This document shows, in pieces, positions 1 to 64,000 of a DNA stretch of 64,000 nt; the stretch's first letter is position 1; each line of letters begins with the position of its first letter. A model generated the notes under the pieces. That model worked only from the letters and a program-made list of their open reading frames with translations, made no database searches and was not told the DNA's origin. The translations under genes were made by a program, and so were the position numbers. The stretch is from Anaerolineae bacterium (GTDB lineage Bacteria; Chloroflexota; Anaerolineae; Anaerolineales; Anaerolineaceae). The stretch is from positions 90,141 to 154,140 of the forward strand of contig JABLWW010000006.1 of NCBI GenBank assembly GCA_013178295.1. The letters run 5' to 3'.

Positions 1-86
1 TCCACCGGGCTGAGGCTGCTCTTGAAAAAGCCCGTACGACCGGCAAGCTGGTGTATTACTACCTGGATGGGCAGCAGGAGGGGTGA
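1..86 (+). CDS. 3' end of a GGDEF-like (diguanylate cyclase fold) protein, partial
   Basis: An open frame enters from the left edge (codons from base 3) and ends at TGA 84-86. The visible 27 residues contain an alanine-rich helix of the form RAEAALEKARTTGK followed by a short strand. This resembles the last helix of GGDEF domains (A-D-x-ALY-x-AK-x-x-GRN), though the canonical D, Y and N are replaced. The stop overlaps the GTG start of the BcsB-like gene by two bases, so the two are translationally coupled. Identity rests on a short tail, so it is tentative; the neighbouring BcsB and PilZ proteins make a c-di-GMP-related protein plausible. Confidence 0.45.
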   Translation, partial: HRAEAALEKARTTGKLVYYYLDGQQEG

Positions 87-2266
87 GCATGTTTTACAAA
101 AAGCTTTTTTTCCTGTTGCTGGTTGCTTTTTTGATCCTTGATGGGCAGATGCCATGGATACCGGAAGCGCACGCCTCTACGTTGTCAGAGGAGATTCTTA
201 TAACTCAGGTTGAGTTGCGGGATATTGGCTTGGTGATGGATCAGGTGTTGCAGGGCCCTTATGATTCTGCTGAGCTGTATTTTACATTGCCGCCTTCCTG
301 GAAGCTGACGGGTGATGAGGCGAAGCTGCACCTTAATCTGACAGCGTATTTTTCCAGCATGCTCATTGGGCAGGGCGCAACCAGCGCTGAGGGGCTGGTT
401 GCGGGCAACTTGACTGTGATGCTGAACGGCGTAACCCTGCAAAGACAATTTTTGCAGTCCAGCGGTAATCAGACAATCGAGATAACATTGCCCGAGGAGG
501 CTTTGATTGCAGAACCGTTGACGCAACAGCATCATCTGGTGATCCAATGGGATGCCAGCGCTTCTTGTAATTTTAACCTGGCGACCAGTGTGGTCATTCA
601 CCCTGATTCAAAATTCAGTTTCTCATATCAAAAAGCCGCTGTGTCGTTGGACTTGTCTGAATATCCAAGCCCGTTGTATCTACAGAATACCCCGTTTCCT
701 GCTGCGGTGACGATAGTGGTTCCGGATCAGCCCAGCCAACAGGAAATGCAGGCGGCGGTGGCTGTTGCGGTGGGCTTAGGCATTGTCAGTCAAGGCGAGT
801 TAAACCTGGAATTTGCGCCTGTTGGTCAGCTTCCCACAACATTGCGGGATAATACCCATTTGGTCATGGTTGGCAATGTGCACAAATTTGAGACGCTGAA
901 GGATAAAATCTCGACTGCCGCGCAGGATACCGATGGGATTATCCAAGAACTGCTTTCACCCTGGAATGCCGAGCGGGTGATCCTGGCGGTAACAGGGAGG
1001 ACAGACGAGAGCGTTCTAAAAGCAGCCCGAGCGGTCCATGGGGGCAGGATCATCAGCACGGCGGATGCCAGCCTTGCTATCGTTCGCCAGGCGCACGAAC
1101 AGCCTGGAGAAATGACCTACAGCGAGGATATTACCTTTGATCGGTTAACAATGGATGCGTTGACCTTTCGGGATTTTGGCACAACGCGCAAGACGCTGAT
1201 ATTCAACGTGCCTGCCGGGGTGGCTATTGGGGCTGATGCGTACGTTGATCTGGCTTTCAACCACTCGCAGTTGATTGACTACTTGCGTTCGGGAATGGTT
1301 CTGCGTCTGAATGGGCAACCAATCGGCAGTGTTCGTCTCAGCGATGTTACTTCCAGTTATAACCAGTTGCGTATCATTATTCCGCCTACTGCAATCCGTG
1401 TCGGGGCAAATCATCTTGAGATTCAGGTTGACCTGGTACCCAGAAATATTTGTACAGACCCGCGCCAGGAAAGCCTTTGGGTAACGATATTTGGCACTTC
1501 CAGCATTCACCTGCCTGTAACTACACAGGGTGTTGCAAGCCAGCCGGTACAGGCGTTGGGGCAGTACCCGCTGGCTGTGGCGGATGACCTTTCTGCAAGT
1601 GCCATGATTGTTTCGCAAAACAGCCCGCCGTCCTGGTATGTTGCGGTGCGTCTGGCGTATCAACTGGGTGCACTGGCGGGTATGGGCGGCTACCCCGAAA
1701 TTGTCTATGCCGAGTCCGTTCCACCTTCCTTGTGGTCAGAGAAACATCTCATCGTCATTGGCAACCCGCAGCAACTGCCAATCATGCCAGAGCTAAACCC
1801 CGTGCTGCCGCTGCCATTTGGCGCAGGCGGTGAGCCTGGGGCAGCATTATCTGCAGGGCTTAAATATCAGATTGATGAAAAACAGAGTATAGGCTACTTG
1901 CAGCTGGGGCAGACGTCTTCCGGTAAGGTGGTTTACGCGATTTTGGGGAACAGCGGCGCGGGGGTGCAGGCGGCAGCCGCTGTTCTTCAGAATCCACAGG
2001 CATTAAAAATGCTTTCTGCGGGCAATCTGGCAATTGTGCAGGGCAAAAGGCTGATGGTAGAGAACGTGTTGCTGGGTGAACAGGGGATGGAGCAAGCGGC
2101 GACTGTGATACCTGAGGAACCGGCTGTGCCTGCCGAACAGTCCTCTGTTGCAGCAAGCAGCAAGCCCGAAGGCTGGATTTTGCCGGTGATGGTGATTTCG
2201 ATTGCGCTGATTGTGCTTTTGCTGTCTCTTGAGATTTTTGCTGCCCTTGAAAAGCGAAGGGTGTGA
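83..2266 (+). CDS. BcsB-like cellulose synthase accessory/regulator protein
   Basis: The 727-residue product has an N-terminal signal sequence (hydrophobic residues about 9-24, then AHAS), a long extracytoplasmic beta-rich body, and one C-terminal membrane helix (about 699-720) with a short basic tail. The body holds two similar halves with lectin-like strands (TLPPSWKLTGDEAKLHLNL near residue 68 and VPAGVAIGADAYVDLAFNHS near 373), the architecture of the BcsB family, which couples to the synthase BcsA and guides the nascent polymer. The GTG at 83 is favoured because AGGAGGGG lies just upstream; ATG at 89 is the alternative. No BcsA is visible, but the gene follows a GGDEF-like tail and should sit in a larger EPS operon to the left. 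The polymer need not be cellulose. Confidence 0.8.
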   Translation: MSMFYKKLFFLLLVAFLILDGQMPWIPEAHASTLSEEILITQVELRDIGLVMDQVLQGPYDSAELYFTLPPSWKLTGDEAKLHLNLTAYFSSMLIGQGATSAEGLVAGNLTVMLNGVTLQRQFLQSSGNQTIEITLPEEALIAEPLTQQHHLVIQWDASASCNFNLATSVVIHPDSKFSFSYQKAAVSLDLSEYPSPLYLQNTPFPAAVTIVVPDQPSQQEMQAAVAVAVGLGIVSQGELNLEFAPVGQLPTTLRDNTHLVMVGNVHKFETLKDKISTAAQDTDGIIQELLSPWNAERVILAVTGRTDESVLKAARAVHGGRIISTADASLAIVRQAHEQPGEMTYSEDITFDRLTMDALTFRDFGTTRKTLIFNVPAGVAIGADAYVDLAFNHSQLIDYLRSGMVLRLNGQPIGSVRLSDVTSSYNQLRIIIPPTAIRVGANHLEIQVDLVPRNICTDPRQESLWVTIFGTSSIHLPVTTQGVASQPVQALGQYPLAVADDLSASAMIVSQNSPPSWYVAVRLAYQLGALAGMGGYPEIVYAESVPPSLWSEKHLIVIGNPQQLPIMPELNPVLPLPFGAGGEPGAALSAGLKYQIDEKQSIGYLQLGQTSSGKVVYAILGNSGAGVQAAAAVLQNPQALKMLSAGNLAIVQGKRLMVENVLLGEQGMEQAATVIPEEPAVPAEQSSVAASSKPEGWILPVMVISIALIVLLLSLEIFAALEKRRV

Positions 2267-2267
2267 G

Positions 2268-3401
2268 GTGGTGCACGTCCTGTTCGTCATTCGTTCGCTG
2301 AATATTGGCGGGGCAGAGCAGCAACTGATTGAGCTGGTAAGACATATTGACCGTTCGCGTTTTTTCATCAGTGTGGCGACTTTTTACGATGGCGGTGCCT
2401 TGCGCCCAGAGATCGAAGGACTTGAAGGAGTACAGGTTTTCTCGCTGGGCAAGCGCAGCCGCTGGGACTTGCTTGTTTTGATGCGGCAATTGCAAAAGCT
2501 GATACACCAGCTCAAGCCGGATGTGATCCACAGCTACCTGGATACCGCCAATGTCGTTTGTTTGCTGATAGGCAAACTGTGCCGGGTGCCTGTGGTGTGG
2601 GGAATACGCTCCTCCTTTGTCGATTTTTCGGACTATTGCTGGACAGATGCATTTGTGTACCGGCTGGGGGCGTGGCTGTCCCCTCTTGCGGCGGGCATCA
2701 TTGTTAATTCGGAGGCGGGGAAGAAATATCACGCGTCTAAGGGCTACCATATCCAAAAAATGTATGTGGTTCCAAACGGGATTGATACGCGGGTGTATTA
2801 TCCGGATCGAGAGGCTGGTCTGCGGGTGCGTTGTGAGTGGGGGGTGTCGGCTGATGACCAGCTGGTTGGGATGATTGCCCGTTTGGATGTAATCAAGGAT
2901 TATCCGACCTATTTGCGGGCTATTTCTCAGCTGGCGAGAAATGGTTCTCGAGCGCGTTTTGTGTGTGTAGGCGATGGTGATGCGCAATACCTCCGCCAGC
3001 TGATTGATCTGGCGGAGGAGCTTGGAATCTCTGAAAGGCTGCTATGGGTTGGAGCGCGCCGCGATATGCCTGCAGTGTACAATGCCTTGGATCTATTGGT
3101 ATTGTCTTCCTACGGCGAGGGTTTTTCAAACGTGATCGCAGAAGCGATGGCTTGTGGTGTGCCATGTGTGGTAACCGATGTGGGTGATTCGGCGCTGATT
3201 GTAGGAAATACAGGGCGGGTGGTGCCAGTACGTAACCCACAGGCAATGGCAGAAGCAGTCCAGTCACTGCTGGCGGTTTCGCCGGAAAAACGCGGGGTAC
3301 TGAAGGAAGCTGCTCGCCAGCGTATCCAGACCGAGTTTAACAGCGCGCTGATGGCGCAAAGAACCGAAAGCATTTTAAAGAATTCGGCCTCTGTTTGCTG
3401 A
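2268..3401 (+). CDS. GT4-type glycosyltransferase (GT-B fold)
   Basis: The 377-residue cytoplasmic enzyme starts with the GT-B pattern HVLFVIRSLNIGGAEQQL, where the donor/acceptor glycine loop GGAE is typical of family GT4. The C-terminal half has VGMIARLDVIKDY and the nucleotide-sugar motif EGFSNVIAEAMACGVPCVVTD, holding the conserved Glu residues of the E-x7-E motif. The start is placed at GTG 2268 (GTG 2271 is equally possible), immediately after the BcsB-like stop, since homology begins right there; the longer in-frame N-terminus overlaps the previous gene. It probably adds a sugar to the exopolysaccharide or its carrier. Donor and acceptor cannot be read from sequence. Confidence 0.85.
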   Translation: MVHVLFVIRSLNIGGAEQQLIELVRHIDRSRFFISVATFYDGGALRPEIEGLEGVQVFSLGKRSRWDLLVLMRQLQKLIHQLKPDVIHSYLDTANVVCLLIGKLCRVPVVWGIRSSFVDFSDYCWTDAFVYRLGAWLSPLAAGIIVNSEAGKKYHASKGYHIQKMYVVPNGIDTRVYYPDREAGLRVRCEWGVSADDQLVGMIARLDVIKDYPTYLRAISQLARNGSRARFVCVGDGDAQYLRQLIDLAEELGISERLLWVGARRDMPAVYNALDLLVLSSYGEGFSNVIAEAMACGVPCVVTDVGDSALIVGNTGRVVPVRNPQAMAEAVQSLLAVSPEKRGVLKEAARQRIQTEFNSALMAQRTESILKNSASVC

Positions 3402-3458
3402 TGCTATGTTTGCGTTGATGATGGTAAAATAATCATGGAGACCCAAGGAGGAAAGCAC

Positions 3459-3944
3459 ATGCAAATTTTGACTGTGAAAATCGAAAAGCCTGAAGAGACA
3501 AACTTCATTCTTGGCCAGTCGCACTTTATCAAGACAGTAGAAGACATTCATGAGGCGCTGGTCAACGCTGTGCCGGGGATAAAATTTGGGCTGGCGTTCT
3601 GTGAGGCTTCGGGCAAGTGTCTGGTGCGCTGGGCGGGTAGTGACCCGGCGTTGGTAGAGCTGGCGAAGAAGAACGCTCTGGCGATTGGCGCCGGACATAG
3701 TTTCATTCTCTTTTTAGGTGAAGGATATTTTCCCATTAATGTTTTGAATGTCATTAAAGCTGTGCCTGAGGTATGCCGTATCTTTTGTGCAACAGCAAAC
3801 CCGACCACTGTTCTGGTTGCTGAACTTGAGCAGGGCAGGGGCATTCTTGGTGTGGTAGATGGCTTTGCTCCAAAAGGAGTGGAAGAAGAGGCTGATATTC
3901 AGTGGCGCAAAGATTTTCTGCGCAAAATTGGTTACAAATTCTAA
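3459..3944 (+). CDS. Adenosine-specific kinase family protein (DUF355)
   Basis: The 161-residue protein matches the adenosine-specific kinase family (PF04008): [31 protein letters not shown] at the N-terminus, then a glycine-rich [19 protein letters not shown] and [21 protein letters not shown]. Length is the usual size of the family, which is best known from archaea and thermophilic bacteria; members bind adenosine or AMP, and phosphorylation of adenosine has been proposed. ATG 3459 is chosen over ATG 3435 because AAGGAGG at 3445-3451 sits correctly before it. The gene is not obviously related to the EPS genes around it and probably has a house-keeping nucleoside role. Product family is secure, substrate less so. 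Confidence 0.88.
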
Positions 3945-4030
3945 TTTTGTGGCTGGCTGGCAAGACTTTTACAGGAGATAGCCGTCTTAACCTTCTGCGC
4001 TCTGTGAAAGAGGTCTTTGGAGGAGAACAC

Positions 4031-5044
4031 TTGAGAATGAGATTTGTGCCATTTGTTTTGTTTGTGAGCTTGCTCCTGTTATTGAGTTGTCAGCTTCCTT
4101 TCTCTGCCGCTCAGCCGTTTTCTGAGGATGAAATGGCGACGCGTATCGCTCAGGCGCTGACCTCTATGCCTGCGCAGGGATCACCCTCTTTACAAGAACC
4201 AACGCTAGATTTTGTGTTTCCAACAGCCGGAAACCTGCCTGATCTGCAACCCACTGCCAGCCAGACGCCGGTTGTGGCAACGCCTGCGCCCAGTGAGACT
4301 CCGCTGGTGATCGTTGTAACCCCAACGTTTGAGCCTGCCACGGCAACGCCAACCGAAGCAGAGATGCCGGTGTTGCCGACCAGCTACCTGCTACCGACCC
4401 TGACGCCGGTGCCGGATTTCTTTCTCCCGACGATAACACCGCCCCCAGGCGACCCGCGCGATACTTTTGGCCCCCCCACTGCTGCCGACCCAATGGACAC
4501 CCCCAATGATTGGTTTTGGCCAGTAGGGCCTGACCAGTTCACAGATGCGTCTTTTACCGGCGCATATATGCGTCTGACCGGCTTGACAAGCAAGTCGGGG
4601 TGGCGTATGCCGGGTATCCGCCCCGGGGATAATTATTATGCCGAGATAATTGCCCGACCGGAAAAGTGCTCAGGGCGTGATAATTTTGGTATTATTTTCC
4701 GCGTGCCAGATTCAAAGCTCCCAGCGCAAGGGTATCTCTTTTCAATATCATGTGACGGCGCTTACAAATTGTGGATGTGGGATGGGCTTTCGGGTAAGGA
4801 AGGAACCGCAAAGCTGTTGATTGGTTGGCGTAACAGTGATACCATCCGAAAAGGGTCTGAACAACCCAACCGTATTGGCGTGCAGGCAATTGATAACACC
4901 TTCACCTTCTATATCAATGGCTATTTGGTGGATACATACATAGATAAGACGTTCACCACAGGCGGTTTTGGAGTTTTTGTGGATGCAGTGGATACGGATA
5001 AGCTGACCATTGATATTGATGAGGTGGTTTACTGGAAGAAATAA
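4031..5044 (+). CDS. Lipoprotein with Pro/Thr-rich linker and C-terminal lectin-like (concanavalin-type) domain
   Basis: The 337-residue product begins with a signal peptide ending in the lipobox LLLSC, with Cys20 as the lipid-modified residue. Residues about 60-165 form a low-complexity Pro/Thr/Ala linker typical of proteins that hold a domain away from the membrane. The last ~170 residues form a beta-sandwich-like domain (GWRMPGIRPGDNYYAEI, NFGIIFRVPD, TFTFYINGYLVDTY, GGFGVFVDA) resembling laminin-G/DUF1080-type carbohydrate-binding domains. TTG 4031 is chosen since TTTGGAGGAG precedes it at good spacing; ATG 4037 is the alternative. It is likely a cell-surface sensor or polysaccharide-binding protein; no catalytic motif is recognised. 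Confidence 0.7.
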   Translation: MRMRFVPFVLFVSLLLLLSCQLPFSAAQPFSEDEMATRIAQALTSMPAQGSPSLQEPTLDFVFPTAGNLPDLQPTASQTPVVATPAPSETPLVIVVTPTFEPATATPTEAEMPVLPTSYLLPTLTPVPDFFLPTITPPPGDPRDTFGPPTAADPMDTPNDWFWPVGPDQFTDASFTGAYMRLTGLTSKSGWRMPGIRPGDNYYAEIIARPEKCSGRDNFGIIFRVPDSKLPAQGYLFSISCDGAYKLWMWDGLSGKEGTAKLLIGWRNSDTIRKGSEQPNRIGVQAIDNTFTFYINGYLVDTYIDKTFTTGGFGVFVDAVDTDKLTIDIDEVVYWKK

Positions 5045-5075
5045 ACCACGACAGTTTTTGTGAAAGGGTAGTCAA

Positions 5076-5426
5076 ATGGAGACTTATGAGAAGCGAAAGT
5101 TAAAACGCAGACACCTGATATATTACTTGCGGGTATTTGACCAGAAAACGGGTCAGTTGCTTGGTCACCTGGTGGATATTACCACAGAGGGGATCATGTT
5201 GATCAGTGAAAAGCCAATTGAGGTGAACCGCACCTACAAAGTCCGCATGGCGTTGCCTACCCAGATTCTGCGCAGATCCGATATGGTGTTTGAGGCTGTC
5301 AGTGTTTGGTCAAAGCGAGATGTCAACCCCGATTTTTTTGCCACCGGGTTTCGTATCACCGGTGTAAGCGAAGAGGATGTCGCCGTAGTGGAGCGCTTGA
5401 TCCACCGTTATGGGTTTAATGATTGA
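5076..5426 (+). CDS. PilZ domain protein, candidate c-di-GMP receptor
   Basis: The 116-residue single-domain protein has the two c-di-GMP-binding elements of PilZ domains: an RxxxR box at R7-KLK-R11 and a D-x-[S/T]-x-x-G box at D34-I-T36-T-E-G39, here with Thr in place of the usual Ser. The rest follows the PilZ beta-barrel pattern, with YKVRMALP and FFATGFRITGVSEED near the end. It is the last gene of the rightward EPS block and ends before a large hairpin. With the GGDEF-like tail at the left edge, it suggests c-di-GMP control of polymer synthesis. The binding claim is from motif recognition only. Confidence 0.75.
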   Translation: METYEKRKLKRRHLIYYLRVFDQKTGQLLGHLVDITTEGIMLISEKPIEVNRTYKVRMALPTQILRRSDMVFEAVSVWSKRDVNPDFFATGFRITGVSEEDVAVVERLIHRYGFND

Positions 5427-5474
5427 CATCTTACCCGGCTGAGAGGGGCCACAGAAAAGATTCCTCAGAGTTCT

Positions 5475-5531
5475 TTAAACGTTTGCGCTCTGACGGAGAT
5501 ATCCTTTTCCTGTCAGAGCGCAAGTGTTTAA
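5475..5531. terminator. Long inverted repeat between convergent operons, likely bidirectional terminator
   Basis: Bases 5483-5494 (TTGCGCTCTGAC) pair perfectly with 5512-5523. The stem continues outward through two G-U pairs into TTAAAC (5475-5480) with GTTTAA (5526-5531), giving about 20 pairs around a 17-base loop. It lies between the PilZ gene stop and the stop of the leftward membrane-protein operon, exactly where a shared terminator is expected. There is no strong T-run on either side, so it may work as a weak intrinsic or factor-assisted terminator, or protect 3' ends. Confidence 0.6.
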
Positions 5532-5571
5532 TTGGCAGATATATATGCTGAAGAAGCAGGAGCGTTTTTGT

Positions 5572-6219
5572 TTAGGGGAATAGTTTCTTTTCCAGTTCCA
5601 GAAGTTTGCTGTACAGGGCTTCAAGGTCAGATTTGGCAGTCAGCGGGTCACTGACCAGTTGCCGCTTGACCAGATCCAGGCGCGCTTCCAGGATGCTGGC
5701 GTTGTTGGGGTCAGTCGATCGCAACTTGGCGTTGAATTTATCCATGTTGGGCTTCAGATCTTCCAGCGCTTGCTGTGCTTCAGGCCCATTCTTGTTTGCC
5801 AGTGCCAATCGAGCCCGGTTGACATCCACCATCACTTCAAGATAGTCGGTGAACAATTCTGACTGCTGCAACGCCGCCTGTGCATCCTTAAGTTTGGACT
5901 GGGTTTTTTCCAGTTCCTGACGCGTATCTTCTAACTGCTGGCTGGTCGCCCGAAGTTCGCGCGCTGTCTCAGCGCGCTCTTTTTCTACTGGAAGGTACAG
6001 CAGTATGTAAGCGCAGAGCACACCCAGCGCAAATAGACCTGCAACCATGCCTGCGATTCGCAAAAAGGGACGCATAAAGCGCCCCAAACGTGTCTCCTGG
6101 CTGAATATCTGGTAGAAAACGGACTGTTTTGTGACGCTTTCCTCTGGTGTCTCAGGGGAAACGGTTTCTGCAATGTTCTCGGTTATAAGTTCCTTCTCTT
6201 CTGAGTTGTGGCTTTCCAT
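5572..6219 (-). CDS. Single-span membrane protein with coiled coil, unknown function
   Basis: The 215-residue protein has an acidic cytoplasmic N-terminus (about 1-50), one membrane helix (about 54-76), then a charged coiled coil (about 78-120, heptad pattern ELRATSQQLEDTRQELEKTQ) and a helical C-terminal domain to 215 that ends KLLELEKKLFP. No enzyme motif is seen. It is the third of three consecutive genes with the same plan and is transcribed last, 9 bases after the 306-residue neighbour. I do not recognise the family; it may be an envelope scaffold or a partner or substrate of the two proteases upstream. Confidence 0.7.
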   Translation of the reverse strand: MESHNSEEKELITENIAETVSPETPEESVTKQSVFYQIFSQETRLGRFMRPFLRIAGMVAGLFALGVLCAYILLYLPVEKERAETARELRATSQQLEDTRQELEKTQSKLKDAQAALQQSELFTDYLEVMVDVNRARLALANKNGPEAQQALEDLKPNMDKFNAKLRSTDPNNASILEARLDLVKRQLVSDPLTAKSDLEALYSKLLELEKKLFP

Positions 6220-6228
6220 TCGTGCTCC

Positions 6229-7149
6229 TTAAGGTGTTTTGTTGGTGGGAGATATCGTCAATATGACAGTAGGAGCAGGCGTCTGTTGGGTCTGGTCGCT
6301 GGAGGTTGGGGGTGTCGCCGTAAGCTGCGGGATGGTTAAGGTTTCGACGCTGATCTCTTCCTCCGCGCTGAACCCTTTTGCAAGCATACGCCATGCAATA
6401 TCCAGATCATCTGAGGCTAAGATTGGAGACTGCGGCAGGTTGTTGAGCGCCATATCCAGCCGCTGTATCCATACGCTTAAGATTGCCTGCTTTTCGGCTG
6501 GTGTTTCGGTCTGCATGGTCAGCAACACCTGGCGGGCGGTGCGGATGTCTTCTTGCGCTAACCCAAAATTGTTTTGCGCCATAAACAGGCGGCTGCGGCT
6601 GAGCAGTTCCATTGCCTTAAGGATATATACCTCGCGCCGCAGTTCTGCCAGCGGCGCATCTTCGGCTGTCAACGTTTTCTGCAGGGCTGAGAATTCTGTC
6701 CGATGGTCGGATATCTGTTTCTCGACATCATCCAGATACGCTTCAAGTTCATCCAGCCGTTTGAGTTCGGAGGAAACTTCGTCAGAGAGCTGTTCCAGAC
6801 GCGCAACATTGCTCTGAAGCTCTGCAATTGTTTCACCATTTTTCAGGCTTTGTTTTTCCAACTCGGTGAGGCGTTGGTTAAACTGGCTGAGACGGCTTTC
6901 TGTTTGGGATTGCGCCTGGCGAGTTTCAAGGACTTCCAGCCTGGCAAGATTATCTAGCGAGGGCTGCATGACTTGCCAATAGAAGTACATTGATCCGAAA
7001 TAGTAGAGAGCAATTCCCAGAACAAATCCCAGCAGCAAGACAAGAATCAGTCGTAACACACCTCTCAGAAAAGCTGCTAGGCCGCCCTTGCTATTCTTGC
7101 TATTGCGGGGTGCTGAAGGTGGAGGGGGGATAAATTCATCTTCGAACAT
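6229..7149 (-). CDS. Single-span membrane protein with long coiled coil, unknown function
   Basis: The 306-residue product starts with a short Pro-rich cytoplasmic segment, then a membrane helix (about 29-55), then an extended coiled coil (about 64-175; VLETRQAQSQTESRLSQFN and further leucine/glutamate heptads), a helical domain to about 260 and a Thr/Pro-rich tail. It lies 9 bases downstream of the 358-residue gene and 9 bases upstream of the 215-residue gene, so all three are probably made together. The layout resembles HemX-like or chain-length-regulator-like membrane coiled-coil proteins, but no specific match can be claimed. Confidence 0.7.
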   Translation of the reverse strand: MFEDEFIPPPPSAPRNSKNSKGGLAAFLRGVLRLILVLLLGFVLGIALYYFGSMYFYWQVMQPSLDNLARLEVLETRQAQSQTESRLSQFNQRLTELEKQSLKNGETIAELQSNVARLEQLSDEVSSELKRLDELEAYLDDVEKQISDHRTEFSALQKTLTAEDAPLAELRREVYILKAMELLSRSRLFMAQNNFGLAQEDIRTARQVLLTMQTETPAEKQAILSVWIQRLDMALNNLPQSPILASDDLDIAWRMLAKGFSAEEEISVETLTIPQLTATPPTSSDQTQQTPAPTVILTISPTNKTP

Positions 7150-7158
7150 GCTGCCTCC

Positions 7159-8235
7159 TTAAGGCTGTTCCGGCGCAGGAATTTCGCTCAAGAGGCTGCG
7201 CAGTTTTTCTAAGAAGCTGTCAAAAATCTTGCTGCGCTCTTTAAGGCTGGTGTATTGTTCCTCCAGTATTTTCATCTGCTCCTGCAATCCAGCCAGTTCC
7301 TCCAGGTTCTTATCCAGCTCGGTGCGTATGGTTTGCGTTTGCCCTTCAATGGCATCAATGCGTCCGCTGAGTGCTTCGATGCTGTCCATCCGTGACCGCA
7401 GACTTTCTGTCTCTTCTTGAAGTGCTTTGAGGTCGCCGCCGAGCGTCTCAATTTGCGCCTGCATCAGAGAAACCTGACGGGCGGGCGCAAAGCGAAGCCC
7501 GCCGTTCAAACTTGCCAGAATGCCCAATGTGACCAGGATGCCCAGCAGGAAGTACAGAAAACCAATACCGGATATCCATGCCAGGGTCTCGTTCTTTTCC
7601 AGCACGCGCTTTTGCCCTGCATTTTGGGGTGGAGGTATCACTGCCAGCCGCCTTTCGATTGCTCTGGGGGGCGGTATAGGAGGAGGTGTCTGCTCCTCCG
7701 GGGAACTTTTGAAGATTTTGGTGACTCTTCCTTCAACATCCGCAATAAAATCCGGCAGGGATGCCCCATCCGTTGGGCGTTTAATTTCGGGGGGTTGTTC
7801 CTCTGCCTCTATCACAGTTACCAGAGTGGCTGGTGCAGGGGCTTCAGCCGCCAGAACTTCTTCTGGGGAAGGTTCTATCTGGGGCGCCACGGCGGCTTGT
7901 TCTGGAACGTTTTGCTGTGTGGGGGGGGCGCTGGTCTCGGCTTTTGATGTGGTTTTTGCTGTTGGGCGTGCAGCTGGCTTGACTTTTTCCGGCTGCGGAG
8001 GCGCGGGTTTTTCTTTTGCCTTATCAGCCGTTATTTGCTGTTGTTTTTGGCTGGCAGCGGGTTGGCTTTTGGCAGACGGGACTGGCTTGGCGCTTGAAGC
8101 CTTGTCAACGGGTGGAGCGGATGCAGCCGCTGCACTCGCCGTTGGTTCATCTGTAGGCAAAGCCGCCGTTTTGGCTTTGGCGAGAGAACGGGCTTTTTGG
8201 GGCTTTGGAGCGGCTTGTTGATTGGATTCGGTCAT
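7159..8235 (-). CDS. Ala/Pro/Lys-rich membrane protein with coiled coil, unknown function
   Basis: The 358-residue product has a long disordered N-terminus (about 1-210) rich in Ala, Pro, Lys and Gln, one membrane helix (about 218-241), then a coiled coil (about 252-340) and a short Pro-rich end. The low-complexity half is cytoplasmic if the coil is outside, as in its two downstream neighbours. ATG 8235 is used because AAGGAG lies 10 bases upstream; the longer start at 8259 would include that site. Such Lys/Ala/Pro regions often contact nucleic acids or large complexes, but no partner can be named. Confidence 0.7.
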   Translation of the reverse strand: MTESNQQAAPKPQKARSLAKAKTAALPTDEPTASAAAASAPPVDKASSAKPVPSAKSQPAASQKQQQITADKAKEKPAPPQPEKVKPAARPTAKTTSKAETSAPPTQQNVPEQAAVAPQIEPSPEEVLAAEAPAPATLVTVIEAEEQPPEIKRPTDGASLPDFIADVEGRVTKIFKSSPEEQTPPPIPPPRAIERRLAVIPPPQNAGQKRVLEKNETLAWISGIGFLYFLLGILVTLGILASLNGGLRFAPARQVSLMQAQIETLGGDLKALQEETESLRSRMDSIEALSGRIDAIEGQTQTIRTELDKNLEELAGLQEQMKILEEQYTSLKERSKIFDSFLEKLRSLLSEIPAPEQP

Positions 8236-8278
8236 TTTTTGCTTTCTCCTTGAGAACAATTCGCATCCACACGAGAAA

Positions 8279-9124
8279 TCAACTTTTCTGGTTGCCGCCG
8301 GGAAGCTTGGGACGGGCAGGGTATGGCAGAGGGATATATTCTACGGACGGGCGGCGCTGTGTGCTTTGCGGGTAGAGGTTCATCAGCTGATAAATCTCTG
8401 TGGGCATATCGGTGCTGATTTTCATTCCCATTTGCTGCGCTTCTTCGACGGTGATGGGATAGTCGTGTGTCCATTTTCCGGATGCCATCTCATTTGCCAG
8501 ACGTTCGGCTTCTTCTTCGCTGTAGTGGCAGCAGGCGATCTGACGGATGGTGGCTTTTACCTGGCTGATGGCTTTTTGAGCAATATCTGCCAGAATCAGC
8601 GTCTCGTCATCAACTTCGTTATGCTCTTTCTGTTCCAGAACGCTGAGGATGGAGACTGCGGGATATTGTCCAATTTGCGGATCCACCGGTCCCATGACGG
8701 CGTTGGTATCCATGATAATCTCATCAGCCGCCAGGGCGATCATTGTTCCTCCCGACATGGCATAATGTGGAATAAAGACGGTTACTTTTGAGGGATGTTT
8801 GCTGAGCGCCCGGGCGATCTGCTCCGAAGCCAGAACCAGACCACCGGGGGTGTGTAGAATCATATCAATAGGGACATTGGGGTCTGTCAGCTTGATGGCG
8901 CGCAGCACCTCCTCTGAGTCCTGGATATCAATAAAGCGCGCCATGGGGAAGCCTAGAAAACTCATGCTTTCCTGACGGTGGATGAGCGCAATGACTCGTG
9001 AGCCGCGCTTTTGCTCGATTCGATGCAGCAGACGCAGCCGTGCACCCTCCAGCATACTTTTGCGTATCACAGGTATCACAGAAGCCAGAACAAGAAAAAT
9101 CCACAGCAGATTGAAAAATTCCAT
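8279..9124 (-). CDS. Membrane-anchored ClpP/SppA-fold serine protease (SDH_sah family)
   Basis: The 281-residue protein has an N-terminal membrane anchor (about 4-20) and the crotonase/ClpP-like protease core of the serine dehydrogenase proteinase family (PF01972). HTPGG at 91-95 fits the oxyanion-hole loop. Ser124 in YAMSGG is the expected nucleophile, and Lys184 or Lys190 in the following helix (IAQKAISQVK) is a candidate general base. The tail has several prolines and is probably flexible. It lies 12 bases downstream of the rhomboid gene, so two membrane proteases of different folds are co-transcribed, followed by three coiled-coil membrane proteins. A role in membrane-protein quality control or signalling is inferred. 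Confidence 0.85.
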   Translation of the reverse strand: MEFFNLLWIFLVLASVIPVIRKSMLEGARLRLLHRIEQKRGSRVIALIHRQESMSFLGFPMARFIDIQDSEEVLRAIKLTDPNVPIDMILHTPGGLVLASEQIARALSKHPSKVTVFIPHYAMSGGTMIALAADEIIMDTNAVMGPVDPQIGQYPAVSILSVLEQKEHNEVDDETLILADIAQKAISQVKATIRQIACCHYSEEEAERLANEMASGKWTHDYPITVEEAQQMGMKISTDMPTEIYQLMNLYPQSTQRRPSVEYIPLPYPARPKLPGGNQKS

Positions 9125-9136
9125 TGCACCTCCATC

Positions 9137-9835
9137 TTACCAGGGGTAATACTCGTCGGGGTACCAGATTCGTCTTCGGCGTCTTGCCTCAAATGGTTTT
9201 GCCAGTATCAATCCCATGATGAACCCGCCGATATGCGCCCACCACGCCACGCCGCCTACCTCCATCCCCTGTGTCATTGTCAGCGAAAGCACACCTGAAA
9301 ACAACTGCGAAACAAACCAGAAACCAAGATAGATGATCGCCGGAATCTCAACAAACCAGGGGACAAAGAAAAGCGGGATGAGCGTGATCACGCGGGCAGT
9401 GGGGAAGAACAGAAAGTAAGCGCCCATAACGGCTGCAATTGCCCCGCTGGCGCCGATAGCTGGCAGGTTAGGGTTTGTTGTCAGCACGCTCTGTAACAGA
9501 CCAGCCCCTACCCCGCCCAGAATGTAAAAGACGAGATAGCGGAATGACCCTAGCCGGTCTTCCACGTTATCGCCAAAGATGAATAAAATCCACACATTGC
9601 TCACAAAGTGCAGCCAGCCGCTGTGCAAAAACATGTGGGTGAGCAATGGCACCAGGGTCAAAGGGTTGCTCCACACAAGCTTGGCGGGGATAAGCCCAAA
9701 GGTAGCGATAAGCTGCTCTAACTGCTGTGTGGGCATACCCAGTTCGATAAAGAAAACCACTGCGTTAGCAGCAATCAAAAGATAGTTGACGAAAGGAAAG
9801 TAACGGGCATGTACCGTATCACGGATGGGCAGCAT
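9137..9835 (-). CDS. Rhomboid-family intramembrane serine protease
   Basis: The 232-residue protein has about six hydrophobic segments and the full rhomboid signature. It shows HMFLHSGWLHFVSN (67-80, with the conserved His and Asn), the nucleophile Ser130 in GASG, and the catalytic His201 in AHIGGF. It cleaves transmembrane substrates inside the lipid bilayer. A basic tail follows the last helix (RRRRR then an aromatic-rich end). It is the first gene of the leftward unit; GAGG is 9 bases before the ATG and a TATAAT box lies about 35 bases upstream. The gene order rhomboid then ClpP-like protease then coiled-coil proteins suggests a joint task. Confidence 0.93.
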   Translation of the reverse strand: MLPIRDTVHARYFPFVNYLLIAANAVVFFIELGMPTQQLEQLIATFGLIPAKLVWSNPLTLVPLLTHMFLHSGWLHFVSNVWILFIFGDNVEDRLGSFRYLVFYILGGVGAGLLQSVLTTNPNLPAIGASGAIAAVMGAYFLFFPTARVITLIPLFFVPWFVEIPAIIYLGFWFVSQLFSGVLSLTMTQGMEVGGVAWWAHIGGFIMGLILAKPFEARRRRRIWYPDEYYPW

Positions 9836-9868
9836 GTTGTTTTGCCTCGTGCTGGGGTTTCTTAATTC

Positions 9869-9874
9869 ATTATA
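9869..9874 (-). promoter_or_regulatory. Probable -10 box for the rhomboid-protease operon
   Basis: On the - strand this is a perfect TATAAT in the 75-base gap between the UbiB-like gene and the rhomboid start. A start site near 9862 would leave a leader of about 27 bases with a good ribosome site. The -35 position at 16-18 bases spacing is not convincing, so an activator or weak promoter is possible. Confidence 0.45.
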
Positions 9875-9910
9875 CTAACTTTGCCCATAAAAAGTTGCAG
9901 GTCTGATTGT

Positions 9911-11575
9911 TTAACGCAGAAAAAGACTCCAGACCAGCAAAAGCATCGCAATAAGGGATGCCGCGCCTGCCAGAGGGAGTGCTCCCATCATGTATAAAAG
10001 TGTGGCACTGATTAAAAAACCGCCGCACAGAATTGCCCCCACCATACGGCGCTGTGTGTGCTCCAGACGTTTTACTTCGGAGAGCAGCATACGGTCTTGC
10101 GTTTCGAGTTTGCCCTGCTCAATGCGCTGGATCAGTGCGTCTGCTTTGCGCGGCAGGCTGATGAGGATGGTAAGAGCTTGTGTGATTTCCTTAAACCAGA
10201 AGTTGAGGTTCTGGTTTCCTTCTGCTGAAACCAGTTTGCGCGCATATGGCTCCAACAGGGTAAATACGTTGAAGTCCGGGTTGAGACCAGTGCAAATACC
10301 TGAGAGAATTGCCAAGCAGCGCCCCAGGAGAATCATGTTTTGCGGCACCTGGAAGGGCATTTCATAGAGCAACTCGCCAAAATCTTGCAAAAATGCTGTA
10401 ATTTCCTCGCGGTTCATGCGCATTTGGATGAGTTCGGGGGCGGTTTTGCCCCAGAATCTCTCGAAAGCGCGCTCTTCTGCGCGGGCAATCATCTCCAGGT
10501 CGGCGCCTGGAAGGAGCATGCCCAGCATCTGATATGATTTCACCACGCGGCTGGGGTCTTGCAGACCGACGCCAATCAGCATTTCACGCAGCCCAGCCAG
10601 CACGTTAGCATCTAACCGTCCTACCATGCCAAAATCAACAAAAACCAGCTTCCACGCGGTGTTTTGTGTTGCCCTATCAGCAGTGGTTGGCAAAACAAAA
10701 AGGTTGCCAGGGTGGGGATCGGCATGGAAAAAGCGGTCGTCAAAGATTTGTTTCAGGTAGGCATTGAATAACCGCTCGGCAACCTCAGCGCGGGAAATCC
10801 CCGCAGCTTCTATGGCATCGTAATCTGTAATCTTGATACCCAAAACATCCTCAAGGGTCAGCACGCGCCGTGTGGTGTGACTCCAGTATACGGATGGGAC
10901 AAGGACATGCGCATCTGCGCAAAAATTTTCGGCAAAGGTAGCAGCGTGATTGCCTTCTTGAATATAATCAATCTCTTCATGTACCGAACGGCTGACCTCT
11001 TCGAGAAGCGCGGGAACGTCGGCGCGCTTGCTGATTGGGGGATAGAACATTACCCAGCGGGCTACAACACGCAACGCGGATAAGTCAACTTCAATCAGCT
11101 GTTCAATATTTGGTCGCTGTACTTTCACCACGACCGGGGATACTGCTGCCGGTGCTATTTCTTCTCGCAAGCGTGCCCGATGTACCTGCCCGATAGAAGC
11201 AGCGGCAAGAGGCATTATCTCAAAGTAGCTGAATTTTTCTTCCAGCGGACAGCGGAATTCCTGCTCGATCACCTGGCGGATATGCTCAAAAGGCTCGGGG
11301 GCAACTTCATCTTGCAGGTCTGCCAGTTCTTCAGTAACCTCATGTGGCAACACATCCACGCGCGCTGATAAAAACTGTCCTACTTTGATCATCACGCCGC
11401 CCATTTGCACAGCAAGGGTGCGGAAGCGTCTGGCGGCTTTGCGCAGCCGGGCAGGGCGGGTATGCTTTGCCAGTCGTCTCAGCCCAAGATGGGTAAGAAA
11501 TATATCCCACCAGACAATGTTAAGAAGGACGCCGCCAAAAAACCATAAAATACGGCGATAACGTTGCTTTAACAT
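9911..11575 (-). CDS. ABC1/UbiB-family atypical kinase-like protein
   Basis: The 554-residue protein has the hallmark motifs of the UbiB/COQ8 group: KVGQ at 64-67 (the KxGQ motif), the alanine-rich AAASIGQVH at 124-132 in place of the usual P-loop, Lys151 in VVVKVQRP, HADPHPGN at 284-291 and DFG at 314-316. The C-terminus carries two hydrophobic segments (about 508-553) that anchor it to the membrane. Family members bind nucleotides and support quinone or other isoprenoid lipid metabolism; substrates are uncertain in most bacteria. It follows the last glycosyltransferase of the big leftward operon by 20 bases, so it may be co-transcribed, perhaps helping lipid-carrier metabolism, but this is inference. 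Confidence 0.88.
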   Translation of the reverse strand: MLKQRYRRILWFFGGVLLNIVWWDIFLTHLGLRRLAKHTRPARLRKAARRFRTLAVQMGGVMIKVGQFLSARVDVLPHEVTEELADLQDEVAPEPFEHIRQVIEQEFRCPLEEKFSYFEIMPLAAASIGQVHRARLREEIAPAAVSPVVVKVQRPNIEQLIEVDLSALRVVARWVMFYPPISKRADVPALLEEVSRSVHEEIDYIQEGNHAATFAENFCADAHVLVPSVYWSHTTRRVLTLEDVLGIKITDYDAIEAAGISRAEVAERLFNAYLKQIFDDRFFHADPHPGNLFVLPTTADRATQNTAWKLVFVDFGMVGRLDANVLAGLREMLIGVGLQDPSRVVKSYQMLGMLLPGADLEMIARAEERAFERFWGKTAPELIQMRMNREEITAFLQDFGELLYEMPFQVPQNMILLGRCLAILSGICTGLNPDFNVFTLLEPYARKLVSAEGNQNLNFWFKEITQALTILISLPRKADALIQRIEQGKLETQDRMLLSEVKRLEHTQRRMVGAILCGGFLISATLLYMMGALPLAGAASLIAMLLLVWSLFLR

Positions 11576-11595
11576 CTCAAGTCAGGGGAGCAGGG

Positions 11596-12759
11596 TTAAA
11601 CGGTATAGACTATTTGACGGTACAGTTCTTCGTACTGCGTACATATCCGGGCAAGGCTGAATTCTTGTTCAATACGAGCGCGTGCCGCTTTTCCCATTTG
11701 TTCCCGTGCCGCGATGGGCATCTCCAATACCTGATTCCAGGCTTGTGCCAGCGCATGCGGGTTTCTTCTGGCAACCACTCTGCCAGTGTCTCCGACGATA
11801 TATGCCGAGTCGCCTGCGTCAGTTACTACACAGGGTATGGCACATGCCATTGCCTCGCCCACCACATTAGGAAAAGCCTCACCGACTGAGGAAAGTGTGG
11901 CAATATCCAGGGCAGCCATCAGACGAGGGATGTCTTCACGCTCGCCAAGCAGGTGGAACACATTCCGCAAGCCAGTTGTGTCAATCCAGCCAGCCAGCAT
12001 TTGATTTTGCCAGGTGATGCCTTCTCCACATAGCAGATAGCGGGTTTGTGGCATACGAGCCGAGAGCAACGCGGCTGCCTGAACGAAATTCAAATGATCT
12101 TTCTGGCTGTCAAAGCGCGCGATCATGCCGATCAGAGGAGTTTGATCCTCAATACCCAACTCCTGCCGTACGGAGATACGGGCTTCTTGATCCGGTTTAA
12201 ACACTTGCAGGTCGAATCCGTTGGGTATCACCACCATTTTGTCCGCGCGGTAACCCAGCCGGATGTGTGTTTGTCGTGAGACCTGTGAATTGATGACGAT
12301 CCTTTGGGGCAGCCAATGTGAGAGCAGCGCGCACAGGCGCGCTGTCCAGATTGTACGCCGCTTCACGCGCAACGGGCTGAGATCGGTATTTCGCATCCCC
12401 CATATCACCCTTTTGTTGCCAGCCAGACGAGCTGCAATGCCACCTAGAAGGTCAGCGTGGTACATCCAGGTCTGGATGATGTCAGCCTGCTCCTGGCGCA
12501 GTTTTTTGACCAGTGTTGCCACCAGACGGGCATCTGGCAAGCTGGGGCGCATCCCCAGCGCCCAGACGGAGATGCCCAGTTGCTGAATCTTTTTGCCGAC
12601 TGCTCCATGACCCGTGAGCGAAATGACGCATTGCTCAAATTGTTCCTTGTCCATTGCGGAGAGCAGTTTATAAAGCATCATCTCCGCCCCCCCAATTCCC
12701 AGCCCAGTGATGATATGAATAACTTTGATGCTTTTGTTTTGCAAAGGCACTTTGGTCAT
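11596..12759 (-). CDS. GT4 glycosyltransferase
   Basis: This 387-residue GT-B enzyme opens with VIHIITGLGIGGAEMML, the GT4 N-terminal glycine loop. Later motifs are MIARFDSQKDH, LLGEREDIPRLMAALD and the E-x7-E donor site within AFPNVVGEAMACAIPCVVTD. Start and previous stop overlap as ATGA (12756-12759), so it is coupled to the large three-domain protein upstream. It closely resembles the GT4 at 2268-3401 in length and motifs. It should act in the cytoplasm on a lipid-linked glycan; donor and acceptor are unknown. Confidence 0.88.
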   Translation of the reverse strand: MTKVPLQNKSIKVIHIITGLGIGGAEMMLYKLLSAMDKEQFEQCVISLTGHGAVGKKIQQLGISVWALGMRPSLPDARLVATLVKKLRQEQADIIQTWMYHADLLGGIAARLAGNKRVIWGMRNTDLSPLRVKRRTIWTARLCALLSHWLPQRIVINSQVSRQTHIRLGYRADKMVVIPNGFDLQVFKPDQEARISVRQELGIEDQTPLIGMIARFDSQKDHLNFVQAAALLSARMPQTRYLLCGEGITWQNQMLAGWIDTTGLRNVFHLLGEREDIPRLMAALDIATLSSVGEAFPNVVGEAMACAIPCVVTDAGDSAYIVGDTGRVVARRNPHALAQAWNQVLEMPIAAREQMGKAARARIEQEFSLARICTQYEELYRQIVYTV

Positions 12760-15698
12760 TTGGATTGCGATAGCGGCAGACGGAAAACATATTCATTGTT
12801 GCCTAGACCGCCGCCAACAGTTTTCAGCCCCTCGAGGATAAAACCGCGTTTGTGGAAAAAGTCAAACATGGCTTCAGGTTTGGCAACTTCAAAAGGATAT
12901 CCGCCTACCCAATCTACAAGGTCTACCCAGGGAGACATCCCGCGGTCTTTGATGTAATTGCGCCAGGTATGAAATGGACGTCCGCGGAACAAATCGCGCA
13001 CGGTGATAGGCCCCCAGAGGTAAATGAAAGATGGCCAAAGGATCAAAAAGCGCAGCGCTGAAGGTAACGCCACATAATTGCGCTTGACCCATGTCCAGCG
13101 GCGGCTTGTCCCGCCCTGGTCATTGTAAATAGCAATGAAAAGGTGCCCCCCTGGTTTTACCAACGGGATGACGTTTTCACAAGCCTGCCACATATTTCCC
13201 GTGTGGTGTAAAACTCCCCACGAATAGACAATATCCCACTTTTCTTGAGCATACAACGTTGCCAGATATGCCTGGTCGAGCACATCCCCTTGCTCAATGC
13301 TCCAGCTTTCGTCTTGTGGGTAAAAGCGCCGCTTGAGCTCTTTTGCACATGCCACGCTCTGGGGGTCATAATCGAACGAGTGCACTCGTCTTGCCCCAAG
13401 TCGTTTGGCAGCCAGAGAAAACAAACCGCTGCCCGAGCCAATGTCAATAAAAGTTTTTCCCTCGAGAGAGTTAACATGGAGCTTGTCGCGCAGCGACCGT
13501 TCCGCTTCGTGGATGCGCTCTTCGGTTAGCTGCGCCAGAAATCGCTGCCAGTTCTTGCCAAACTGGAAACGCTGTAGTTGTTCAATTTCTTTGGGTGTGT
13601 CCATCTCTATGCTGCCTTGTGGTTTGGTATTGGGATAAACCAGCTCATTGAGCAGTTCCTCCCAGGTTTGCATTACGGTTGCGACGCTGAAGCGCTCGGT
13701 AATTTCTTTGGAACGTGCCCCAAAGGTTTTGCGTAACGCAGCATCGCAGATCAGTTTGTCCATAGCGTCAGCCAGTTGATTAATATCGTTAGGTGGCACC
13801 AGCAGACCATCAACTTGATGGCGTACAATCTCGGCAATGCCTCCTGAACATGCGGTGGCGATGACTGGCAAACCGCAAGCCATTGCCTCACACAACGCGT
13901 TGGGGAAGCCCTCATAGTGTGAGGAAAGGACAAACAGTTCAGCGTTTTTAAGATAATCATAAGGGTTTTTTACTTTTCCGAGTAAATGCACCTTGTTGCT
14001 TAAGCCATTCTGCGATGTGAGGCGCTCCAGATCTGCTTGCATCGGTCCGTCACCCAGAATGACCAAATTCCACTCGGGATGTTTTTCCTGGATGAGAGCA
14101 AATGCCTGAATCAGCAGATCATAGCCCTTTTCGGGGGAGAGCCTGCCAACTGTGATGATAAAGGGCCCGCCGAAGCTCTTGATTTCAGATTTCTGATTGT
14201 CGGGAGGGGGCAGCACGGGATTGGGGATGACGCGTTGACGGATGTTCAGTCTGGGTTGGAAATGTTCATACGCAGCCTGGTTCTGCACAACCAGCGTGTC
14301 TGCCATGGGATAAACCCAGCTTCTCAAGCGACCCCAAATTTTCCCGATGTTTGATTTCGCAGGGTCTGTGCGTTCGGAGATGACAATCGGGGTTTTCCAC
14401 CCCCAGGTTGCCAGAAGCGTGAGAACGTTCATCATGTCCACGAAGCTGATAATCACCTCAGGTTGCGATTTCAGAAAGGCGGTTCGCATGGCGTACAGAC
14501 GAACAATGTTGTTGAGCAAACCGACGGAGATATTGGGTGCATTCCTTGCCACCCCCAGCGGTATACGCTCAACGCGCGGGTCGAGGTCAAAAAAGGGCGG
14601 CGTTTTTCCATCGTCCAGCGTTACAATGGTGATGTCCCAGTCCCTGGCTGCCCAGTAATTTGCCATCGTGGTCAGAACCCGCTCTGCTCCGCCAGCCCCC
14701 AGTGAGGAAATTGCAAAGGTTACCCGCATGGCATGTTTTTTGCGGACGTTGGGGTGAGTTTCTGTCCTCCCCAGAATTTTTTGTTTGAGTTTGGATGCCA
14801 GCGGATAAATTTGTGTCCCCAGAAGCGAATCGATCAGTGCCACATAGACACCAGGCGCCTGATGTGCATCTGTGGTGATAGCGCGCCAGAAGTAGACGCG
14901 TTCTCTTGCCAGATTGCGCTGCCCCAGATAGTAATTCCAGGCAACCTCTAGCCAGGTGCGCGCCAGCGCTTTGCGTTGATACGCTTTGCCGAACTTTGCA
15001 AATATTTGTCCGTGTTTGGCAACAAAACGTTCAGCGGCGACCTCCAAAATCGGCGCGTTTGGGCGGGTGTTATGATAAACACGGGTAAGGGGCTTGTCCA
15101 GGAGAAGCAGCTCGTGCTCCTGTGCATAGCGGATAAACCAATCCCAATCCTCATGGCGCAGAAGGGTTTCATCCAAAAGCCCTATCCTGTCCAGAATCCT
15201 CTTGCTGGCAAGGAAGGTGGAGCCCATTCCTAAATCGTTACCCATTAACAGCTTCTTCAGCCAGGGGATTGAAAGCGAGGGGACGTATTCATAAACCTCT
15301 TTGCCTTCGATAAGGTAATAGGCAGTACAACTGGCTTCGGTTTTCTCAGGGGCATTTTTCAGCGCGCTGACCTGGATGGCGAGTTTTTCAGGCAGCCACT
15401 CATCATCTGAGTCGAGAAAGGCGATGAAGTTTCCCTGGGCGGCGCGAATACCAGTGTTGCGTGCTGCAGCCGCCCCGCGGTTGGTTTCATGTTTGAGCAA
15501 GCGCAGAGATGGGTGATGAAGCCCGTTAACAATCTGGCTTGTGTTGTCGGTAGAGCCGTCATCTACAACAATGATCTCAAAATCCTGATAACTCTGGTTC
15601 AGAACGCTTTGAATGGCGCGCGCGATGGTGTGCGCGCGGTTGTAGGCTGGAATAATTACGCTAACTTCGGGTGTGTTGGAAGGTGTGTTCTCCATCAT
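12756..15698 (-). CDS. Three-domain fusion: GT2 glycosyltransferase, GT4 glycosyltransferase, SAM methyltransferase
   Basis: One uninterrupted 980-codon frame joins three complete enzymes. Residues about 10-300 are a GT2 GT-A domain (SVIIPAYNRAHT, VVDDGSTDNT, FLDSDDEW). Residues about 324-690 are a GT4 GT-B domain (TFAISSLGAGGAERVL, TVGRLSPEKGYDLL, EGFPNALCEAMACGLPVIA). Residues about 699-980 are a class I methyltransferase (FIDIGSGSGLFSLAA, WGVLHHTGNMW). Methionines occur at 324 (base 14729) and 699 (base 13604), but neither has a convincing ribosome site, so a real fusion is the simplest reading; a sequencing-caused fusion cannot be excluded. It could add two sugars and a methyl cap in succession. 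Confidence 0.82.
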   Translation of the reverse strand: MMENTPSNTPEVSVIIPAYNRAHTIARAIQSVLNQSYQDFEIIVVDDGSTDNTSQIVNGLHHPSLRLLKHETNRGAAAARNTGIRAAQGNFIAFLDSDDEWLPEKLAIQVSALKNAPEKTEASCTAYYLIEGKEVYEYVPSLSIPWLKKLLMGNDLGMGSTFLASKRILDRIGLLDETLLRHEDWDWFIRYAQEHELLLLDKPLTRVYHNTRPNAPILEVAAERFVAKHGQIFAKFGKAYQRKALARTWLEVAWNYYLGQRNLARERVYFWRAITTDAHQAPGVYVALIDSLLGTQIYPLASKLKQKILGRTETHPNVRKKHAMRVTFAISSLGAGGAERVLTTMANYWAARDWDITIVTLDDGKTPPFFDLDPRVERIPLGVARNAPNISVGLLNNIVRLYAMRTAFLKSQPEVIISFVDMMNVLTLLATWGWKTPIVISERTDPAKSNIGKIWGRLRSWVYPMADTLVVQNQAAYEHFQPRLNIRQRVIPNPVLPPPDNQKSEIKSFGGPFIITVGRLSPEKGYDLLIQAFALIQEKHPEWNLVILGDGPMQADLERLTSQNGLSNKVHLLGKVKNPYDYLKNAELFVLSSHYEGFPNALCEAMACGLPVIATACSGGIAEIVRHQVDGLLVPPNDINQLADAMDKLICDAALRKTFGARSKEITERFSVATVMQTWEELLNELVYPNTKPQGSIEMDTPKEIEQLQRFQFGKNWQRFLAQLTEERIHEAERSLRDKLHVNSLEGKTFIDIGSGSGLFSLAAKRLGARRVHSFDYDPQSVACAKELKRRFYPQDESWSIEQGDVLDQAYLATLYAQEKWDIVYSWGVLHHTGNMWQACENVIPLVKPGGHLFIAIYNDQGGTSRRWTWVKRNYVALPSALRFLILWPSFIYLWGPITVRDLFRGRPFHTWRNYIKDRGMSPWVDLVDWVGGYPFEVAKPEAMFDFFHKRGFILEGLKTVGGGLGNNEYVFRLPLSQSK

Positions 15699-15712
15699 AA
15701 GGTATCAACAAT

Positions 15713-16633
15713 TCACTTTTGCTTTTTTGAGATGCGGCGTTTTAGCGCCTGCCAGAACCGTTTGAGCATCGCCAGCGGGAAAGCGGCATCGTATCGCCAG
15801 CCGCGGGCGATAAAAATCAGTGCGGGCAGAAGTTTACCCTGATATAGATACCAGGCAGCCGTATCCAGGGCTTCTTTACGATACCACGCTTTGCAGGCAG
15901 TCTGCACCGCTGGCAGACTGTGCGCCGAGAGAAAGTGATTTTTGGCTACGGTCAGGTATTCGCCTCTGATGATACCCGCTCCTTCGCCCGTTGGGTTGAT
16001 GGTAAGCGATCCCGCGTGTTGACGATACTGATAGACTGTCTTTTCAATTTGTCCAAAGTTCAGCCTCTCATTTGCCAAGCGGATAAGAAAATCGCGGTCA
16101 GCAGCAGCTTTGTAATGGGTTTGATACCCGCCGAAGCGGTCAAACAATATCTTACGGAAAAACCAGGCGTTGAAAATAGCTACGCCGCTCGTGATCTGCT
16201 CAAGGAATGTCTCTGGGCAAATAGGCGGATAGCGGTGGAGTATTGATAGCTCTGTCCCTTGTTCTGCAAATACGGTTGCGCCGCCCACCACCGCGTCGGA
16301 TGTGGGGTGCGCCGCGAACCATTGCATGACCTCAGCAAAGACCGCTGGCGCATAGAGGTCGTCGCTGTTCAATTGTCCAATGATTTCACCGTGTGCGGCG
16401 CGGATGCCCTTGTTTAAAGCATCATAAAGTCCCTGGTCAGGCTCGCTGATCACGTGCAGGTGCGGGTATTGCTTTAAAATGCCCAGTGTGCCGTCCGTTG
16501 ATCCGCCATCAACGATGATATGCTCAACAGGAGAATAGTCCTGATTTAGGACACTTTCAATTGCCTGACGGATGGTGGCAGCGCGGTTCAGGCAGGGCGT
16601 GATGATGGAAAGCAGGGAGGGCTGTGTTGCCAT
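15713..16633 (-). CDS. GT2 glycosyltransferase
   Basis: The 306-residue enzyme has a GT-A fold: SIITPCLNRAATIRQAIESV at the N-terminus, VDGGSTDGT at 41-49 and the metal-binding NSDD at 89-92. A basic C-terminus (FWQALKRRISKKQK) suggests contact with the membrane surface. Its ATG directly follows the upstream methyltransferase stop (TAAATG), and its own stop is 14 bases before the fusion gene. It resembles WcaA/WfgS-type transferases that add a hexose to a lipid-linked chain. Specific sugar unknown. Confidence 0.87.
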   Translation of the reverse strand: MATQPSLLSIITPCLNRAATIRQAIESVLNQDYSPVEHIIVDGGSTDGTLGILKQYPHLHVISEPDQGLYDALNKGIRAAHGEIIGQLNSDDLYAPAVFAEVMQWFAAHPTSDAVVGGATVFAEQGTELSILHRYPPICPETFLEQITSGVAIFNAWFFRKILFDRFGGYQTHYKAAADRDFLIRLANERLNFGQIEKTVYQYRQHAGSLTINPTGEGAGIIRGEYLTVAKNHFLSAHSLPAVQTACKAWYRKEALDTAAWYLYQGKLLPALIFIARGWRYDAAFPLAMLKRFWQALKRRISKKQK

Positions 16634-17410
16634 TTACCCAACTGCCCTGGCAACCTGCAGAGCATTCCAGGTGTCTTCATCGGGATCTTTGTCAAAGTCG
16701 GGAAATGCCCCCAGTCGCAAAGGCTCAAAGCCTGCGCTCTCCAGGTAGAATTCCAGTTCACGGGGGAAGAAATAGCGCATGGTGTGCCGTTCGGCGCCTG
16801 TAGATACCAGCCGCTGCCGCTGGATTTGCCAGATGCGGTAATCCACATGGCAGACGTGCTGTCTTGTGTCTAGCACCCCTGCTGTTAAACGGATCAACTC
16901 GCCATCCTCAATGGGGATGACTTTGGCGCGCTGTTCCGGTTTCTGGGCAAGTACAGCCGGACCGTACCAGATATCGAAGATCAGCAGCCCATCCGGGCGT
17001 AGATGATTGCGGGCAGTTTTGAGTGCCTGCAGCACCTGGCTGTTTTTGAGCTGATACCCCAGCACCGCAAACATCATCAATGCAATATCAAAGTGCTCTT
17101 CCAGTTGCAGCGTTTGCAGGTCTTGCTGCTTGAAGCACAAAGAAATGCCTGACGGAAGGGCGTCAATTTTTCTTTGCGCCTGTGCCAGCATCTCGGCTGA
17201 GCAGTCAATGCCCATGACCGCATAGCCGCGCTGTGCCAGTGGGATGGCATGGTTGCCTGTGCCGCAACCTAGATCGAGGATGCGGTGTATCCTGCCTTTG
17301 CCGTATGCAGCAAAGATTTTTTCCAGCAAATCACATTCAGATGCATAATCCTTGTCATGATAGAAGTGGTCGTAAGCGTCTGCGTAAAGTTTGCCGAAAA
17401 CGTCGCTCAT
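16634..17410 (-). CDS. Class I SAM-dependent methyltransferase
   Basis: The 258-residue protein has motif I ILDLGCGTG (44-52), an acidic residue ending strand 2 in VMGIDCSAEML, and QQDLQTLQL before DIALMMFAVLGY. The C-terminus contains FFPRELEFYLESAGFEPLRLGAF, a common last-strand pattern. It overlaps the aminotransferase stop by ATGA, so the two are co-translated; a methylated amino sugar (N-methyl or O-methyl) is a reasonable joint product. A small-molecule or sugar substrate is inferred from the context. Confidence 0.82.
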   Translation of the reverse strand: MSDVFGKLYADAYDHFYHDKDYASECDLLEKIFAAYGKGRIHRILDLGCGTGNHAIPLAQRGYAVMGIDCSAEMLAQAQRKIDALPSGISLCFKQQDLQTLQLEEHFDIALMMFAVLGYQLKNSQVLQALKTARNHLRPDGLLIFDIWYGPAVLAQKPEQRAKVIPIEDGELIRLTAGVLDTRQHVCHVDYRIWQIQRQRLVSTGAERHTMRYFFPRELEFYLESAGFEPLRLGAFPDFDKDPDEDTWNALQVARAVG

Positions 17411-18516
17411 TGCAGCACCTTGCGGATAGCGGAACAGACCTGGTCAATCTGTCCTTGGGTCAGTGTTGCTCCAGATGGGAGATACAATCCTTGGCGGGCG
17501 ATGCGCTCTGCCACCGGGTAACGCTCGTTGACAAACAGCCCCCGTTGGCGGAACACGGGCTGCTCGTGCATCCCCAGAAAGAAGGGACGGGTTTCGATGC
17601 CCAGTGCCATCAGCCGCTGTGCAAGTTGGGCAGCATCCATGCCCCTGCTTTCGTCAAGGACGATGGCATACATCCAATATACCTGCCGCGCCCATGGTTC
17701 TTCAACAGGCAGCTGTAACTCAGGAATATCCTTAAGTTGTTCACTGTAGCGCTGTGCCATCCAGCGTTTGTGTTGAATACGCTGCTCGATGGTTTCAAGC
17801 TGTGAAAGGCCAATAGCTGCCTGAAGGTTGGTCATACGATAATTGTGTCCTAATTCGGTGTGAAAAAAGCGTCGCCCTTCCTGAAAACAAAGATTGCGTT
17901 GAGCACGCAGCCGTTCAGCCAATCCATGACTGTTGGTCAACACCATTCCCCCTTCGCCGGTGGTGATGATTTTGTTGGCGTAGAAGCTGAAGCAGCTCAT
18001 ATCCCCAAAACTACCAGCTTTTTTGCCCTTGTACTCTGCGCCGTGCGCCTCGGCGGCATCCTCGATGATGGAGAGACCGTGTTTTTCTGCCAGTTCGAGG
18101 ATGGGCTGCATATCCACCGGATGCCCGTAAATGTGAACCGGCATGATGGCGCGCGTGCGCGGGGAGATTTTTTCTGCCACCTGTCTAACGTCCATGCACC
18201 AGGTACGCGGGTCGCAATCTACCAGAACCGGTGTGGCGCCTGTTTGAACCACTGCCAGGGCGCAGGAGATGATGGTAAAGGTGGGGATAATCACTTCATC
18301 GCCGGGCTGCAGGTCAAGGCAAGCCATGGCGGCTTCTAGGGCTGCCGTGCCGTTGCATACGGCGATCCCGTAACTTCTGCCGCAATATGCTGCCCATTGC
18401 TGCTCGAACGCTTGAATGAATTTCCCGGAAGAGGAAATCCATCCGGTTTTCAAGCATTCTTCAACGTACTTAAAAGCGGTTTCATCTAGCAATGGTTCGT
18501 TTACAGGGATTGTCAA
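17407..18516 (-). CDS. DegT/DnrJ/EryC1/StrS sugar aminotransferase
   Basis: The 369-residue PLP enzyme converts a 3- or 4-keto nucleotide sugar to an amino sugar. Lys182 in FYANK is the Schiff-base lysine, Asp153 and His158 lie in IIEDAAEAHGA, GTAAL (56-60) binds the cofactor phosphate, and TTGEGGMV follows the lysine as usual. The start is TTG 18516, with AGAGG six bases upstream. It neighbours an epimerase/dehydratase and methyltransferases, so the operon probably makes an unusual aminodeoxy sugar. No 4,6-dehydratase is obvious in the window except perhaps the 19749 gene. Confidence 0.9.
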   Translation of the reverse strand: MTIPVNEPLLDETAFKYVEECLKTGWISSSGKFIQAFEQQWAAYCGRSYGIAVCNGTAALEAAMACLDLQPGDEVIIPTFTIISCALAVVQTGATPVLVDCDPRTWCMDVRQVAEKISPRTRAIMPVHIYGHPVDMQPILELAEKHGLSIIEDAAEAHGAEYKGKKAGSFGDMSCFSFYANKIITTGEGGMVLTNSHGLAERLRAQRNLCFQEGRRFFHTELGHNYRMTNLQAAIGLSQLETIEQRIQHKRWMAQRYSEQLKDIPELQLPVEEPWARQVYWMYAIVLDESRGMDAAQLAQRLMALGIETRPFFLGMHEQPVFRQRGLFVNERYPVAERIARQGLYLPSGATLTQGQIDQVCSAIRKVLQ

Positions 18517-18549
18517 GGTTTCCTCTTACTGGTGTCTAAAGGAACGGCT

Positions 18550-19752
18550 TCAGGGTTTTGCAACACAAACCTCATCCACAATCTGCAAAAAGCCTTTGCC
18601 AAAAACGGCAACGCGCGCAGTAACACATGCCCGCGCCTGTGCTTCCAGCACTGTGTCTGGACCGGGTTGTGCACTTTGAAAGACCTCTACCATGATTTTG
18701 GCAAGCGACACAGGATCATGAGGTGAAAAATAGATCGCCTGCGGCGGGTTTTGTTCACGATGGACGGGGATATCAGAAAGGATTATTCTCTTGCCGATGG
18801 ATTTTACTTCTTCAACGGTGGTGCTCCAGCCTTCAAAGAGAGAGGGCTGTAACACAGCCAACGACTGACGCATCAGCTGATAAAGATGGCTGCGAGGAAC
18901 CATCCCCAGCACAATGAATCGGTCGCGCAGCCCGCGCTCTGAGACCTGTGCCAGAAGTTCAGAAGAATAAAGCGGGTTACGTCCGTCGTTAAGGTTTCCA
19001 GTACATACAACCGTGATTTCCGGCTGGCTCTGATGGGCAATGGTTAGGGCTTCGAGCACGATTTGATGATTTTTGTGTTTCCAAAATTGATTGGGAAGAT
19101 AGAAAAACCTGCGCGGCAGGTGATAAAGCTTGCAAACCCTTTCACAATCTTCAGAGAATATCTCCTCGGGTACGGGTGTGGCAAAAGGCAGTACACGCGC
19201 TTTAGAGGCATATTCTGGAAATAATTTCTCAAAATCTGTTTTGGCGGATTGGCTGCTGAGGAGAATGATTTGTGCCGCTGCGCTCAGTTTTCGGTTGTCT
19301 TCATTGCGGGATAGGACTTCAGCAGGTGAGAACATTTCCGGCAAGTGTGATTGCTGAAAGTCTGGTATCCATCCTATGACGGGCAGCCTGTAACGCATTT
19401 CAAGGGCAACTGCGGAAAACAATGCTTTGATATGCTTGCGGCGAAGAAGGGAGGAAAGAGCGGCTTCTGGTTGGTAGCGAATCCCCAACCGATTTTTTAA
19501 CACACGAATCTGTTTTTGATGCCATAACCGCAGCCATAAATTGTTGTTCGGGAAGGGGATAACTTCGTCCAGATGGACAGACAGTGTTGACGCCTCTTTT
19601 AATTGCACAGAGGGTGCGAGCACCGCACAAATTTTATAGTCTTTTTGGGGGTCTGCCTGACGAATGGCGTAGAATAAATTCGTCAGGTATTGCACTCCTC
19701 CTGTCCAGCGGGTGCCGTCATTGTCAATCAAGAAAGCGATCTGGGTGCTCAT
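18550..19752 (-). CDS. GT4-like glycosyltransferase
   Basis: The 400-residue protein has a divergent GT-B N-terminus (IAFLIDNDGTRWTGGVQYL) with a GG loop, and a recognisable C-terminal half: FFYLPNQFWKHKNHQIVLEAL, FIVLGMVPRSHLYQLM and PSLFEGWSTTVEEVKSIGKRIILSD, where the E-x7-E site is partly preserved (E in FEGW and E in VEEVK). ATG 19752 is used because it overlaps the epimerase stop (ATGA); a longer frame start lies inside that gene. It likely transfers one sugar of the repeat unit. Confidence 0.82.
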   Translation of the reverse strand: MSTQIAFLIDNDGTRWTGGVQYLTNLFYAIRQADPQKDYKICAVLAPSVQLKEASTLSVHLDEVIPFPNNNLWLRLWHQKQIRVLKNRLGIRYQPEAALSSLLRRKHIKALFSAVALEMRYRLPVIGWIPDFQQSHLPEMFSPAEVLSRNEDNRKLSAAAQIILLSSQSAKTDFEKLFPEYASKARVLPFATPVPEEIFSEDCERVCKLYHLPRRFFYLPNQFWKHKNHQIVLEALTIAHQSQPEITVVCTGNLNDGRNPLYSSELLAQVSERGLRDRFIVLGMVPRSHLYQLMRQSLAVLQPSLFEGWSTTVEEVKSIGKRIILSDIPVHREQNPPQAIYFSPHDPVSLAKIMVEVFQSAQPGPDTVLEAQARACVTARVAVFGKGFLQIVDEVCVAKP

Positions 19753-20687
19753 AAGTTGGCTTCGTACCATTCAAGCACATATTTTAACCCATCCTCCAGG
19801 GATATCAGAGGAGCGAAACCAAGCTGAAGCAGACGGCGGATATCCACTTGCCAGCGCTCTGGTTCGCCTGGGCGAACTTTTCCAAGATAAACGATTTCCG
19901 GATTCAATCCGGTCAGACGACACCACAAATCAACCAGTTGCTGAATGCTGACGCTCTTTCCGCTAGCTGTGTTATACACTTCCCCTTTCGCGGGGCTGTG
20001 GCAGGCAGCTTTAACCAGCGCCTGCACGACATCGCTGACGTAGATAAAATCCCGTGCCTGTTGACCATCACCAATCACTTCGAGGCGTTGCGGGTTCTGT
20101 TTTAGACGGTGGAGAAGCTCGTAAACGGCGAGCTTTCGCTGGCGCGGTCCGTAGGCGGAAAAAACGCGCAGCGTTACCGTTTCCAGCCCGTAGATTTGGC
20201 TGTATACCGCCACATAGCGCTCGGCAGCCAGTTTGCTGACACCGTAGGGGGAAATGGGCAAGGTCGGGTCATCCTCGCAGATGGGGATACGCTGCGGATT
20301 GCCATACACTGCCCCCGATGACATATTGATCAGACGCGGCGGTGTTTTCAGAACGCGCAGGCCCTCCAGCAAGGCAAAGGTGCAACCTAGATTGGCGTCA
20401 AAGTCATATACCGGATTTTCGACCGAACGGGGGACGAAATTGTTGCCCGCCAGATGAAAGATAAAGTCATAATCCGCCAGTTCAAAACCTTGCAGCAGCT
20501 GATCTATCAAGTTACCCTTGATCAACTGGATATCCGGCAGGATATGGGCAATATTGCTGTGGTCTTCTAACGGATCAAGGATGGTTACCCGCGCGTCTAA
20601 AGTGAGCAGATGTTCTGCCAGGTGTGAGCCAATAAACCCTGCTCCACCGGTAATGAGAATGCGGCTGTTGCGGTTAATAGAAGGCAT
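19749..20687 (-). CDS. NAD(P)-dependent nucleotide-sugar epimerase/dehydratase (extended SDR)
   Basis: The 312-residue product has the Rossmann motif ILITGGAGFIGSHL (GxxGxxG at 14-20), and the catalytic set Ser124 in MSSGAVYG and Tyr148-x3-Lys152 in YGVSK. Its sequence style (VFSAYGPRQRKLAVYELLHR, ARDFIYVSDVVQA) is that of UDP-glucose/galactose 4-epimerase or GDP-sugar reductase-like enzymes. ATG 20687 lies 4 bases after the upstream methyltransferase stop. With the aminotransferase downstream it provides a modified nucleotide sugar. Whether it epimerises or dehydrates is not decidable from motifs alone. Confidence 0.87.
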   Translation of the reverse strand: MPSINRNSRILITGGAGFIGSHLAEHLLTLDARVTILDPLEDHSNIAHILPDIQLIKGNLIDQLLQGFELADYDFIFHLAGNNFVPRSVENPVYDFDANLGCTFALLEGLRVLKTPPRLINMSSGAVYGNPQRIPICEDDPTLPISPYGVSKLAAERYVAVYSQIYGLETVTLRVFSAYGPRQRKLAVYELLHRLKQNPQRLEVIGDGQQARDFIYVSDVVQALVKAACHSPAKGEVYNTASGKSVSIQQLVDLWCRLTGLNPEIVYLGKVRPGEPERWQVDIRRLLQLGFAPLISLEDGLKYVLEWYEANL

Positions 20688-20691
20688 TAGA

Positions 20692-21543
20692 TTATTTCTT
20701 CTCCGCCACAAAACTGTACAAACGTCCAGGTGTATGGTCGCGCGCCGAAAAATACAATGCCAGCCGGTTTAGAAGAAAATTTCCCCAGGGCGTGTTTTCT
20801 GCGGTTAACCATACTGCCAGCCGCTTACCCAGCCGTCGCTGCAACGGGGCGCGCAGGGTTTCCAACCGCCGGGCGTTGGTGAAGGGAAAGAAGTTAACTT
20901 CACTTTGCAGGGGGGCTATGACGCGGGTAACCTTCAACCCTGCCGCTTGCATGACATCCAGGTATTCCTCAAGCATATAGGCATTTTCTCCACCATAGAA
21001 GCGATGCAGGGCGTGTTGGGTGAGAAAAACTGTTAAATCTTGCGGCTGGCTGATAACATGCTCACGGATAGCGACCAGCCTGCCGCCGCGTTTGAGCACG
21101 CGGTAGATTTGCTGGCAGAGTTTTCTGATGTCTTGGGCATGATGCAGCACTTCGCGGCAAAACACTAAGTCAAATGTATCCGCTCCGCATGGTAGGTTTT
21201 CTCCCATTTCCTGGATGATATCAATGGGATATCTGCTGGCTTGTGCCAGCATGCGCAGCGCCCCGCAGCCGACGATGTCGCTGCTGTCTGGTTCCAGTGC
21301 GGTAACCTGCCATCCGTCTCTTGCCAGCGCAAAGCTACTGATTCCCCGACCGGCACCGATGTCCAACGCCCTGCCGTGCCGGGCGGGCAGCAATGATCGC
21401 ACGGCTTGCCACTCCTCGCTATCCGCATAACGTCGCGCAGCTTCAATCAGAGGGTCGTCGTAGTAACAATTCTTGACCAGTTCCTGCTGGTCGGGCTGAT
21501 GACGCAGCCAGAGAACGGTTTGTTCCCAGTTGAGTTCAGCCAT
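20692..21543 (-). CDS. Class I SAM-dependent methyltransferase
   Basis: The 283-residue protein carries motif I ALDIGAGRGISSF (59-71), then TALEPDSSDIVG and VFCREVLHHAQDIRKLCQQ, and KRGGRLVAI for motif III. It shares the UbiE/COQ5-like core with many glycan-locus methyltransferases. Start overlaps the stop of the next upstream methyltransferase by eight bases, so two different methyltransferases are made in tandem. The substrate is likely a sugar of the exported glycan or its terminal cap. Confidence 0.82.
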   Translation of the reverse strand: MAELNWEQTVLWLRHQPDQQELVKNCYYDDPLIEAARRYADSEEWQAVRSLLPARHGRALDIGAGRGISSFALARDGWQVTALEPDSSDIVGCGALRMLAQASRYPIDIIQEMGENLPCGADTFDLVFCREVLHHAQDIRKLCQQIYRVLKRGGRLVAIREHVISQPQDLTVFLTQHALHRFYGGENAYMLEEYLDVMQAAGLKVTRVIAPLQSEVNFFPFTNARRLETLRAPLQRRLGKRLAVWLTAENTPWGNFLLNRLALYFSARDHTPGRLYSFVAEKK

Positions 21544-22321
21544 CTCGTTTTACTGCCAGAATTGAGAAGCCAGCACCCGCATCGGGCGGTGTTTCCCATA
21601 CGAGATTTTGCAGCTTGCGGAAGAGAAGCGATGAGAAGACACCAGGCAATGCCAGGTAAGAGCGTACAAAGCTGCTTTTGACTCCTTTTAGATAATACGC
21701 GCTGAAAGCATAATCCAGCCTGGCAAGCTCCTGAGCAGCCCGTTGGTCAAAGTACCCTTTGACCGTAACAATTTCCAGCCCCACTGCTTCCAGTTCTTGC
21801 TGCCATACGTTCTTTGACAGGGCGTGGAAGAAGGGCTGCCATTGTTTGTATCCTTCAAGGCTGGTTTTGTCCAGCGGCCACCACTCGAAATAACGGTGGT
21901 TGAGAACGTTGAAGGCAAATTTGCCTTTGGGTTTAAGCACACGCGCAATTTCTGCCAGATTGCTTCTCAGGTCTTTGACATGTTCCAACGCGCTGTTATC
22001 AAATACCAGGTCAAAGGAGTGGTCTGCGTAAGGCAGGCGCACAGAGACGTCGCAGACATCCAGGCGGAGATGATGCGCCCGCCTTTGCGCCTGAGCAATA
22101 CTCTCATGGTTGATGTCGCACCCTGCGCTTAGCTTTTTCCCCTGCCAGGCAAGCGCTGCAAACAATCCGTCTCCACAGCAGTGATCCAGGCAGCTGCCTG
22201 AGACGTCGAGTTGGGAAGCAAACTCCAGTTCCGGCACACGGCACAATGCGATGCTGGGGGCGCGGCGATAGTGGCGGGTTAGCGGCTTCCAGAAAACGCT
22301 TTCGACAATACGATTATTCAT
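21536..22321 (-). CDS. Class I SAM-dependent methyltransferase, variant motif I
   Basis: The 261-residue protein has an altered SAM loop, [10 protein letters not shown] (45-54), where the usual D-x-G-x-G-x-G is C-C-G-D-G, then [17 protein letters not shown] and [28 protein letters not shown]. The changed glycine loop is seen in some divergent members of the family and need not abolish SAM binding. It overlaps neighbours on both sides by eight bases. A role in glycan methylation is inferred from location. Confidence 0.77.
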
Positions 22322-23912
22322 TTGCCTCTCTGATCGGCTGTAAAACCGGCTTTACTTCACAGCGGTAAAGGGTATAGGGGGGCACATCCCGGGTAACGAT
22401 GGAGCCGGCCGCAATCACGCTGCCCCTGCCAATCCGCACGCCTTTGAGGATGGTTACGCCAAAACTGATCCAGACGTCGTCCTCGATGATAATCGGCGCT
22501 GAGGTGATGCCGGGCAGTTCCGCCTTGTTGCGCGGATGTCCCTTTTCAACGATCTGGCGGAAGTGGTGATGGCGTTCGACCGCGTCTAATGAGTGGGCGC
22601 TACCGTCGTGGATGTTGACATCGTGGGATATCAATACGCGGTTGCCGATCTCGATCGATTCCATTGACCAGACCTCGCTGCGCACCCCGATATAACACCA
22701 ATCGCCAATACGGATTTTGCCGCCATGTCCGTAGGTGAGCAGACGTCCGCGCACGATGGAGTGTTCGCCGATCACCACGCGCTCTTTTCCGCCCGCGATG
22801 TTTTCAATGGAGGCTTCCGGTTCAATTCTGGCAGTTGGCGCAATGATTGCCTGCCAGACGGGGGGTTGCCGGTTTTGGCGTATCTGGCAGTCGAGCCAGG
22901 AAAAGAACTTCCGCTTGATACGTGTCCATAGAGAAACTGCTGAATTGTTCCTCCACAAGGAATAAAAACGTCTTGCCTGGTTTGATATTTGTGAGCGCGC
23001 TGCGCCGGTTTGCTGTGCCCGCAGGTATCGCAGAACGCGGTTGAAAGCGGCTTCGTTGGCTTCCACTGACTCGGGGAAGGAAAAGGGGCTGCCAAAAGGT
23101 TGGTTGATGATCTTATCGCGTGGTTTGTTCAGGCTTTGGTCTAACGCGGCCGGGTTGTAGTCCTGCGCCGCGCTGAAGTGTGTTCCGCTGCGGTCAAGCC
23201 CCCCCAACCAGGTCAGTGAGGTGCGGGGGTAAAGCACCAGCTGCCCGCTTTTGAAGATGTTGTACCAGAACAAAATGCCCCATGAGTCATTTCTGCCCTC
23301 CAGGCGATCCTGCAGAATGGTGGAAAAGGGATAGGCTCCTTCCAGGTCAAAAGATTTGCAAAACAGAGGACTTGCCAGGTCTTCTGCCGGGCTGGCGGTG
23401 TCCCAACAGATTTTTTCCCAGACGCGCTGCCAGGTTGCCCATCCCCAAGTAGTGGTAAGGGGCAAAAAGAAGGCATCTGGTTTGGGTGGGTGTTTGACTG
23501 GGAACATATAAGCGGAGATCTGCGCCACGCGCGGGCTGTCTTTGTAGCGCTCCAGGGCATTGAGCATATAATCCAAAAATGAGGGGTGAAGTACAAGATC
23601 ATCTTCTACAACGATTGCCCGTCCATACTGATGGCAAAGCATGCCCACGCCTTCGATGACCGATCGGCTCAAGCCAAAGTTTTGACTGCGTTCGATGATG
23701 TGGGCGTTCAGTTCATCTGCCAGCGGTCGAACAACCTGACGGGCTGCGGCAACCTTTTCTTCCTGGTCAGGGGTTTTGGCGCCGTCGCAGAAGATGAACA
23801 GCTGGCATTCGTCCAGGCGATGGCAGTGCGAAAGCGACTCCAGCGCCGAGCGTGCGTGGTGCGGGCGGTTATAGATAAAGAGCGCGATGGGCGTTTTTTG
23901 TACCTGGTTCAT
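22314..23912 (-). CDS. Glycosyltransferase fused to left-handed beta-helix acyltransferase
   Basis: The 532-residue protein is bifunctional. Residues about 5-320 form a GT-A-like domain ([33 protein letters not shown] with EDD 103-105, and GWATWQRVW). Residues about 355-525 form a hexapeptide-repeat left-handed beta-helix O-acyltransferase ([45 protein letters not shown]) like WcaF/maltose acetyltransferase, with the catalytic His in the HDGSAH area. ATG 23912 is preferred; the longer N-terminus lacks homology. It probably adds a sugar and an acetyl group in one protein. Its first half is duplicated in the gene upstream. Confidence 0.82.
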
Positions 23913-23942
23913 GGGTCCGTCTAATTTTAGCACGCGGTTTTG

Positions 23943-24896
23943 TTATCTCTCAAAAGAGCGCTTGATTTTTACTAGCTTGTTGAGAATAACCCGACGGTAG
24001 TATTTCCATAAAGGGGGTTTTTCATGACGCTTGCGCAGAAATTTTTTGACCCGTTGGTAAGCTGCCTCATCCACTTCAATTTTTTCGGGAAAAACCAGCG
24101 GCTTCTCAAATGTGAAATTAAGCACTTTGCGCTGTGGGGTTTGCTCGTGGTCTTCCATTCGAACGTGAATGCCGCTGCCTTCCAACCCCCCTGTCCAGAC
24201 CAGCGAGCGGCGTGGGTGCAAGGTCAACCTGTTTGCTTTGAACATAAACCAGTAAAATAGGATGCCCCAGGAATTATTCTTTCCCTCCAGCCTGTCAATG
24301 ATCATTTGGGTGTAAGGGTAAGTTCCCTCCAGATCGAAGCGGTGACGGGTATCTGCGTCTTGTAGAGCTTGCAGTGCGTCATTGGCATTCCAATTGCATA
24401 GTTCCCAAACGCGCTGCCAGGTTGCCCAACCTCGCACTGTGGTAAAGGGCAGAAAAAAAGCATCCGGTTGTTGAGGATGTTTTACAGGGAACATATACCC
24501 GGAGATCTGGGCGACCTTTTCTTCATCCTGGTAACGGTCTAAACCTTGCAGCATAAAGTCAATGAACGACGGGCTGTGCAGATGATCGTCTTCAACAACG
24601 ATGACGCGCCCATATTGACGGCACAGGTCGCCGACGCCCGTAACGATGGAGTGCGCCAGCCCCAGATTTTGCGGACGCTCAATCATCTCAGCGCCCAGCT
24701 TCTTTGCTAACGGGCGCACTGCCTGACGTGTGGCAGCTACGCTTTGTTCCTGTTCGGGCGATTTTGCGCCGTCGCAAAAGATGAACAGCTGACATTCATC
24801 TATGCGGCGGCAGCGGGAAAGCGACTCAAGCGCGGCCTGGGCATACTGCGGGCGGTTATACACGAACAACGCCAGTGGGGTTTTGGGGGTTGGCAT
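23943..24896 (-). CDS. GT2-like glycosyltransferase, paralogue of the fused enzyme
   Basis: The 317-residue protein is clearly homologous to the first ~320 residues of the fused enzyme just downstream: [51 protein letters not shown] (EDD 102-104), FPVKHPQQPDAFFLPFTT and [10 protein letters not shown] all recur with few changes. It lacks the acyltransferase part. The two genes therefore arose by duplication followed by gain or loss of the beta-helix. Only 30 bases separate them. It likely acts on the next position in the chain. Confidence 0.82.
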   Translation of the reverse strand: MPTPKTPLALFVYNRPQYAQAALESLSRCRRIDECQLFIFCDGAKSPEQEQSVAATRQAVRPLAKKLGAEMIERPQNLGLAHSIVTGVGDLCRQYGRVIVVEDDHLHSPSFIDFMLQGLDRYQDEEKVAQISGYMFPVKHPQQPDAFFLPFTTVRGWATWQRVWELCNWNANDALQALQDADTRHRFDLEGTYPYTQMIIDRLEGKNNSWGILFYWFMFKANRLTLHPRRSLVWTGGLEGSGIHVRMEDHEQTPQRKVLNFTFEKPLVFPEKIEVDEAAYQRVKKFLRKRHEKPPLWKYYRRVILNKLVKIKRSFER

Positions 24897-24923
24897 GTAT
24901 TGAGACTTCTATATGGGTGTAGC

Positions 24924-25820
24924 TTACTTCCTGCCGTGTTTATTGGCAACCAGTTTAGCGGGCAGACGTCTCAACCCCCACAATTTTACCAGCGTCTTAA
25001 ACAGCTTTGGGTGAAGCACCCATTTGGTTTCCCAGCGGCGTTTGAGATTTTTGGGGCTTAGTGCCGGGAAGATACCACGTTTGCCCAGTTTCCAGGTGGC
25101 ATCTGTGATAGTAAAAACATGTGCCCATCCTCCTGCCAGTTCCAGATTGCGCTGGGCTTCTTCACCATGCCACACAGTAGATTTTCCCCCCTCAATGTGG
25201 GCATAGTCATGATTTTGATGAACAGCAAGAATTGCTTGTGAAGCGTCAACGACGGGTATCTGGCTGGCGCGGGCATGGTAAATCATCCAGTTATCCCAAC
25301 AGACTCTCCCAACGGCAAATGGCGGCAACTGGGAAAACATGCCACGAGGGAAAATAAAATAGTCAATACCTGTGGGGCTGATCGGTTCGGCATGTTGTTG
25401 AATATAAATTCTTAACTGTTCTTCCCAATCTGGTGTTGAGAAGTCAATGGCATCGTTGAGCCATACTTTTGTGCGGGTTCCCACAGTCAAGAATTTGTGA
25501 AAAGGAATGCGGGGTAATGCCCTGACCAGATCACTGAGAAAAATAATATCGGCGTTGGCATAGATCATGATGGGGTGGCTGGCGGTTTCCTGCGCCAGGG
25601 CAAAGGCTGAATCAAGCAGCGGTGTGCCAAACTCGTTACGGGCGACATTGGGAATATGCCGCGCTCCAAACTCAATTGCAGCTTGTGCGGCACCTTCTTC
25701 CTCGCCGACTAAGATAACTTCGCAGGGAACGGGGAGATGCTTCCAGCTCAAAATGGCGTTACGCTGAATGACCCCGATATGTCCCCGAAAAGGTTTTGGA
25801 ATAGTAAAAAAAGTGATCAA
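24924..25820 (-). CDS. Putative GT-A glycosyltransferase, divergent
   Basis: The 298-residue protein is not a standard GT2, but has a GT-A-like core: CEVILVGEEEGAA, an acidic metal-type motif IMIYANADIIF (NAD 89-91), and GIDYFIFPRGMFSQLPPFAVGRVCWDNWMIYHA, where residues typical of acceptor binding cluster. The start is TTG 25820, overlapping the upstream GT4 stop as TTGA. It ends with a basic tail (AKLVANKHGRK). I recognise the plan but not a named family, so the transferase call is tentative. Confidence 0.6.
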   Translation of the reverse strand: MITFFTIPKPFRGHIGVIQRNAILSWKHLPVPCEVILVGEEEGAAQAAIEFGARHIPNVARNEFGTPLLDSAFALAQETASHPIMIYANADIIFLSDLVRALPRIPFHKFLTVGTRTKVWLNDAIDFSTPDWEEQLRIYIQQHAEPISPTGIDYFIFPRGMFSQLPPFAVGRVCWDNWMIYHARASQIPVVDASQAILAVHQNHDYAHIEGGKSTVWHGEEAQRNLELAGGWAHVFTITDATWKLGKRGIFPALSPKNLKRRWETKWVLHPKLFKTLVKLWGLRRLPAKLVANKHGRK

Positions 25821-27166
25821 GGGCTTCTGTCCAAGATAGATTCGAACCAGTTCAGGTAGGCGCTTACCTGATGATCGAGATGATACCTTTCCTCGGCAAT
25901 TTCTCTTGCGCGAATACCCATCTGGCGGCGAAGCGCGCTATCGGAGATCATGCGGATGATGTTTTCTGTCATGCTTGGCACATCGCCTGGCTCTACCAAA
26001 AAACCTGTTTTCCCCTCTTCAATTTGTTCGGGGATGCCGCCCACGCGGGTGGAAAGCACTGGCAGACCGCAAGCAAGCGCTTCGAGGATGACATTGGGGA
26101 AATTATCTGCACGCGACGGGTGGATCAGCACATCGGCAGCCTGAAAAAACAGGGGCAGCGCAGTCTCGTCTTTCAGGTAGGGGACAAACCGCACTTCGGC
26201 GCGCCCGAACGGCTGGGCGGGAGTTTCTTCACCCAATCCCAGCAGAATCACCTGACGGGGTTGGAGCGCTTCGGCTGCCTGTTGAACCGCACCGCGCAGC
26301 AGATCAAAATCGCTCCACGCACGGTTGCGGATGCTCTCAGAGGCGCATAGAATGACAGCAGCTTCAGGCGGAATATTGAGATGCAGACGGGCTTTTTGCT
26401 GGTCGCCAGGGTGAAAAAGGGATATGTCAACGCCATTAGGAATGACTTTGCTTGCGATCATGCCCTTTGCCAGAATAGATTGCTCGACTTTTTGCATCAG
26501 CCAGCGCGATGGGGTAGCGATATAATAACGGCTCTGCTCAAGAATCCGCTTTTTACGCTGCCAGTTATATGCCGTGCCGTCCCGCTGGATGGCGGGCGGG
26601 ATGGTCAGGTCAGGGCACTTGCCGCAGCCGGTTTTCCAGCGCTGGCAGTCAAAAGAATGGGCACAGTGACCGCTAAGCATCCAGGCATCATGCAGGGTCA
26701 TCACCAGCGGGACCCGGTTGCTGAGATATGGCAAGGCGCGCAGGTCAAAATACCCTCCGTGCAAGTTGTGCGCATGCAGGATGGCAGGTTTGTGGGGCAT
26801 CTGTTCCAGCAGCTTCCACGCGCCGGGGTAATCAAAATCTTCAAAACCCAGCCAGTTCTGCCAGCGGAAGGGAACGCTGCCCAGCCACCACAAAAAGCGC
26901 GCCGGATACCAGCGCCCTGGCAGCCACTCTGCCTGGGTGAGCTTCTTGCCTAAGCTCCCGCAAAGGCGGTTGAGTTTGAGTCGCAATGTTTCGTTTGCAA
27001 AGGCGAAAATGCTCGAATCTATGCTGAGTTTTTGTCCAACTGCCATATACGCCGCGTGACCGCGCTGCCGGTAACCGCGGTGCAGATTGACAGCAACCCG
27101 CGCCGCGCCTCCATACGTATCGTTGGCGTGTACGCTCAGAATACAAAAATCCTTTTGATTCTTCAT
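25817..27166 (-). CDS. GT4 glycosyltransferase
   Basis: The 449-residue GT-B enzyme opens with ILSVHANDTYGGAARVAVNL (GG loop). Its C-terminal half has VRFVPYLKDETALPLFFQAADVLIHPS and the donor motif within NFPNVILEALACGLPVLST, then IRMISDSALRRQMGIRAREIAEERY. A cysteine-containing insert (CQRWKTGCGKCPDL) is typical of a GT4 subgroup sometimes called WcaC/WcaL-like. ATG 27166 overlaps the upstream GT2 stop (ATGA); the longer frame lies inside that gene. Specificity unknown. Confidence 0.87.
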   Translation of the reverse strand: MKNQKDFCILSVHANDTYGGAARVAVNLHRGYRQRGHAAYMAVGQKLSIDSSIFAFANETLRLKLNRLCGSLGKKLTQAEWLPGRWYPARFLWWLGSVPFRWQNWLGFEDFDYPGAWKLLEQMPHKPAILHAHNLHGGYFDLRALPYLSNRVPLVMTLHDAWMLSGHCAHSFDCQRWKTGCGKCPDLTIPPAIQRDGTAYNWQRKKRILEQSRYYIATPSRWLMQKVEQSILAKGMIASKVIPNGVDISLFHPGDQQKARLHLNIPPEAAVILCASESIRNRAWSDFDLLRGAVQQAAEALQPRQVILLGLGEETPAQPFGRAEVRFVPYLKDETALPLFFQAADVLIHPSRADNFPNVILEALACGLPVLSTRVGGIPEQIEEGKTGFLVEPGDVPSMTENIIRMISDSALRRQMGIRAREIAEERYHLDHQVSAYLNWFESILDRSP

Positions 27167-28251
27167 CGTGCCTTGAACAATGCGCGTGCAATGCGGTTGG
27201 CTGCCCGAAGCGGATAGCGATAGGCGGGATGATTTTCCCACAGAAAGGCGTATAGCCCATCCCAGGCGGCGAGCGACGCAACGCGGAGCACACGGTATAG
27301 CAGCCCTGCCCACCCCTTGGGCAGCGGCTTGCACAGGGTAAGAGCCATTATCTGTTGGCAAGCTTTGCTTTTTACCAGGCGGATATCTTGATGGCTTGCA
27401 TAGCGCCGGGTGAAAGCCGCAAGCATGTTGAGGTAAAGATGGGCTGTCTGAATAGAGATAACTTGGTGCTGTGCCTTGCCGCCCTCGTCAGGATATAACC
27501 AGCGGCGTACCTCGAGCGCCTGTTCGCGAGAAAGCCCTGCTTCGGGCAGTTGCTGGCTGATATTGCGCCAGACAACCTGATCGTGATATGCCATTTGCTT
27601 TATGCGCTGTTCGCGGGTCGTTGAGCGCGGGTGGATGCGGTATTGAACGAGCGCTTCAGGTAGGTTGGCGGCGCAGGTGTGCGGAAGCAACCGAGACCAG
27701 AGGTCATAATCCTGTGCGGAGGTGAATGTTTCGTCATAACGCAGGCAATGCTGCTCTAGAGTCTCGCGGCGTAACATAATAGATGGATGCAGAAACGGAT
27801 TTGTCAGCAGAGAAGTCCAACGGATGAGCAAATCGCTTGCGGGTTGTGAGTAAACGCCCTGTTCCTGTCCCTCTTCGTCAATGATGGTGCCTGCGCTCCC
27901 CAATATCCCTATTTCGGGGTGGTTTTCCATGTAATCAACTTGCTTTTCAAGACGGTGCGGATGCGAGATGTCGTCAGCATCTTGACGCGCAATGTACTTT
28001 CCTGCTGTCTGCTCCAACCCGCGGTTGAGGGAGACTGCCAATCCCCGATTTGTTTCGTTTTTGATCAAGATAATCCGTCTGTCCTGACGCGCAAATTCAC
28101 TTAGAATTTGGGGTGTAGAATCACTGCTTCCATCGTCAACGATGATGAACTCAAAGTCTGTCAGAGATTGACAGAGGATGCTTTTCACAGATGGATGCAG
28201 ATATTTTTCCCCATTGTGGACGGACATGATCACGCTGACTTGCGGCGGCAT
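27163..28251 (-). CDS. GT2 glycosyltransferase
   Basis: The 362-residue enzyme has a GT-A domain with SVIMSVHNGEKYLHPSVKSI, IIVDDGSSDSTPQIL (VDDGSSD 38-44), NRGLAVSLNRGLE and the metal site DADD at 91-94. The remaining ~180 residues are basic and helical. ATG 28251 is used; a TTG at 28269 lies inside the hydrolase gene. It is coupled with the GT4 gene downstream by an ATGA overlap. Likely attaches a hexose or deoxyhexose to the growing lipid-linked glycan. Confidence 0.87.
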   Translation of the reverse strand: MPPQVSVIMSVHNGEKYLHPSVKSILCQSLTDFEFIIVDDGSSDSTPQILSEFARQDRRIILIKNETNRGLAVSLNRGLEQTAGKYIARQDADDISHPHRLEKQVDYMENHPEIGILGSAGTIIDEEGQEQGVYSQPASDLLIRWTSLLTNPFLHPSIMLRRETLEQHCLRYDETFTSAQDYDLWSRLLPHTCAANLPEALVQYRIHPRSTTREQRIKQMAYHDQVVWRNISQQLPEAGLSREQALEVRRWLYPDEGGKAQHQVISIQTAHLYLNMLAAFTRRYASHQDIRLVKSKACQQIMALTLCKPLPKGWAGLLYRVLRVASLAAWDGLYAFLWENHPAYRYPLRAANRIARALFKAR

Positions 28252-28255
28252 CTTT

Positions 28256-29233
28256 TTATTGGAATTCAAAAGGCGTCTGATGCGGCGGCATCTTTTCGAC
28301 GATCAGCGAGAAGAAATACTCTGCTTCGCTTTCAGAATAGTCGCACTGGTGGCTGATGCCCGGGTACACGCGCACACCGTACCAGGCTTTTTTGCGGTTG
28401 TAAATATCCAGCAAACGGAAGCCATGGGTGGCAAAGGGATTGGTCAGGTCATACTGATTGGTCATAAAGAAGAGCGGCGGCAAGGTATCCTGTGCTTCGG
28501 CGATTTCAAAGATGTCCGGTACGCTATCTAATGTGTCGCCCATCAGGTAGCCATAGGGGTTGTTGCGGCTGTAATGATATTCGACCACTTTTGCCCGCAG
28601 GTTGATCTGCGGCATACCGGCATAGATGCCGTCGCACTGCGATTTGATGCCATGATAAATAGCAGCAAAGCCGCCCATGGAAGCGCCCTGACAGAACCAA
28701 GGCTTGCCCGGGTTTTGGGCAAGAATGTGTTGTATTAGGGCAGAGACGATGCGGTCAGTGAAGTTATCCCCCTTTTCACCCCAAAAAAAGCTGCCCATGC
28801 GATGCGCGCCGAAGATATCCCAGGGCGCCAGCAGGTCAAAGTGTTCTCGGGGCTGGGTGGGAGCCGGGTGGCGGTCGGCAAAATGCCCGTGAAAATGGAC
28901 GATGATCCCGCGCGAACTTTGGCGGGCGGGCAGATAGGCATAACGGATTTCCTTACCTTCCAAGCCAAAGACAAAAGGGTAGGTCTTTTCTGTTTCAGCC
29001 GCCGTGTAGTAATGAGCGGTCTCACGCTCTGCCTGCTTGATGCGGGCACGCACCTCCTGCTCATTTGTGGTAAAGAGGATGTCCTTTTTGGCACGTTGCA
29101 GGGGCATTACCTCCGGCGGCGGTTGTAACGAGTCGTTCAAACCGTTGGAGATGGCCGTCAGAGTTTGATAAAAGCCCTTTTCGCGGAGATGACGAAAGAT
29201 CAGACGGAGAAAGCGGATTGTTTTTTGCAGCAT
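28256..29233 (-). CDS. Alpha/beta-hydrolase-fold esterase-like protein
   Basis: The 325-residue protein shows IVHFHGHFADR (oxyanion HGH near 115), the nucleophile elbow QGASMGG with Ser185, and candidate triad partners Asp262 in TNQYDLTNPF and His295 in YPGISHQCDY. This is the layout of accessory-secretion Asp2-like and other carbohydrate esterases. It overlaps the acyl carrier protein stop by one base (TGATG), so the two are strictly co-translated. Close coupling to an ACP suggests removal or transfer of an acyl group on the glycan or release from the carrier protein; this role is inferred. Confidence 0.72.
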   Translation of the reverse strand: MLQKTIRFLRLIFRHLREKGFYQTLTAISNGLNDSLQPPPEVMPLQRAKKDILFTTNEQEVRARIKQAERETAHYYTAAETEKTYPFVFGLEGKEIRYAYLPARQSSRGIIVHFHGHFADRHPAPTQPREHFDLLAPWDIFGAHRMGSFFWGEKGDNFTDRIVSALIQHILAQNPGKPWFCQGASMGGFAAIYHGIKSQCDGIYAGMPQINLRAKVVEYHYSRNNPYGYLMGDTLDSVPDIFEIAEAQDTLPPLFFMTNQYDLTNPFATHGFRLLDIYNRKKAWYGVRVYPGISHQCDYSESEAEYFFSLIVEKMPPHQTPFEFQ

Positions 29234-29481
29234 CAGTTGCGGTGGGATTGGATGAGCGCGGCGATTTTCTCGAGGGTGTCAAAGTTGGCAATGTTGATCT
29301 CATCCTCGCTGATCTGAATAGCGTATGTTTCTTCGATGAACATGGCAATATCCACCAGGTGAAACGAGTCGATCAATCCGCTGGTGATCAGTGTTTCGGA
29401 AGGATACAGCAAACGTTGGGGTTGGCGGAGAATATCTGTGCAGATATAGGTAGCAAGGCAACTGATGATATCCTCACTCAT
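29233..29481 (-). CDS. Acyl carrier protein
   Basis: The 82-residue protein has the small acidic four-helix ACP pattern with the phosphopantetheine attachment Ser39 in GLIDSFHLVDIAMFIEE (canonical form LDSL). It has no ketosynthase or other fatty-acid genes beside it, so it is a dedicated, not a house-keeping, ACP. It lies 9 bases downstream of a zinc-ribbon methyltransferase and overlaps the hydrolase. Similar ACP plus asparagine-synthase-like plus hydrolase groups occur in exopolysaccharide loci; the acyl or aminoacyl cargo is unknown. Confidence 0.87.
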   Translation of the reverse strand: MSEDIISCLATYICTDILRQPQRLLYPSETLITSGLIDSFHLVDIAMFIEETYAIQISEDEINIANFDTLEKIAALIQSHRN

Positions 29482-29490
29482 CCGAAAATC

Positions 29491-30519
29491 CTATAAAGAA
29501 GTTTCGGGCGCAACACCCAGCCCGCGCCAGCTATTGTTATTGCGGGGGGTGATTTGGACGTTGACCAGTCTGGCGCGCTCAAACCAGGCTGAGAATTCCT
29601 CGCGGCGGATATAGAATGCTGTTGCTGGCGTAAGATGATCGAATATTACTGCATGGGTATGCCGAAAGCCAAATTTGGAAAGCCAACCCATATACGCATT
29701 GTACGGAAGTAACTTTTTCAGCCAAGCCATTGGATGCCAGTGATTGGCAGGGTAATATACCAGCTTGAGCAAGGGGTGCAGAACTAACGTCAATAGGAAG
29801 GTAAGCAGATATAGCAGTCGCGGGGACATGCGGGCGGTAATTCTTTCGCGCAGGGGGTTGATGATGTTGATGACCCAATCATTATTCTCGCGACCATATA
29901 CCCAGACGGAGATGATGCCCTTCGGGCGCAGATGGCGTACAAGCGAGTGAAATCCCATCTCTGGATCTGGCATGTGATGCAATACGCCAATTGAGTAAAT
30001 CAGGTCTATCTGAGGTTGTCCAGTGTTTCTGCGTAGTGGAAGATGGTTAATATCGGCCTGAATGACATGCACATTGGGGCAGTTAATGAGGTTCAACCTG
30101 GCGGCTTCAACCGAATCGCTTAAATCAACGGCGAGTACATCTTGGGCGCCGAAAGAACTGGCGACTTGAGAAAATCTTCCCATGCCACAACCTGCATCTA
30201 AGACAACTTTGTTTTTGAACATTTCCCGCGTAAGAGGGAATACCCAATCGAGAAATTGTTCTGTGTAGTTTTCCATACTGTGTATCTGGCGGAATCGTTG
30301 CCATTCCCACCCGAAAGCGTCAGTTGTTTTTAGATTTTCCTTTGGGGTAGTATCCAGAAGAAAGCGTGGAATGCTCCTTCTGATAGGGTAGTTGTGCGCA
30401 CAGTGTGGACACAGCAGGTTTCCTTCGAGTACTTCATCGTTTTCCTGTTGTAAGATTTCCAGTTGTAAATCGCTCTGACACAGAGGGCATACAAGAAAGT
30501 TCAGGACTCTTGTTTTCAT
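29491..30519 (-). CDS. SAM methyltransferase with N-terminal zinc ribbon
   Basis: The 342-residue protein starts with a Trm112-like zinc ribbon (Cys11-x2-Cys14 and Cys37-x2-Cys40), followed by a class I methyltransferase: VVLDAGCGMGRFSQVA (motif I, 106-120), VLAVDLSDSVEAAR, and YSIGVLHHMPDPEMGFHSL. A positively charged C-terminal helical part with hydrophobic stretches may touch the membrane. It sits between the asparagine-synthase-like gene and the ACP, with short gaps on both sides (14 and 9 bases). Fused ribbon-methyltransferases are common in glycan loci. Confidence 0.85.
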   Translation of the reverse strand: MKTRVLNFLVCPLCQSDLQLEILQQENDEVLEGNLLCPHCAHNYPIRRSIPRFLLDTTPKENLKTTDAFGWEWQRFRQIHSMENYTEQFLDWVFPLTREMFKNKVVLDAGCGMGRFSQVASSFGAQDVLAVDLSDSVEAARLNLINCPNVHVIQADINHLPLRRNTGQPQIDLIYSIGVLHHMPDPEMGFHSLVRHLRPKGIISVWVYGRENNDWVINIINPLRERITARMSPRLLYLLTFLLTLVLHPLLKLVYYPANHWHPMAWLKKLLPYNAYMGWLSKFGFRHTHAVIFDHLTPATAFYIRREEFSAWFERARLVNVQITPRNNNSWRGLGVAPETSL

Positions 30520-30533
30520 GGTCTTCTATATTT

Positions 30534-32426
30534 TTATGAGATGTAACGATTATGCCATAACTGAAATACAAGCAGTGTCCACAGCAGCTTGCGGTTATCG
30601 CGGCGGTGCGTCAGATGATCGTCAATCAGACTTTTGATGTAAGGGTAATTGAATAATCCCTGCCGGTTGACCATCTCCTCAGAGAACATATCCAGCATCA
30701 GCTGGCGCAGTTCGGTGGTCAGCCATTGGGCGACGGGCATGTTAAACCCCTTTTTGGGGCGGTTGATGATGGCGCGCGGCAGCTTGCCCGTCATACATTT
30801 TTTGAGCAGGTACTTGCCGGTCAGATTGTGGAGTTTGAGGTCAAGCGGCAAAGCGTTGGCGAACTCCACCACCAGAGGGTTGAGAAGGGGGACGCGCACC
30901 TCCAAAGAATTTGCCATGCTGGCGCGGTCAACTTTGAACAGGATATCCCCCTCGAGATATAATTTCATGTCGCTGTACAGAATGGCATTGAGCGGGGTGC
31001 GCACTTTGCTCTCCTGTTCATGCTGGTAAGCGCGGGTGTAAGTATCGCGCAGGACAGGTTTGAGCCAGTCTTGCAGCAGCAGCTGCTTTTCCTCATCAAA
31101 GAATGATCCCAGCCAGCGGTGGTGGCGCTCCTGTAATGAAACGCCGCGCCCGGCAAGAAAGCGGCGGATTTTGAAGTCCAGGCTGATATTGCTGAAGGAT
31201 ACTGGTAGCCGCGAGGAAATTTTCGGCGCCAGCTTTGCCCGAACTGTCCACGGCACCAGACGCTCGTAAAGCTCAATCATGCGGTGGGCTTTGAGTGTTG
31301 GGTATCCGGCAAAGAGTTCATCGCCCCCGTCGCCCCCCAGAACTACTTTGACCTGTTGACGGGCAAACTGTGAAAGCAGGTAGGTGGGGATCAGCGAGGA
31401 GTCGCCAAAGGGTTCGTCCAGATAGTTCGTGATGTCCGCAACCATGCTGGCGGCAGTTTTGCTGGTCAGGGTCAGCTCGTGATGGCGCGTTCCCAGATGG
31501 CAGGAAGCCAGACGCGCATAGCGGGATTCGTCGAAAGACTCTTCCTCAAAAGATATGGAAAAACTGTCCACTGTGCCGGGGTAGAGGTCAACCATAAAGG
31601 CGGTTACGGTGCTCGAGTCGATGCCCCCGCTGAGCAGCACTCCCACCGGCACATCGCTGACCAGTTCGCTGCGCACACTCTCTTTGAGGGTCTGATAGAG
31701 ACCATCTGCAAAATCGCGCCAATCTACCGGCGGACGGTTCTCGCTGCGTTCCAGACTCAGTTTCCAGTATGGCTGGGTGCACAGCCCGCTCTGGTCATAA
31801 CGCAGGTAACATCCGGCATCAAGACGGTAGATGTTTCTGAGAATCGTGCGCGGTGTGGGCACATACTCAAAAGAAAGATACTCATTGAGGGCAATCGGGT
31901 CAATTTCCCTTTTGACCTGCGGGTTCGCCAGAAGAACTTTCATCTCAGACCCAAAAACCAGCTGCCCGCCGCTCATACTGTAATACAGGGGTTTTACGCC
32001 CATGCGGTCGCGCGCCAGAGTGGCTTGCTGGTTGGGGATATCCCAGATGGCAATGGCGAAGATGCCGTTTAATTTCTCAAAGCACTCAACGCCGAATTCC
32101 TCATACAGATGCAGAATGGTTTCGGTATCGGTCTGTGTGCGGAATTGATGCCCCCTTTTTTGCAGATAGGCGCGCAGTTCGCGGTAATTGTAAATCTCGC
32201 CATTGAACACAATCCACAGCGTTTCGTCTTCATTGGTGATAGGCTGCCGCCCACTGACGAGGTCAATGATGGACAAACGGCGTGAACCCAGCCCTGCTTG
32301 ATGGCAGTAGTAGGTGCCCTCTTCGTCCGGCCCGCGATGGGTCATGCTGGCAGTCATATCCAGCAGGGTTTGCTGATTAACCGGCTGTGAAGGGTGAAGG
32401 TTGATAATGCCGCAGATTCCGCACAT
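30534..32426 (-). CDS. asnB: Asparagine-synthase-like glutamine amidotransferase (first copy)
   Basis: The 630-residue enzyme has both halves of AsnB: an N-terminal glutaminase with nucleophile Cys2 (MCGICG), HRGPDEEG at 30-37 and FNGEIYNYRELR, and a C-terminal ATP-pyrophosphatase with SGGIDSS at 266-272 and GGDGGDELFAGY. Everything needed for amide transfer is present. Its place in an operon of glycosyltransferases, ahead of an ACP, suggests amidation of a sugar acid or an acyl intermediate rather than asparagine supply. That role is inference; the activity class is firm. Confidence 0.88.
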   Translation of the reverse strand: MCGICGIINLHPSQPVNQQTLLDMTASMTHRGPDEEGTYYCHQAGLGSRRLSIIDLVSGRQPITNEDETLWIVFNGEIYNYRELRAYLQKRGHQFRTQTDTETILHLYEEFGVECFEKLNGIFAIAIWDIPNQQATLARDRMGVKPLYYSMSGGQLVFGSEMKVLLANPQVKREIDPIALNEYLSFEYVPTPRTILRNIYRLDAGCYLRYDQSGLCTQPYWKLSLERSENRPPVDWRDFADGLYQTLKESVRSELVSDVPVGVLLSGGIDSSTVTAFMVDLYPGTVDSFSISFEEESFDESRYARLASCHLGTRHHELTLTSKTAASMVADITNYLDEPFGDSSLIPTYLLSQFARQQVKVVLGGDGGDELFAGYPTLKAHRMIELYERLVPWTVRAKLAPKISSRLPVSFSNISLDFKIRRFLAGRGVSLQERHHRWLGSFFDEEKQLLLQDWLKPVLRDTYTRAYQHEQESKVRTPLNAILYSDMKLYLEGDILFKVDRASMANSLEVRVPLLNPLVVEFANALPLDLKLHNLTGKYLLKKCMTGKLPRAIINRPKKGFNMPVAQWLTTELRQLMLDMFSEEMVNRQGLFNYPYIKSLIDDHLTHRRDNRKLLWTLLVFQLWHNRYIS

Positions 32427-32443
32427 AGAATGTTTGTCTCAGG

Positions 32444-33154
32444 TTAGGGGAGTGGATTTTTGCGTTGACATAGAACCACATAGCGGAGGGGCAGCAACGG
32501 TGAGATAATTGCCTTGACTTGCAGAATTTCCAGGCTTGTGTGCGCTTTTTGCTGTAAGTACTGCATGTCGAACGCATGCAGATGCCATTCGTCGCCCCCG
32601 CCGGTACGCCACAAAAAGCGCAGACCGCCGATGATCCGCCGCAGTGTGTGGATCAGCTTTTCGTTGGGGATGCTGATGACGATGCGCGCCCCAGGTGCTG
32701 CCACGCGGGCAATTTCGGCAAAGACAGCTTCGGGGTGCAGGACGTGTTCCACCACTTCGGTGCATATCACCCGGCTGATGCTGCCCGGTTTGAAAGGCAA
32801 CTGCTCGGCATTGGCTTGGATGATTAGACGTTTGCGTTCGGAGAGCCGCCGGTTTGCCTCGGCGACCATGCTTGTGGAGAGGTCAATGCCCAATAGGGGT
32901 ACTTTGTTGGGGAGGGCAGCAAGAACATTGCCTGCCCCACAGCCAACCTCAAGCACACAGGTATCATCGCTGGCAGCCAAGAAACTGATGATCGCTTGTA
33001 CCCTTTGTTTTTCGATCCAGCGGATGACGGGGTGCGATTGTTCATGAAACCTACCCGGCGAATATTTGCGCGCCATTTCTTCGTTCCAGGCTTTGAAATT
33101 GGTTTGCGGGCTGGGGGATGTGCTCTCTTGATGATTTGTCACGGGGAGTACCAC
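32444..33154 (-). CDS. Class I SAM-dependent methyltransferase
   Basis: The 236-residue protein has motif I VLEVGCGAGNVLAA (67-80), LLGIDLSTSMVAEANRRL, and VICTEVVEHVLHPEAVFAEI, so it belongs to the UbiE/Bud23-like group. It is the first gene of the leftward glycan operon. The start is uncertain: GTG 33154 is given here, which leaves under 20 bases to the TATAAT box; a later ATG (about residue 27) is a possible alternative. Substrate unknown, presumably a sugar. Confidence 0.78.
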   Translation of the reverse strand: MVLPVTNHQESTSPSPQTNFKAWNEEMARKYSPGRFHEQSHPVIRWIEKQRVQAIISFLAASDDTCVLEVGCGAGNVLAALPNKVPLLGIDLSTSMVAEANRRLSERKRLIIQANAEQLPFKPGSISRVICTEVVEHVLHPEAVFAEIARVAAPGARIVISIPNEKLIHTLRRIIGGLRFLWRTGGGDEWHLHAFDMQYLQQKAHTSLEILQVKAIISPLLPLRYVVLCQRKNPLP

Positions 33155-33169
33155 CTGATTCAGGAAATG

Positions 33170-33193
33170 ATTATATCATACGCATGATATAAT
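33170..33193. promoter_or_regulatory. Palindromic divergent promoter with back-to-back TATAAT boxes
   Basis: Bases 33170-33179 and 33184-33193 form a perfect 10-base inverted repeat around ACGC. Read rightward it gives TGATATAAT (extended -10, TATAAT 33188-33193); read leftward it gives the identical extended -10 (TATAAT 33175-33170). It lies between two divergent methyltransferase genes. The symmetry may mean a mutually exclusive pair of promoters or a dimeric regulator site on top of them. No clear -35 box is seen on either side. Confidence 0.62.
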
Positions 33194-33250
33194 GCTTGCG
33201 CCTGATGCGAAGCGAGGCGGTGCAGGCGAATCATTTGAAAGATTGAAAAC

Positions 33251-34000
33251 ATGGACGACGAAGTTTACGAAAAAGTAGAAGCTGCAGAAGAGACACTGTG
33301 GTTTTATGTGGGACGCCGCAGAATCATCCAAAACCTGGTGCAGCATTATGTTGGCGCTTTGGCGGCAAAGCATCTGGACGTTGGCTGCGGTGCGGGCAAT
33401 ATGCTCCAGGCTTTGAGGCAACACAGCAGGTTTTCGGTAGGAGTGGATTCGGCGTATAAGGCATTACAGCTCAGTAAAAAGGATGGGGTACATATTGTTG
33501 CTCAGGCTGATGCGCTATCTCTTTGTTTTCCTGATCATACCTTTGACTTTGTTACCGTTTTGGACGTATTAGAACATTGTGAGGACGATCTCTTGTCGTT
33601 GGCAGAAGTGTATCGTGTTCTTAAACCTGGCGGTATTGTTGTTTTAACAGTACCCGCTTTGTCTATTCTCTGGAGCGCCCTTGACCGTACAGCACACCAC
33701 TATCGCCGCTATACGGCTTCAGAGCTTCGGAAGAAAGCCCAGCAAAGCGATTTTGTTGTTCTCAAAGTTTCGTATGCAAATTTCTTTCTTTTCCCCTTTG
33801 TCTTTATTGGCAGGATGCTGGAGCGTCTTTTAGACATCTCGCTGGGTCTCGATTTTAACATCCCCAGTGCTTTTGTCAATCGGTTGCTCACCGGCGTTTT
33901 CAGTCGTGAAGCAGGATGGATAATGCGGCGGACGTTTCCTGTTGGTTCCTCTGTTGTGGCGGTATTACAAAAGCCTGCGTCTGGCAAAGGTATTGTATGA
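33251..34000 (+). CDS. Class I SAM-dependent methyltransferase
   Basis: The 249-residue protein has motif I HLDVGCGAGNML (41-52), VGVDSAYKALQLSK, and FDFVTVLDVLEHCEDDLLSLAEV, plus LKPGGIVVLTVPAL. The C-terminal half contains basic and hydrophobic helices (FLFPFVFIGRMLERLL) that may associate with the membrane. It is the first of only two rightward genes in the glycan island and its last four bases overlap the next gene (ATGA), so it is translated together with the membrane protein. Such pairing suggests a shared lipid-linked substrate. Confidence 0.82.
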   Translation: MDDEVYEKVEAAEETLWFYVGRRRIIQNLVQHYVGALAAKHLDVGCGAGNMLQALRQHSRFSVGVDSAYKALQLSKKDGVHIVAQADALSLCFPDHTFDFVTVLDVLEHCEDDLLSLAEVYRVLKPGGIVVLTVPALSILWSALDRTAHHYRRYTASELRKKAQQSDFVVLKVSYANFFLFPFVFIGRMLERLLDISLGLDFNIPSAFVNRLLTGVFSREAGWIMRRTFPVGSSVVAVLQKPASGKGIV

Positions 34001-35673
34001 GAGGCAGACGTCTTGGTACTCCCTTATTGGGCTATCTGGCTGTTGCCCTTTGGACAACGCTGACGCATGGTCTTCTCTTGATCAATGATGGCATTTATTG
34101 GGATGGGTGGATCATCCATAGCTTTTTGGCGGAGAAAGACTGGGGTGCTCTGTATCATCTGTATGATCAGTACGGCAGCCCGTGGCAGGCATGGCAGCAT
34201 TGGTCTATGCTGATCCTGCCCTCGTTCAAGATAACGTATCGGTTGGTTGAATTTGGCGGGCTGGTCGTCTTTGCTCTGGTGCTTTTTGCCATCTTGAACG
34301 AAACCAAAATTGTTTCTCCCCTCGAACGTTTTTGGATTACTTTGCTGACGATTTCTTACCCTGCGTTTCAGATTCTGGTCTCTCAAGTAACAGCAACCAA
34401 TCTGGGTCTTTCTAACCCGTTGCTCTTGCTGGCTGTTCTGGCTGCTCTGAGGGCAGAAAAATTCGTGGGCAAAGCTCATATTGGGTGGCGTATTCTGGCT
34501 TTGCTCCTGTTTGTTTTTTGTTTTATGGGGATGGATTATTATCTCGCTTTTTATTTCGGGTTTTTATTGTTTCTGGTGTTATATGCCCGCTGGCAGCACA
34601 ACATGTCCTTGAAAGGGTTGCTGACTTATGTAGTACATCGTCTGGATTATGTGCTCTTGCCTTTCGTCTACTGGTTTCTTCGGAGATCATTGTTTCCGCA
34701 ACAGGGAGATTATGCTACTCATTATAAAATCGGTGTTGGCTCAGCTTCCTTTTTTGCTGCATATCTGGGCTTTGCGCAGTTTATCCTCAACCAGCTGGGA
34801 GATTGGCTGACACGGCTTTTGAGCGCGCCTGCGTTTTGGTTTGTGCTGATGGGGGGTATCTTTGCATGGCTGTATTGGTTGTTTCAGTCTTCTCAGAAAC
34901 ACAATCCTGTCTCAGCAACCGTTCGCCCGTACAGCATTTTGCTTTTTGGCATGGCTTTGCTGGTTCTGGCGATTTTTCCGTTTGCTGCCGCTGAAGGTCG
35001 TGTGCCTAAATTGCTTAGCTATGATATTCGCCATGCAATACTTCTGCCACTGCCATTGGCTTTGATATTGGTGGGAGGGATGCGCCTCATTTTTCCGACA
35101 AAGAGCGATCGTCCACTTTCGATAATTGCTGCGATTGTCCTTACAATCACTTTGCTGGGTATGACTCATGCCACCATCACAGACTATTTACAATGGCAGG
35201 CACGCTGGGCAAAAGATCGTGCTGTCATTACGTATCTGGATACGCTGCCTGCTGCCCAGAAATACACCCTCTTTTGGGTCAGGGATGAATTCCTCGCAGA
35301 GGAGGATTACTATCGGTTCTACGAGTGGGCAGGGATGTTCAAAGTGGTATGGGGGAATGAAAAAAGAGCAGGGATGAACGAGACGCAGCTTGTGGGAGCT
35401 TTCCAAAATGATATTGGCAAGGCGCTTGCCTATCTCCGTCCTTTTGCCACACATGCCTACTTGCTTGCCGATTGGGATCCCGCAGGGTGCCAGGCGAGGT
35501 TGATTGTTCGCAGAGCAGATTGGACGGGAAGTGATGTTGCCATTGCGGGACGCTATTTTTATTATAAGTATCTACTGCCCGACAAAATGAACGATTACCT
35601 TTCTCGCCTGGTGAGTGTGCAGGTGGAGCCATTATCTCCTCAACCGGCACAAGCTTCAAACTGCCGCCGTTAG
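33997..35673 (+). CDS. GT-C-like multi-span membrane protein (WDGW family, copy 1)
   Basis: The 558-residue protein has about eight to ten membrane helices. The first loop contains LLINDGIYWDGWIIHSF, whose acidic residue is where GT-C enzymes (PMT/dolichol-phosphate-sugar users) keep a catalytic Asp. The large C-terminal part has FYEWAGMFKVVWG and LLADWDPAGC. A close relative occurs at 55146-56891 with the same opening, but in AT-richer sequence. ATG 33997 overlaps the methyltransferase stop. It may transfer a sugar from a lipid carrier on the outside of the membrane; the family is not one I can name. Confidence 0.72.
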   Translation: MRGRRLGTPLLGYLAVALWTTLTHGLLLINDGIYWDGWIIHSFLAEKDWGALYHLYDQYGSPWQAWQHWSMLILPSFKITYRLVEFGGLVVFALVLFAILNETKIVSPLERFWITLLTISYPAFQILVSQVTATNLGLSNPLLLLAVLAALRAEKFVGKAHIGWRILALLLFVFCFMGMDYYLAFYFGFLLFLVLYARWQHNMSLKGLLTYVVHRLDYVLLPFVYWFLRRSLFPQQGDYATHYKIGVGSASFFAAYLGFAQFILNQLGDWLTRLLSAPAFWFVLMGGIFAWLYWLFQSSQKHNPVSATVRPYSILLFGMALLVLAIFPFAAAEGRVPKLLSYDIRHAILLPLPLALILVGGMRLIFPTKSDRPLSIIAAIVLTITLLGMTHATITDYLQWQARWAKDRAVITYLDTLPAAQKYTLFWVRDEFLAEEDYYRFYEWAGMFKVVWGNEKRAGMNETQLVGAFQNDIGKALAYLRPFATHAYLLADWDPAGCQARLIVRRADWTGSDVAIAGRYFYYKYLLPDKMNDYLSRLVSVQVEPLSPQPAQASNCRR

Positions 35674-36416
35674 CATTTTGCCGAGACCTGCGCCCAGATT
35701 TCGCCCCAGCGCACTTCAAGGTGGTCTATGCTCAAACCAGCTTCGCCCATTTCCGTCTGGAAGGACTCGAGGGTGTATTCCGTTTCATGTGTGGGATCCA
35801 GTCGCCATTCCACGCCCAGCTCCTGCTTGAGCGGAACGCGCCACTCGCGCTCAAACAACGGAACACGGATCAGGATGCGCTGCGCTTTGGTGATGCCCTG
35901 TACCTGCCCTAAAAATTGCGGACGGTCTGGCAGATGTTCAAGGACATTAGAAAGGATGACAACGTCAAATCGTTCTTGCGGCAGGTCGCTGAGCGCATTG
36001 CCTGCAATATAACGTATTCGCGGGTGGCTGAATTGTCGGCGTGCGGCGGCGATATTCTCTTCTGATATATCAATACCTGTTACCCTGGCGCCGGTTTTCT
36101 CGGCAATATCATAGTCCACTGCGCCGTTCCCACAGCCAATATCCAGGACGCTGTCTCCTGGCGCGATACGCCCAATGAAAAAATCGTGGTAGCGTAGATG
36201 GCGGTGTTTGGTGTGCACCCCTTTGCCGTACACAATAGATTTTTGCCCTTGCAGACTGTAGAGAAAAGCATCCAGGCGGAACAAAAACCGCAGTGCCTCA
36301 TCCGGCGGCAGGGAATCGGCGCGCTGAGTAACGATGCTTTTGAGCAGGATTTCTGCATCGCGGGTGGAGAGCCTGTTTGTGATCCCCCCAATTGCCTTTA
36401 GCAGAAATTGTTTCAT
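35670..36416 (-). CDS. Class I SAM-dependent methyltransferase
   Basis: The 248-residue protein has motif I GDSVLDIGCGNGAVDYDIAE (87-105), TGIDISEENIAAARRQF and VVILSNVLEHLPDRPQFLG. The N-terminus carries a helical extension (FLLKAIGGITNRLSTRDAEI). Its stop codon overlaps the stop of the convergent membrane-protein gene (TTAG at 35670-35673), leaving no room for a terminator between them. It overlaps the upstream GT4 as ATGA. Role in glycan methylation is inferred. Confidence 0.82.
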   Translation of the reverse strand: MKQFLLKAIGGITNRLSTRDAEILLKSIVTQRADSLPPDEALRFLFRLDAFLYSLQGQKSIVYGKGVHTKHRHLRYHDFFIGRIAPGDSVLDIGCGNGAVDYDIAEKTGARVTGIDISEENIAAARRQFSHPRIRYIAGNALSDLPQERFDVVILSNVLEHLPDRPQFLGQVQGITKAQRILIRVPLFEREWRVPLKQELGVEWRLDPTHETEYTLESFQTEMGEAGLSIDHLEVRWGEIWAQVSAKC

Positions 36417-37576
36417 GCTGCTACCTTGCGATACACTTCTATTTCCAGCTCCAATACCTGATCGAGGGCAAAGTGTGCCAGCGCATACTGTCGCGCCTGA
36501 CTACCCAGCCGTTTGCGTAACCCGGCATCGGAAAGCAGAGCGGTAAGAGCATCGTGGATGCTCTTTGCATCTGTCTCACACAGCCATCCGTTCTCACCGT
36601 GCGTAATAATTTCCCGTATTCCTGGGGAGTTTGCGCCAATCACTGCTGCGCCGCACGACATCGCTTCAATGAGCGTTTTCGGGTGCCCCTCGTACAGCGA
36701 GGGGAGGATAAAAACATCTGTGCTGTTGATCACATCGGGAAGCTGACGGTGCGGCAGGTTTCCCAAAAACTGCACATCCAGATTATTCTCCTGGACGTAG
36801 GCTTGCATGGCTTCTTTGAGCGAGCCGTTACCGACGACAAGCAATTGCGCGCCGCTTCCTTTGATCGCCTCTAGCAGGGCAAGAGGGTTCTTTTGTGCTT
36901 CCAGCCTGCCAATGAAACAAATTCTTTGGCGGGTGGCGGGAGGTCTTTCCATCTCTTGCGGCTGGAAAATATCCGTTTCAACATAGTTGGGGATAACAGT
37001 AATGCTCTCTGGGTGGATGTTATAGCGTTTCTGAATGGACGCAGACATTATGGGGGTCGTAACGATAATATGGTCGGCAGCGGTGAAAACGCTTTTCTCC
37101 AATTGGGCTGCGCGGGCTGCCTCTGGGCTGTTTGCGCCGCAGCGCTGCTCTTCAAATTCAGAAAAAAGGTATCCGCAGCGGGCGATAAAGGGTTTGCCAG
37201 CGTTCTGGGCAGCCCGAAGGGCTACCTCGGCGCCCTGCACCTGGTTGCTTTTGTAAATGACCTTCCCAGACCATTGACGAGCAAAAAGCTGGGTGAGCAT
37301 AAACGTGTACCAGCGCAGCGGAAGCCGCCGCCGGTTGCAAAGAATATCAATCCCGTGCAGTTTGTCGCGGTGACGTAGATCACGCATGTCTCCGTAAGTA
37401 ACAAACGTTATGCGGCGCAGCATGGGGCACAGCGAGCGGTAAAGCGCTGCCTCGCGTTCCAGCATACCGACCTCTGCCCAGGTATTCAGAGAGACGCCGC
37501 GGGTGAAAAACAGTACCAGATGGATTTCGGAGAGAAAGTCAGTACCAGTCAAGGTTAATATTGTGCCGCCTTTCAC
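36413..37576 (-). CDS. GT4 glycosyltransferase
   Basis: The 387-residue GT-B enzyme has IHLVLFFTRGVSLNTWAEVG near the start (in place of the usual GGxE loop), then RICFIGRLEAQKNPLALLEAI and the donor motif of GHPKTLIEAMSCGAAVIGAN. The start is uncertain: GTG 37576 overlaps the upstream FkbM gene by 38 bases and has no ribosome site; a TTG at 37555 is an alternative. Both keep the whole catalytic region. It should add a sugar in the cytoplasm. Confidence 0.8.
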   Translation of the reverse strand: MKGGTILTLTGTDFLSEIHLVLFFTRGVSLNTWAEVGMLEREAALYRSLCPMLRRITFVTYGDMRDLRHRDKLHGIDILCNRRRLPLRWYTFMLTQLFARQWSGKVIYKSNQVQGAEVALRAAQNAGKPFIARCGYLFSEFEEQRCGANSPEAARAAQLEKSVFTAADHIIVTTPIMSASIQKRYNIHPESITVIPNYVETDIFQPQEMERPPATRQRICFIGRLEAQKNPLALLEAIKGSGAQLLVVGNGSLKEAMQAYVQENNLDVQFLGNLPHRQLPDVINSTDVFILPSLYEGHPKTLIEAMSCGAAVIGANSPGIREIITHGENGWLCETDAKSIHDALTALLSDAGLRKRLGSQARQYALAHFALDQVLELEIEVYRKVAA

Positions 37577-38201
37577 GTTGAATGCGGAGTCGCAGGGCGT
37601 CAGTTTCCTCTTTCAGCTCAGGAATACGCTGGTCATGTGTCTCAACAAGCAGATGACGGATGTGTTGGATAGCTCCGCTGTCGATCAAATGATTCACAAT
37701 GGGACATTCAATACCCTCCACGTCCATTTTTAACACTTTGACATCTTGCTGGAGATGAAGGATGAATTGTGCCAGGTCAATTAATTCAATCTCAACAAAG
37801 TTTTGCGGGTTGATGTTCCTTTTGAAAACCAGCAGCGATGAGGCGGTTGACCACTTGACAGGGTCTTCTGCGGCTTGTTTATGCAGATAGAGTCGGCTTG
37901 CCCCATTGTGGGTGTGCACGCCCTTATTGATTAATTGCACGTTCGGATACTGCGCCAGACGTTCACAGAGCACCTGATAGGCATAAGGGTTAGGTTCAAA
38001 GGCGAATACCTGTGCCCCCGACATTGCCATCACTTCCGTGATTTCACCAACCCCAGCGCCGCAGTCAATGGCGATGTCGCCCGGCTTTAGCCGCTGCGAT
38101 TTGATAAACTCTTTAAAAGGCTGAAAGTCTTCTTTTTCCTTTGGCAGCCTGGATGGTGTGCTGAAAGTAGACACAAGCTTTGCCAGCCAGCGCTTTGTCA
38201 T
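37539..38201 (-). CDS. FkbM-family methyltransferase
   Basis: The 220-residue protein has the FkbM pattern: GDIAIDCGAGVGEITEVMA, VFAFEPNPYAYQVLCERL, INKGVHTHNGASRLYLHK, and DVKVLKMDVEGIECPIVNHL, which is the diagnostic late motif (KMDVEGxE). FkbM enzymes are O-methyltransferases often found in glycan and secondary-metabolite loci. It overlaps the upstream GT4 by ATGA (38198-38201). A sugar hydroxyl is the likely target. Confidence 0.87.
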   Translation of the reverse strand: MTKRWLAKLVSTFSTPSRLPKEKEDFQPFKEFIKSQRLKPGDIAIDCGAGVGEITEVMAMSGAQVFAFEPNPYAYQVLCERLAQYPNVQLINKGVHTHNGASRLYLHKQAAEDPVKWSTASSLLVFKRNINPQNFVEIELIDLAQFILHLQQDVKVLKMDVEGIECPIVNHLIDSGAIQHIRHLLVETHDQRIPELKEETDALRLRIQRERRHNINLDWY

Positions 38202-39325
38202 GAAGAAAAGCCGCCTCTCCTCAAAATATTTTGAGCCCGGTGCTCAAAGGAGAGGGCCTCGGCTTTGCGCAGCGCCTGATTGACAAGTCTCTGTGCGTAA
38301 CTGCGGTCATGAACAACCCGGCGGATACCCTCTGCCATTGCGTTGGGGTCATCGGGGGCGATAAAGTGAACTTCCTGATCGCTGACCAGTTTTCTCACTG
38401 CGGGGATATCTGTCGCTATGACCGGCGTGCCCGAAGCAAGGTACTCTCCTAATTTGAGCGGGCACATCCATGTCGCTCTTGGGTGGTGCTGGGAATAGGG
38501 CAGCAGCAACGCATCTGCATACCACTGAAAGGGCGGCACTTCTTTTTGCGGTTTAAGCCCGTAAAAGGTGATGTTGTTCAATCCTAGGCGCGCGGCAGTA
38601 TTTTGATGGCGTTGGATATCCTCATCCCAACCACCCACAAAATGAAAGTGCGCTTCAGGTAAAAGCGCTGCTGCCTGCAAAACAGTGGGTATCCCATTGA
38701 CGTCATATAGATGCCCTGCATGAACAACGTTAATCTTGGCTTTTGTGTTGAATGGGCAAGGGGGTAACTCCTCTGGCTTTGCGTAGAGTGGGAAATCCAC
38801 ACCGTTGGGGAGCACAAACAGTTTTTCCTTTGGCACCCCTAGGCTTTGATAGTGATTTGCCAGTTCATCTGACATGGTTACCCACAGCCGCAACGCTTTG
38901 TGTTTCCGGGTAGCTTCAATAAGTTTAAAAAATTCAGGGGTGCTCACCTGTTTATCGGCGTGGCTTTCGGCAATGGTTGGGATGCCAAGCTTGCTGCTAA
39001 GATAGGGAAAAATATAACTGCGTGCGTAAATGACATCCGGGCGCAAAAGCAGCATGTACGGCAGACTGGCGCGTGCAAATCCCCAATGTTCATCTACACG
39101 GTATCTATCCAGGAGTTTTAAGGGCAGCTGAATCCAACGCATTGGGTATTTCAACCCGTAGATTTCTGCCAGCTCTTGGGGAGATAGGGCGCCTTTTTGC
39201 GATTGGCGGCAGATAAAGGTGACCTGGTGCCCAAGACTGGCAAACCCCTGCGCATTTTTCACCGGGTTGATGACGCTGGCAAATTGGGAACCTGCTTCAA
39301 ATCCGCTGGCGGCTAGTATACGCAT
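38198..39325 (-). CDS. GT4 glycosyltransferase
   Basis: The 375-residue enzyme opens RILAASGFEAGSQFASV and continues with FICRQSQKGALSPQELAEIYG, KLFVLPNGVDFPLYAK, and the donor-site region LPYSQHHPRATWMCPLKLGEYLASGTPVIATD, with a conserved Glu in LGEYLASG. ATG 39325 is used because AGAGGAAA lies just before it; a longer frame runs into the upstream membrane gene. It belongs to the GT4 group with a shorter N-terminus. Acceptor unknown. Confidence 0.82.
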   Translation of the reverse strand: MRILAASGFEAGSQFASVINPVKNAQGFASLGHQVTFICRQSQKGALSPQELAEIYGLKYPMRWIQLPLKLLDRYRVDEHWGFARASLPYMLLLRPDVIYARSYIFPYLSSKLGIPTIAESHADKQVSTPEFFKLIEATRKHKALRLWVTMSDELANHYQSLGVPKEKLFVLPNGVDFPLYAKPEELPPCPFNTKAKINVVHAGHLYDVNGIPTVLQAAALLPEAHFHFVGGWDEDIQRHQNTAARLGLNNITFYGLKPQKEVPPFQWYADALLLPYSQHHPRATWMCPLKLGEYLASGTPVIATDIPAVRKLVSDQEVHFIAPDDPNAMAEGIRRVVHDRSYAQRLVNQALRKAEALSFEHRAQNILRRGGFSS

Positions 39326-39335
39326 CTGTTTTCCT

Positions 39336-41264
39336 CTACTTCGATACCACGTCCCACTTGTGAGTTGTGCGCTGGCGGCATACTTGATGGTTGTCTTCAA
39401 ACGGAAAATCGTAATCGAGACGATAGACTACAAAATTGTCTTCTTCAAACAAGATGACGGGGTGTACCCAATTGGGGGGTGATATTGATTCTAACTGACT
39501 TTTTTCTGCCAGAATGTATTTGAATCCACTTTCATAAATCTTCTGCCAGTGGAGATCACCCGTATTCAGGTCGGCGAAAGTGCTGAGACTTTCAGCGCAT
39601 TGTAACAAATCGGAACGCAACCAGTAAGAGTGTGGAATACCCATCAAAACGCGCTCGCCTGCTTTGGCATGTTGATTGAGAGACACCTGGGCGCGGCAAG
39701 CCCCGCCATAGAGGTGACACTTTGGGAGTCCCCCGCGCAGGTAAGTCAGTGTTTTTCCCGGAAAGAAAATGGGATGATTTCCCAAGGTCGTGGACGAGAG
39801 CGAAACCGAGACCAGGGTGATTAATGCGCACCCTAAAACTCCTCTGCTGAGCAAACGTGATGTTCCCGAATGTAAGCTGATGTGTTCGGCTGCTCTGGCT
39901 GGCAGCAGTGAAAAGAGCAGAAGGGTTGCCATGAGATAACGCGGTTCGATGTAACCCGGATACAATATGACCCATATCATCATTCCAAGCGCCGCGGCGA
40001 GAGTTACACCGACCAGCGGACTGCTGAACCATGGGCGGGTTTTGGGCAGCAAAAACCCAAGCGGCAAAAAACCAAGGATCAACGGTGAGAGATTACCAAG
40101 CTGAACCCTGTAACGATCATAGCTGCCAAAGGTTAATTCAATGAGGTAGGTCAGGTAAATGCGCTTTGGGATGAAGCCGTCTAGAACTGAAGCGTTCCAT
40201 CCCCAACCGCGTGCATCGCTGCCTGTGGCAAAAGGATTGCCAAGCAGTACTCCATTCTTAACCAAATGAATGGCGATCGCAAGCACTGCCCATAAAGCAA
40301 AGGTGATCAATGTCTTGCCCAAAGGCAGCATCCATGATCGCAAAAAAGGTTTTTCTCTTTCATTATGGCTCATTTGAATGTGTTGCCAGACCAGCAGAAA
40401 GGCAATAGCAGGCAAGAAAGATACGACATAGCTCAATTTGGACACAAGCGCAAACCCGCAGAAAAGACCTGCCAAACGTAGCCCTAGACGGATGTCCTGG
40501 AATACCCAGTAAAGTGCTGCGATGCCCAGCGCCATGGTAAAAAGGTCTGTCTTGCCCTGCATAACCCACAGCACGCATGTGGAGGTATAGATCATTGCCA
40601 GCACCAGCCATTGGGCGCGCCTTCCCAACCCCAGTCTTGCCCCAAGTGCACAGAGCAAAACAGCCCCCGCCAGCCCGGTAATCCAGGCAAACAATTGGGC
40701 AGCATCTGATAACCCCAGTGACATCAGAGCAGCGTAGTGCATTTCTCCCTGAAGCCCAAACGAGTTAACATGCGCCCCCATGAGCGGAAATGTATCCAGA
40801 TAGTGGGATGAAGCAACGATTTTTGGCAAGACCATGTAGTACAGGATGGCATCACCCTGCAGCGGCGCTGCCAGCGTGGTTACACCAGCTAGCGCCAGAT
40901 AAAGGGAAAGCACGGCAATAATTTGCCAGCCGAAAGGCTCGATTTTCAAGTCAGCCCAGAGGTTAGCCAAAGTGCGTACAGACCCTCTCAGATGGCAGAG
41001 AAGTTCCCGCGCCCCGCTGATGAAGCTGATGGTCGTTACACCAATAACAACGCCCGGCGAAAACCACCCTGCTAAAGCGATCAGCACCCAAAGATTTGCC
41101 AGCGCGCCCTGCCCAAGCAGAAAAGCGGTGGCTAGACGAGCTGCTCCCGAATGCTGCAACAGCGCTTTTGATTTGCTGTCTAACAGACGCAGCACAAAGC
41201 TGCCAAGACTTGTGCAGGCAAGGCTGTAAAAAAGGAGAATAGCAAAAATTTTGGCTGCAAGCAT
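39336..41264 (-). CDS. GT-C-like multi-span membrane protein (copy A of a tandem pair)
   Basis: The 642-residue protein has about ten membrane helices. After the fourth helix it contains AAPLQGDAILYYMVLPKIVA, with an acidic pair near a loop that in GT-C enzymes holds the catalytic Asp. A soluble C-terminal tail (about 530-642) contains PSYWLRSDLLQCAESLSTF-like elements and a short aromatic-rich end. It is a clear paralogue of the 657-residue protein at 42240-44213; an unrelated membrane protein lies between them. Probably a membrane glycosyltransferase using lipid-linked sugars. Confidence 0.72.
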   Translation of the reverse strand: MLAAKIFAILLFYSLACTSLGSFVLRLLDSKSKALLQHSGAARLATAFLLGQGALANLWVLIALAGWFSPGVVIGVTTISFISGARELLCHLRGSVRTLANLWADLKIEPFGWQIIAVLSLYLALAGVTTLAAPLQGDAILYYMVLPKIVASSHYLDTFPLMGAHVNSFGLQGEMHYAALMSLGLSDAAQLFAWITGLAGAVLLCALGARLGLGRRAQWLVLAMIYTSTCVLWVMQGKTDLFTMALGIAALYWVFQDIRLGLRLAGLFCGFALVSKLSYVVSFLPAIAFLLVWQHIQMSHNEREKPFLRSWMLPLGKTLITFALWAVLAIAIHLVKNGVLLGNPFATGSDARGWGWNASVLDGFIPKRIYLTYLIELTFGSYDRYRVQLGNLSPLILGFLPLGFLLPKTRPWFSSPLVGVTLAAALGMMIWVILYPGYIEPRYLMATLLLFSLLPARAAEHISLHSGTSRLLSRGVLGCALITLVSVSLSSTTLGNHPIFFPGKTLTYLRGGLPKCHLYGGACRAQVSLNQHAKAGERVLMGIPHSYWLRSDLLQCAESLSTFADLNTGDLHWQKIYESGFKYILAEKSQLESISPPNWVHPVILFEEDNFVVYRLDYDFPFEDNHQVCRQRTTHKWDVVSK

Positions 41265-41287
41265 CTTGCGGCGGTTAAGAGATCAGG

Positions 41288-42220
41288 TTAGAAACGCGGA
41301 TAGGGATTGAAGATATACGCTAACCATTGGCGAAATGGTTCTAATGTGTCTGCCAGCCCAAAGCGCGCCATGATGATCCAGAATTCCTGTGGGCCCCAAC
41401 GGATTAGAAAGACAAACGTGATGACTGCCATCCACAAAAACAGCGCGGTTTGCACCAACTGCCCTTTGCGTTCCAACCACCAAATGAGCGCAAAACAAAG
41501 GGTTGCCAGAGTGAAAATATCTGCCAGGACAGCAGCGAGCGCCATTACCTGCCAGATGGGGCGCGGCTGCCCCCAGGATGAGCCTGGCAGGTGAATCAGC
41601 TTTGTTTCCTCGCGTGGATAGTAGAGGTCAACAGTTTGCGGCTTTCCGTCCCATGTGATTTTGGCAATCCCTGATTTGGGTCCCATGCGAAATGTGATGT
41701 CTATGCCCCCCATAAATTCGCTTTGATATTCAAGCCGGTCGCCAGCCTGCCAGCCCAGAACACTGACTTCGCTGACGTTCCAGGCGCCTGTAAGCTGCAG
41801 GTCTGCTGGAGATAATATTTTCCCGTCGGGAAGCCTGATTTGAGTGATCTCAACTTCTATTCCTTGGGCTTCAGGGCTTATCTTGCCACTCACTTCAATG
41901 ATGAGCGTGTGTGTTGTTGGAAAAGGGGGTGTTTTTTCTGGAATGAAGATAAAAATTAATACAAGCAGAACCACAGCAAAGAGCTGAAATCCCCAGATAC
42001 GATTTTTGTTTCCCTGCAATCCGAGTTGGACGATTTTGCGGGAAAACAAAAAGAACACAAGCCAAAACAACGGGATGACAACAACCAAAAGCAGGACTTT
42101 GTTTTTCTCTCTCTGGACGAAAAATCCGAAGACGTGAACCAGAAATGAATATCCCCATGCGCTTCCAATGAGGATACTTAAGGGAATCAAAGGATTTTTG
42201 AAGTAAGTTCTTTTCATCAC
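41288..42220 (-). CDS. Membrane protein with central extracytoplasmic domain, unknown function
   Basis: The 310-residue protein has two to three N-terminal membrane helices (about 12-105), a soluble beta-rich central domain (about 110-215, VSGKISPEAQGIEVEITQIRL, WDGKPQTVDLYYPREETK), and two to three C-terminal helices (about 222-290). No catalytic motif is visible. It sits between two paralogous GT-C-like genes with short gaps (23 and 19 bases), so it may be their partner. I do not recognise the family. Confidence 0.65.
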   Translation of the reverse strand: MMKRTYFKNPLIPLSILIGSAWGYSFLVHVFGFFVQREKNKVLLLVVVIPLFWLVFFLFSRKIVQLGLQGNKNRIWGFQLFAVVLLVLIFIFIPEKTPPFPTTHTLIIEVSGKISPEAQGIEVEITQIRLPDGKILSPADLQLTGAWNVSEVSVLGWQAGDRLEYQSEFMGGIDITFRMGPKSGIAKITWDGKPQTVDLYYPREETKLIHLPGSSWGQPRPIWQVMALAAVLADIFTLATLCFALIWWLERKGQLVQTALFLWMAVITFVFLIRWGPQEFWIIMARFGLADTLEPFRQWLAYIFNPYPRF

Positions 42221-42239
42221 TTCTTAGCCTGTTGGTTAT

Positions 42240-44213
42240 CTACTGGGGGAGATGCAATCGGAAGATGTCCCATGCAGGGGGGCGTACTTGTTCACATGCC
42301 CATTGCGCAGCTGTTGGGGGATCAATATAGTCTAGACGATAAATTTCCATGTACTCCTCGTGGGCAATACGCGTGGTTTGTACCCAGCTGGGGGGCTGAA
42401 GGTTTTCCAAACTGCCAGCTAACCTGTTCTTATCAATGATCAGATAACTAAAACCCTCTTCGAAGATGGCATTCCAGAGCATTTGCACTTTGCCGGTGCT
42501 GTCCTGCGTGATATAAGCCGTCAACGGCTTGTCTGATGCGCATTGCTGCAGGTCTGGTCTAAGCCAGTAAGTTACATCGGTGTCCATTAAAACCCGGCTG
42601 CCCGCTTTGGCTTGCTGATTCAATACGGTGAAAACCTGACAGTGTGCGCCGCCCAGCTCGCACGCATCCAATCCTTTGGTCAGATACTTCCAGGTTCTTT
42701 GGGGGTAGAAACTGGGCAGGCGGTATCCCGCTGCTGTTCCCGATGCAGTTGTGTTGAGGGCGGTTGATATGAGAATAATGACAATGCTTACCATGCCGCC
42801 AATGGTTAGCAGGTGAGGAGGTCTGTCAATTTTGAATGCGTGCTCAATTGCCCGAATGGCGGGCAGCCCGATAAGAAACAATGTTGCCAAAATGTAGCGG
42901 GGCATGATATAGCCCGGAAAGATGATGACATAAAGCAGAGTTCCTATTGCGGCGGATAAAGTCAAGACTAACAACTGGCTCTCATGCCATGTCTTTGGGC
43001 GGGGCAAGAGCACTGTTAGGGGGAGAAAAGCTAGAACCCAAGGGGAGATGTTTCCAAGCTGGTCATAGTAGCGATAATCGCCAAAGGTAACCTCCACCAG
43101 GTATGTCAGATAGAGGCGGGGGGAGTAATAGCCTGTCATTTCCACATGCCATCCCTTTGGGTTGCTGTTGTAAATGAAACTCAAAGGGTTTCCCAACAAT
43201 ACGCCGTTTTTTATCAGATGTGGAATGAGTGCTATGATCATCCAAAAACCGATGATAAAAAGGGATTTTGCCAATGCCTGCATCCCCATCATTATTGCAG
43301 AGCGACTTGCTTTGATGTCGAGCATGTTTCTGTGCTGCCAGATTTCCAAAATGAGCAACCCTGGTAGCAGAGTAAGAAGATAGCTGGTTTTGGCGATTAA
43401 CGTTAACCCAGCGAACAACCCGCATAAACGCAGCTGTAACTTGCCCTTTTGAATCGCCCAATAATATGTGGCAATGCCTAGCGACATGGAAAACAAATCC
43501 GTTTTTCCCTGCGTTACCCAAAGAACAGCTGTTGAGGTAAACACCATCCCCAAAATGAGCCACTGCCCACGCCTGCCGACGCCCACGTGGCTGCCAAGCG
43601 CGCACAGCAGTAGCGCCCCAGCCAGAGCGGTAATCCATGTGAACAGACGCACCGCGTCTGCTAAACCTAATGACATGAGAGCGGCATAGTGCATTTCGCC
43701 CTGCAACCCCAACGGATAATAGATGCTTTTTCCAGGCAATAGCGAGAGACGGTGCGAGGCGGCAATGACTTTTGGCAGCGACATATAGAAATTAACTGCA
43801 TCCCCTTGTAAGCCTGCGCCGAGACAGGTGATTCCCCCCAGCGTCAGATAGCCAATTAGAAAAGCGACGATTTTCCACTCCCAACTATCCAGGATAAGGT
43901 CGCGGGCGATGTTTTCTGTTTGACGCAGCAGCGGACGCAGATAGCCCAAAACAAAAGGAATGCCTGCCAGAAAACAGACAGCCATCACGATGACAACAAC
44001 AGCAGGCGAAAACCAGCCAGCCAGGGCAACCAGAACCCAAAGGTTTGCCAAAATGCCCTGCCCGAGCAAAAAGGCTGTCAGCAGCATTGCCCAAGGCGAG
44101 AGGGAAACCTCGCGCGGGCCTTTGCCTTGCAACAGGCGGAGTATCAATCCGCCAAAGCTGATGCAGGTTAATGTATAAATGCCTATAATGACAAAAATCT
44201 TTATAGCAGGCAT
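42240..44213 (-). CDS. GT-C-like multi-span membrane protein (copy B of a tandem pair)
   Basis: The 657-residue protein shows the same layout as copy A: LAGWFSPAVVVIVMAVCFLAG, GLQGDAVNFYMSLPKVIAAS with an acidic loop residue, ALMSLGLADAVRLFTWITALAGALLLCALG, and an extracytoplasmic C-terminal domain ending SWVQTTRIAHEEYMEIYRLDY. The two copies align from end to end. It lies 3 bases downstream of a GT-B-like gene. Likely a membrane-bound sugar transferase or glycan-modifying enzyme, but the reaction is not established. Confidence 0.72.
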   Translation of the reverse strand: MPAIKIFVIIGIYTLTCISFGGLILRLLQGKGPREVSLSPWAMLLTAFLLGQGILANLWVLVALAGWFSPAVVVIVMAVCFLAGIPFVLGYLRPLLRQTENIARDLILDSWEWKIVAFLIGYLTLGGITCLGAGLQGDAVNFYMSLPKVIAASHRLSLLPGKSIYYPLGLQGEMHYAALMSLGLADAVRLFTWITALAGALLLCALGSHVGVGRRGQWLILGMVFTSTAVLWVTQGKTDLFSMSLGIATYYWAIQKGKLQLRLCGLFAGLTLIAKTSYLLTLLPGLLILEIWQHRNMLDIKASRSAIMMGMQALAKSLFIIGFWMIIALIPHLIKNGVLLGNPLSFIYNSNPKGWHVEMTGYYSPRLYLTYLVEVTFGDYRYYDQLGNISPWVLAFLPLTVLLPRPKTWHESQLLVLTLSAAIGTLLYVIIFPGYIMPRYILATLFLIGLPAIRAIEHAFKIDRPPHLLTIGGMVSIVIILISTALNTTASGTAAGYRLPSFYPQRTWKYLTKGLDACELGGAHCQVFTVLNQQAKAGSRVLMDTDVTYWLRPDLQQCASDKPLTAYITQDSTGKVQMLWNAIFEEGFSYLIIDKNRLAGSLENLQPPSWVQTTRIAHEEYMEIYRLDYIDPPTAAQWACEQVRPPAWDIFRLHLPQ

Positions 44214-44216
44214 CGT

Positions 44217-45692
44217 TTATGTCTTGGGTTGATGGGGTGAATAAGCCCTATATGCTTCTTCGACGATCCAGTTCAGGATGCGTTCTGAAGCGCGCCCGTC
44301 GAATGGCTCAAGCTGTTCCTGCCGCAGCCGCTCGCGCCCAGCGCTGTCTAACGCGGGGTCTTTGAGGTATGCAATGATTGCCTCATCCAGTTCCTGGTAA
44401 CTTTTCACCAGACGCACACCGCCGCTCTTGATGACATTGACATAGTGATCTGTTTCGCAAAAGCGCAGCGAACTGTTGTAGTAATCCGTTTCAAGGTCGC
44501 CGTCAAACCCGATGTTGATCACAGGGGTGTCAAGCGCTGCCGAGTCCAGCGCAATAGAACCGCTGGATGCCAATGTGATGTCAGCATGGGCAAGCAGATT
44601 GGCAAGAAAATCCAGCCGCCCCTTTTCAGCAGGGAGGACGATCACATTCGGGGGATCATGCATCTGGCTGAAACGCGCCTGCCATTCAGCATCCCTGGGG
44701 TGTGGGCGAATGATCAGAGTACAGGGGTATCCATAGGCATCTGTCTGGGAGTTGCGGGAGATGTATTGCATAATGCCTGGTTCGTGCGCTCCCAGCCGCG
44801 AGCTATTGGCAGCAAATAATAGAATTTTATTCTCTGCTGGTATGCCGAGAAATTGCAGAAAGCGCTCTCTGGGTTGAATAATGCCCGGTTTTTTGTATAT
44901 ATCCATTTGCGGCCAGCCTGCCACCTCGATTTTGCTTTCGGGAACGTTGTGGTAGGTAATCAGTTCGCGGCGCATGATGGGTGTCTGCACGATATAGCGC
45001 ACAATCCCGGGGCAAAGCGGACCCTTTGTGGTAGCCTGATCCCAGCTTCCGATCATGCCGAGAATGGGGATACCGCGCTTTGTTGCAGCGACCACATAGG
45101 GCTTGATGGTCGGGTTCTGCACGTGAGAAATAACGACCAGGTGAGGGCGAAACTGTTCAAAAAAGGCTTCCACCTGGGGGCTGTTGCGTTGCCAGGTGGA
45201 ATAATAAAAGCGATACAGCAGCCACAACAGCCGCTCGCTGTCTGGAAAGGGTTGCCCAAGATGGCTGTCCACATAGTTGCCAGCCTGCGCTTCGCGTGTT
45301 TTGCGGGCTGGTGGTAGATGCACCAGAAACTGATGTGTGGCAAATCGATGAATATGGTTGAAGCGAAATACCAGATTGCCAAACCCGGCCTGTCTGCTGA
45401 AGAGGCAATTGAGGAAGCCATATCCAAATTGCCGCAGTTTCTCTTTGAAAGACAACAAGGGTGGCTGTAAGGTGGCATTCTCTAAGGGCTGGTGAACGTG
45501 CGCCCACTTCAGGTTGCTGGCGCCCAGTTCAAGGATGTGCTGCTGATCCTCTTTGAATATGGAGAGAACGGCAATATTCAGCGCGTCCTGCCTGGCAAGC
45601 AGTTCAATCAGCGGCGTCTCCATGCAGTTGCGCCAAGCCATCATGTTGGGCAACACCAGCACAACACGGGGTGCGTCGGTCAATTGGATCAA
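44217..45692 (-). CDS. GT-B-fold transferase-like protein (CDP-glycerol/lipid-carrier type, tentative)
   Basis: The 491-residue protein has an N-terminal domain (VVLVLPNMMAWRNCMETPLIELL) and a C-terminal GT-B half: KILLFAANSSRLGAHEPG, CTLIIRPHPRDAEW, and a donor-site pattern ADITLASSGSIALDSAALDTPVINIGFDGDLE, like glycerophosphotransferases and UDP-GlcNAc 2-epimerase relatives. The start is TTG 45692, overlapping the 2-epimerase stop (TTGA). It therefore appears to be translated with the nonulosonic acid genes and may use or transfer a related sugar. The exact transferred group is unknown. Confidence 0.72.
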   Translation of the reverse strand: MIQLTDAPRVVLVLPNMMAWRNCMETPLIELLARQDALNIAVLSIFKEDQQHILELGASNLKWAHVHQPLENATLQPPLLSFKEKLRQFGYGFLNCLFSRQAGFGNLVFRFNHIHRFATHQFLVHLPPARKTREAQAGNYVDSHLGQPFPDSERLLWLLYRFYYSTWQRNSPQVEAFFEQFRPHLVVISHVQNPTIKPYVVAATKRGIPILGMIGSWDQATTKGPLCPGIVRYIVQTPIMRRELITYHNVPESKIEVAGWPQMDIYKKPGIIQPRERFLQFLGIPAENKILLFAANSSRLGAHEPGIMQYISRNSQTDAYGYPCTLIIRPHPRDAEWQARFSQMHDPPNVIVLPAEKGRLDFLANLLAHADITLASSGSIALDSAALDTPVINIGFDGDLETDYYNSSLRFCETDHYVNVIKSGGVRLVKSYQELDEAIIAYLKDPALDSAGRERLRQEQLEPFDGRASERILNWIVEEAYRAYSPHQPKT

Positions 45693-46864
45693 TAGGTCAT
45701 TCTTTTCTGGATATTTGGCTGAATTGTGGAGAGGATATTGGCAATGCGTTCTCCCGCGTGACCATCTCCATAAATTGGGTCAGAAGGATAGCGCCCGTTT
45801 TTGAGCTGCTTTTTCACAGCGTCACAGATTTCCTCTTGGTTGTAGCTGACGTTAATGACGTTTTTGCCTTGCTCCCGCCCAGCCTGGCGCGTGCCGATAT
45901 TGACCGCTGGGGTGCCCATAAAGGCGCCTTCTCGGATTGCCGAGCTGGAGTTGCCTATCATGCAGGCACAGCGATTGATCAAGCGCATAAATGTTTCTGG
46001 AGGAAAGTTTTTGTAGAAGCGTATGTTCTCATGCGCATAGCGTTCGCGGAATTTTCGTATTCCACGGGCGACATCCTCTGATCCAGCATCAGCGTTGGGC
46101 CATAGCATGATTGTAGGCATATCCAGTTGGCGTAGTGCCATGAGAGTTTCGTTGATTTGGAATTCCCCTTGCCCATACTCGGTTGTGACAGGATACTGGG
46201 CTACCAACAAGAAAGGCTCATCCAGATCAATTTGGCCGCCCACCCCCTGATATTCCAGCCAGGCGCGTTCTGGGAGTTCTTTTCCTGCGTCAACGATTTC
46301 TGCCACCAGGTCAATGCGCGGGCAGCCGACCACGAATACACTCTGAGGGTCTTCCCCCATACGGATGATGCGCTCTGCGGATCCTTTATTGGCTGGAAAA
46401 TGAATATGTGCCAGTTTAGTCACGGCGTGGCGCACACTTTCGTCTATCGTGCCGGTTACCTCACCGCCCATCGTGTGGGCGAGTGGAATGTTCATATAGG
46501 CAGCCGAGATGGCAGTGGCGATGGTTTCAAACCGGTCACCGACGGTCAGCACAATATCAGGTTTGAGATTGTCAAAAATGTTTGGCAGTTCAAGCAGCCC
46601 CAAACCGGTAGACTTTGCCATCGTTACCGGTGTCTCGCCTTCGATGATCATGTGCACTTTGGCAAGAGGTTTAAAACCGTCTGTCTCAATGATGTCCACT
46701 ACGGAGCCATACCGATCGAGCAGTGCAGAGGCGCCAACCACAAGCTGCAATTCCAGTGCAGGGTGCTTCTGGATTGCCCGCATGACGCTTTTGATGCTGC
46801 TATAGTTGGCACGCGAGCCAACCACAATACAAATCTTGCGTTTTGGATGTTGTTGATATTGCAT
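45689..46864 (-). CDS. neuC: UDP-N-acetylglucosamine 2-epimerase, hydrolysing (NeuC/LegG-type)
   Basis: The 391-residue GT-B-fold enzyme makes ManNAc (or a diacetyl analogue) from a UDP-sugar, the first committed step to nonulosonic acids. It has VVGSRANYSSIKSVMRAI at the N-terminus, VGDRFETIA (108-116), HTMGGEVTGTIDESVRHAVTKLAHIHF (130-156) with the Asp141/Glu142 and His146 residues of the family, and IGNSSSAIREG. ATG 46864 is chosen since the longer frame overlaps the amidotransferase gene. The NeuB-type and CMP-sugar synthetase genes lie upstream, so the pathway is nearly complete. NeuC versus LegG cannot be decided. Confidence 0.87.
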   Translation of the reverse strand: MQYQQHPKRKICIVVGSRANYSSIKSVMRAIQKHPALELQLVVGASALLDRYGSVVDIIETDGFKPLAKVHMIIEGETPVTMAKSTGLGLLELPNIFDNLKPDIVLTVGDRFETIATAISAAYMNIPLAHTMGGEVTGTIDESVRHAVTKLAHIHFPANKGSAERIIRMGEDPQSVFVVGCPRIDLVAEIVDAGKELPERAWLEYQGVGGQIDLDEPFLLVAQYPVTTEYGQGEFQINETLMALRQLDMPTIMLWPNADAGSEDVARGIRKFRERYAHENIRFYKNFPPETFMRLINRCACMIGNSSSAIREGAFMGTPAVNIGTRQAGREQGKNVINVSYNQEEICDAVKKQLKNGRYPSDPIYGDGHAGERIANILSTIQPNIQKRMTY

Positions 46865-46880
46865 AGGGTTTGAGAAAGAT

Positions 46881-48734
46881 TTATTTTTGGTCAATGAATG
46901 TTTTTGCCCAGATTTCAAGATTAATCCACTGCCAGAGGAAAAAAGAGTTATCTCCTTCCCCATTAAAAAATGCCTGCATGGCACTCAGACCAGCTTTGCG
47001 TTCTACCCAGCCGCGCTCCCAGAAGCTTTTTGTGTCAATTTGTTCACGTACCCAGTCTCTTAGCTGATTGCGAAACCACTCTCTTTGAGGGGTCTGCACT
47101 TGACGTTTAGCAGCTGTACGAACGACATCGGGCAGCAGCCGCCTGGTTGCGCGCCGCAGGATAGCTTTCGTTATGCCATTTTCGATGTAGTCTTCGGGGG
47201 GGAGCGAAAACTCGTATGCCAGAAGACGGTGGTCAAGGAATGGCGGGCGCAATTCACAACTTGCCGCCATGCTGAGCCGATCGCGGAAACGCAATGCGCG
47301 CGGCAATTTGGTATAGCGCAATTCCCGGTACATGAGGTTACGCAAATGATCGGGGAATGGGCGTTCAAAAACTGGCAGGGGGTGCGCCGCGGTGGCGATA
47401 AAGTCGGGGTTCAGGCAGTCCGGGCGGACGCTGCTGGTGAGGTCTTGTCCCTTACCGACATCAAATTGGGGTTGGGAAGCTTCGTATATTTGAGATAAGG
47501 CTTTGCGACGCGCTTCAGGAGTGGAGATGTGGCAGGCAGATAGTTCCCTCTCAAGCACTTGCATTTGCCCATTTTCAAACAGGTCTGCCCAGCGCGCTAC
47601 TCGAAAGCGATCATACCCTGCCAGCCCTTCGTCCAGCCCGCTGCCATCCATGATGACAATAAACCCATGCTGACGCGCCAGTTGAAAGCAGAGCGTGTAG
47701 GCAGAAATGGGAAGACCGGCAAAAGGTTCCTCCTGGCTTTCACAGAAGGCTATTGCACACTCAGCAAATACCGCAGGGGTGATCTCAACAAAGTGTGCCG
47801 GGCGGCCTGTTTGGCGTGCCATTTCTTCTACAAACGGGCGCTCGCTATATTGTGGGTCATCAAATGAGAACGAAAAGGCTTCGACTCGGGCTGGGTCAGG
47901 GTGGATTTTGTCCAACAGGCTGAGGAGAACAGAAGAGTCCAGCCCACCGCTTAGTGCCACTCCAACCGGTACATCACTGCGCAGATGTAAGTCAACAGCC
48001 TCTTTGCACATATCGAGAAGTTTTTCTTCGCGTTTTTGGGGTTCTGCATCAACTGGCTGCTGTGCTGCTTTCACACCCAGATCCCAGTAGCGTACAGGCG
48101 GTTTGAGTTTTCCTGCCTGGACCAGCATCCAATGACCGGGAGGCAATTTGTAAACGCCTTTAAAGAAGGTCTCGTCGCTGTGCTCGTAGAAGTCTCGCGC
48201 CAAAAAGTCGTATATGACCCGTTGATTGACCTGAGGGATGACCCCTGCAGCGAACAATGCACGTATCTCAGAAGCAAAGACGAAATTTTCGCCCAAATGT
48301 GTGTAATAGAATGGCTTGATGCCCAAATTGTCGCGGGCGCAGAACAACGTCTGTTCTACTGCATCCCAGATGGCAAAGGCAAACATACCCACAAAATGTT
48401 CGACGCAATGCGTGCCCCAGTGGGCATAGGCTTGTAAAATGACCTCTGTATCCGTTTGTGAGCGGTAGGGCATTTGCGGCAATTCCTGGCGTAGTTCGCG
48501 ATAGTTATACACTTCTCCGTTGTGAATAATGATATAGCGTCCGTCGAGGGTGCTCATTGGCTGGCTACCGGCAGGACTGAGGTCAATAATGCTCAGGCGG
48601 CGGTGTCCCAGACAGACATTTGGCGCTGACCATGTGCCCTCACCGTCTGGACCGCGGTGTTTCATGGCGTTTGTCATCCGTTGCACAATTTCAATGCTTG
48701 CTGAAGGTCCGACCACTCCGGCTATCCCGCACAT
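46881..48734 (-). CDS. asnB: Asparagine-synthase-like glutamine amidotransferase (second copy)
   Basis: The 617-residue enzyme keeps Cys2 (MCGIAG), HRGPDGEG (26-33), HNGEVYNYREL, and SGGLDSS at 262-268, so glutaminase and AMP-forming halves look active. In its ATPase domain MDGSGLDEGLAGYDR replaces the common GGDGGDELFAGY. It is inserted between NeuB-type synthase and 2-epimerase genes, so it most likely amidates a sugar acid or nonulosonic acid, as AsnB-like WbpS/WbpG-type enzymes do in other glycan loci. It is far from identical to the copy at 30534. Confidence 0.85.
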   Translation of the reverse strand: MCGIAGVVGPSASIEIVQRMTNAMKHRGPDGEGTWSAPNVCLGHRRLSIIDLSPAGSQPMSTLDGRYIIIHNGEVYNYRELRQELPQMPYRSQTDTEVILQAYAHWGTHCVEHFVGMFAFAIWDAVEQTLFCARDNLGIKPFYYTHLGENFVFASEIRALFAAGVIPQVNQRVIYDFLARDFYEHSDETFFKGVYKLPPGHWMLVQAGKLKPPVRYWDLGVKAAQQPVDAEPQKREEKLLDMCKEAVDLHLRSDVPVGVALSGGLDSSVLLSLLDKIHPDPARVEAFSFSFDDPQYSERPFVEEMARQTGRPAHFVEITPAVFAECAIAFCESQEEPFAGLPISAYTLCFQLARQHGFIVIMDGSGLDEGLAGYDRFRVARWADLFENGQMQVLERELSACHISTPEARRKALSQIYEASQPQFDVGKGQDLTSSVRPDCLNPDFIATAAHPLPVFERPFPDHLRNLMYRELRYTKLPRALRFRDRLSMAASCELRPPFLDHRLLAYEFSLPPEDYIENGITKAILRRATRRLLPDVVRTAAKRQVQTPQREWFRNQLRDWVREQIDTKSFWERGWVERKAGLSAMQAFFNGEGDNSFFLWQWINLEIWAKTFIDQK

Positions 48735-48744
48735 GTAGCTTCTC

Positions 48745-49740
48745 CTACATCAGGTCTTCGGGTTTAATAAGGGTGTCACGGGGGATATGATGTCTGGCTT
48801 TTCTGCCGATAACCTTCTGGTATTCCCTTGCTGGAATACCTGTCCCCGGCTTTTTGAACCCAATCATTGTCTCCGTGATCATTGTTTTGGCGGGAATATC
48901 GCAGGTGGATACAACGCTTTTTTCAAAAACCTTTTTCATCTCGCTGAAGCGGCTGACGTTGTCTTTGTCCACCGGGCTGTTGAGCATGATTTCTACTGCC
49001 CGAATGCCCTCTACAAGGGCAGCAAATTCATGCGGCTCAAGGGAGTGGGGCGCGTCGCTGCCATACATGCGGCGGCTGAATGTGAGATGTTTTTCGATCA
49101 CCTCTGCGCCTAATGCTACCGCAGCCAGCGAAGCATAGGGCGTGAGTGTATGGTCCGAGAGACCTACAGGCAGATGGTAGCGTTCTCTCATCTCCAGCAT
49201 GACGTTGAGCCCAACTTCCTCATAAGGACAAGGATACTCGCTGGTGCACTGTAAGATGGTCAGCTGGTTGTGAACCCGCTGAATGGTATTGACTGCCTCG
49301 TCCAGTTCTGCCCAGGAGCTCATTCCAGAGGAAAGCAACACGGGTTTACGCGTTTGCGCCACCATTTCTAGGAGGGGAATATTGCTCACCTCTCCGCTTG
49401 GGATTTTGTAGCGAGCTACACCGATTTCTTCAAGAAGCGCAACAGCCTGGAGAGAAAATGGCGAAGAAAGAAACTCAACAGAATGCGAATCGCAGTGCGC
49501 TTTTAGCGTCTTCCACTGCTCAATACTGAACGCAGTACGTTCAAAGTATTCATATCTCGGTTCGCCCTTGAAGTAAGGCGGCATGGGCGCGTGACGCAAG
49601 GTTTCAGCAGCGGCAATGTGGGTCTGGAATTTGACCACATCCGCGCCGCACCCGGCAGCAGTTTCGATTAACTTTTGGGCATTACCAAAGCTGCCATCGT
49701 GTACTGAGCCAACCTCAGCAATAATCATGATCTTGTTCAT
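48745..49740 (-). CDS. neuB: N-acetylneuraminate/legionaminate-type synthase (NeuB family)
   Basis: The 331-residue enzyme condenses a 2-acetamido sugar with phosphoenolpyruvate to a nine-carbon acid. Residues about 1-255 form the TIM barrel: IAEVGSVHDGSFGNAQKLI, DVVKFQTH, FEFLSSPFS-like strand, LLSSGMSSWAELD, LQCTSEYPCPYEEVGLNVM, GLSDHT (193-198), and VIEKHLTF. Residues about 275-331 are the C-terminal SAF (antifreeze-like) domain with FKKPGTGIPAREYQKVIGRKA. It is 2 bases downstream of the cytidylyltransferase gene. Which nonulosonic acid is formed depends on the upstream sugar. Confidence 0.9.
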   Translation of the reverse strand: MNKIMIIAEVGSVHDGSFGNAQKLIETAAGCGADVVKFQTHIAAAETLRHAPMPPYFKGEPRYEYFERTAFSIEQWKTLKAHCDSHSVEFLSSPFSLQAVALLEEIGVARYKIPSGEVSNIPLLEMVAQTRKPVLLSSGMSSWAELDEAVNTIQRVHNQLTILQCTSEYPCPYEEVGLNVMLEMRERYHLPVGLSDHTLTPYASLAAVALGAEVIEKHLTFSRRMYGSDAPHSLEPHEFAALVEGIRAVEIMLNSPVDKDNVSRFSEMKKVFEKSVVSTCDIPAKTMITETMIGFKKPGTGIPAREYQKVIGRKARHHIPRDTLIKPEDLM

Positions 49741-49742
49741 GT

Positions 49743-50477
49743 CTATCTCTTTTGCGCTTTCTCGTCTGCCAGAATTTGCTGCAGTCTGGCTTCGCCCGTC
49801 GCCCAGTCCTCTGGACGGTCGAGATCAAGAGCGTACTTGGGTTCGGCGATATGCGCTACGACTCTTTGACCATAAAGCGTTGGAGGCGTTTGCAACAAAA
49901 GATGCGCCTTACAGGCAAAAATCAGCCCGTTGGTTGCATAAAACGTGTCCTTCAAATCCTGTCTGCGGTGGATCATGTTTGCCGGGTGCGTTCCGTCTAT
50001 TCCCAGCAGGGTAGCATCCGGTTGAAGACAGAGAATTTTGCGGGGATGATAATGGTGCGGCACCTCGCTTACGCTCAAGACGGTATCACAATCTCCTTTT
50101 TGTAACAATTCAGCTGCCTGGCGGATGTGAAACGGGCGGCGGGTGGGCGAGGTGGGTTCGAGCACCATAACGAAATCGGGCAGCCAGTTTTCATGCTCTT
50201 GCAGATATTCCAACAGATGGGTGAGCACCGGCGGGGTGGGGGTACTATCCTGCGCCAGCTCCGCCGGGCGCAGAAAAGGCACCTCCGCGCCATAGTGTTT
50301 GCCGACTTGGGCGATTTCTTCGTCATCCGTGCTCAGAATGAGACGATCGAGAGCGCCGCTTTGCAGGGCGGTCTCCGCTGTCCAGGCGAGCAGGGGCTTG
50401 CCAAGAAATGGCTTAATGTTTTTGCGGGGGATGCTCTTCGACCCGCCGCGCGCAGGGATCACACCCAGAATGCTCAT
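49743..50477 (-). CDS. neuA: CMP-nonulosonic acid synthetase (acylneuraminate cytidylyltransferase, NeuA/LegF-type)
   Basis: The 244-residue enzyme activates the nonulosonic acid with CTP. The N-terminus has the classic signature VIPARGGSKSIPRKNIKPFLGKPLL (R10, G11-S13-K14, P17, K19-N20), then STDDEEIAQVGKHYGAEVPFLRP and VLEPTSPTRRPFHIRQA. All are standard for acylneuraminate/CMP-Kdo-type cytidylyltransferases; the R-G-G-S-K-S-I-P-R-K-N form is that of the sialic-like group. A truncated copy of this kind of gene occurs at 56988-57089. Confidence 0.9.
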   Translation of the reverse strand: MSILGVIPARGGSKSIPRKNIKPFLGKPLLAWTAETALQSGALDRLILSTDDEEIAQVGKHYGAEVPFLRPAELAQDSTPTPPVLTHLLEYLQEHENWLPDFVMVLEPTSPTRRPFHIRQAAELLQKGDCDTVLSVSEVPHHYHPRKILCLQPDATLLGIDGTHPANMIHRRQDLKDTFYATNGLIFACKAHLLLQTPPTLYGQRVVAHIAEPKYALDLDRPEDWATGEARLQQILADEKAQKR

Positions 50478-50495
50478 TCGAGAATGGTCTTTAGT

Positions 50496-52091
50496 TTATC
50501 TTCCAGCTTTTAATTTCTGATAAAGACGCTTGAGCGGACGCAGATGTTTTCGGATTCCCCAGTACAGCGATGAGAGGGTTTGTCTGATAATTTGCGCTCC
50601 CCGCTGTGCTTTTTGATATGCCGGGCTATACAACTGAAGGTACTGGCGTACCTTGATGGACGCCTGACGATATTGCTGCCGAAAGATGGGTTTGAACAGC
50701 TTTCCCTCGCGCACAAGTGTTTGCAGATAATCTACTTCCATCTTCATGTGCACCCAGTAAAACAGGCGGATCATTTCCTCGTCGCTTTGCCCCGAGACGT
50801 TGAGGACAATGTTGGGGATGAGATAGTTGTTATAGCCCTGGTGCAGTTTTAGGATGTAAGCCTCTTCATCCGCAATTTTTCCTGCTGTTCTTGCCTGTTC
50901 ATATAGCTCAGACCCTGGCAGGGGTGTTGTCCACGTCAGGCGGCGCGGCGGCAGTTTGGCTTCACGTATCAGGCTGGCGGTTTCAGCCAGCGTTGCCTTT
51001 GTTTCACCTGGATAACCGCCCATAAATTGCAGCTTGAGATGTATTCCCACCTCGCGTGCCATTTTGAGCACCGACAGACTCTGTTCACGGGTGATGCCCT
51101 TTTTCATAGCTTTGAGCATGGCATTGCTGCCCGATTCAATTCCCAGCCCAATGGAAAGACAGTTGGCATCTTTCAACGCATACAGAATTTCTTTATCGTT
51201 GATGGTGTTGACGCGCGCCTGCCCATCCCAGTAGATATCCAATTTCTTCATCTCATGGCAGAATTCCAGCGTGCGTTTTTTGTTGAGGATGAGCAATTCG
51301 TCAACGAATTGAATGGATTTAAGATCAAAGCGCTCTTTGAGATAGCGAATATCTTCAATGATTTTGCCGATGCTCTTAAGCCGCACACCGCTGTAGCTGC
51401 GTGAGCAAAAACGGCACTTATAAGGGCATCCTCGTCCTGCCAGGTAACTGATATTGGGACGCAGGTGATCCAGGTCAACACTGTCGAGGTCTTCGTAAGC
51501 CTCGGCACGCGTGCTTTCGTCGTGCACATACATCTTAACCTGGGTATAGGCGTGCATATCCCATAGATCGAAGTCGGGCATTGGCAGGCTGTCGAGGTTG
51601 TCAATCAACTCGCGGATCTCGTTCACCACAATCTGCCCATTGCGGCGATAGGCAATCCCCCTGACCGCTTCTGGGCGGTTCAGGTTGCGAAACAGATCAA
51701 CACCGGTCAGTTCGCCTTCGCCGATCGCGCAGATATCAATATGACCTTTGTTGAGCAGCAGGTCATAGTGATTATCTGCTACCAGACCGCCGACAATAAC
51801 CGGCACAGCGTAACGTTTTTTGACCTGCTGCGCCAGCCACACCACATAAAGGTAATTCATGGATGAGAACCCGCTGATACAGGCAGCGTCAAATTTCTCG
51901 CGGTCGAGAAACGCCTCGACTTCGGGGTTGATCATGTCTGCGCCATGCACATCGAGCACAGAAATCTCATGCCCGTCGTTTTGAAGATATTGAATGACCG
52001 AAGCCAGCCCCCACGGGAACAGGCGTTGTTTGGTCGGGCGGCGGGTGCTGCCGTCACCCTGACCGGGGGGTTGGATAAAAAGGAGCTTCAT
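50496..52091 (-). CDS. B12-binding radical SAM enzyme
   Basis: The 532-residue protein has an N-terminal cobalamin-binding domain (about 1-150, VISVLDVHG and VIVGGLVADNHYDLLL) and a radical SAM core with the 4Fe-4S motif GRGCPYKCRFCS (Cys222, Cys226, Cys229, spacing x3-x2). After it, GLGIESGSNAMLKAMKKGIT matches the core domain. The C-terminal 150 residues are helical. ATG 52091 is used; the longer frame lies inside the neighbour. In glycan loci such enzymes often add methyl groups to unactivated carbons or rearrange sugars, so a branched or C-methylated sugar is possible. Reaction unknown. Confidence 0.85.
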   Translation of the reverse strand: MKLLFIQPPGQGDGSTRRPTKQRLFPWGLASVIQYLQNDGHEISVLDVHGADMINPEVEAFLDREKFDAACISGFSSMNYLYVVWLAQQVKKRYAVPVIVGGLVADNHYDLLLNKGHIDICAIGEGELTGVDLFRNLNRPEAVRGIAYRRNGQIVVNEIRELIDNLDSLPMPDFDLWDMHAYTQVKMYVHDESTRAEAYEDLDSVDLDHLRPNISYLAGRGCPYKCRFCSRSYSGVRLKSIGKIIEDIRYLKERFDLKSIQFVDELLILNKKRTLEFCHEMKKLDIYWDGQARVNTINDKEILYALKDANCLSIGLGIESGSNAMLKAMKKGITREQSLSVLKMAREVGIHLKLQFMGGYPGETKATLAETASLIREAKLPPRRLTWTTPLPGSELYEQARTAGKIADEEAYILKLHQGYNNYLIPNIVLNVSGQSDEEMIRLFYWVHMKMEVDYLQTLVREGKLFKPIFRQQYRQASIKVRQYLQLYSPAYQKAQRGAQIIRQTLSSLYWGIRKHLRPLKRLYQKLKAGR

Positions 52092-52098
52092 CTTTTGG

Positions 52099-53565
52099 TC
52101 AGTTGTTCCTGTTTTTGCCAGCAGGCTCTGGTTTTGAGGTTTCAATCAGCCGATAGAGTTCATTGACCACGCGTTCGGTACACTTGCCGTCCAGCAGAAT
52201 CCAGTCGGTGACCTCCTGACGTTGTTTTTCAACTACCCGACTATAATAGTCCGTATCATTTATTAATTTTTCTAGTGTTGGCTTAAGTTCACCGTGGGCA
52301 CGAATAGTGATGACACAAGGGGAGCTTTCGTAAAAATCTTGATATTGATCCAAATAGCCCAACAAAATAGTAGGCTTGGCTAAGCCTATTGCTACCAATA
52401 TTGTGCTTGACTTATCTGCCACAAAAATATCGCAGATTGTAAGCAGTTTATAGTATGGTTCGTTTCCTATCGTCGCACCATATTTTTGGGCTAATGGCTC
52501 ATAATTGGATGGGTTGCTTATTGGATGCAGACTAAGGATAACAGATGTGTTTGGAACATGAGATAAGGTAGATAATAAAAAATCAATTTCTTTCCAGTGC
52601 CTCTCCCATGACAGTAACCCATGCTCACCGCGGTGGGGAACGGATAGTAAGACTACCCGTTTCCTTTGTTCTTTATCTGATATTGAGGTAGGGCTAAATG
52701 ATTTATTAACTGTCAATAATTCGTATAACGCGTCCCAAGATGGTTTTCCAGTGATGAGCATCTTTTCAGGGCTAATACCTTGTTCCAAAAATTGTCGATA
52801 AACAACAGGGCTTTCGACCGCCATGCGAGTTGCTTTTCCTCCCCCAATTGTCCATGGGTTTTTGGGCATTGTTCCGGTTAGCCAGCCCGCCAAAGAGGTA
52901 TGCGCTTGATAGAAAAGAAGACGTTCCCCATTATACTCATAAACCCAGCGAGGAAATATTATGGATGTTATCCAATTTAAAAAGGAGGATCTCACGAATC
53001 GGTCTCTATATCCACTGGTGTGTCTCAACCGCACTGCTGCAATTGGTGTGCTATACGCATAAGGAATGATAAGGCTGGGAATACCACGAAGATTTGCTGC
53101 TTTAATAAACGCGGTTTCCCAGCCCAAATGACGATCGCCAATTAAAACAAGCCCAGCAACATTATCGTTGTCAAGCATTCTCTTAGCTTCATTTACTTGT
53201 AGAGATTGCAATTTTATTGCACTTAAAAATTTTACTACCACACGGGGAATCAAAGGTTGTGTGAGGTGATAAACAAAGCTAATAAGTGAATTCCAGATGG
53301 ACAATTTTCTCGATGCAAAGCCTGTCTCTAAATGGGTAACTGTATAAACCTCTTTTTTGGGGGTGGGAGGGAAAACAATCTGATATCCCTCTTGTTCTAA
53401 AGCCTGGAGTTTTTCCAACCTGAATTTTTCTATTTTGGCTGGAAGAAAAACAGGTTCATACTTCCTTTCTCCTCGCAAACGCCGAGCGACAGGTAGCATC
53501 TCAGGAATCATTGCATCAGATAAGGGTATAAAAACAACTTTTGGTTTGCTGCTTTGATGATCCAT
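52099..53565 (-). CDS. GT-B-like transferase (tentative), in AT-rich segment
   Basis: The 488-residue protein has a GT-B-like architecture: VVFIPLSDAMIPEMLPVARRLRG at the start, LLSVPHRGEHGLLSWERHW, VILSLHPISNPSNYEPL and a donor-site-like stretch ICDIFVADKSSTILVAIGLAKPTILLG. This resembles glycerophosphotransferase/2-epimerase-like folds, as does the 44217 gene, but no exact family is recognised. Coding sequence from about 52250 rightward is much more AT-rich than the last ~150 bases, suggesting a junction within the gene's 3' end. Its ATG directly follows the neighbouring stop (TAAATG). Confidence 0.65.
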   Translation of the reverse strand: MDHQSSKPKVVFIPLSDAMIPEMLPVARRLRGERKYEPVFLPAKIEKFRLEKLQALEQEGYQIVFPPTPKKEVYTVTHLETGFASRKLSIWNSLISFVYHLTQPLIPRVVVKFLSAIKLQSLQVNEAKRMLDNDNVAGLVLIGDRHLGWETAFIKAANLRGIPSLIIPYAYSTPIAAVRLRHTSGYRDRFVRSSFLNWITSIIFPRWVYEYNGERLLFYQAHTSLAGWLTGTMPKNPWTIGGGKATRMAVESPVVYRQFLEQGISPEKMLITGKPSWDALYELLTVNKSFSPTSISDKEQRKRVVLLSVPHRGEHGLLSWERHWKEIDFLLSTLSHVPNTSVILSLHPISNPSNYEPLAQKYGATIGNEPYYKLLTICDIFVADKSSTILVAIGLAKPTILLGYLDQYQDFYESSPCVITIRAHGELKPTLEKLINDTDYYSRVVEKQRQEVTDWILLDGKCTERVVNELYRLIETSKPEPAGKNRNN

Positions 53566-55149
53566 TTATTCGGATAATAGCGGGAGCAGTATTTTTCTTA
53601 AGCCAAATTTCACCTTTCGCTTTAATTTACCTATAAATGAAAGAGTATCAGAAGGATACTCGGGTCGAGAGATTATTGTATCAATTCCCAAGTTTGGAAA
53701 TGCAAAATGGAATGTTTTGATGAAACGGTCAAACTTAACAGTTTTAGCCCCTTTTTCAAGGTCAGGGGCGAATTGGGGCAAGATCTCGATCGCTTGCTTG
53801 AAAAATAACTCTGCCCTCTCTTGGCCGTTTTGTTCGTCAGCTAAAATTCCAAGACCTACAAGAGCTTTGACTTTTGCATAACCCTCCAAACCGGATTGCA
53901 GAGCGTTTTCAAAATCAATTTTTGCTTGTAAGTCGTTTTTAACCAGCATATTGAGTATGCCAGAAATGTAATAGACGATGGGTTGCCACTCGCTTTCTGT
54001 TGTTAGCTTTGCTATCATATCAAGGGCGCTTTGTGGTGTCGTGGCATTTAGGGTTTCGAACAATTTCATTAGAAAATTTAGCTCACGATCGCAGATATCT
54101 GATCTAATCAGTCTGTCACAAAACGACAAAATATTTTTATCTACTCCCATAAAGATTAGCATTGAGAGCAGTTGTGTAATCGGATCAAAGGCTGGATAAA
54201 ACTTAGCATCATCATGCTTTGGTGTCATGACAATTTCATAATGCTGCTTACGGTGAAAGAACTCTGGGAAAGGAACGGGAAGAGGGCCCCACTTCTTGAC
54301 GTCAAACATCTCTATCGGATAATCCCCAGGTTTTTGCGGGCCCGCTGCACCATGATGGTTAAAGAAATAAAACAACCCGTTGTCAGCCAAGTGATTTTGA
54401 ATGTATTTAAAATATCGGTTTACCTCTGAGAGAGTCATTTCCTGAAACGAAATAGTATTGATTACCAGCGAAAATCGCCGGTCAATGACCTCTAACCCCT
54501 TTGGTGTGGCAAAAACCAGTGAACGCCGAGGTATCTCTTGCGGTGGCTCGTTGTTGACAAAGATCAGTGAAAAATCAGGGTGATTAACAGAAAGATAAAA
54601 TGCACCGAGGAATAAGTTTTGAGGCAAGTCGCATATAATATAGGCATCGGGTTGGAGATTCTGTATCAATATCTCTGCTACACCGCCGTAGCCAGCGCCG
54701 ATTTCGAGTATAGTATGGCAGGCGGGTCTTGCCTGCTGATATTCAAGCAGAGCTTGTTCTATACGATATGCTATCGTGGCATTATATAGCCCAGCCCCGC
54801 TAGATAATATACCCTCTCTATAGTATTGGTATGGCAAACCAATACTGCTTTCCTGGTTGCTTTGCAAATAGCTTAACGGTGCAATTGCCGTTGCGCGATG
54901 ATAATTTGAGATGAAGCTGACATGTTCGTTAATCTCGTTAACATTTGGTTTAAACCCAATATAACTTGCCATCCCTTCTCTTCTGAAGGCTAAAATTTCG
55001 TTATAGCTGGGAAAATTATGACGCGAATTGAGCAATTTTTTCCAAAAATCGGATGAGAAATCCTCCGCTAAGTCATTTTCCTCGATCAGTCTTTCAAAGA
55101 ACGGTTTGATTTCCTGATATTTTTGATAGAGGAGCAAATTTTCATTCAT
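53566..55149 (-). CDS. Putative sugar O-methyltransferase (NanM-like) with C-terminal helical repeat region
   Basis: The 527-residue protein has a methyltransferase core in its middle third: TILEIGAGYGGVAEILI (147-163, motif I), IICDLPQNLFLGAFYLS, and INTISFQEMTLSEVNRYFKYI. This resembles the 'putative sugar O-methyltransferase' group that includes sialic acid O-methyltransferase-type proteins. The C-terminal ~150 residues (ALQSGLEGYAKVKALVGLGILADEQNGQERAELFF) look like TPR-type helical repeats. It overlaps the upstream membrane-protein stop (ATGA) and is in AT-rich sequence. A role in capping a sialic-like glycan is attractive but unproven. Confidence 0.72.
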   Translation of the reverse strand: MNENLLLYQKYQEIKPFFERLIEENDLAEDFSSDFWKKLLNSRHNFPSYNEILAFRREGMASYIGFKPNVNEINEHVSFISNYHRATAIAPLSYLQSNQESSIGLPYQYYREGILSSGAGLYNATIAYRIEQALLEYQQARPACHTILEIGAGYGGVAEILIQNLQPDAYIICDLPQNLFLGAFYLSVNHPDFSLIFVNNEPPQEIPRRSLVFATPKGLEVIDRRFSLVINTISFQEMTLSEVNRYFKYIQNHLADNGLFYFFNHHGAAGPQKPGDYPIEMFDVKKWGPLPVPFPEFFHRKQHYEIVMTPKHDDAKFYPAFDPITQLLSMLIFMGVDKNILSFCDRLIRSDICDRELNFLMKLFETLNATTPQSALDMIAKLTTESEWQPIVYYISGILNMLVKNDLQAKIDFENALQSGLEGYAKVKALVGLGILADEQNGQERAELFFKQAIEILPQFAPDLEKGAKTVKFDRFIKTFHFAFPNLGIDTIISRPEYPSDTLSFIGKLKRKVKFGLRKILLPLLSE

Positions 55150-56891
55150 GGTTGTTTTTTATATCTCCTTAAGTCGCAGTTGGTTACACTGGTCTTGTTG
55201 ATGGGGTTGACTGAAATGTTGACGATCCCATCTAGATACTCCGGTAGGTTTTGTGATTTAAGATATTTATAGTAAAAATAGTTTATGACCATGGATAGAT
55301 TGTTGGTTGCTTGATTGCCTTTGCGAATAACAAGGTCGACTTGACACCCACGAGGGTTGAAATCAGCCAGCAGATAATTGGGATAAAAGGGTTCTAGTCG
55401 AAGAAAAAGCTCCTCCGGGTTGTTAAAATATCTCAACTCTTCTTTATTCCACCCAAAATGCGTTTCATCTCCCCACGCATGCTTAAACATACCTGCCCAT
55501 TCGTGAAATCTGTAACGACCGATTATTGGGAATTGATCGTCTATCCAGAAGATGGACATTTCTTTTGCCCCCTCTAATTTTCTGATGTTGTAAATGAAAG
55601 AACTGTCCTTAACCCATCTTGCCTGCAGAGCAATATAATCGTTAAGAGTGGATTTTGTAAAACCAAACAGCAAAATAAAAAGGATTGCTCCTCCTGATTT
55701 AGAGAATACTTGATGCTCATTTCCAGGAAAAAGCAGGCGAAAAGCTCCAACAAGGGTGATAGCAATAGGAAGAGGTATTAAGAACGCATGACGAATTTCC
55801 CAGTCTCCTGAAAAGGGTATTCTCATTTCTTTTGTGGCTGCAAATGGGAAAATAGAAATGACTAAAAAAAACAGCCCATACAGCAATAATATATAAGGTT
55901 TTATATTTTGGAATTCTTGTTTATTAAGATAATCGGATAATTTTTTCCCAAAAAGCCAGTGAAACAGAAAGTAAATGCTCCCTAGGATCAGCCATTGTAG
56001 TGGATAGGTCAGGGTTTCCTTTAGGACATTTGATATCTGGGTATAGATAAATTCAAAAAATCCCAAATATACCCGAGCAATTTTATTTACCGAAAAGTCA
56101 AATGCGTATTGGCTAATATAAAGCCCCCTTTTGGGAAAGATATTGCTCTTAAGGGACCATACAAAAACTGGTAAGAGCAAGTAATCTAAACGGTGCAGTA
56201 TGTAAGTGACCAATGAACTTTTCATTGAAAGCTTTTCAAACCTATCAATGTATAAAAAGACAAATAGCAAAGCACCGTAGTAAAAGAGTAGGAAATAATC
56301 CATTCCAGTAAAGCAAAGCAGAAATACTAAAATGGCAGAGAACCGCAAAACAAGATGTTTTAATCCACTACATTTTTCCGCTTTTAATACCAAGAGTATT
56401 CCTAGAAATAGGGACAAGTTAGAAATACCGCAATGGGTTACAGTAATCTGCGCAGTAAATATTTGGAATACTGGCTGGGAGACACTCAAGCATGTAATCC
56501 ATAATCTTTCAACAGGTGACAATACTTTGGTCTCATTCAATATTGCATACACCAATAAGGCAAACGATATGATCGCGACAAAACCAATCAAACGATACCC
56601 GAGTTTAATCGACGGAAAAAGTTTAAAAAACCAATGTTGATAAGCCTGCCAGGGTGTACCGTAATCGTGATATAAGCTATAGAGACTTTCCCAATTGTTA
56701 TCCCTTAGATGCGAGTATATTATCCATCCATCCCAATAAACCCCATCATTGATTAATAAGAGGGAATGAACCAAGAATGAAAACAGAAAAATTAGTACAT
56801 AAGGGTATAAGTTTCTTCTGTTCTCCCTGATGCTCCAGAATAGTTTTGGAATAAATCCGTTTGCAGGCGCATTGATGAATTTGTGACACAT
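55146..56891 (-). CDS. GT-C-like multi-span membrane protein (WDGW family, copy 2)
   Basis: The 581-residue protein shares its whole plan with the 558-residue protein at 33997: opening LLINDGVYWDGWIIYSHLRD, first-loop WDGW motif, mid-sequence FTGMDYFLLFYYGALLFVF, and end FHEWAGMFKHAWGDE plus YLLADFNPRGCQVDLVIRKG. About ten membrane helices are visible. The DNA is clearly more AT-rich than that of the first copy, so it came from a different background or diverged before transfer. In both places the gene is next to a methyltransferase gene. Confidence 0.72.
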   Translation of the reverse strand: MCHKFINAPANGFIPKLFWSIRENRRNLYPYVLIFLFSFLVHSLLLINDGVYWDGWIIYSHLRDNNWESLYSLYHDYGTPWQAYQHWFFKLFPSIKLGYRLIGFVAIISFALLVYAILNETKVLSPVERLWITCLSVSQPVFQIFTAQITVTHCGISNLSLFLGILLVLKAEKCSGLKHLVLRFSAILVFLLCFTGMDYFLLFYYGALLFVFLYIDRFEKLSMKSSLVTYILHRLDYLLLPVFVWSLKSNIFPKRGLYISQYAFDFSVNKIARVYLGFFEFIYTQISNVLKETLTYPLQWLILGSIYFLFHWLFGKKLSDYLNKQEFQNIKPYILLLYGLFFLVISIFPFAATKEMRIPFSGDWEIRHAFLIPLPIAITLVGAFRLLFPGNEHQVFSKSGGAILFILLFGFTKSTLNDYIALQARWVKDSSFIYNIRKLEGAKEMSIFWIDDQFPIIGRYRFHEWAGMFKHAWGDETHFGWNKEELRYFNNPEELFLRLEPFYPNYLLADFNPRGCQVDLVIRKGNQATNNLSMVINYFYYKYLKSQNLPEYLDGIVNISVNPINKTSVTNCDLRRYKKQP

Positions 56892-56987
56892 AAGCTTTAA
56901 GATCTGTGTTTGAAAAATGAAAATAGGTGGAGGATAAGCTCTATAGACAAAAGTCAGGCCGCGTTTTAGGATTTTTCAAGATTTAGC

Positions 56988-57089
56988 CTAAAGAGGTACA
57001 TTTGCAGCCTGTTCTAATGTGACAAAATGCTTATCTGGGCAATTTGTATTTGACCCGCCGCGGGCAGTGATAAGACCTAAAGCATTCAT
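56988..57089 (-). pseudogene. Remnant of a CMP-nonulosonic acid synthetase gene (5' fragment)
   Basis: A 33-codon frame opens at ATG 57089, 10 bases after the wzt stop, and reads MNALGLITARGGS before losing similarity and ending at TAG. The first 13 residues match the start of NeuA-type enzymes (here MSILGVIPARGGS at 50477), and the nucleotides also align with that gene's 5' end. After base ~57051 the frame is unrelated AT-rich sequence. It is best read as the start of a synthetase gene cut off when the cassette to its left was inserted. A tiny functional peptide is unlikely. Confidence 0.7.
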
Positions 57090-57099
57090 CACAGCCTGC

Positions 57100-58362
57100 C
57101 TACCAATTCCATTGGCTTTCCACCGGCACAATGCCCGCCGGGCGCAGCTTTGCCGCGGCAATCAAATCGCTGGTGGTATGGTTGGATTCTACAACAAAAG
57201 GCACTTCTTTGGGCGGGAAGACGATTTTGATAATGGCGGTTTGCCCAAGCACAAAGACGTGGGCGCTGTAGCGGTTGGGCAGCAGCGGGATGTTTTTCAT
57301 GATGCAGTCTACATATCCCTTGCCCTCAATAACTTTGGGAGCAATTTGATCCTTGAGCATATCGGCGACCAGGATGACCTCGCGCGGGGTGCCTACCTGT
57401 ACCACAAAGTGCGGCTCGGGAATGGGCTTATAGGCTTCGTAGTGGATGCGCAGGTGCAGGTCATCGCCGGTGTGGAAGGTGGTGGTTTCTTCCTCTTTCT
57501 GATTAAGCAGGTCTATCCTGGTAATGCGCATTTGGTTAAAGAGGGTGTCGCTGGTTTCGGTGTGTTTATCGGCTTCCTGGCGGATGGTGTCCTTGACAGT
57601 CTCTTCCTCATGATCCATATAGGCTTTGATCACCGTGTCTGCGTCGCCGAACATGCGGATTCTGCCATGCTCCATCCAGATGACCTTTTCACAGATGGTG
57701 GTTACTGCTGGCAAATTGTGGGAGATGAAGATGATGGCTGCGCCGCTGCGGTAAAGCTGACTCATGCGGGCAAAGCTTTTTTCGCGAAAGGCATAGTCTC
57801 CCACACTGAGCACCTCATCCACAAGAAAAATATCGGGGTTGAGGTGGGCAGCAACCGAGAAACCCAGCCGTACGTGCATCCCCGAGCTGTAATGCTGGAC
57901 GGGCATGTCAATAAACTCGCGGATTTCGGAGAAGTCAATGATCTCATCGATCAGTTTGTCGGCTTCTTTTTTGCTGATGCCCAGAACCGCGGCGTTGATG
58001 TAGATGTTTTCACGCCCGGTGAGGATGGGGTTGAAGCCTGCGCCTAGGGCGATCAGCGCGCCAACACGCCCGCGCAGGGTGATCCGCCCCAGATTGGGCT
58101 TGATCAATCCGCTGATCAGGCGCAGCATGGTGGTCTTCCCGGCGCCATTGTTGCCGATGATGCCCAGCGAGTCGCTGCGTTTCAGTGCAAAGCTGACATC
58201 CTGCACTGCCCAAAATTCCTGCGGGCGCAGGTCGCTACTGCTTTTACGTCCGATAAACTCTGAAGCCAAGTCTTGGGCGCCGTACCACAGCGAGCGTTTG
58301 AGGTTGCGGCAAAACTTTTTGGAAACGCTTTCTACGTCTAACAGATGCACTTCGCTTGACAT
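57100..58362 (-). CDS. wzt: Glycan ABC exporter ATP-binding subunit with C-terminal glycan-recognition-type domain
   Basis: The 420-residue protein powers export of a lipid-linked glycan with its permease neighbour. Residues about 1-260 are the ATPase: Walker A GNNGAGKTT (70-78), signature YSSGMHVRLGFSVAAH (158-173), Walker B IFLVDE (178-183) and the H-loop His215. Residues about 275-400 form a beta-sandwich domain like the Wzt C-terminal domain, which in studied systems recognises the modified, chain-terminating end of the polymer. ATG 58362 overlaps the permease stop (TGATG). Methylation enzymes in the window could make that end group. Confidence 0.88.
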   Translation of the reverse strand: MSSEVHLLDVESVSKKFCRNLKRSLWYGAQDLASEFIGRKSSSDLRPQEFWAVQDVSFALKRSDSLGIIGNNGAGKTTMLRLISGLIKPNLGRITLRGRVGALIALGAGFNPILTGRENIYINAAVLGISKKEADKLIDEIIDFSEIREFIDMPVQHYSSGMHVRLGFSVAAHLNPDIFLVDEVLSVGDYAFREKSFARMSQLYRSGAAIIFISHNLPAVTTICEKVIWMEHGRIRMFGDADTVIKAYMDHEEETVKDTIRQEADKHTETSDTLFNQMRITRIDLLNQKEEETTTFHTGDDLHLRIHYEAYKPIPEPHFVVQVGTPREVILVADMLKDQIAPKVIEGKGYVDCIMKNIPLLPNRYSAHVFVLGQTAIIKIVFPPKEVPFVVESNHTTSDLIAAAKLRPAGIVPVESQWNW

Positions 58363-59237
58363 CAGGCGCTCATCCTTTCGATGAGAATGGGCAGCGCTAG
58401 ACGATACATGATCCAGGCAATCAGCAGAATAACCAGTGTAGCAGCAGAGACAATCAAGAACAACATTGGATCCTGAAGTGTGCCCTTGGTTGCCAGATCG
58501 CGAGCTGCCACCAGCACGGGACTGACCGGGTTCCAGGTGCTCATCAGCGACATAGGCCAGGTGTTGGGCACCGGGTAAATTACCGGGGTCAGATAAAACC
58601 ACAACCCCATAAAGGCGCTCAACACGGTGGAAACGTCCTTGTAGAGGATGCCGATGGGGGTGATCAATAGTCCCAGGGCGATGCCCATCAGCATTAACAT
58701 CAGAATGGCAAAGGGTGAAAGCAGGATGCCGGGCGTGAAGCGCAGCCCAAAGATGATGAAGAAGATGACCAGAATGATCAGCTTGATGCCGAAATTGAAC
58801 AGCACCTTGAGAATGGCAGATAAGATAATCGCTTCGCGGGGGAAATAAATTTTGGATAGGATGGACATGTTGGCTGTTACGGCAGTCATAGGGGCGTTGA
58901 TGCTTTCACTGAAAAGCCCCCACAGCAGTGTGCCAAACATGACAAACACGGGGTAGGGGATATCAGTCTTACCGACATTGAGAATTTTTTGGTTGTTGAG
59001 GAAGATGAACAGCAGAGCAGAAATGACAGGCCCTAAAAACGCCCACAGAATGCCAAAAAGCGACTGGCGGTATGTGGCGCTGATATCGCGCACAGCCAGC
59101 CGCCAGGCAAGCTCGCGGGCATTCTTCAAGTCCAGGAACATCTGACGCAACATGCGTATGGGTGAGCGTAGCCCCGAATCGGGCGTATATGTGATTGTTG
59201 GCAGTTCCAGATTTTTATTCTTCTGATTTGTGGTCAT
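58362..59237 (-). CDS. wzm: Glycan ABC exporter permease
   Basis: The 291-residue protein is an ABC-2-type permease with about six membrane helices. It starts with a soluble N-terminus, then AWRLAVRDISATYRQSLFGILWAFLGPVISALLF, LPIRDIS-type coupling-helix region and FPREAIILSAILKVLFNFGIKLI, and ends YRLALPILIERMSA. It is directly coupled to the wzt ATPase gene downstream. Together they move lipid-linked glycan across the cytoplasmic membrane. A 140-base leader precedes it and contains an extended -10 promoter. Confidence 0.88.
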   Translation of the reverse strand: MTTNQKNKNLELPTITYTPDSGLRSPIRMLRQMFLDLKNARELAWRLAVRDISATYRQSLFGILWAFLGPVISALLFIFLNNQKILNVGKTDIPYPVFVMFGTLLWGLFSESINAPMTAVTANMSILSKIYFPREAIILSAILKVLFNFGIKLIILVIFFIIFGLRFTPGILLSPFAILMLMLMGIALGLLITPIGILYKDVSTVLSAFMGLWFYLTPVIYPVPNTWPMSLMSTWNPVSPVLVAARDLATKGTLQDPMLFLIVSAATLVILLIAWIMYRLALPILIERMSA

Positions 59238-59376
59238 TTTTTATCACTCTCATGTCTCCAGAGAGGCATTCGCTGGTAAACTCTGCGGAAGCGTTTGCAC
59301 TTTGTCAAACAGGCACGCTCCGCCACTTCGACATCGCAAAGATATCGAAAATAGCGACCCTTCTTTCAAAGTAGCA

Positions 59377-59385
59377 AGTATACCA
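59377..59385 (-). promoter_or_regulatory. Extended -10 promoter for the wzm-wzt operon
   Basis: On the - strand the bases read TGGTATACT, an extended -10 (TGn) with a near-consensus TATACT. It lies about 140 bases before the wzm start, in a gene-free stretch of 197 bases (59238-59434) that otherwise shows only short direct/inverted ATATCG-type repeats. No -35 match at 16-18 bases is convincing, which is common for TGn promoters. Confidence 0.5.
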
Positions 59386-59434
59386 CTTCTTTTTGACGCC
59401 TGGTTTTAGCGCTCGCCTGTGGCTGGTGAAGCTT

Positions 59435-61471
59435 CTAAGGGCAGGATAGTTCTCGCCGCATTGCCTGGAACGCCGTTTCGCGTTCGGGCGAAGGCGGGGT
59501 GCTCTGCACGATGCGCTGCCACAGGCTGCACAGCATGGTCTGAGGGCTGCCCGCTAGACTGTTTGCCTGCAAACTAAGAGACTTTGCTTTTTCCCAATCT
59601 CCGCTCTGGGCAAAGCTTTCGATGAAGGGCAGCAGCTCAACCCCATAAGCGGGTGAAAACCCCTTCTGCTGAGCTTCTTCCCAGAGGGCAATGGCTTTGT
59701 CCCAATGTGAGAATTGGCGCGCCAGCTCTGCTTTTTGGTAATAAAAGCACCAAGTGTGTTCTGGCTCTTGCCCAAATGTTTCGGGGGGCGGATAACCGGG
59801 CGTTGTCTGCTCCCCAATGCGGCTGAGGTTAGATACTGCCACAGTCGTACGGGAAATTTCGGGTATCACCATATTATTCACATGCTCTGCACCCATGACC
59901 CACAGGCATGACCCCAGTTGAGGCTCGAAGTATGTGCCAATGGTATCGGTGCTGGGGATATCAAATTCGAGCGTGTTGTGCCGGTAGTAAATCTCCGTAC
60001 CGTTAAGGAACTCGTCCATGCGTCCATCAAAGTCGCGGATGTTAAAGTACCAGTACATCACGTAACGCGGGTGTTCCACTTTTGGGTAGAGCAGATTAAT
60101 TGCCCCAGAAGTAGCCCAGGAACCCATATAGCTGAAGCTCTCATCAGCCGCCCAGATGGCAGTCAAGGGTTGGATGTAGGGCGCCCGCCAGGTCAACTGC
60201 CAATAAAAATCGCGCTGCTTTTGCCAGGAGCCGATATAGGCATTGGCGTTGATCAGGTTTGACCCAATTGCCACCACTGCCAGCAGGTTGAGCAGGACAA
60301 TTTTGACCACCCAGGGGCGGATGAGGATGTCAAACAGCGCGGCAATGAAAATCGCGGCGCCAAACATGGAAGCGAGCGCAAAGCGGTCGTCATAGGGCGC
60401 AATGCTGGTGGACTGACGCCCAATCATCCAGCCGGGGATCGGTCCGAGCAAGGCGGCGATTGCACCCACCGCCAGTGCCTGTATCTGCCAGGTGCGGCGG
60501 CTGCTCGTCTTGTGCTCCTGGCGCAGCAGGTACAGGATAGCAACGATGCCCCCTGCCAGCGCTGCCAGCCATTCATCCAGGTTGACCCCCTGCTGGATGT
60601 TGCGCAGCAGTTGTGCCGTGTTTTTCTGCCAGGTGGTAAACAGGATGGTGGTCATATCCTCTATGACCATTTTGACCAGCTGCGGGAAAGTCGTTTCGAA
60701 ATGCCGCACGAGGTCATAGAGCATGTAGGGCATATTGCGGTCTTTGATAGGAACTTCCATAAAGTAAATGCGCCACACCACGTAAATTCCCAACAGCAGG
60801 GCGTAGGGCAACCAGTTCTTAATGGTCTCTATGGCTCGCTGCTTATAACCCTGGTATGTGGAAAGCGCCAGCCACAGCACAACTGGTCGCAAGAGTTCAA
60901 TCCCCAGATAAAACTCGGTCAACGTCAGACTTGTTGCCAGGCTGCCGATGGCAAGCAGGTGCAGCAGCCAGCCAAATTTCTTGGCGTTTACTGCGCGGAT
61001 CATTGCTCCCAGAGAGACAAAATAGAGCACATACTGCAACATGATCTGGTGAAACGTAACCGCTGTAGGGGTTTGTAAAAAGACCGGATACACGGCAAAG
61101 AGAACAGCAGCGCAGGTAACCCGTTGCCTGTGTTGCGGCCAAAGCCCGCAAAATGCCCACCACATTCCCAATGTGGTCAGATACCGTTCCAGGAAAGCAA
61201 AAATTTGCCAGTTGATCGGGCGGTATCCCAGCAGAGGAACAAATAGTTGATATGTCCATGCCGAGAGTGGGCGGTTGTCGTGCAGATAGTAATAGGGCAT
61301 GTTGGGTAGCCCTAGCAGCTTGGCGGCTGCCAGAGCCGACCAGTCATCCAGGTAGAACCCCTGCTGCCACAACTTGAGCCCGAAGCTGAAAAAACAGATT
61401 ACCAGAAGAAACAAAGGGGTGACAAAATCTTTGCCTGTAATTTGCTTGCTCAAAGCGTTTCTCCAGTGCAT
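59435..61471 (-). CDS. GT-C-like multi-span membrane protein with C-terminal helical-repeat tail
   Basis: The 678-residue protein has about ten to twelve membrane helices. The first extracytoplasmic loop has WQQGFYLDDWSALAAA, an acidic D-D-W motif typical of GT-C enzymes, followed by the HDNRPLSAW loop. The last ~90 residues (WDKAIALWEEAQQKGFSPAYG, AQSGDWEKAKSLSLQ) look like TPR-type repeats. ATG 61471 is taken, but TTG 61453 has a better ribosome site (GGAG, 7 bases) and would fit a longer leader. Likely a membrane-side sugar or lipid-sugar transferase. Confidence 0.72.
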   Translation of the reverse strand: MHWRNALSKQITGKDFVTPLFLLVICFFSFGLKLWQQGFYLDDWSALAAAKLLGLPNMPYYYLHDNRPLSAWTYQLFVPLLGYRPINWQIFAFLERYLTTLGMWWAFCGLWPQHRQRVTCAAVLFAVYPVFLQTPTAVTFHQIMLQYVLYFVSLGAMIRAVNAKKFGWLLHLLAIGSLATSLTLTEFYLGIELLRPVVLWLALSTYQGYKQRAIETIKNWLPYALLLGIYVVWRIYFMEVPIKDRNMPYMLYDLVRHFETTFPQLVKMVIEDMTTILFTTWQKNTAQLLRNIQQGVNLDEWLAALAGGIVAILYLLRQEHKTSSRRTWQIQALAVGAIAALLGPIPGWMIGRQSTSIAPYDDRFALASMFGAAIFIAALFDILIRPWVVKIVLLNLLAVVAIGSNLINANAYIGSWQKQRDFYWQLTWRAPYIQPLTAIWAADESFSYMGSWATSGAINLLYPKVEHPRYVMYWYFNIRDFDGRMDEFLNGTEIYYRHNTLEFDIPSTDTIGTYFEPQLGSCLWVMGAEHVNNMVIPEISRTTVAVSNLSRIGEQTTPGYPPPETFGQEPEHTWCFYYQKAELARQFSHWDKAIALWEEAQQKGFSPAYGVELLPFIESFAQSGDWEKAKSLSLQANSLAGSPQTMLCSLWQRIVQSTPPSPERETAFQAMRRELSCP

Positions 61472-61484
61472 TTGTTGTCGGGTT

Positions 61485-61493
61485 ATTATACCA
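61485..61493 (-). promoter_or_regulatory. Extended -10 promoter upstream of the 59435-61471 gene
   Basis: On the - strand this reads TGGTATAAT, a consensus TATAAT with a TGn extension. A start site near 61478 gives a leader of only about 7 bases to ATG 61471, or about 25 to TTG 61453, which supports the shorter protein start. No -35 hexamer is clear. Confidence 0.5.
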
Positions 61494-61597
61494 AAGCACT
61501 TTTTTGGGGTTTTATCCGCCTGACAGCTGTTTGGGGTGAGCCGTCGGCTTGCCCGATTTGTGTGATCAAAGCAGAGCCTGACGCTGGCGTGTGCTTC

Positions 61598-61626
61598 TTG
61601 ACGATTTTCGCGTAGCGCGGTATATT
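61598..61626 (+). promoter_or_regulatory. Sigma-70-type promoter of the tRNA-Arg gene
   Basis: TTGACG (61598-61603) and TATATT (61621-61626) are 17 bases apart, close to consensus on both boxes. Transcription would begin near 61633, six bases before the tRNA 5' end at 61639. The gene therefore has its own promoter on the strand opposite to its neighbours. Confidence 0.75.
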
Positions 61627-61638
61627 AGAGATACATAA

Positions 61639-61712
61639 GCCCTCGTAGCTCAATTGGATAGAGCGTTTGCTTGCGGAGCAAAAGGCTGGGGATTCGAGTT
61701 CCTCCGGGGGCA
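61639..61712 (+). tRNA. tRNA-Arg (anticodon GCG)
   Basis: The 74-base sequence folds into a full cloverleaf. The acceptor stem is GCCCTCG (61639-61645) with CGGGGGC (61705-61711), D-stem GCTC/GAGC with G18-G19 and A20 in the loop, anticodon stem TTTGC/GCAAA, loop TTGCGGA with anticodon GCG (61673-61675), a 5-base variable arm and the TTCGAGT T-loop. A20 is a known arginine identity base. The discriminator is A; no CCA is encoded. GCG reads CGC codons; bacteria usually use ACG, so the unmodified G34 form is uncommon. Confidence 0.93.
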
Positions 61713-61732
61713 CTGGCACAGGGGGTTTCTCT

Positions 61733-63508
61733 TTAATGTGCAGAGAGTAGAATCACATCAAAGCCTGGGGACCTGTACAGGCGGTAATGCCTTTCTATCT
61801 CGATTCTAGCGTTTTCGTCCAGCCGCCGAAAATCCTCTTCGAGGATAAAGCCATAGGTGAAGCGGTATGGAATCAGGTCATGCGTTACAGCCGAAACCAT
61901 CACCTGAGAAGGCTGAATGTTACAGGAGAAGTACAGGTTGAACATCCATGACGAGTTTAGCGCATCTGACCCCAGATACCCCCTCCCATTAGTGTATAGG
62001 CTCTCTGAGAAGTAAATCCGTTCTCCCTCGGACAAACAGGATACTCGATCTTCATACACAATATAGGGCATAAATCGTGTGTTGCGATAGGCAATGATCT
62101 TATCCTTGACAAAGTCCCGTATGTTTCCGTAACCGGAGCAGATTGGCAACAAGGCAAAACAGACCAGAGCAGCCGCCAGTAAGGTTGCGTTCCAGCGCTT
62201 GAAAAACATGAATAACAGAATCAATGTGGTCAGAGCGAAAGGATAAACAATCGCCCCCAGAAAGTCGCCCAAATACCAGTCATAGGCGCGAGAGAAAAGC
62301 AATACCCCATACGCGAGAAGCGCCAGCGCTGCTAGAACCAGCAGCGTTAGAGCAATAAGCAATACCGATAAAGCTGGTGTGAGTGGGCGGTGTGTAGCGA
62401 GCATCTCTGATTGGGGGAGCAACCGCAAACGTTTTGCCAGATCAAATACAAAACGTTTGATCGTCTGCCAGCTGTTCCTAAACACATTGTCGTCAACGGG
62501 CATACACTGAGAACCTAGAATAGCAACTGTCGAAACCGCAGGCCAGTAATAGCGTGTAATGGCTCCCCATTTGCCGTTGATCATGCTGATATTGAGAAAA
62601 ACGATGAGACCAAAGGGTAGCAGCCACAGCACCTTTTCGTGAGGTTTCAGCTGGCTTGATTTGCTCAAAAAACCAATGATCATTAACCAGAAAGGAACGC
62701 TCAAAAGAGAAAAAATATTCTCAAACCAGTTTTCGCTGCTACGCGTGTGCTCGCCAACAAAATTGAACTCACGCAGCACCTTAAAGTTTTCAAGCCGCAG
62801 ACTGAAAAGAGCATCTCCCAAAAAAGCCCAATCCAGCAGCATCAAGAAGACCTGACCTATCAGCAGCCCAATCATCACAAACCCCATACATCTTATCCAG
62901 CCCCTGAGATTCAGCTTTCCATCGTTGCTAAAAGCCAGCCCCAGCAAGACCGAGGCAAACGCAATGCCGCTTTCTTTGGACTTTATGGCAAAGAACCATA
63001 TTATGCCTAGCAGAATGAGTAGCCAGGCGTGTTTTGCGCGTGTATGGTGATACATTAAGTAGATATACAGCGCCAGCGTTAGCAGCATCATCACGGTAAC
63101 ATCTGCATAGGTTACACCGGATTCTTTGATCAGCGGAGGGTATGTAAAAAACAGCAGCACAGAGACAATACCATATAGGGGAGCATTGTGGCTGCGGCTC
63201 AGAAGGCGGGCGTTGATATAAATCAACAGCATCGAAGAAGCGATCAAAAATGACCAGAAAAGCCTTGCCCCTGCCAGCGGGCTGCCAGCCAGAACGAAAA
63301 ACAGCTTTTGGAAGTAAATGTGAAAATAGCGATTGAGGATGTGGGCGTGCGGTTGTGGGTTCAAAGAGACTGCCATATATTGCACTTCATCCCACGACAT
63401 CGGCCCGCCGGAATGGCGGAAAAAAAACCGCCATGCAAGGACAAATATTCCCCCCAGACAAATTGCCTCGATAACCAACATCCAGTTGATTTTATGCCGA
63501 TTTTTCAT
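61733..63508 (-). CDS. GT-C-like multi-span membrane protein (PMT/ArnT style)
   Basis: The 591-residue protein has about ten to twelve membrane helices. Near the N-terminus GGPMSWDEVQYMAVSL carries the D-E pair of the first periplasmic loop seen in PMT/ArnT (GT39/83) enzymes, which use polyprenyl-phosphate sugars. Further landmarks are KSKESGIAFASVLLGL and the aromatic C-terminal soluble domain (about 480-591, VYEDRVSCLSEGERIYFSESL). It ends 21 bases from the convergent tRNA. It likely adds a sugar to an exported glycan or protein; donor not identified. Confidence 0.77.
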   Translation of the reverse strand: MKNRHKINWMLVIEAICLGGIFVLAWRFFFRHSGGPMSWDEVQYMAVSLNPQPHAHILNRYFHIYFQKLFFVLAGSPLAGARLFWSFLIASSMLLIYINARLLSRSHNAPLYGIVSVLLFFTYPPLIKESGVTYADVTVMMLLTLALYIYLMYHHTRAKHAWLLILLGIIWFFAIKSKESGIAFASVLLGLAFSNDGKLNLRGWIRCMGFVMIGLLIGQVFLMLLDWAFLGDALFSLRLENFKVLREFNFVGEHTRSSENWFENIFSLLSVPFWLMIIGFLSKSSQLKPHEKVLWLLPFGLIVFLNISMINGKWGAITRYYWPAVSTVAILGSQCMPVDDNVFRNSWQTIKRFVFDLAKRLRLLPQSEMLATHRPLTPALSVLLIALTLLVLAALALLAYGVLLFSRAYDWYLGDFLGAIVYPFALTTLILLFMFFKRWNATLLAAALVCFALLPICSGYGNIRDFVKDKIIAYRNTRFMPYIVYEDRVSCLSEGERIYFSESLYTNGRGYLGSDALNSSWMFNLYFSCNIQPSQVMVSAVTHDLIPYRFTYGFILEEDFRRLDENARIEIERHYRLYRSPGFDVILLSAH

Positions 63509-63511
63509 AGC

Positions 63512-64000
63512 CTATATCGCTTCAAAGACGAAGAGTTGATTCATCCCCAGCAAAAACCGCCGATGACAGTTGAGCCGAAAACCCGCAGAATGGCAGAGGC
63601 TAATGATTTCTTTTTTCCACATACCGCCAGTTTCGCCTTCCAGCATGCCACCGCGCTTTTTATCCTCTGAATACCACCATAGCGCATGACCTATTGATCC
63701 CAGAATAGGGTCAATCATAGTGATAATCAGGCGTCCACCTTGCTTGACCAATCGTCGTGCTTCCCTGAGAACCGCTGCGCGGTAGGGAATGTGATTCAGA
63801 CAGGCTACCAGTGTGATTGTGTCAAAACTGGCATCCTCAAAGGGCAAATTGGAAGAATCTTCCACCACCAGCGCGCCGCCGCCCCACTCATGGATATCCA
63901 CACCCACACCGCTTCCATACAACCGCACCAGCGTATTCGTGCCAGCGCCGATATCCAGCAGACGACCGCGCAGATGCGGGAGCACTGCCCGCAGGCGCTC
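63512..64000 (-). CDS. Class I SAM-dependent methyltransferase, 5' end off the window
   Basis: The open frame (ELRLRAVLPHLRGRLL order, no start seen) runs past the right edge; about 160 residues are visible. It has motif I LLDIGAGTNTLVRLYG, GVDIHEWGGGALVVEDSSNLPF, FDTITLVACLNHIPYRAAVLREA and VKQGGRLIITMIDP. It lies 3 bases before the GT-C-like gene. Function as sugar or lipid methyltransferase is inferred from surroundings; true length is unknown. Confidence 0.78.
   Translation of the reverse strand, partial: ERLRAVLPHLRGRLLDIGAGTNTLVRLYGSGVGVDIHEWGGGALVVEDSSNLPFEDASFDTITLVACLNHIPYRAAVLREARRLVKQGGRLIITMIDPILGSIGHALWWYSEDKKRGGMLEGETGGMWKKEIISLCHSAGFRLNCHRRFLLGMNQLFVFEAI

Follow-up and report, generated by a model that had tools for sequence, protein, structure and literature searches.

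The genes under study lie in the window, i.e. the whole 64,000-nucleotide stretch of Anaerolineae DNA that was analysed. According to the ORF listing, they form a leftward run on the minus strand comprising a glycosyltransferase-like gene (GT_A), NeuC, AsnB, NeuB, a NeuA-type gene and a gene for a B12-binding radical SAM protein (Table 1). The run sits inside a polysaccharide locus with Wzm/Wzt export and is flanked by two glycosyltransferase-like genes, GT_A and GT_B; these two and the export genes had not been named in an earlier, sequence-only reading of this DNA. That reading had coupled the NeuC-, NeuB- and NeuA-type genes in a single leftward run with AsnB between the synthase and the epimerase, and both the ORFs and the family matches bear this out. 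The B12-radical SAM gene which it placed upstream was also found, and the end given for it (52091) is the likely ATG start. The NeuC gene most likely starts from the ATG at 46864, so that it does not overlap AsnB, and for the radical SAM gene the ATG at 52091 is the most likely start. With these refined starts, the genes are separated by 2 to 18 bases or overlap by 4 bases (NeuC/GT_A), a spacing as in one operon. In the Wzt ORF, the ATPase domain begins at residue 134.

Table 1 Genes of the run and of the surrounding polysaccharide locus, with positions in the window
Feature	Position	Strand	Basis
GT_A: GT-B-fold glycosyltransferase, candidate nonulosonic-acid transferase	44217..45692	-	PF04464 31.6 bits; NF046086; AlphaFold model
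NeuC: hydrolysing UDP-GlcNAc 2-epimerase	45689..46864 (ORF listed to 46984)	-	TIGR03568
AsnB-type glutamine-dependent amidotransferase, nonulosonic-acid-linked clade	46881..48734	-	PF13537, PF00733, TIGR01536; tree
NeuB: nonulosonic-acid synthase, Neu5Ac-synthase-like	48745..49740	-	PF03102; TIGR03569 below cut-off
NeuA-type CMP-nonulosonate cytidylyltransferase	49743..50477	-	PF02348; TIGR03584 below cut-off
B12-binding radical SAM protein, putative accessory	50496..52091 (ORF listed to 52145)	-	PF04055, PF02310
GT_B: second glycosyltransferase-like gene	52099..53565	-	PF04464 23.1 bits (cut-off 22.1); NF046086 27.3 bits
Putative sugar O-methyltransferase, NanM family	53566..55149	-	TIGR04371 78.4 bits (cut-off 44)
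Wzt (ORF 57100-58602) and Wzm (58362-59237): putative polysaccharide ABC exporter	57100..59237	-	PF00005, PF14524; NF050109 56.3 bits, below cut-off

NeuC scored 402.7 bits against TIGR03568 (cut-off 235.9), and its best PDB match was human GNE (4zht, 276 bits), with the UDP-diNAcBac epimerase 5zlr at 199 bits. NeuB, in which the motifs KFQTH, YKI, SGE, GLSDHT and EKHLT are kept, exceeded the cut-off of PF03102 (266 bits) and reached 369 bits against TIGR03569, below the equivalog cut-off of 399.65; its best PDB match was SiaC of N. meningitidis, a Neu5Ac synthase (180 bits). The NeuA-type protein exceeded the cut-off of PF02348 (75 bits), its best NCBIfam match was TIGR03584 (PseF, 166 bits), below the equivalog cut-off of 205.7, and its best PDB match was NeuA 9ftb (132 bits). 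That NeuB and NeuA fall below their NCBIfam cut-offs is a point against the pathway proposed below. The NeuABC pathway, represented by N. meningitidis SiaC and the epimerase domain of human GNE, provides the closest solved structures for NeuB and NeuC, and the same three reactions are expected here. However, the present locus adds an AsnB-type tailoring enzyme, and its glycosyltransferases are unlike the named sialyltransferases in the family scans made.

The sugar made by this gene set is probably Neu5Ac-like, because the best match of NeuC is human GNE and a LegB-like dehydratase was not found in the own genome, where the best match to TIGR04180 was 165 bits (178 bits in genome G181; cut-off 475). 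The closeness of NeuB to a Neu5Ac synthase also supports this type. Legionaminic acid was rejected as the likeliest product in view of the low LegB-type score and the closeness of NeuC to GNE, and pseudaminic acid in view of the same closeness and the position of PseB (497 bits; cut-off 407.75), which lies beside another NeuB on contig C2 and not in the AsnB locus. Some doubt over the absence of LegB remains, since a PF02719 dehydratase (651-aa frame) is encoded on contig C12. A LegC-like aminotransferase is present within the window (17407-18516; 345 bits, cut-off 420). Furthermore, LegB-like genes (356-432 bits, all below the cut-off of 475) occur in three of the five genomes of the class sample that carry a NeuB of the clade described below (G061, G144 and G270), in G061 on the same contig as this NeuB. 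The NeuB lineage may thus also serve legionaminic-type sugars, which counts against the Neu5Ac-like reading.

The AsnB-type protein has a glutaminase as well as a synthetase domain and scored 411 bits against TIGR01536 (cut-off 267.1), a family matched by 12 of the 12 members of its clade at E ≤ 0.001. The motifs MCGI (Cys2 of the glutaminase) and SGGLDSS (PP-loop) are intact, which favours ammonia as the donor. Scores were below the cut-offs for PRK09431, the asparagine synthase B proper (237 bits; cut-off 499), for TIGR03108, the XrtA/PEP-CTERM amidotransferase (381 bits; 816.9), and for TIGR03104, the N-acetylglutaminylglutamine amidotransferase (316 bits; 570.1), and the ETYDVTTIR of E. 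coli AsnB is replaced by EEPFAGLPI. The best PDB matches of the predicted model (pLDDT 88) were 7ylz and 1ct9. The former, the hydroxyamidotransferase TsnB9, which we take to act in trichostatin biosynthesis, is the closest solved structure by both sequence and fold (26% identity in the fold alignment).

In a quick tree of 117 AsnB rows, the window AsnB fell into a separate clade of 11 rows (SH-aLRT 100), spread over Chloroflexota, Acidobacteriota, Bacteroidota and one Harrisonbacteria MAG; among its carriers are the cultured strains Flavobacterium resistens DSM 19382, F. fluvii DSM 19978, F. stagni and Algoriphagus algorifonticola. The clade was defined on sequence alone, except for L049 (GTG start), which was added later by alignment and motif. 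Clade-specific residues such as R470, K476, R479, P342 and A541 were each present in all 11 clade rows and in no more than 8% of the 105 others, a comparison from which one spurious row (L119_10409, antisense, on a very long branch) was left out. The motif QTPQREW was found in 11 of the 12 clade members found, and a clade profile applied to six genomes gave at least 828 bits for clade AsnB and at most 521 for other AsnB. As a DNA pattern, QTPQREW matched the own genome alone among 390 phylum genomes sampled, which points to rarity, although this draw was a sample without the motif carriers G270 and G181 and not a census.

The gene company of this clade is distinct. A NeuA- or NeuB-type gene lies in the locus of 12 of the 12 clade members found, with NeuA immediately upstream of AsnB in nine of them. 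Gene presence was compared over 80 named loci, the best 80 of 590 confirmed AsnB matches (593 matched) from a contig scan, with thresholds of 100 bits for NeuB, 90 for NeuA and 150 for NeuC; 63 of the 71 non-clade loci were at least 9 kb long. NeuB and NeuA were each present in 8 of 9 clade loci against 2 of 71 other AsnB loci, and NeuC in 7 of 9 against none of 71 (Fisher p ~1e-8 in each case). Because only the best 80 matches were named and one of the two scan patterns, Y[ED]H[ST][ED]ETF, favours the clade, its members are not fully counted. Genome G270, considered as an AsnB carrier without NeuB, was rejected as such when a NeuB search located the gene on another contig than AsnB; it keeps all four genes, split over two contigs. 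A housekeeping role for AsnB was rejected on the family cut-offs, the tree and the gene context. Judged by these comparisons, AsnB is a dedicated member of nonulosonic-acid loci and no stray housekeeping gene.

The NeuBs of the genomes with a clade AsnB likewise form one clade (support 100/100), with the Harrisonbacteria NeuB outside it, and by informal comparison the main and inner groups of the AsnB and NeuB trees are broadly shared. The Bacteroidota NeuBs in this tree were sampled via AsnB, and the class sample alone is free of that bias. In this sample, clade AsnB was present in three of the five NeuB-clade genomes, the own genome included (p = 2.3e-6). This value counts the own genome and assumes clade AsnB in no other sample genome, on the basis of an AsnB scan that scored at most three candidates per genome, with 52 of 396 genomes passing and 30 of the 58 listed matches fetched. 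Two of the 12 NeuB-clade members, G061 and G144, the latter holding the closest relative of the window NeuB (75%), are without clade AsnB and have another AsnB type on the NeuB contig. These two genomes suggest that clade AsnB is an optional tailoring enzyme. The sequence-only reading had regarded an amidated, perhaps C-methylated, sialic-like surface sugar as little described in Chloroflexota. This agrees with the literature matches listed, among which no title dealt with nonulosonic acids in the phylum, but NeuB is frequent within the order: of the 20 genomes listed from the own family and order (the own included), 19 gave two to four matches each.

Both glycosyltransferase-like proteins scored below the cut-off of 200 bits for NF046086, the BFO_1060 family (47.5 bits for GT_A, 27.3 for GT_B). 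Nothing was found on BFO_1060 in the literature, so the family is not tied to the Tannerella Pse transferase GtfS. The AlphaFold model of GT_A (pLDDT 73, poor at residues 67-153) matched GT-B-type folds with UDP-GlcNAc 2-epimerases first, and hence no donor sugar is indicated. A GT_A profile gave 11 matches, from seven of which it had itself been built, and these relatives lie in nonulosonic-acid loci (new finds L048, L051, L158 and L161). It matched neither GT_B nor anything in the clade loci L038/L039, L042, L043, L044 and L046, where the reach of the search was limited in L042 and L043, which end within 0.4 kb of AsnB, and in L044, which ends within 1.6 kb.

It is proposed that the gene set makes, tailors and attaches a Neu5Ac-like nonulosonic acid whose C1 carboxylate is turned by AsnB into a carboxamide, giving an uncharged sialic acid; on the gene evidence, we give this account slightly better than even chances. 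From the gene content we infer the reactions, the substrate and stage of AsnB and the roles of the glycosyltransferases as follows. NeuC would convert UDP-GlcNAc to ManNAc, NeuB would condense ManNAc with phosphoenolpyruvate, and NeuA would form the CMP sugar. AsnB would hydrolyse glutamine and adenylate the sole carboxylate of the sugar (C1), yielding a primary carboxamide, and its substrate may be either the free or the CMP-activated sugar. Transfer to the polysaccharide, which Wzm/Wzt would export, would then fall to a GT-B enzyme (GT_A and/or GT_B), and the outcome would be a sialic acid without charge. The wider proposal, that a cross-phylum NeuB-NeuC-NeuA-AsnB cassette, in many cases accompanied by a cognate GT-B transferase, makes nonulosonamides, amidated at C1 before or at the CMP-sugar stage and keeping the sialic shape while losing the charge, is put forward tentatively, as it stands somewhat short of an even chance.

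Recognition by NeuA and sialyltransferases usually involves the carboxylate, which counts against the C1-amide reading as regards the stage at which AsnB acts. No carboxamide of a nonulosonic acid was found as a natural product in the literature searches, so the product is without a precedent found there; in the available portions of PMC9905251, PMC7371886, PMC8053191 and PMC3855419, neither a natural C1 amide nor AsnB together with nonulosonic-acid genes is mentioned. Two papers describe, in their available portions, AsnB-type genes next to polysaccharide genes where the glycan of the locus contains uronamides: the Bordetella b-Cool locus, which has the putative asparagine synthase BB0880 and makes the GalNAcA amide (PMC12407052), and the locus with Tanf_01265 of T. 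forsythia (PMC6120980). The likeness is one of locus descriptions and not of compared proteins. In contrast to these loci, the clade here goes with NeuB/NeuC, and a Pfam scan of 40 window ORFs showed no nucleotide-sugar dehydrogenase.

In an alternative reading, AsnB amidates another sugar acid, or joins an amine as an amide, in the same polysaccharide and is a mere neighbour of the nonulosonic-acid genes. AsnB-like genes are frequent in polysaccharide loci (the 105 non-clade rows), and a second one is present within the window (30534-32426), with another beginning just to its right. However, so few non-clade AsnB loci contain NeuB, and the AsnB and NeuB trees agree so well in their main groups, that this alternative is considered unlikely, the lack of a nucleotide-sugar dehydrogenase among the scanned ORFs also speaking against it. 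A plain asparagine synthetase, placed in the locus by chance, would fit the TIGR01536 match, but the low PRK09431 score, the replaced E. coli motif and the separate clade with its linked gene context make this scarcely credible. As to the nature of the modification, acetamidino nonulosonic acids are known in bacteria and PP-loop enzymes can form amidines. AsnB might then activate the N-acetyl carbonyl and transfer ammonia to it, as with PseA/WbuX-type enzymes, and in the available part of their paper the Tannerella forsythia authors propose such a role for its AsnB in forming the acetamidino group of Pse (PMC6120980). Against this, acetamidino chemistry uses a separate WbuX/HisH/HisF-type set. 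The WbuX/HisH/WbuZ system, likewise thought to supply nitrogen to nonulosonic acids, consists of three genes of other families; G211 carries the full set in a Pse cluster, and the WbuX of G270 is located about 1.2 kb away from PseB, on a different contig than AsnB. No WbuX was found in the AsnB locus, the own-genome matches being on contigs C16 and (weakly, 25 bits) C9 only and not on C18, and the sugar precedent found for an AsnB-type gene is a carboxamide (PMC12407052, available part). An acetamidino product is thus less likely and in our view rather improbable, while the other half of the earlier wording, "amidated or acetamidino", gains support from the dedicated AsnB clade, the matching NeuB clade and the gene company shared in several phyla.

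A further suggestion of the sequence-only reading was that the sugar is C-methylated by the radical SAM protein acting as a core member of the set. The protein does have B12-binding and radical SAM domains, with the CxxxCxxC motif as CPYKCRFC, and distant homologues occur next to a nonulosonic-acid synthase of G211 (27%) and close to one of a Harrisonbacteria MAG (24%), the loci with such relatives being L161 and L045. However, only one of the nine named clade loci (L045) has a homologue, and no relative at E ≤ 1e-55 was found in the 297 other class genomes (up to four candidates scored in each), and the protein was rejected as a core member. Among the best 25 of 26 curated families none was matched above its cut-off (best HpnJ, 138 bits against 577.6), and the best PDB match was apramycin oxidoreductase 4 (6fd2), which we take to be AprD4, a diol dehydratase and not a methylase. 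C-methylation is accordingly very doubtful, and this part of the earlier claim was not retained.

The negative charge at C1 is the usual basis for sialic-acid-binding proteins, sialidases and chemical surveys. If the carboxamide reading is true, a charge-removing tailoring enzyme in several phyla would add a new dimension to the variety of sialic acids in environmental bacteria, and could be the reason that such sugars escape notice. By chemical reasoning, the amide would tend to be missed in surveys in which acid release is followed by derivatisation of the alpha-keto acid, or to appear there in deamidated form. The AsnB clade provides a sharp genomic marker (QTPQREW), which, should AsnB form an acetamidino group instead, would still flag a dedicated nitrogen-transfer enzyme for nonulosonic acids.

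In the window (genome G000, contig C18, bases 90141-154140), polysaccharide genes form a long locus that reads leftward and begins with an ABC exporter. The nonulosonic-acid gene set with an embedded AsnB-type amidotransferase and a radical SAM gene, as proposed in the sequence-only reading, was borne out, with all of its genes present. From GT_B to GT_A, the two glycosyltransferase-like genes flanking the set, adjacent genes are separated by 2 to 18 bases or overlap by 4 bases.

Features of the window
Feature	Position	Strand	Remark
Wzm	58362-59237	-	ABC exporter
Wzt	57100-58602	-	ABC exporter
Membrane protein	55146-56891		37% G+C, no assigned function
GT_B	52099-53565	-	1st of the set in transcription order
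B12-binding radical SAM protein	50496-52091	-	2nd
NeuA type (CMP transferase)	49743-50477	-	3rd
NeuB (synthase)	48745-49740	-	4th
AsnB	46881-48734	-	5th
NeuC (epimerase)	45689-46864	-	6th
GT_A	44217-45692	-	7th
Large membrane protein	42240-44213		657 aa
Large membrane protein	39336-41264		642 aa
Second AsnB-like amidotransferase	30534-32426		XrtA/EPS type
GT2-GT4-methyltransferase fusion	12756-15698		980 aa

Between 52 and 58 kb the G+C content is 40-44%, down from about 52%, and the locus is therefore a mosaic with a boundary near the upstream end of the nonulosonic-acid set. The segment 52000-58000, which covers GT_B, a NanM-type methyltransferase, the membrane protein without assigned function and part of Wzt, was likely imported, judging from its G+C against that around it. 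The second AsnB-like gene (TIGR03108, 600 bits, below the cut-off of 816.9) adjoins a methyltransferase with a Trm112-like domain, and a further one lies directly beyond the right window end (genome G000, contig C18:154289-156172); five AsnB matches were found in this genome at the profile threshold used. The two large membrane proteins have about nine hydrophobic segments each, in similar places, with N-termini alike by eye and no match in Pfam or NCBIfam; our guess is that they are perhaps paralogous GT-C-like enzymes.

Both the glutaminase and the synthetase domain are present in the AsnB of the set, its MCGI and SGGLDSS motifs are intact, and the folds nearest to its predicted model (pLDDT 88) are TsnB9 (7ylz) and E. 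coli AsnB (1ct9). The E. coli stretch ETYDVTTIR, which we take to help bind aspartate, is replaced by EEPFAGLPI. At E<=1e-80, AsnB matches occurred in 52 of 396 class genomes, the genome of the window included; among the matches listed, the closest from another genome was that of G270 (65% identity), the other 56 rows having 32-44%. From a scan of named genomes, the best 80 of 590 confirmed loci were taken. In a tree of 117 rows the window protein fell into an 11-row clade (SH-aLRT 100) together with G270, G181 (also of the class), an Acidobacteria MAG, Herpetosiphon, Algoriphagus, a Bacteroidetes MAG, three Flavobacterium species and, as the deepest row, a Harrisonbacteria MAG; a Roseivirga MAG (L049) was placed as a twelfth member by alignment and motif. 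The motif QTPQREW is shared by L049 and by all tree members of the clade but the Harrisonbacteria protein (10 of 11). Among 118 AsnB-like rows, counting a shortened copy of the window protein, no row outside the clade has it. On six genomes, a 12-member profile scored the three clade members, which are themselves in the profile, at no less than 828 bits and all other matches at 521 or below. By these sequence relationships, the window AsnB is placed in a separate clade.

With NeuB called present at 100 bits or more, NeuB and NeuA were each found in eight and NeuC in seven of the nine clade loci among the best 80 of 590, whereas only two of the 71 non-clade loci (L085 and L114) had NeuB and NeuA and none had NeuC (Fisher p about 1e-8 for each gene). 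One clade locus, L042, is a 3972-base contig with nothing but NeuA beside AsnB; the Harrisonbacteria locus (L045) lacks NeuC and carries a cytidylyltransferase of another kind. The latter (360-13217), from a candidate-phylum genome, is a nonulosonic-acid cluster of unusual make-up, with a NeuB/PseI-type synthase, three Gfo/Idh-like oxidoreductases, a B12 radical SAM protein, an aminotransferase, a KdsB-like cytidylyltransferase, a PseH-like acetyltransferase, a BFO_1060-like transferase and the clade AsnB. The commonest order is NeuB-NeuC-NeuA-AsnB, and NeuA directly precedes AsnB in 9 of 12 clade loci; a methyltransferase sits between them in L049, and in the window NeuB lies between NeuA and AsnB, and AsnB between NeuB and NeuC. 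G270 retains all four genes unlinked, with NeuB (72%) and NeuC (65%) on contig C1 and NeuA (43%) and AsnB (65%) on contig C5.

A NeuB tree was built from 45 rows, 44 of them different; in it the AsnB-clade genomes have their NeuBs in one 12-row clade (ultrafast bootstrap 100, SH-aLRT 100), except Harrisonbacteria, whose NeuB falls outside. Within the clade the window goes with G270 (and G144), G181 goes with Herpetosiphon (and G061), and the Bacteroidota make a third group; the main groups are alike in the AsnB tree, by comparison without a formal congruence test, and the position of the Bacteroidetes MAG (L046) is not settled in the latter. A clade NeuB (46% identity or more) is present in five of 298 class genomes, three of which have the clade AsnB. 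The clade AsnB was not found in G144 and G061, each of which has another AsnB type on the contig of its clade NeuB; G144 reaches 75% in NeuB and 79% in NeuC against the window. Since clade NeuB occurs without clade AsnB, the NeuB/NeuC product is therefore usable without it. Every one of the 12 clade AsnBs found shares its locus with a NeuA- or NeuB-type gene. This asymmetry fits what would be predicted if clade AsnB were an optional modifier of the sugar.

A profile from GT_A relatives matched 11 ORFs, seven of which were seeds. Seven matches are in clade loci (window, L040, L045, L047, L048, L049 and L051), two beside the AsnB-less clade NeuB of G144 and G061, one more on the G061 contig, and a weak one in the pseudaminic acid (Pse) cluster of G211, another class genome. 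None was found in the 71 non-clade AsnB loci from the best 80 of 590, nor in the G270 stretches, L042, L043, L044 or L046, of which L042, L043 and L044 end soon after AsnB. GT_A therefore tracks NeuB/NeuC and not AsnB. With a predicted model of GT-B type, it is a candidate for the cognate nonulosonic-acid transferase.

NeuC is assigned to the hydrolysing UDP-GlcNAc 2-epimerases at 402.7 bits, against a curated cut-off of 235.9, and its best solved match was human GNE (4zht, 276 bits), ahead of the bacterial UDP-diNAcBac epimerase (5zlr, 199 bits). NeuB, under its NCBIfam cut-off, matched the N. meningitidis Neu5Ac synthase (180 bits) better than pseudaminic acid synthase (146 bits), and NeuA 9ftb is the closest solved structure to the NeuA type. 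The best LegB-like dehydratase scores were 165 bits in this genome, 178 bits in G181 and 356-432 bits in G061, G144 and G270, all below the cut-off of 475. In the genome of the window, PseB is encoded on contig C2 beside another NeuB, in a separate pseudaminic-type locus; the stretch C2:119215-140491 (L035, L036) holds PseB and two more NeuB-family genes about 18 kb apart. In several family or order relatives, too, one contig holds a pair of NeuB genes with about 8 to 20 kb between them. A legionaminic-type sugar is possible, because LegB-like genes occur in relatives (three of the five NeuB-clade genomes of the class sample), a PF02719 dehydratase is present on contig C12 of the window's genome and a LegC-like aminotransferase is encoded in the window. 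The GNE-like NeuC, the weak LegB-like scores in this genome and the location of PseB elsewhere favour Neu5Ac or a close relative as the putative product.

As for the amidation, an acetamidino group formed by AsnB was proposed for Pse in Tannerella, the one prior proposal found tying AsnB to a nonulosonic acid; according to excerpts of the same source, the glycan of that locus also contains ManNAc uronamide (PMC6120980). Such a role is less likely here, since the known acetamidino route uses WbuX, HisH and WbuZ/HisF2, and WbuX is sited near PseB on contig C3 in G270 and on contig C16, away from AsnB, in the genome of the window. The whole route is found in the G211 Pse cluster (L161, contig C259, 3644-17934), which also encodes PseG, a Pse-associated methylase, a FemAB-like protein, a BFO_1060-like transferase and, immediately ahead of NeuB, a B12 radical SAM protein. 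A Legionella O-antigen cluster is described as holding HisH and HisF homologues along with NeuB (excerpts of PMC3694923). In a Sphingomonas exopolysaccharide cluster, which the excerpts of PMC11340318 do not state to make nonulosonic acids, an 'amidotransferase, exosortase associated', AsnB-type in our own reading, is separate from the WbuX, HisF2 and HisH genes. Sugar carboxamides accompany AsnB-type genes elsewhere, for example in the Bordetella b-Cool locus, which has the putative asparagine synthase BB0880 and yields a GalNAcA amide (excerpts of PMC12407052). No nucleotide-sugar dehydrogenase was found among the 40 window ORFs scanned with Pfam. Given the separate acetamidino genes, the sugar-carboxamide precedent and the lack of a dehydrogenase in the scanned ORFs, the AsnB product would most likely be a C1 carboxamide of the nonulosonic acid.

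The radical SAM protein has a B12-binding domain at its N-terminus and a CxxxCxxC motif, and its top solved match is apramycin oxidoreductase 4 (6fd2). No curated family was above its cut-off among the best 25 of 26 families, and no relative was found at E<=1e-55 among 297 other class genomes. Distant homologues lie close to nonulosonic-acid synthases in G211 and L045, a hint that the protein may have a recurring but separate role near these synthases; C-methylation would be only one option.

In the literature searched on nonulosonic-acid amides and on asparagine synthase with nonulosonic-acid genes, no bacterial nonulosonic-acid C1 amide was found. The pathway and the enzyme superfamily are already known; we rate as new the dedicated combination of AsnB with nonulosonic-acid genes across phyla.
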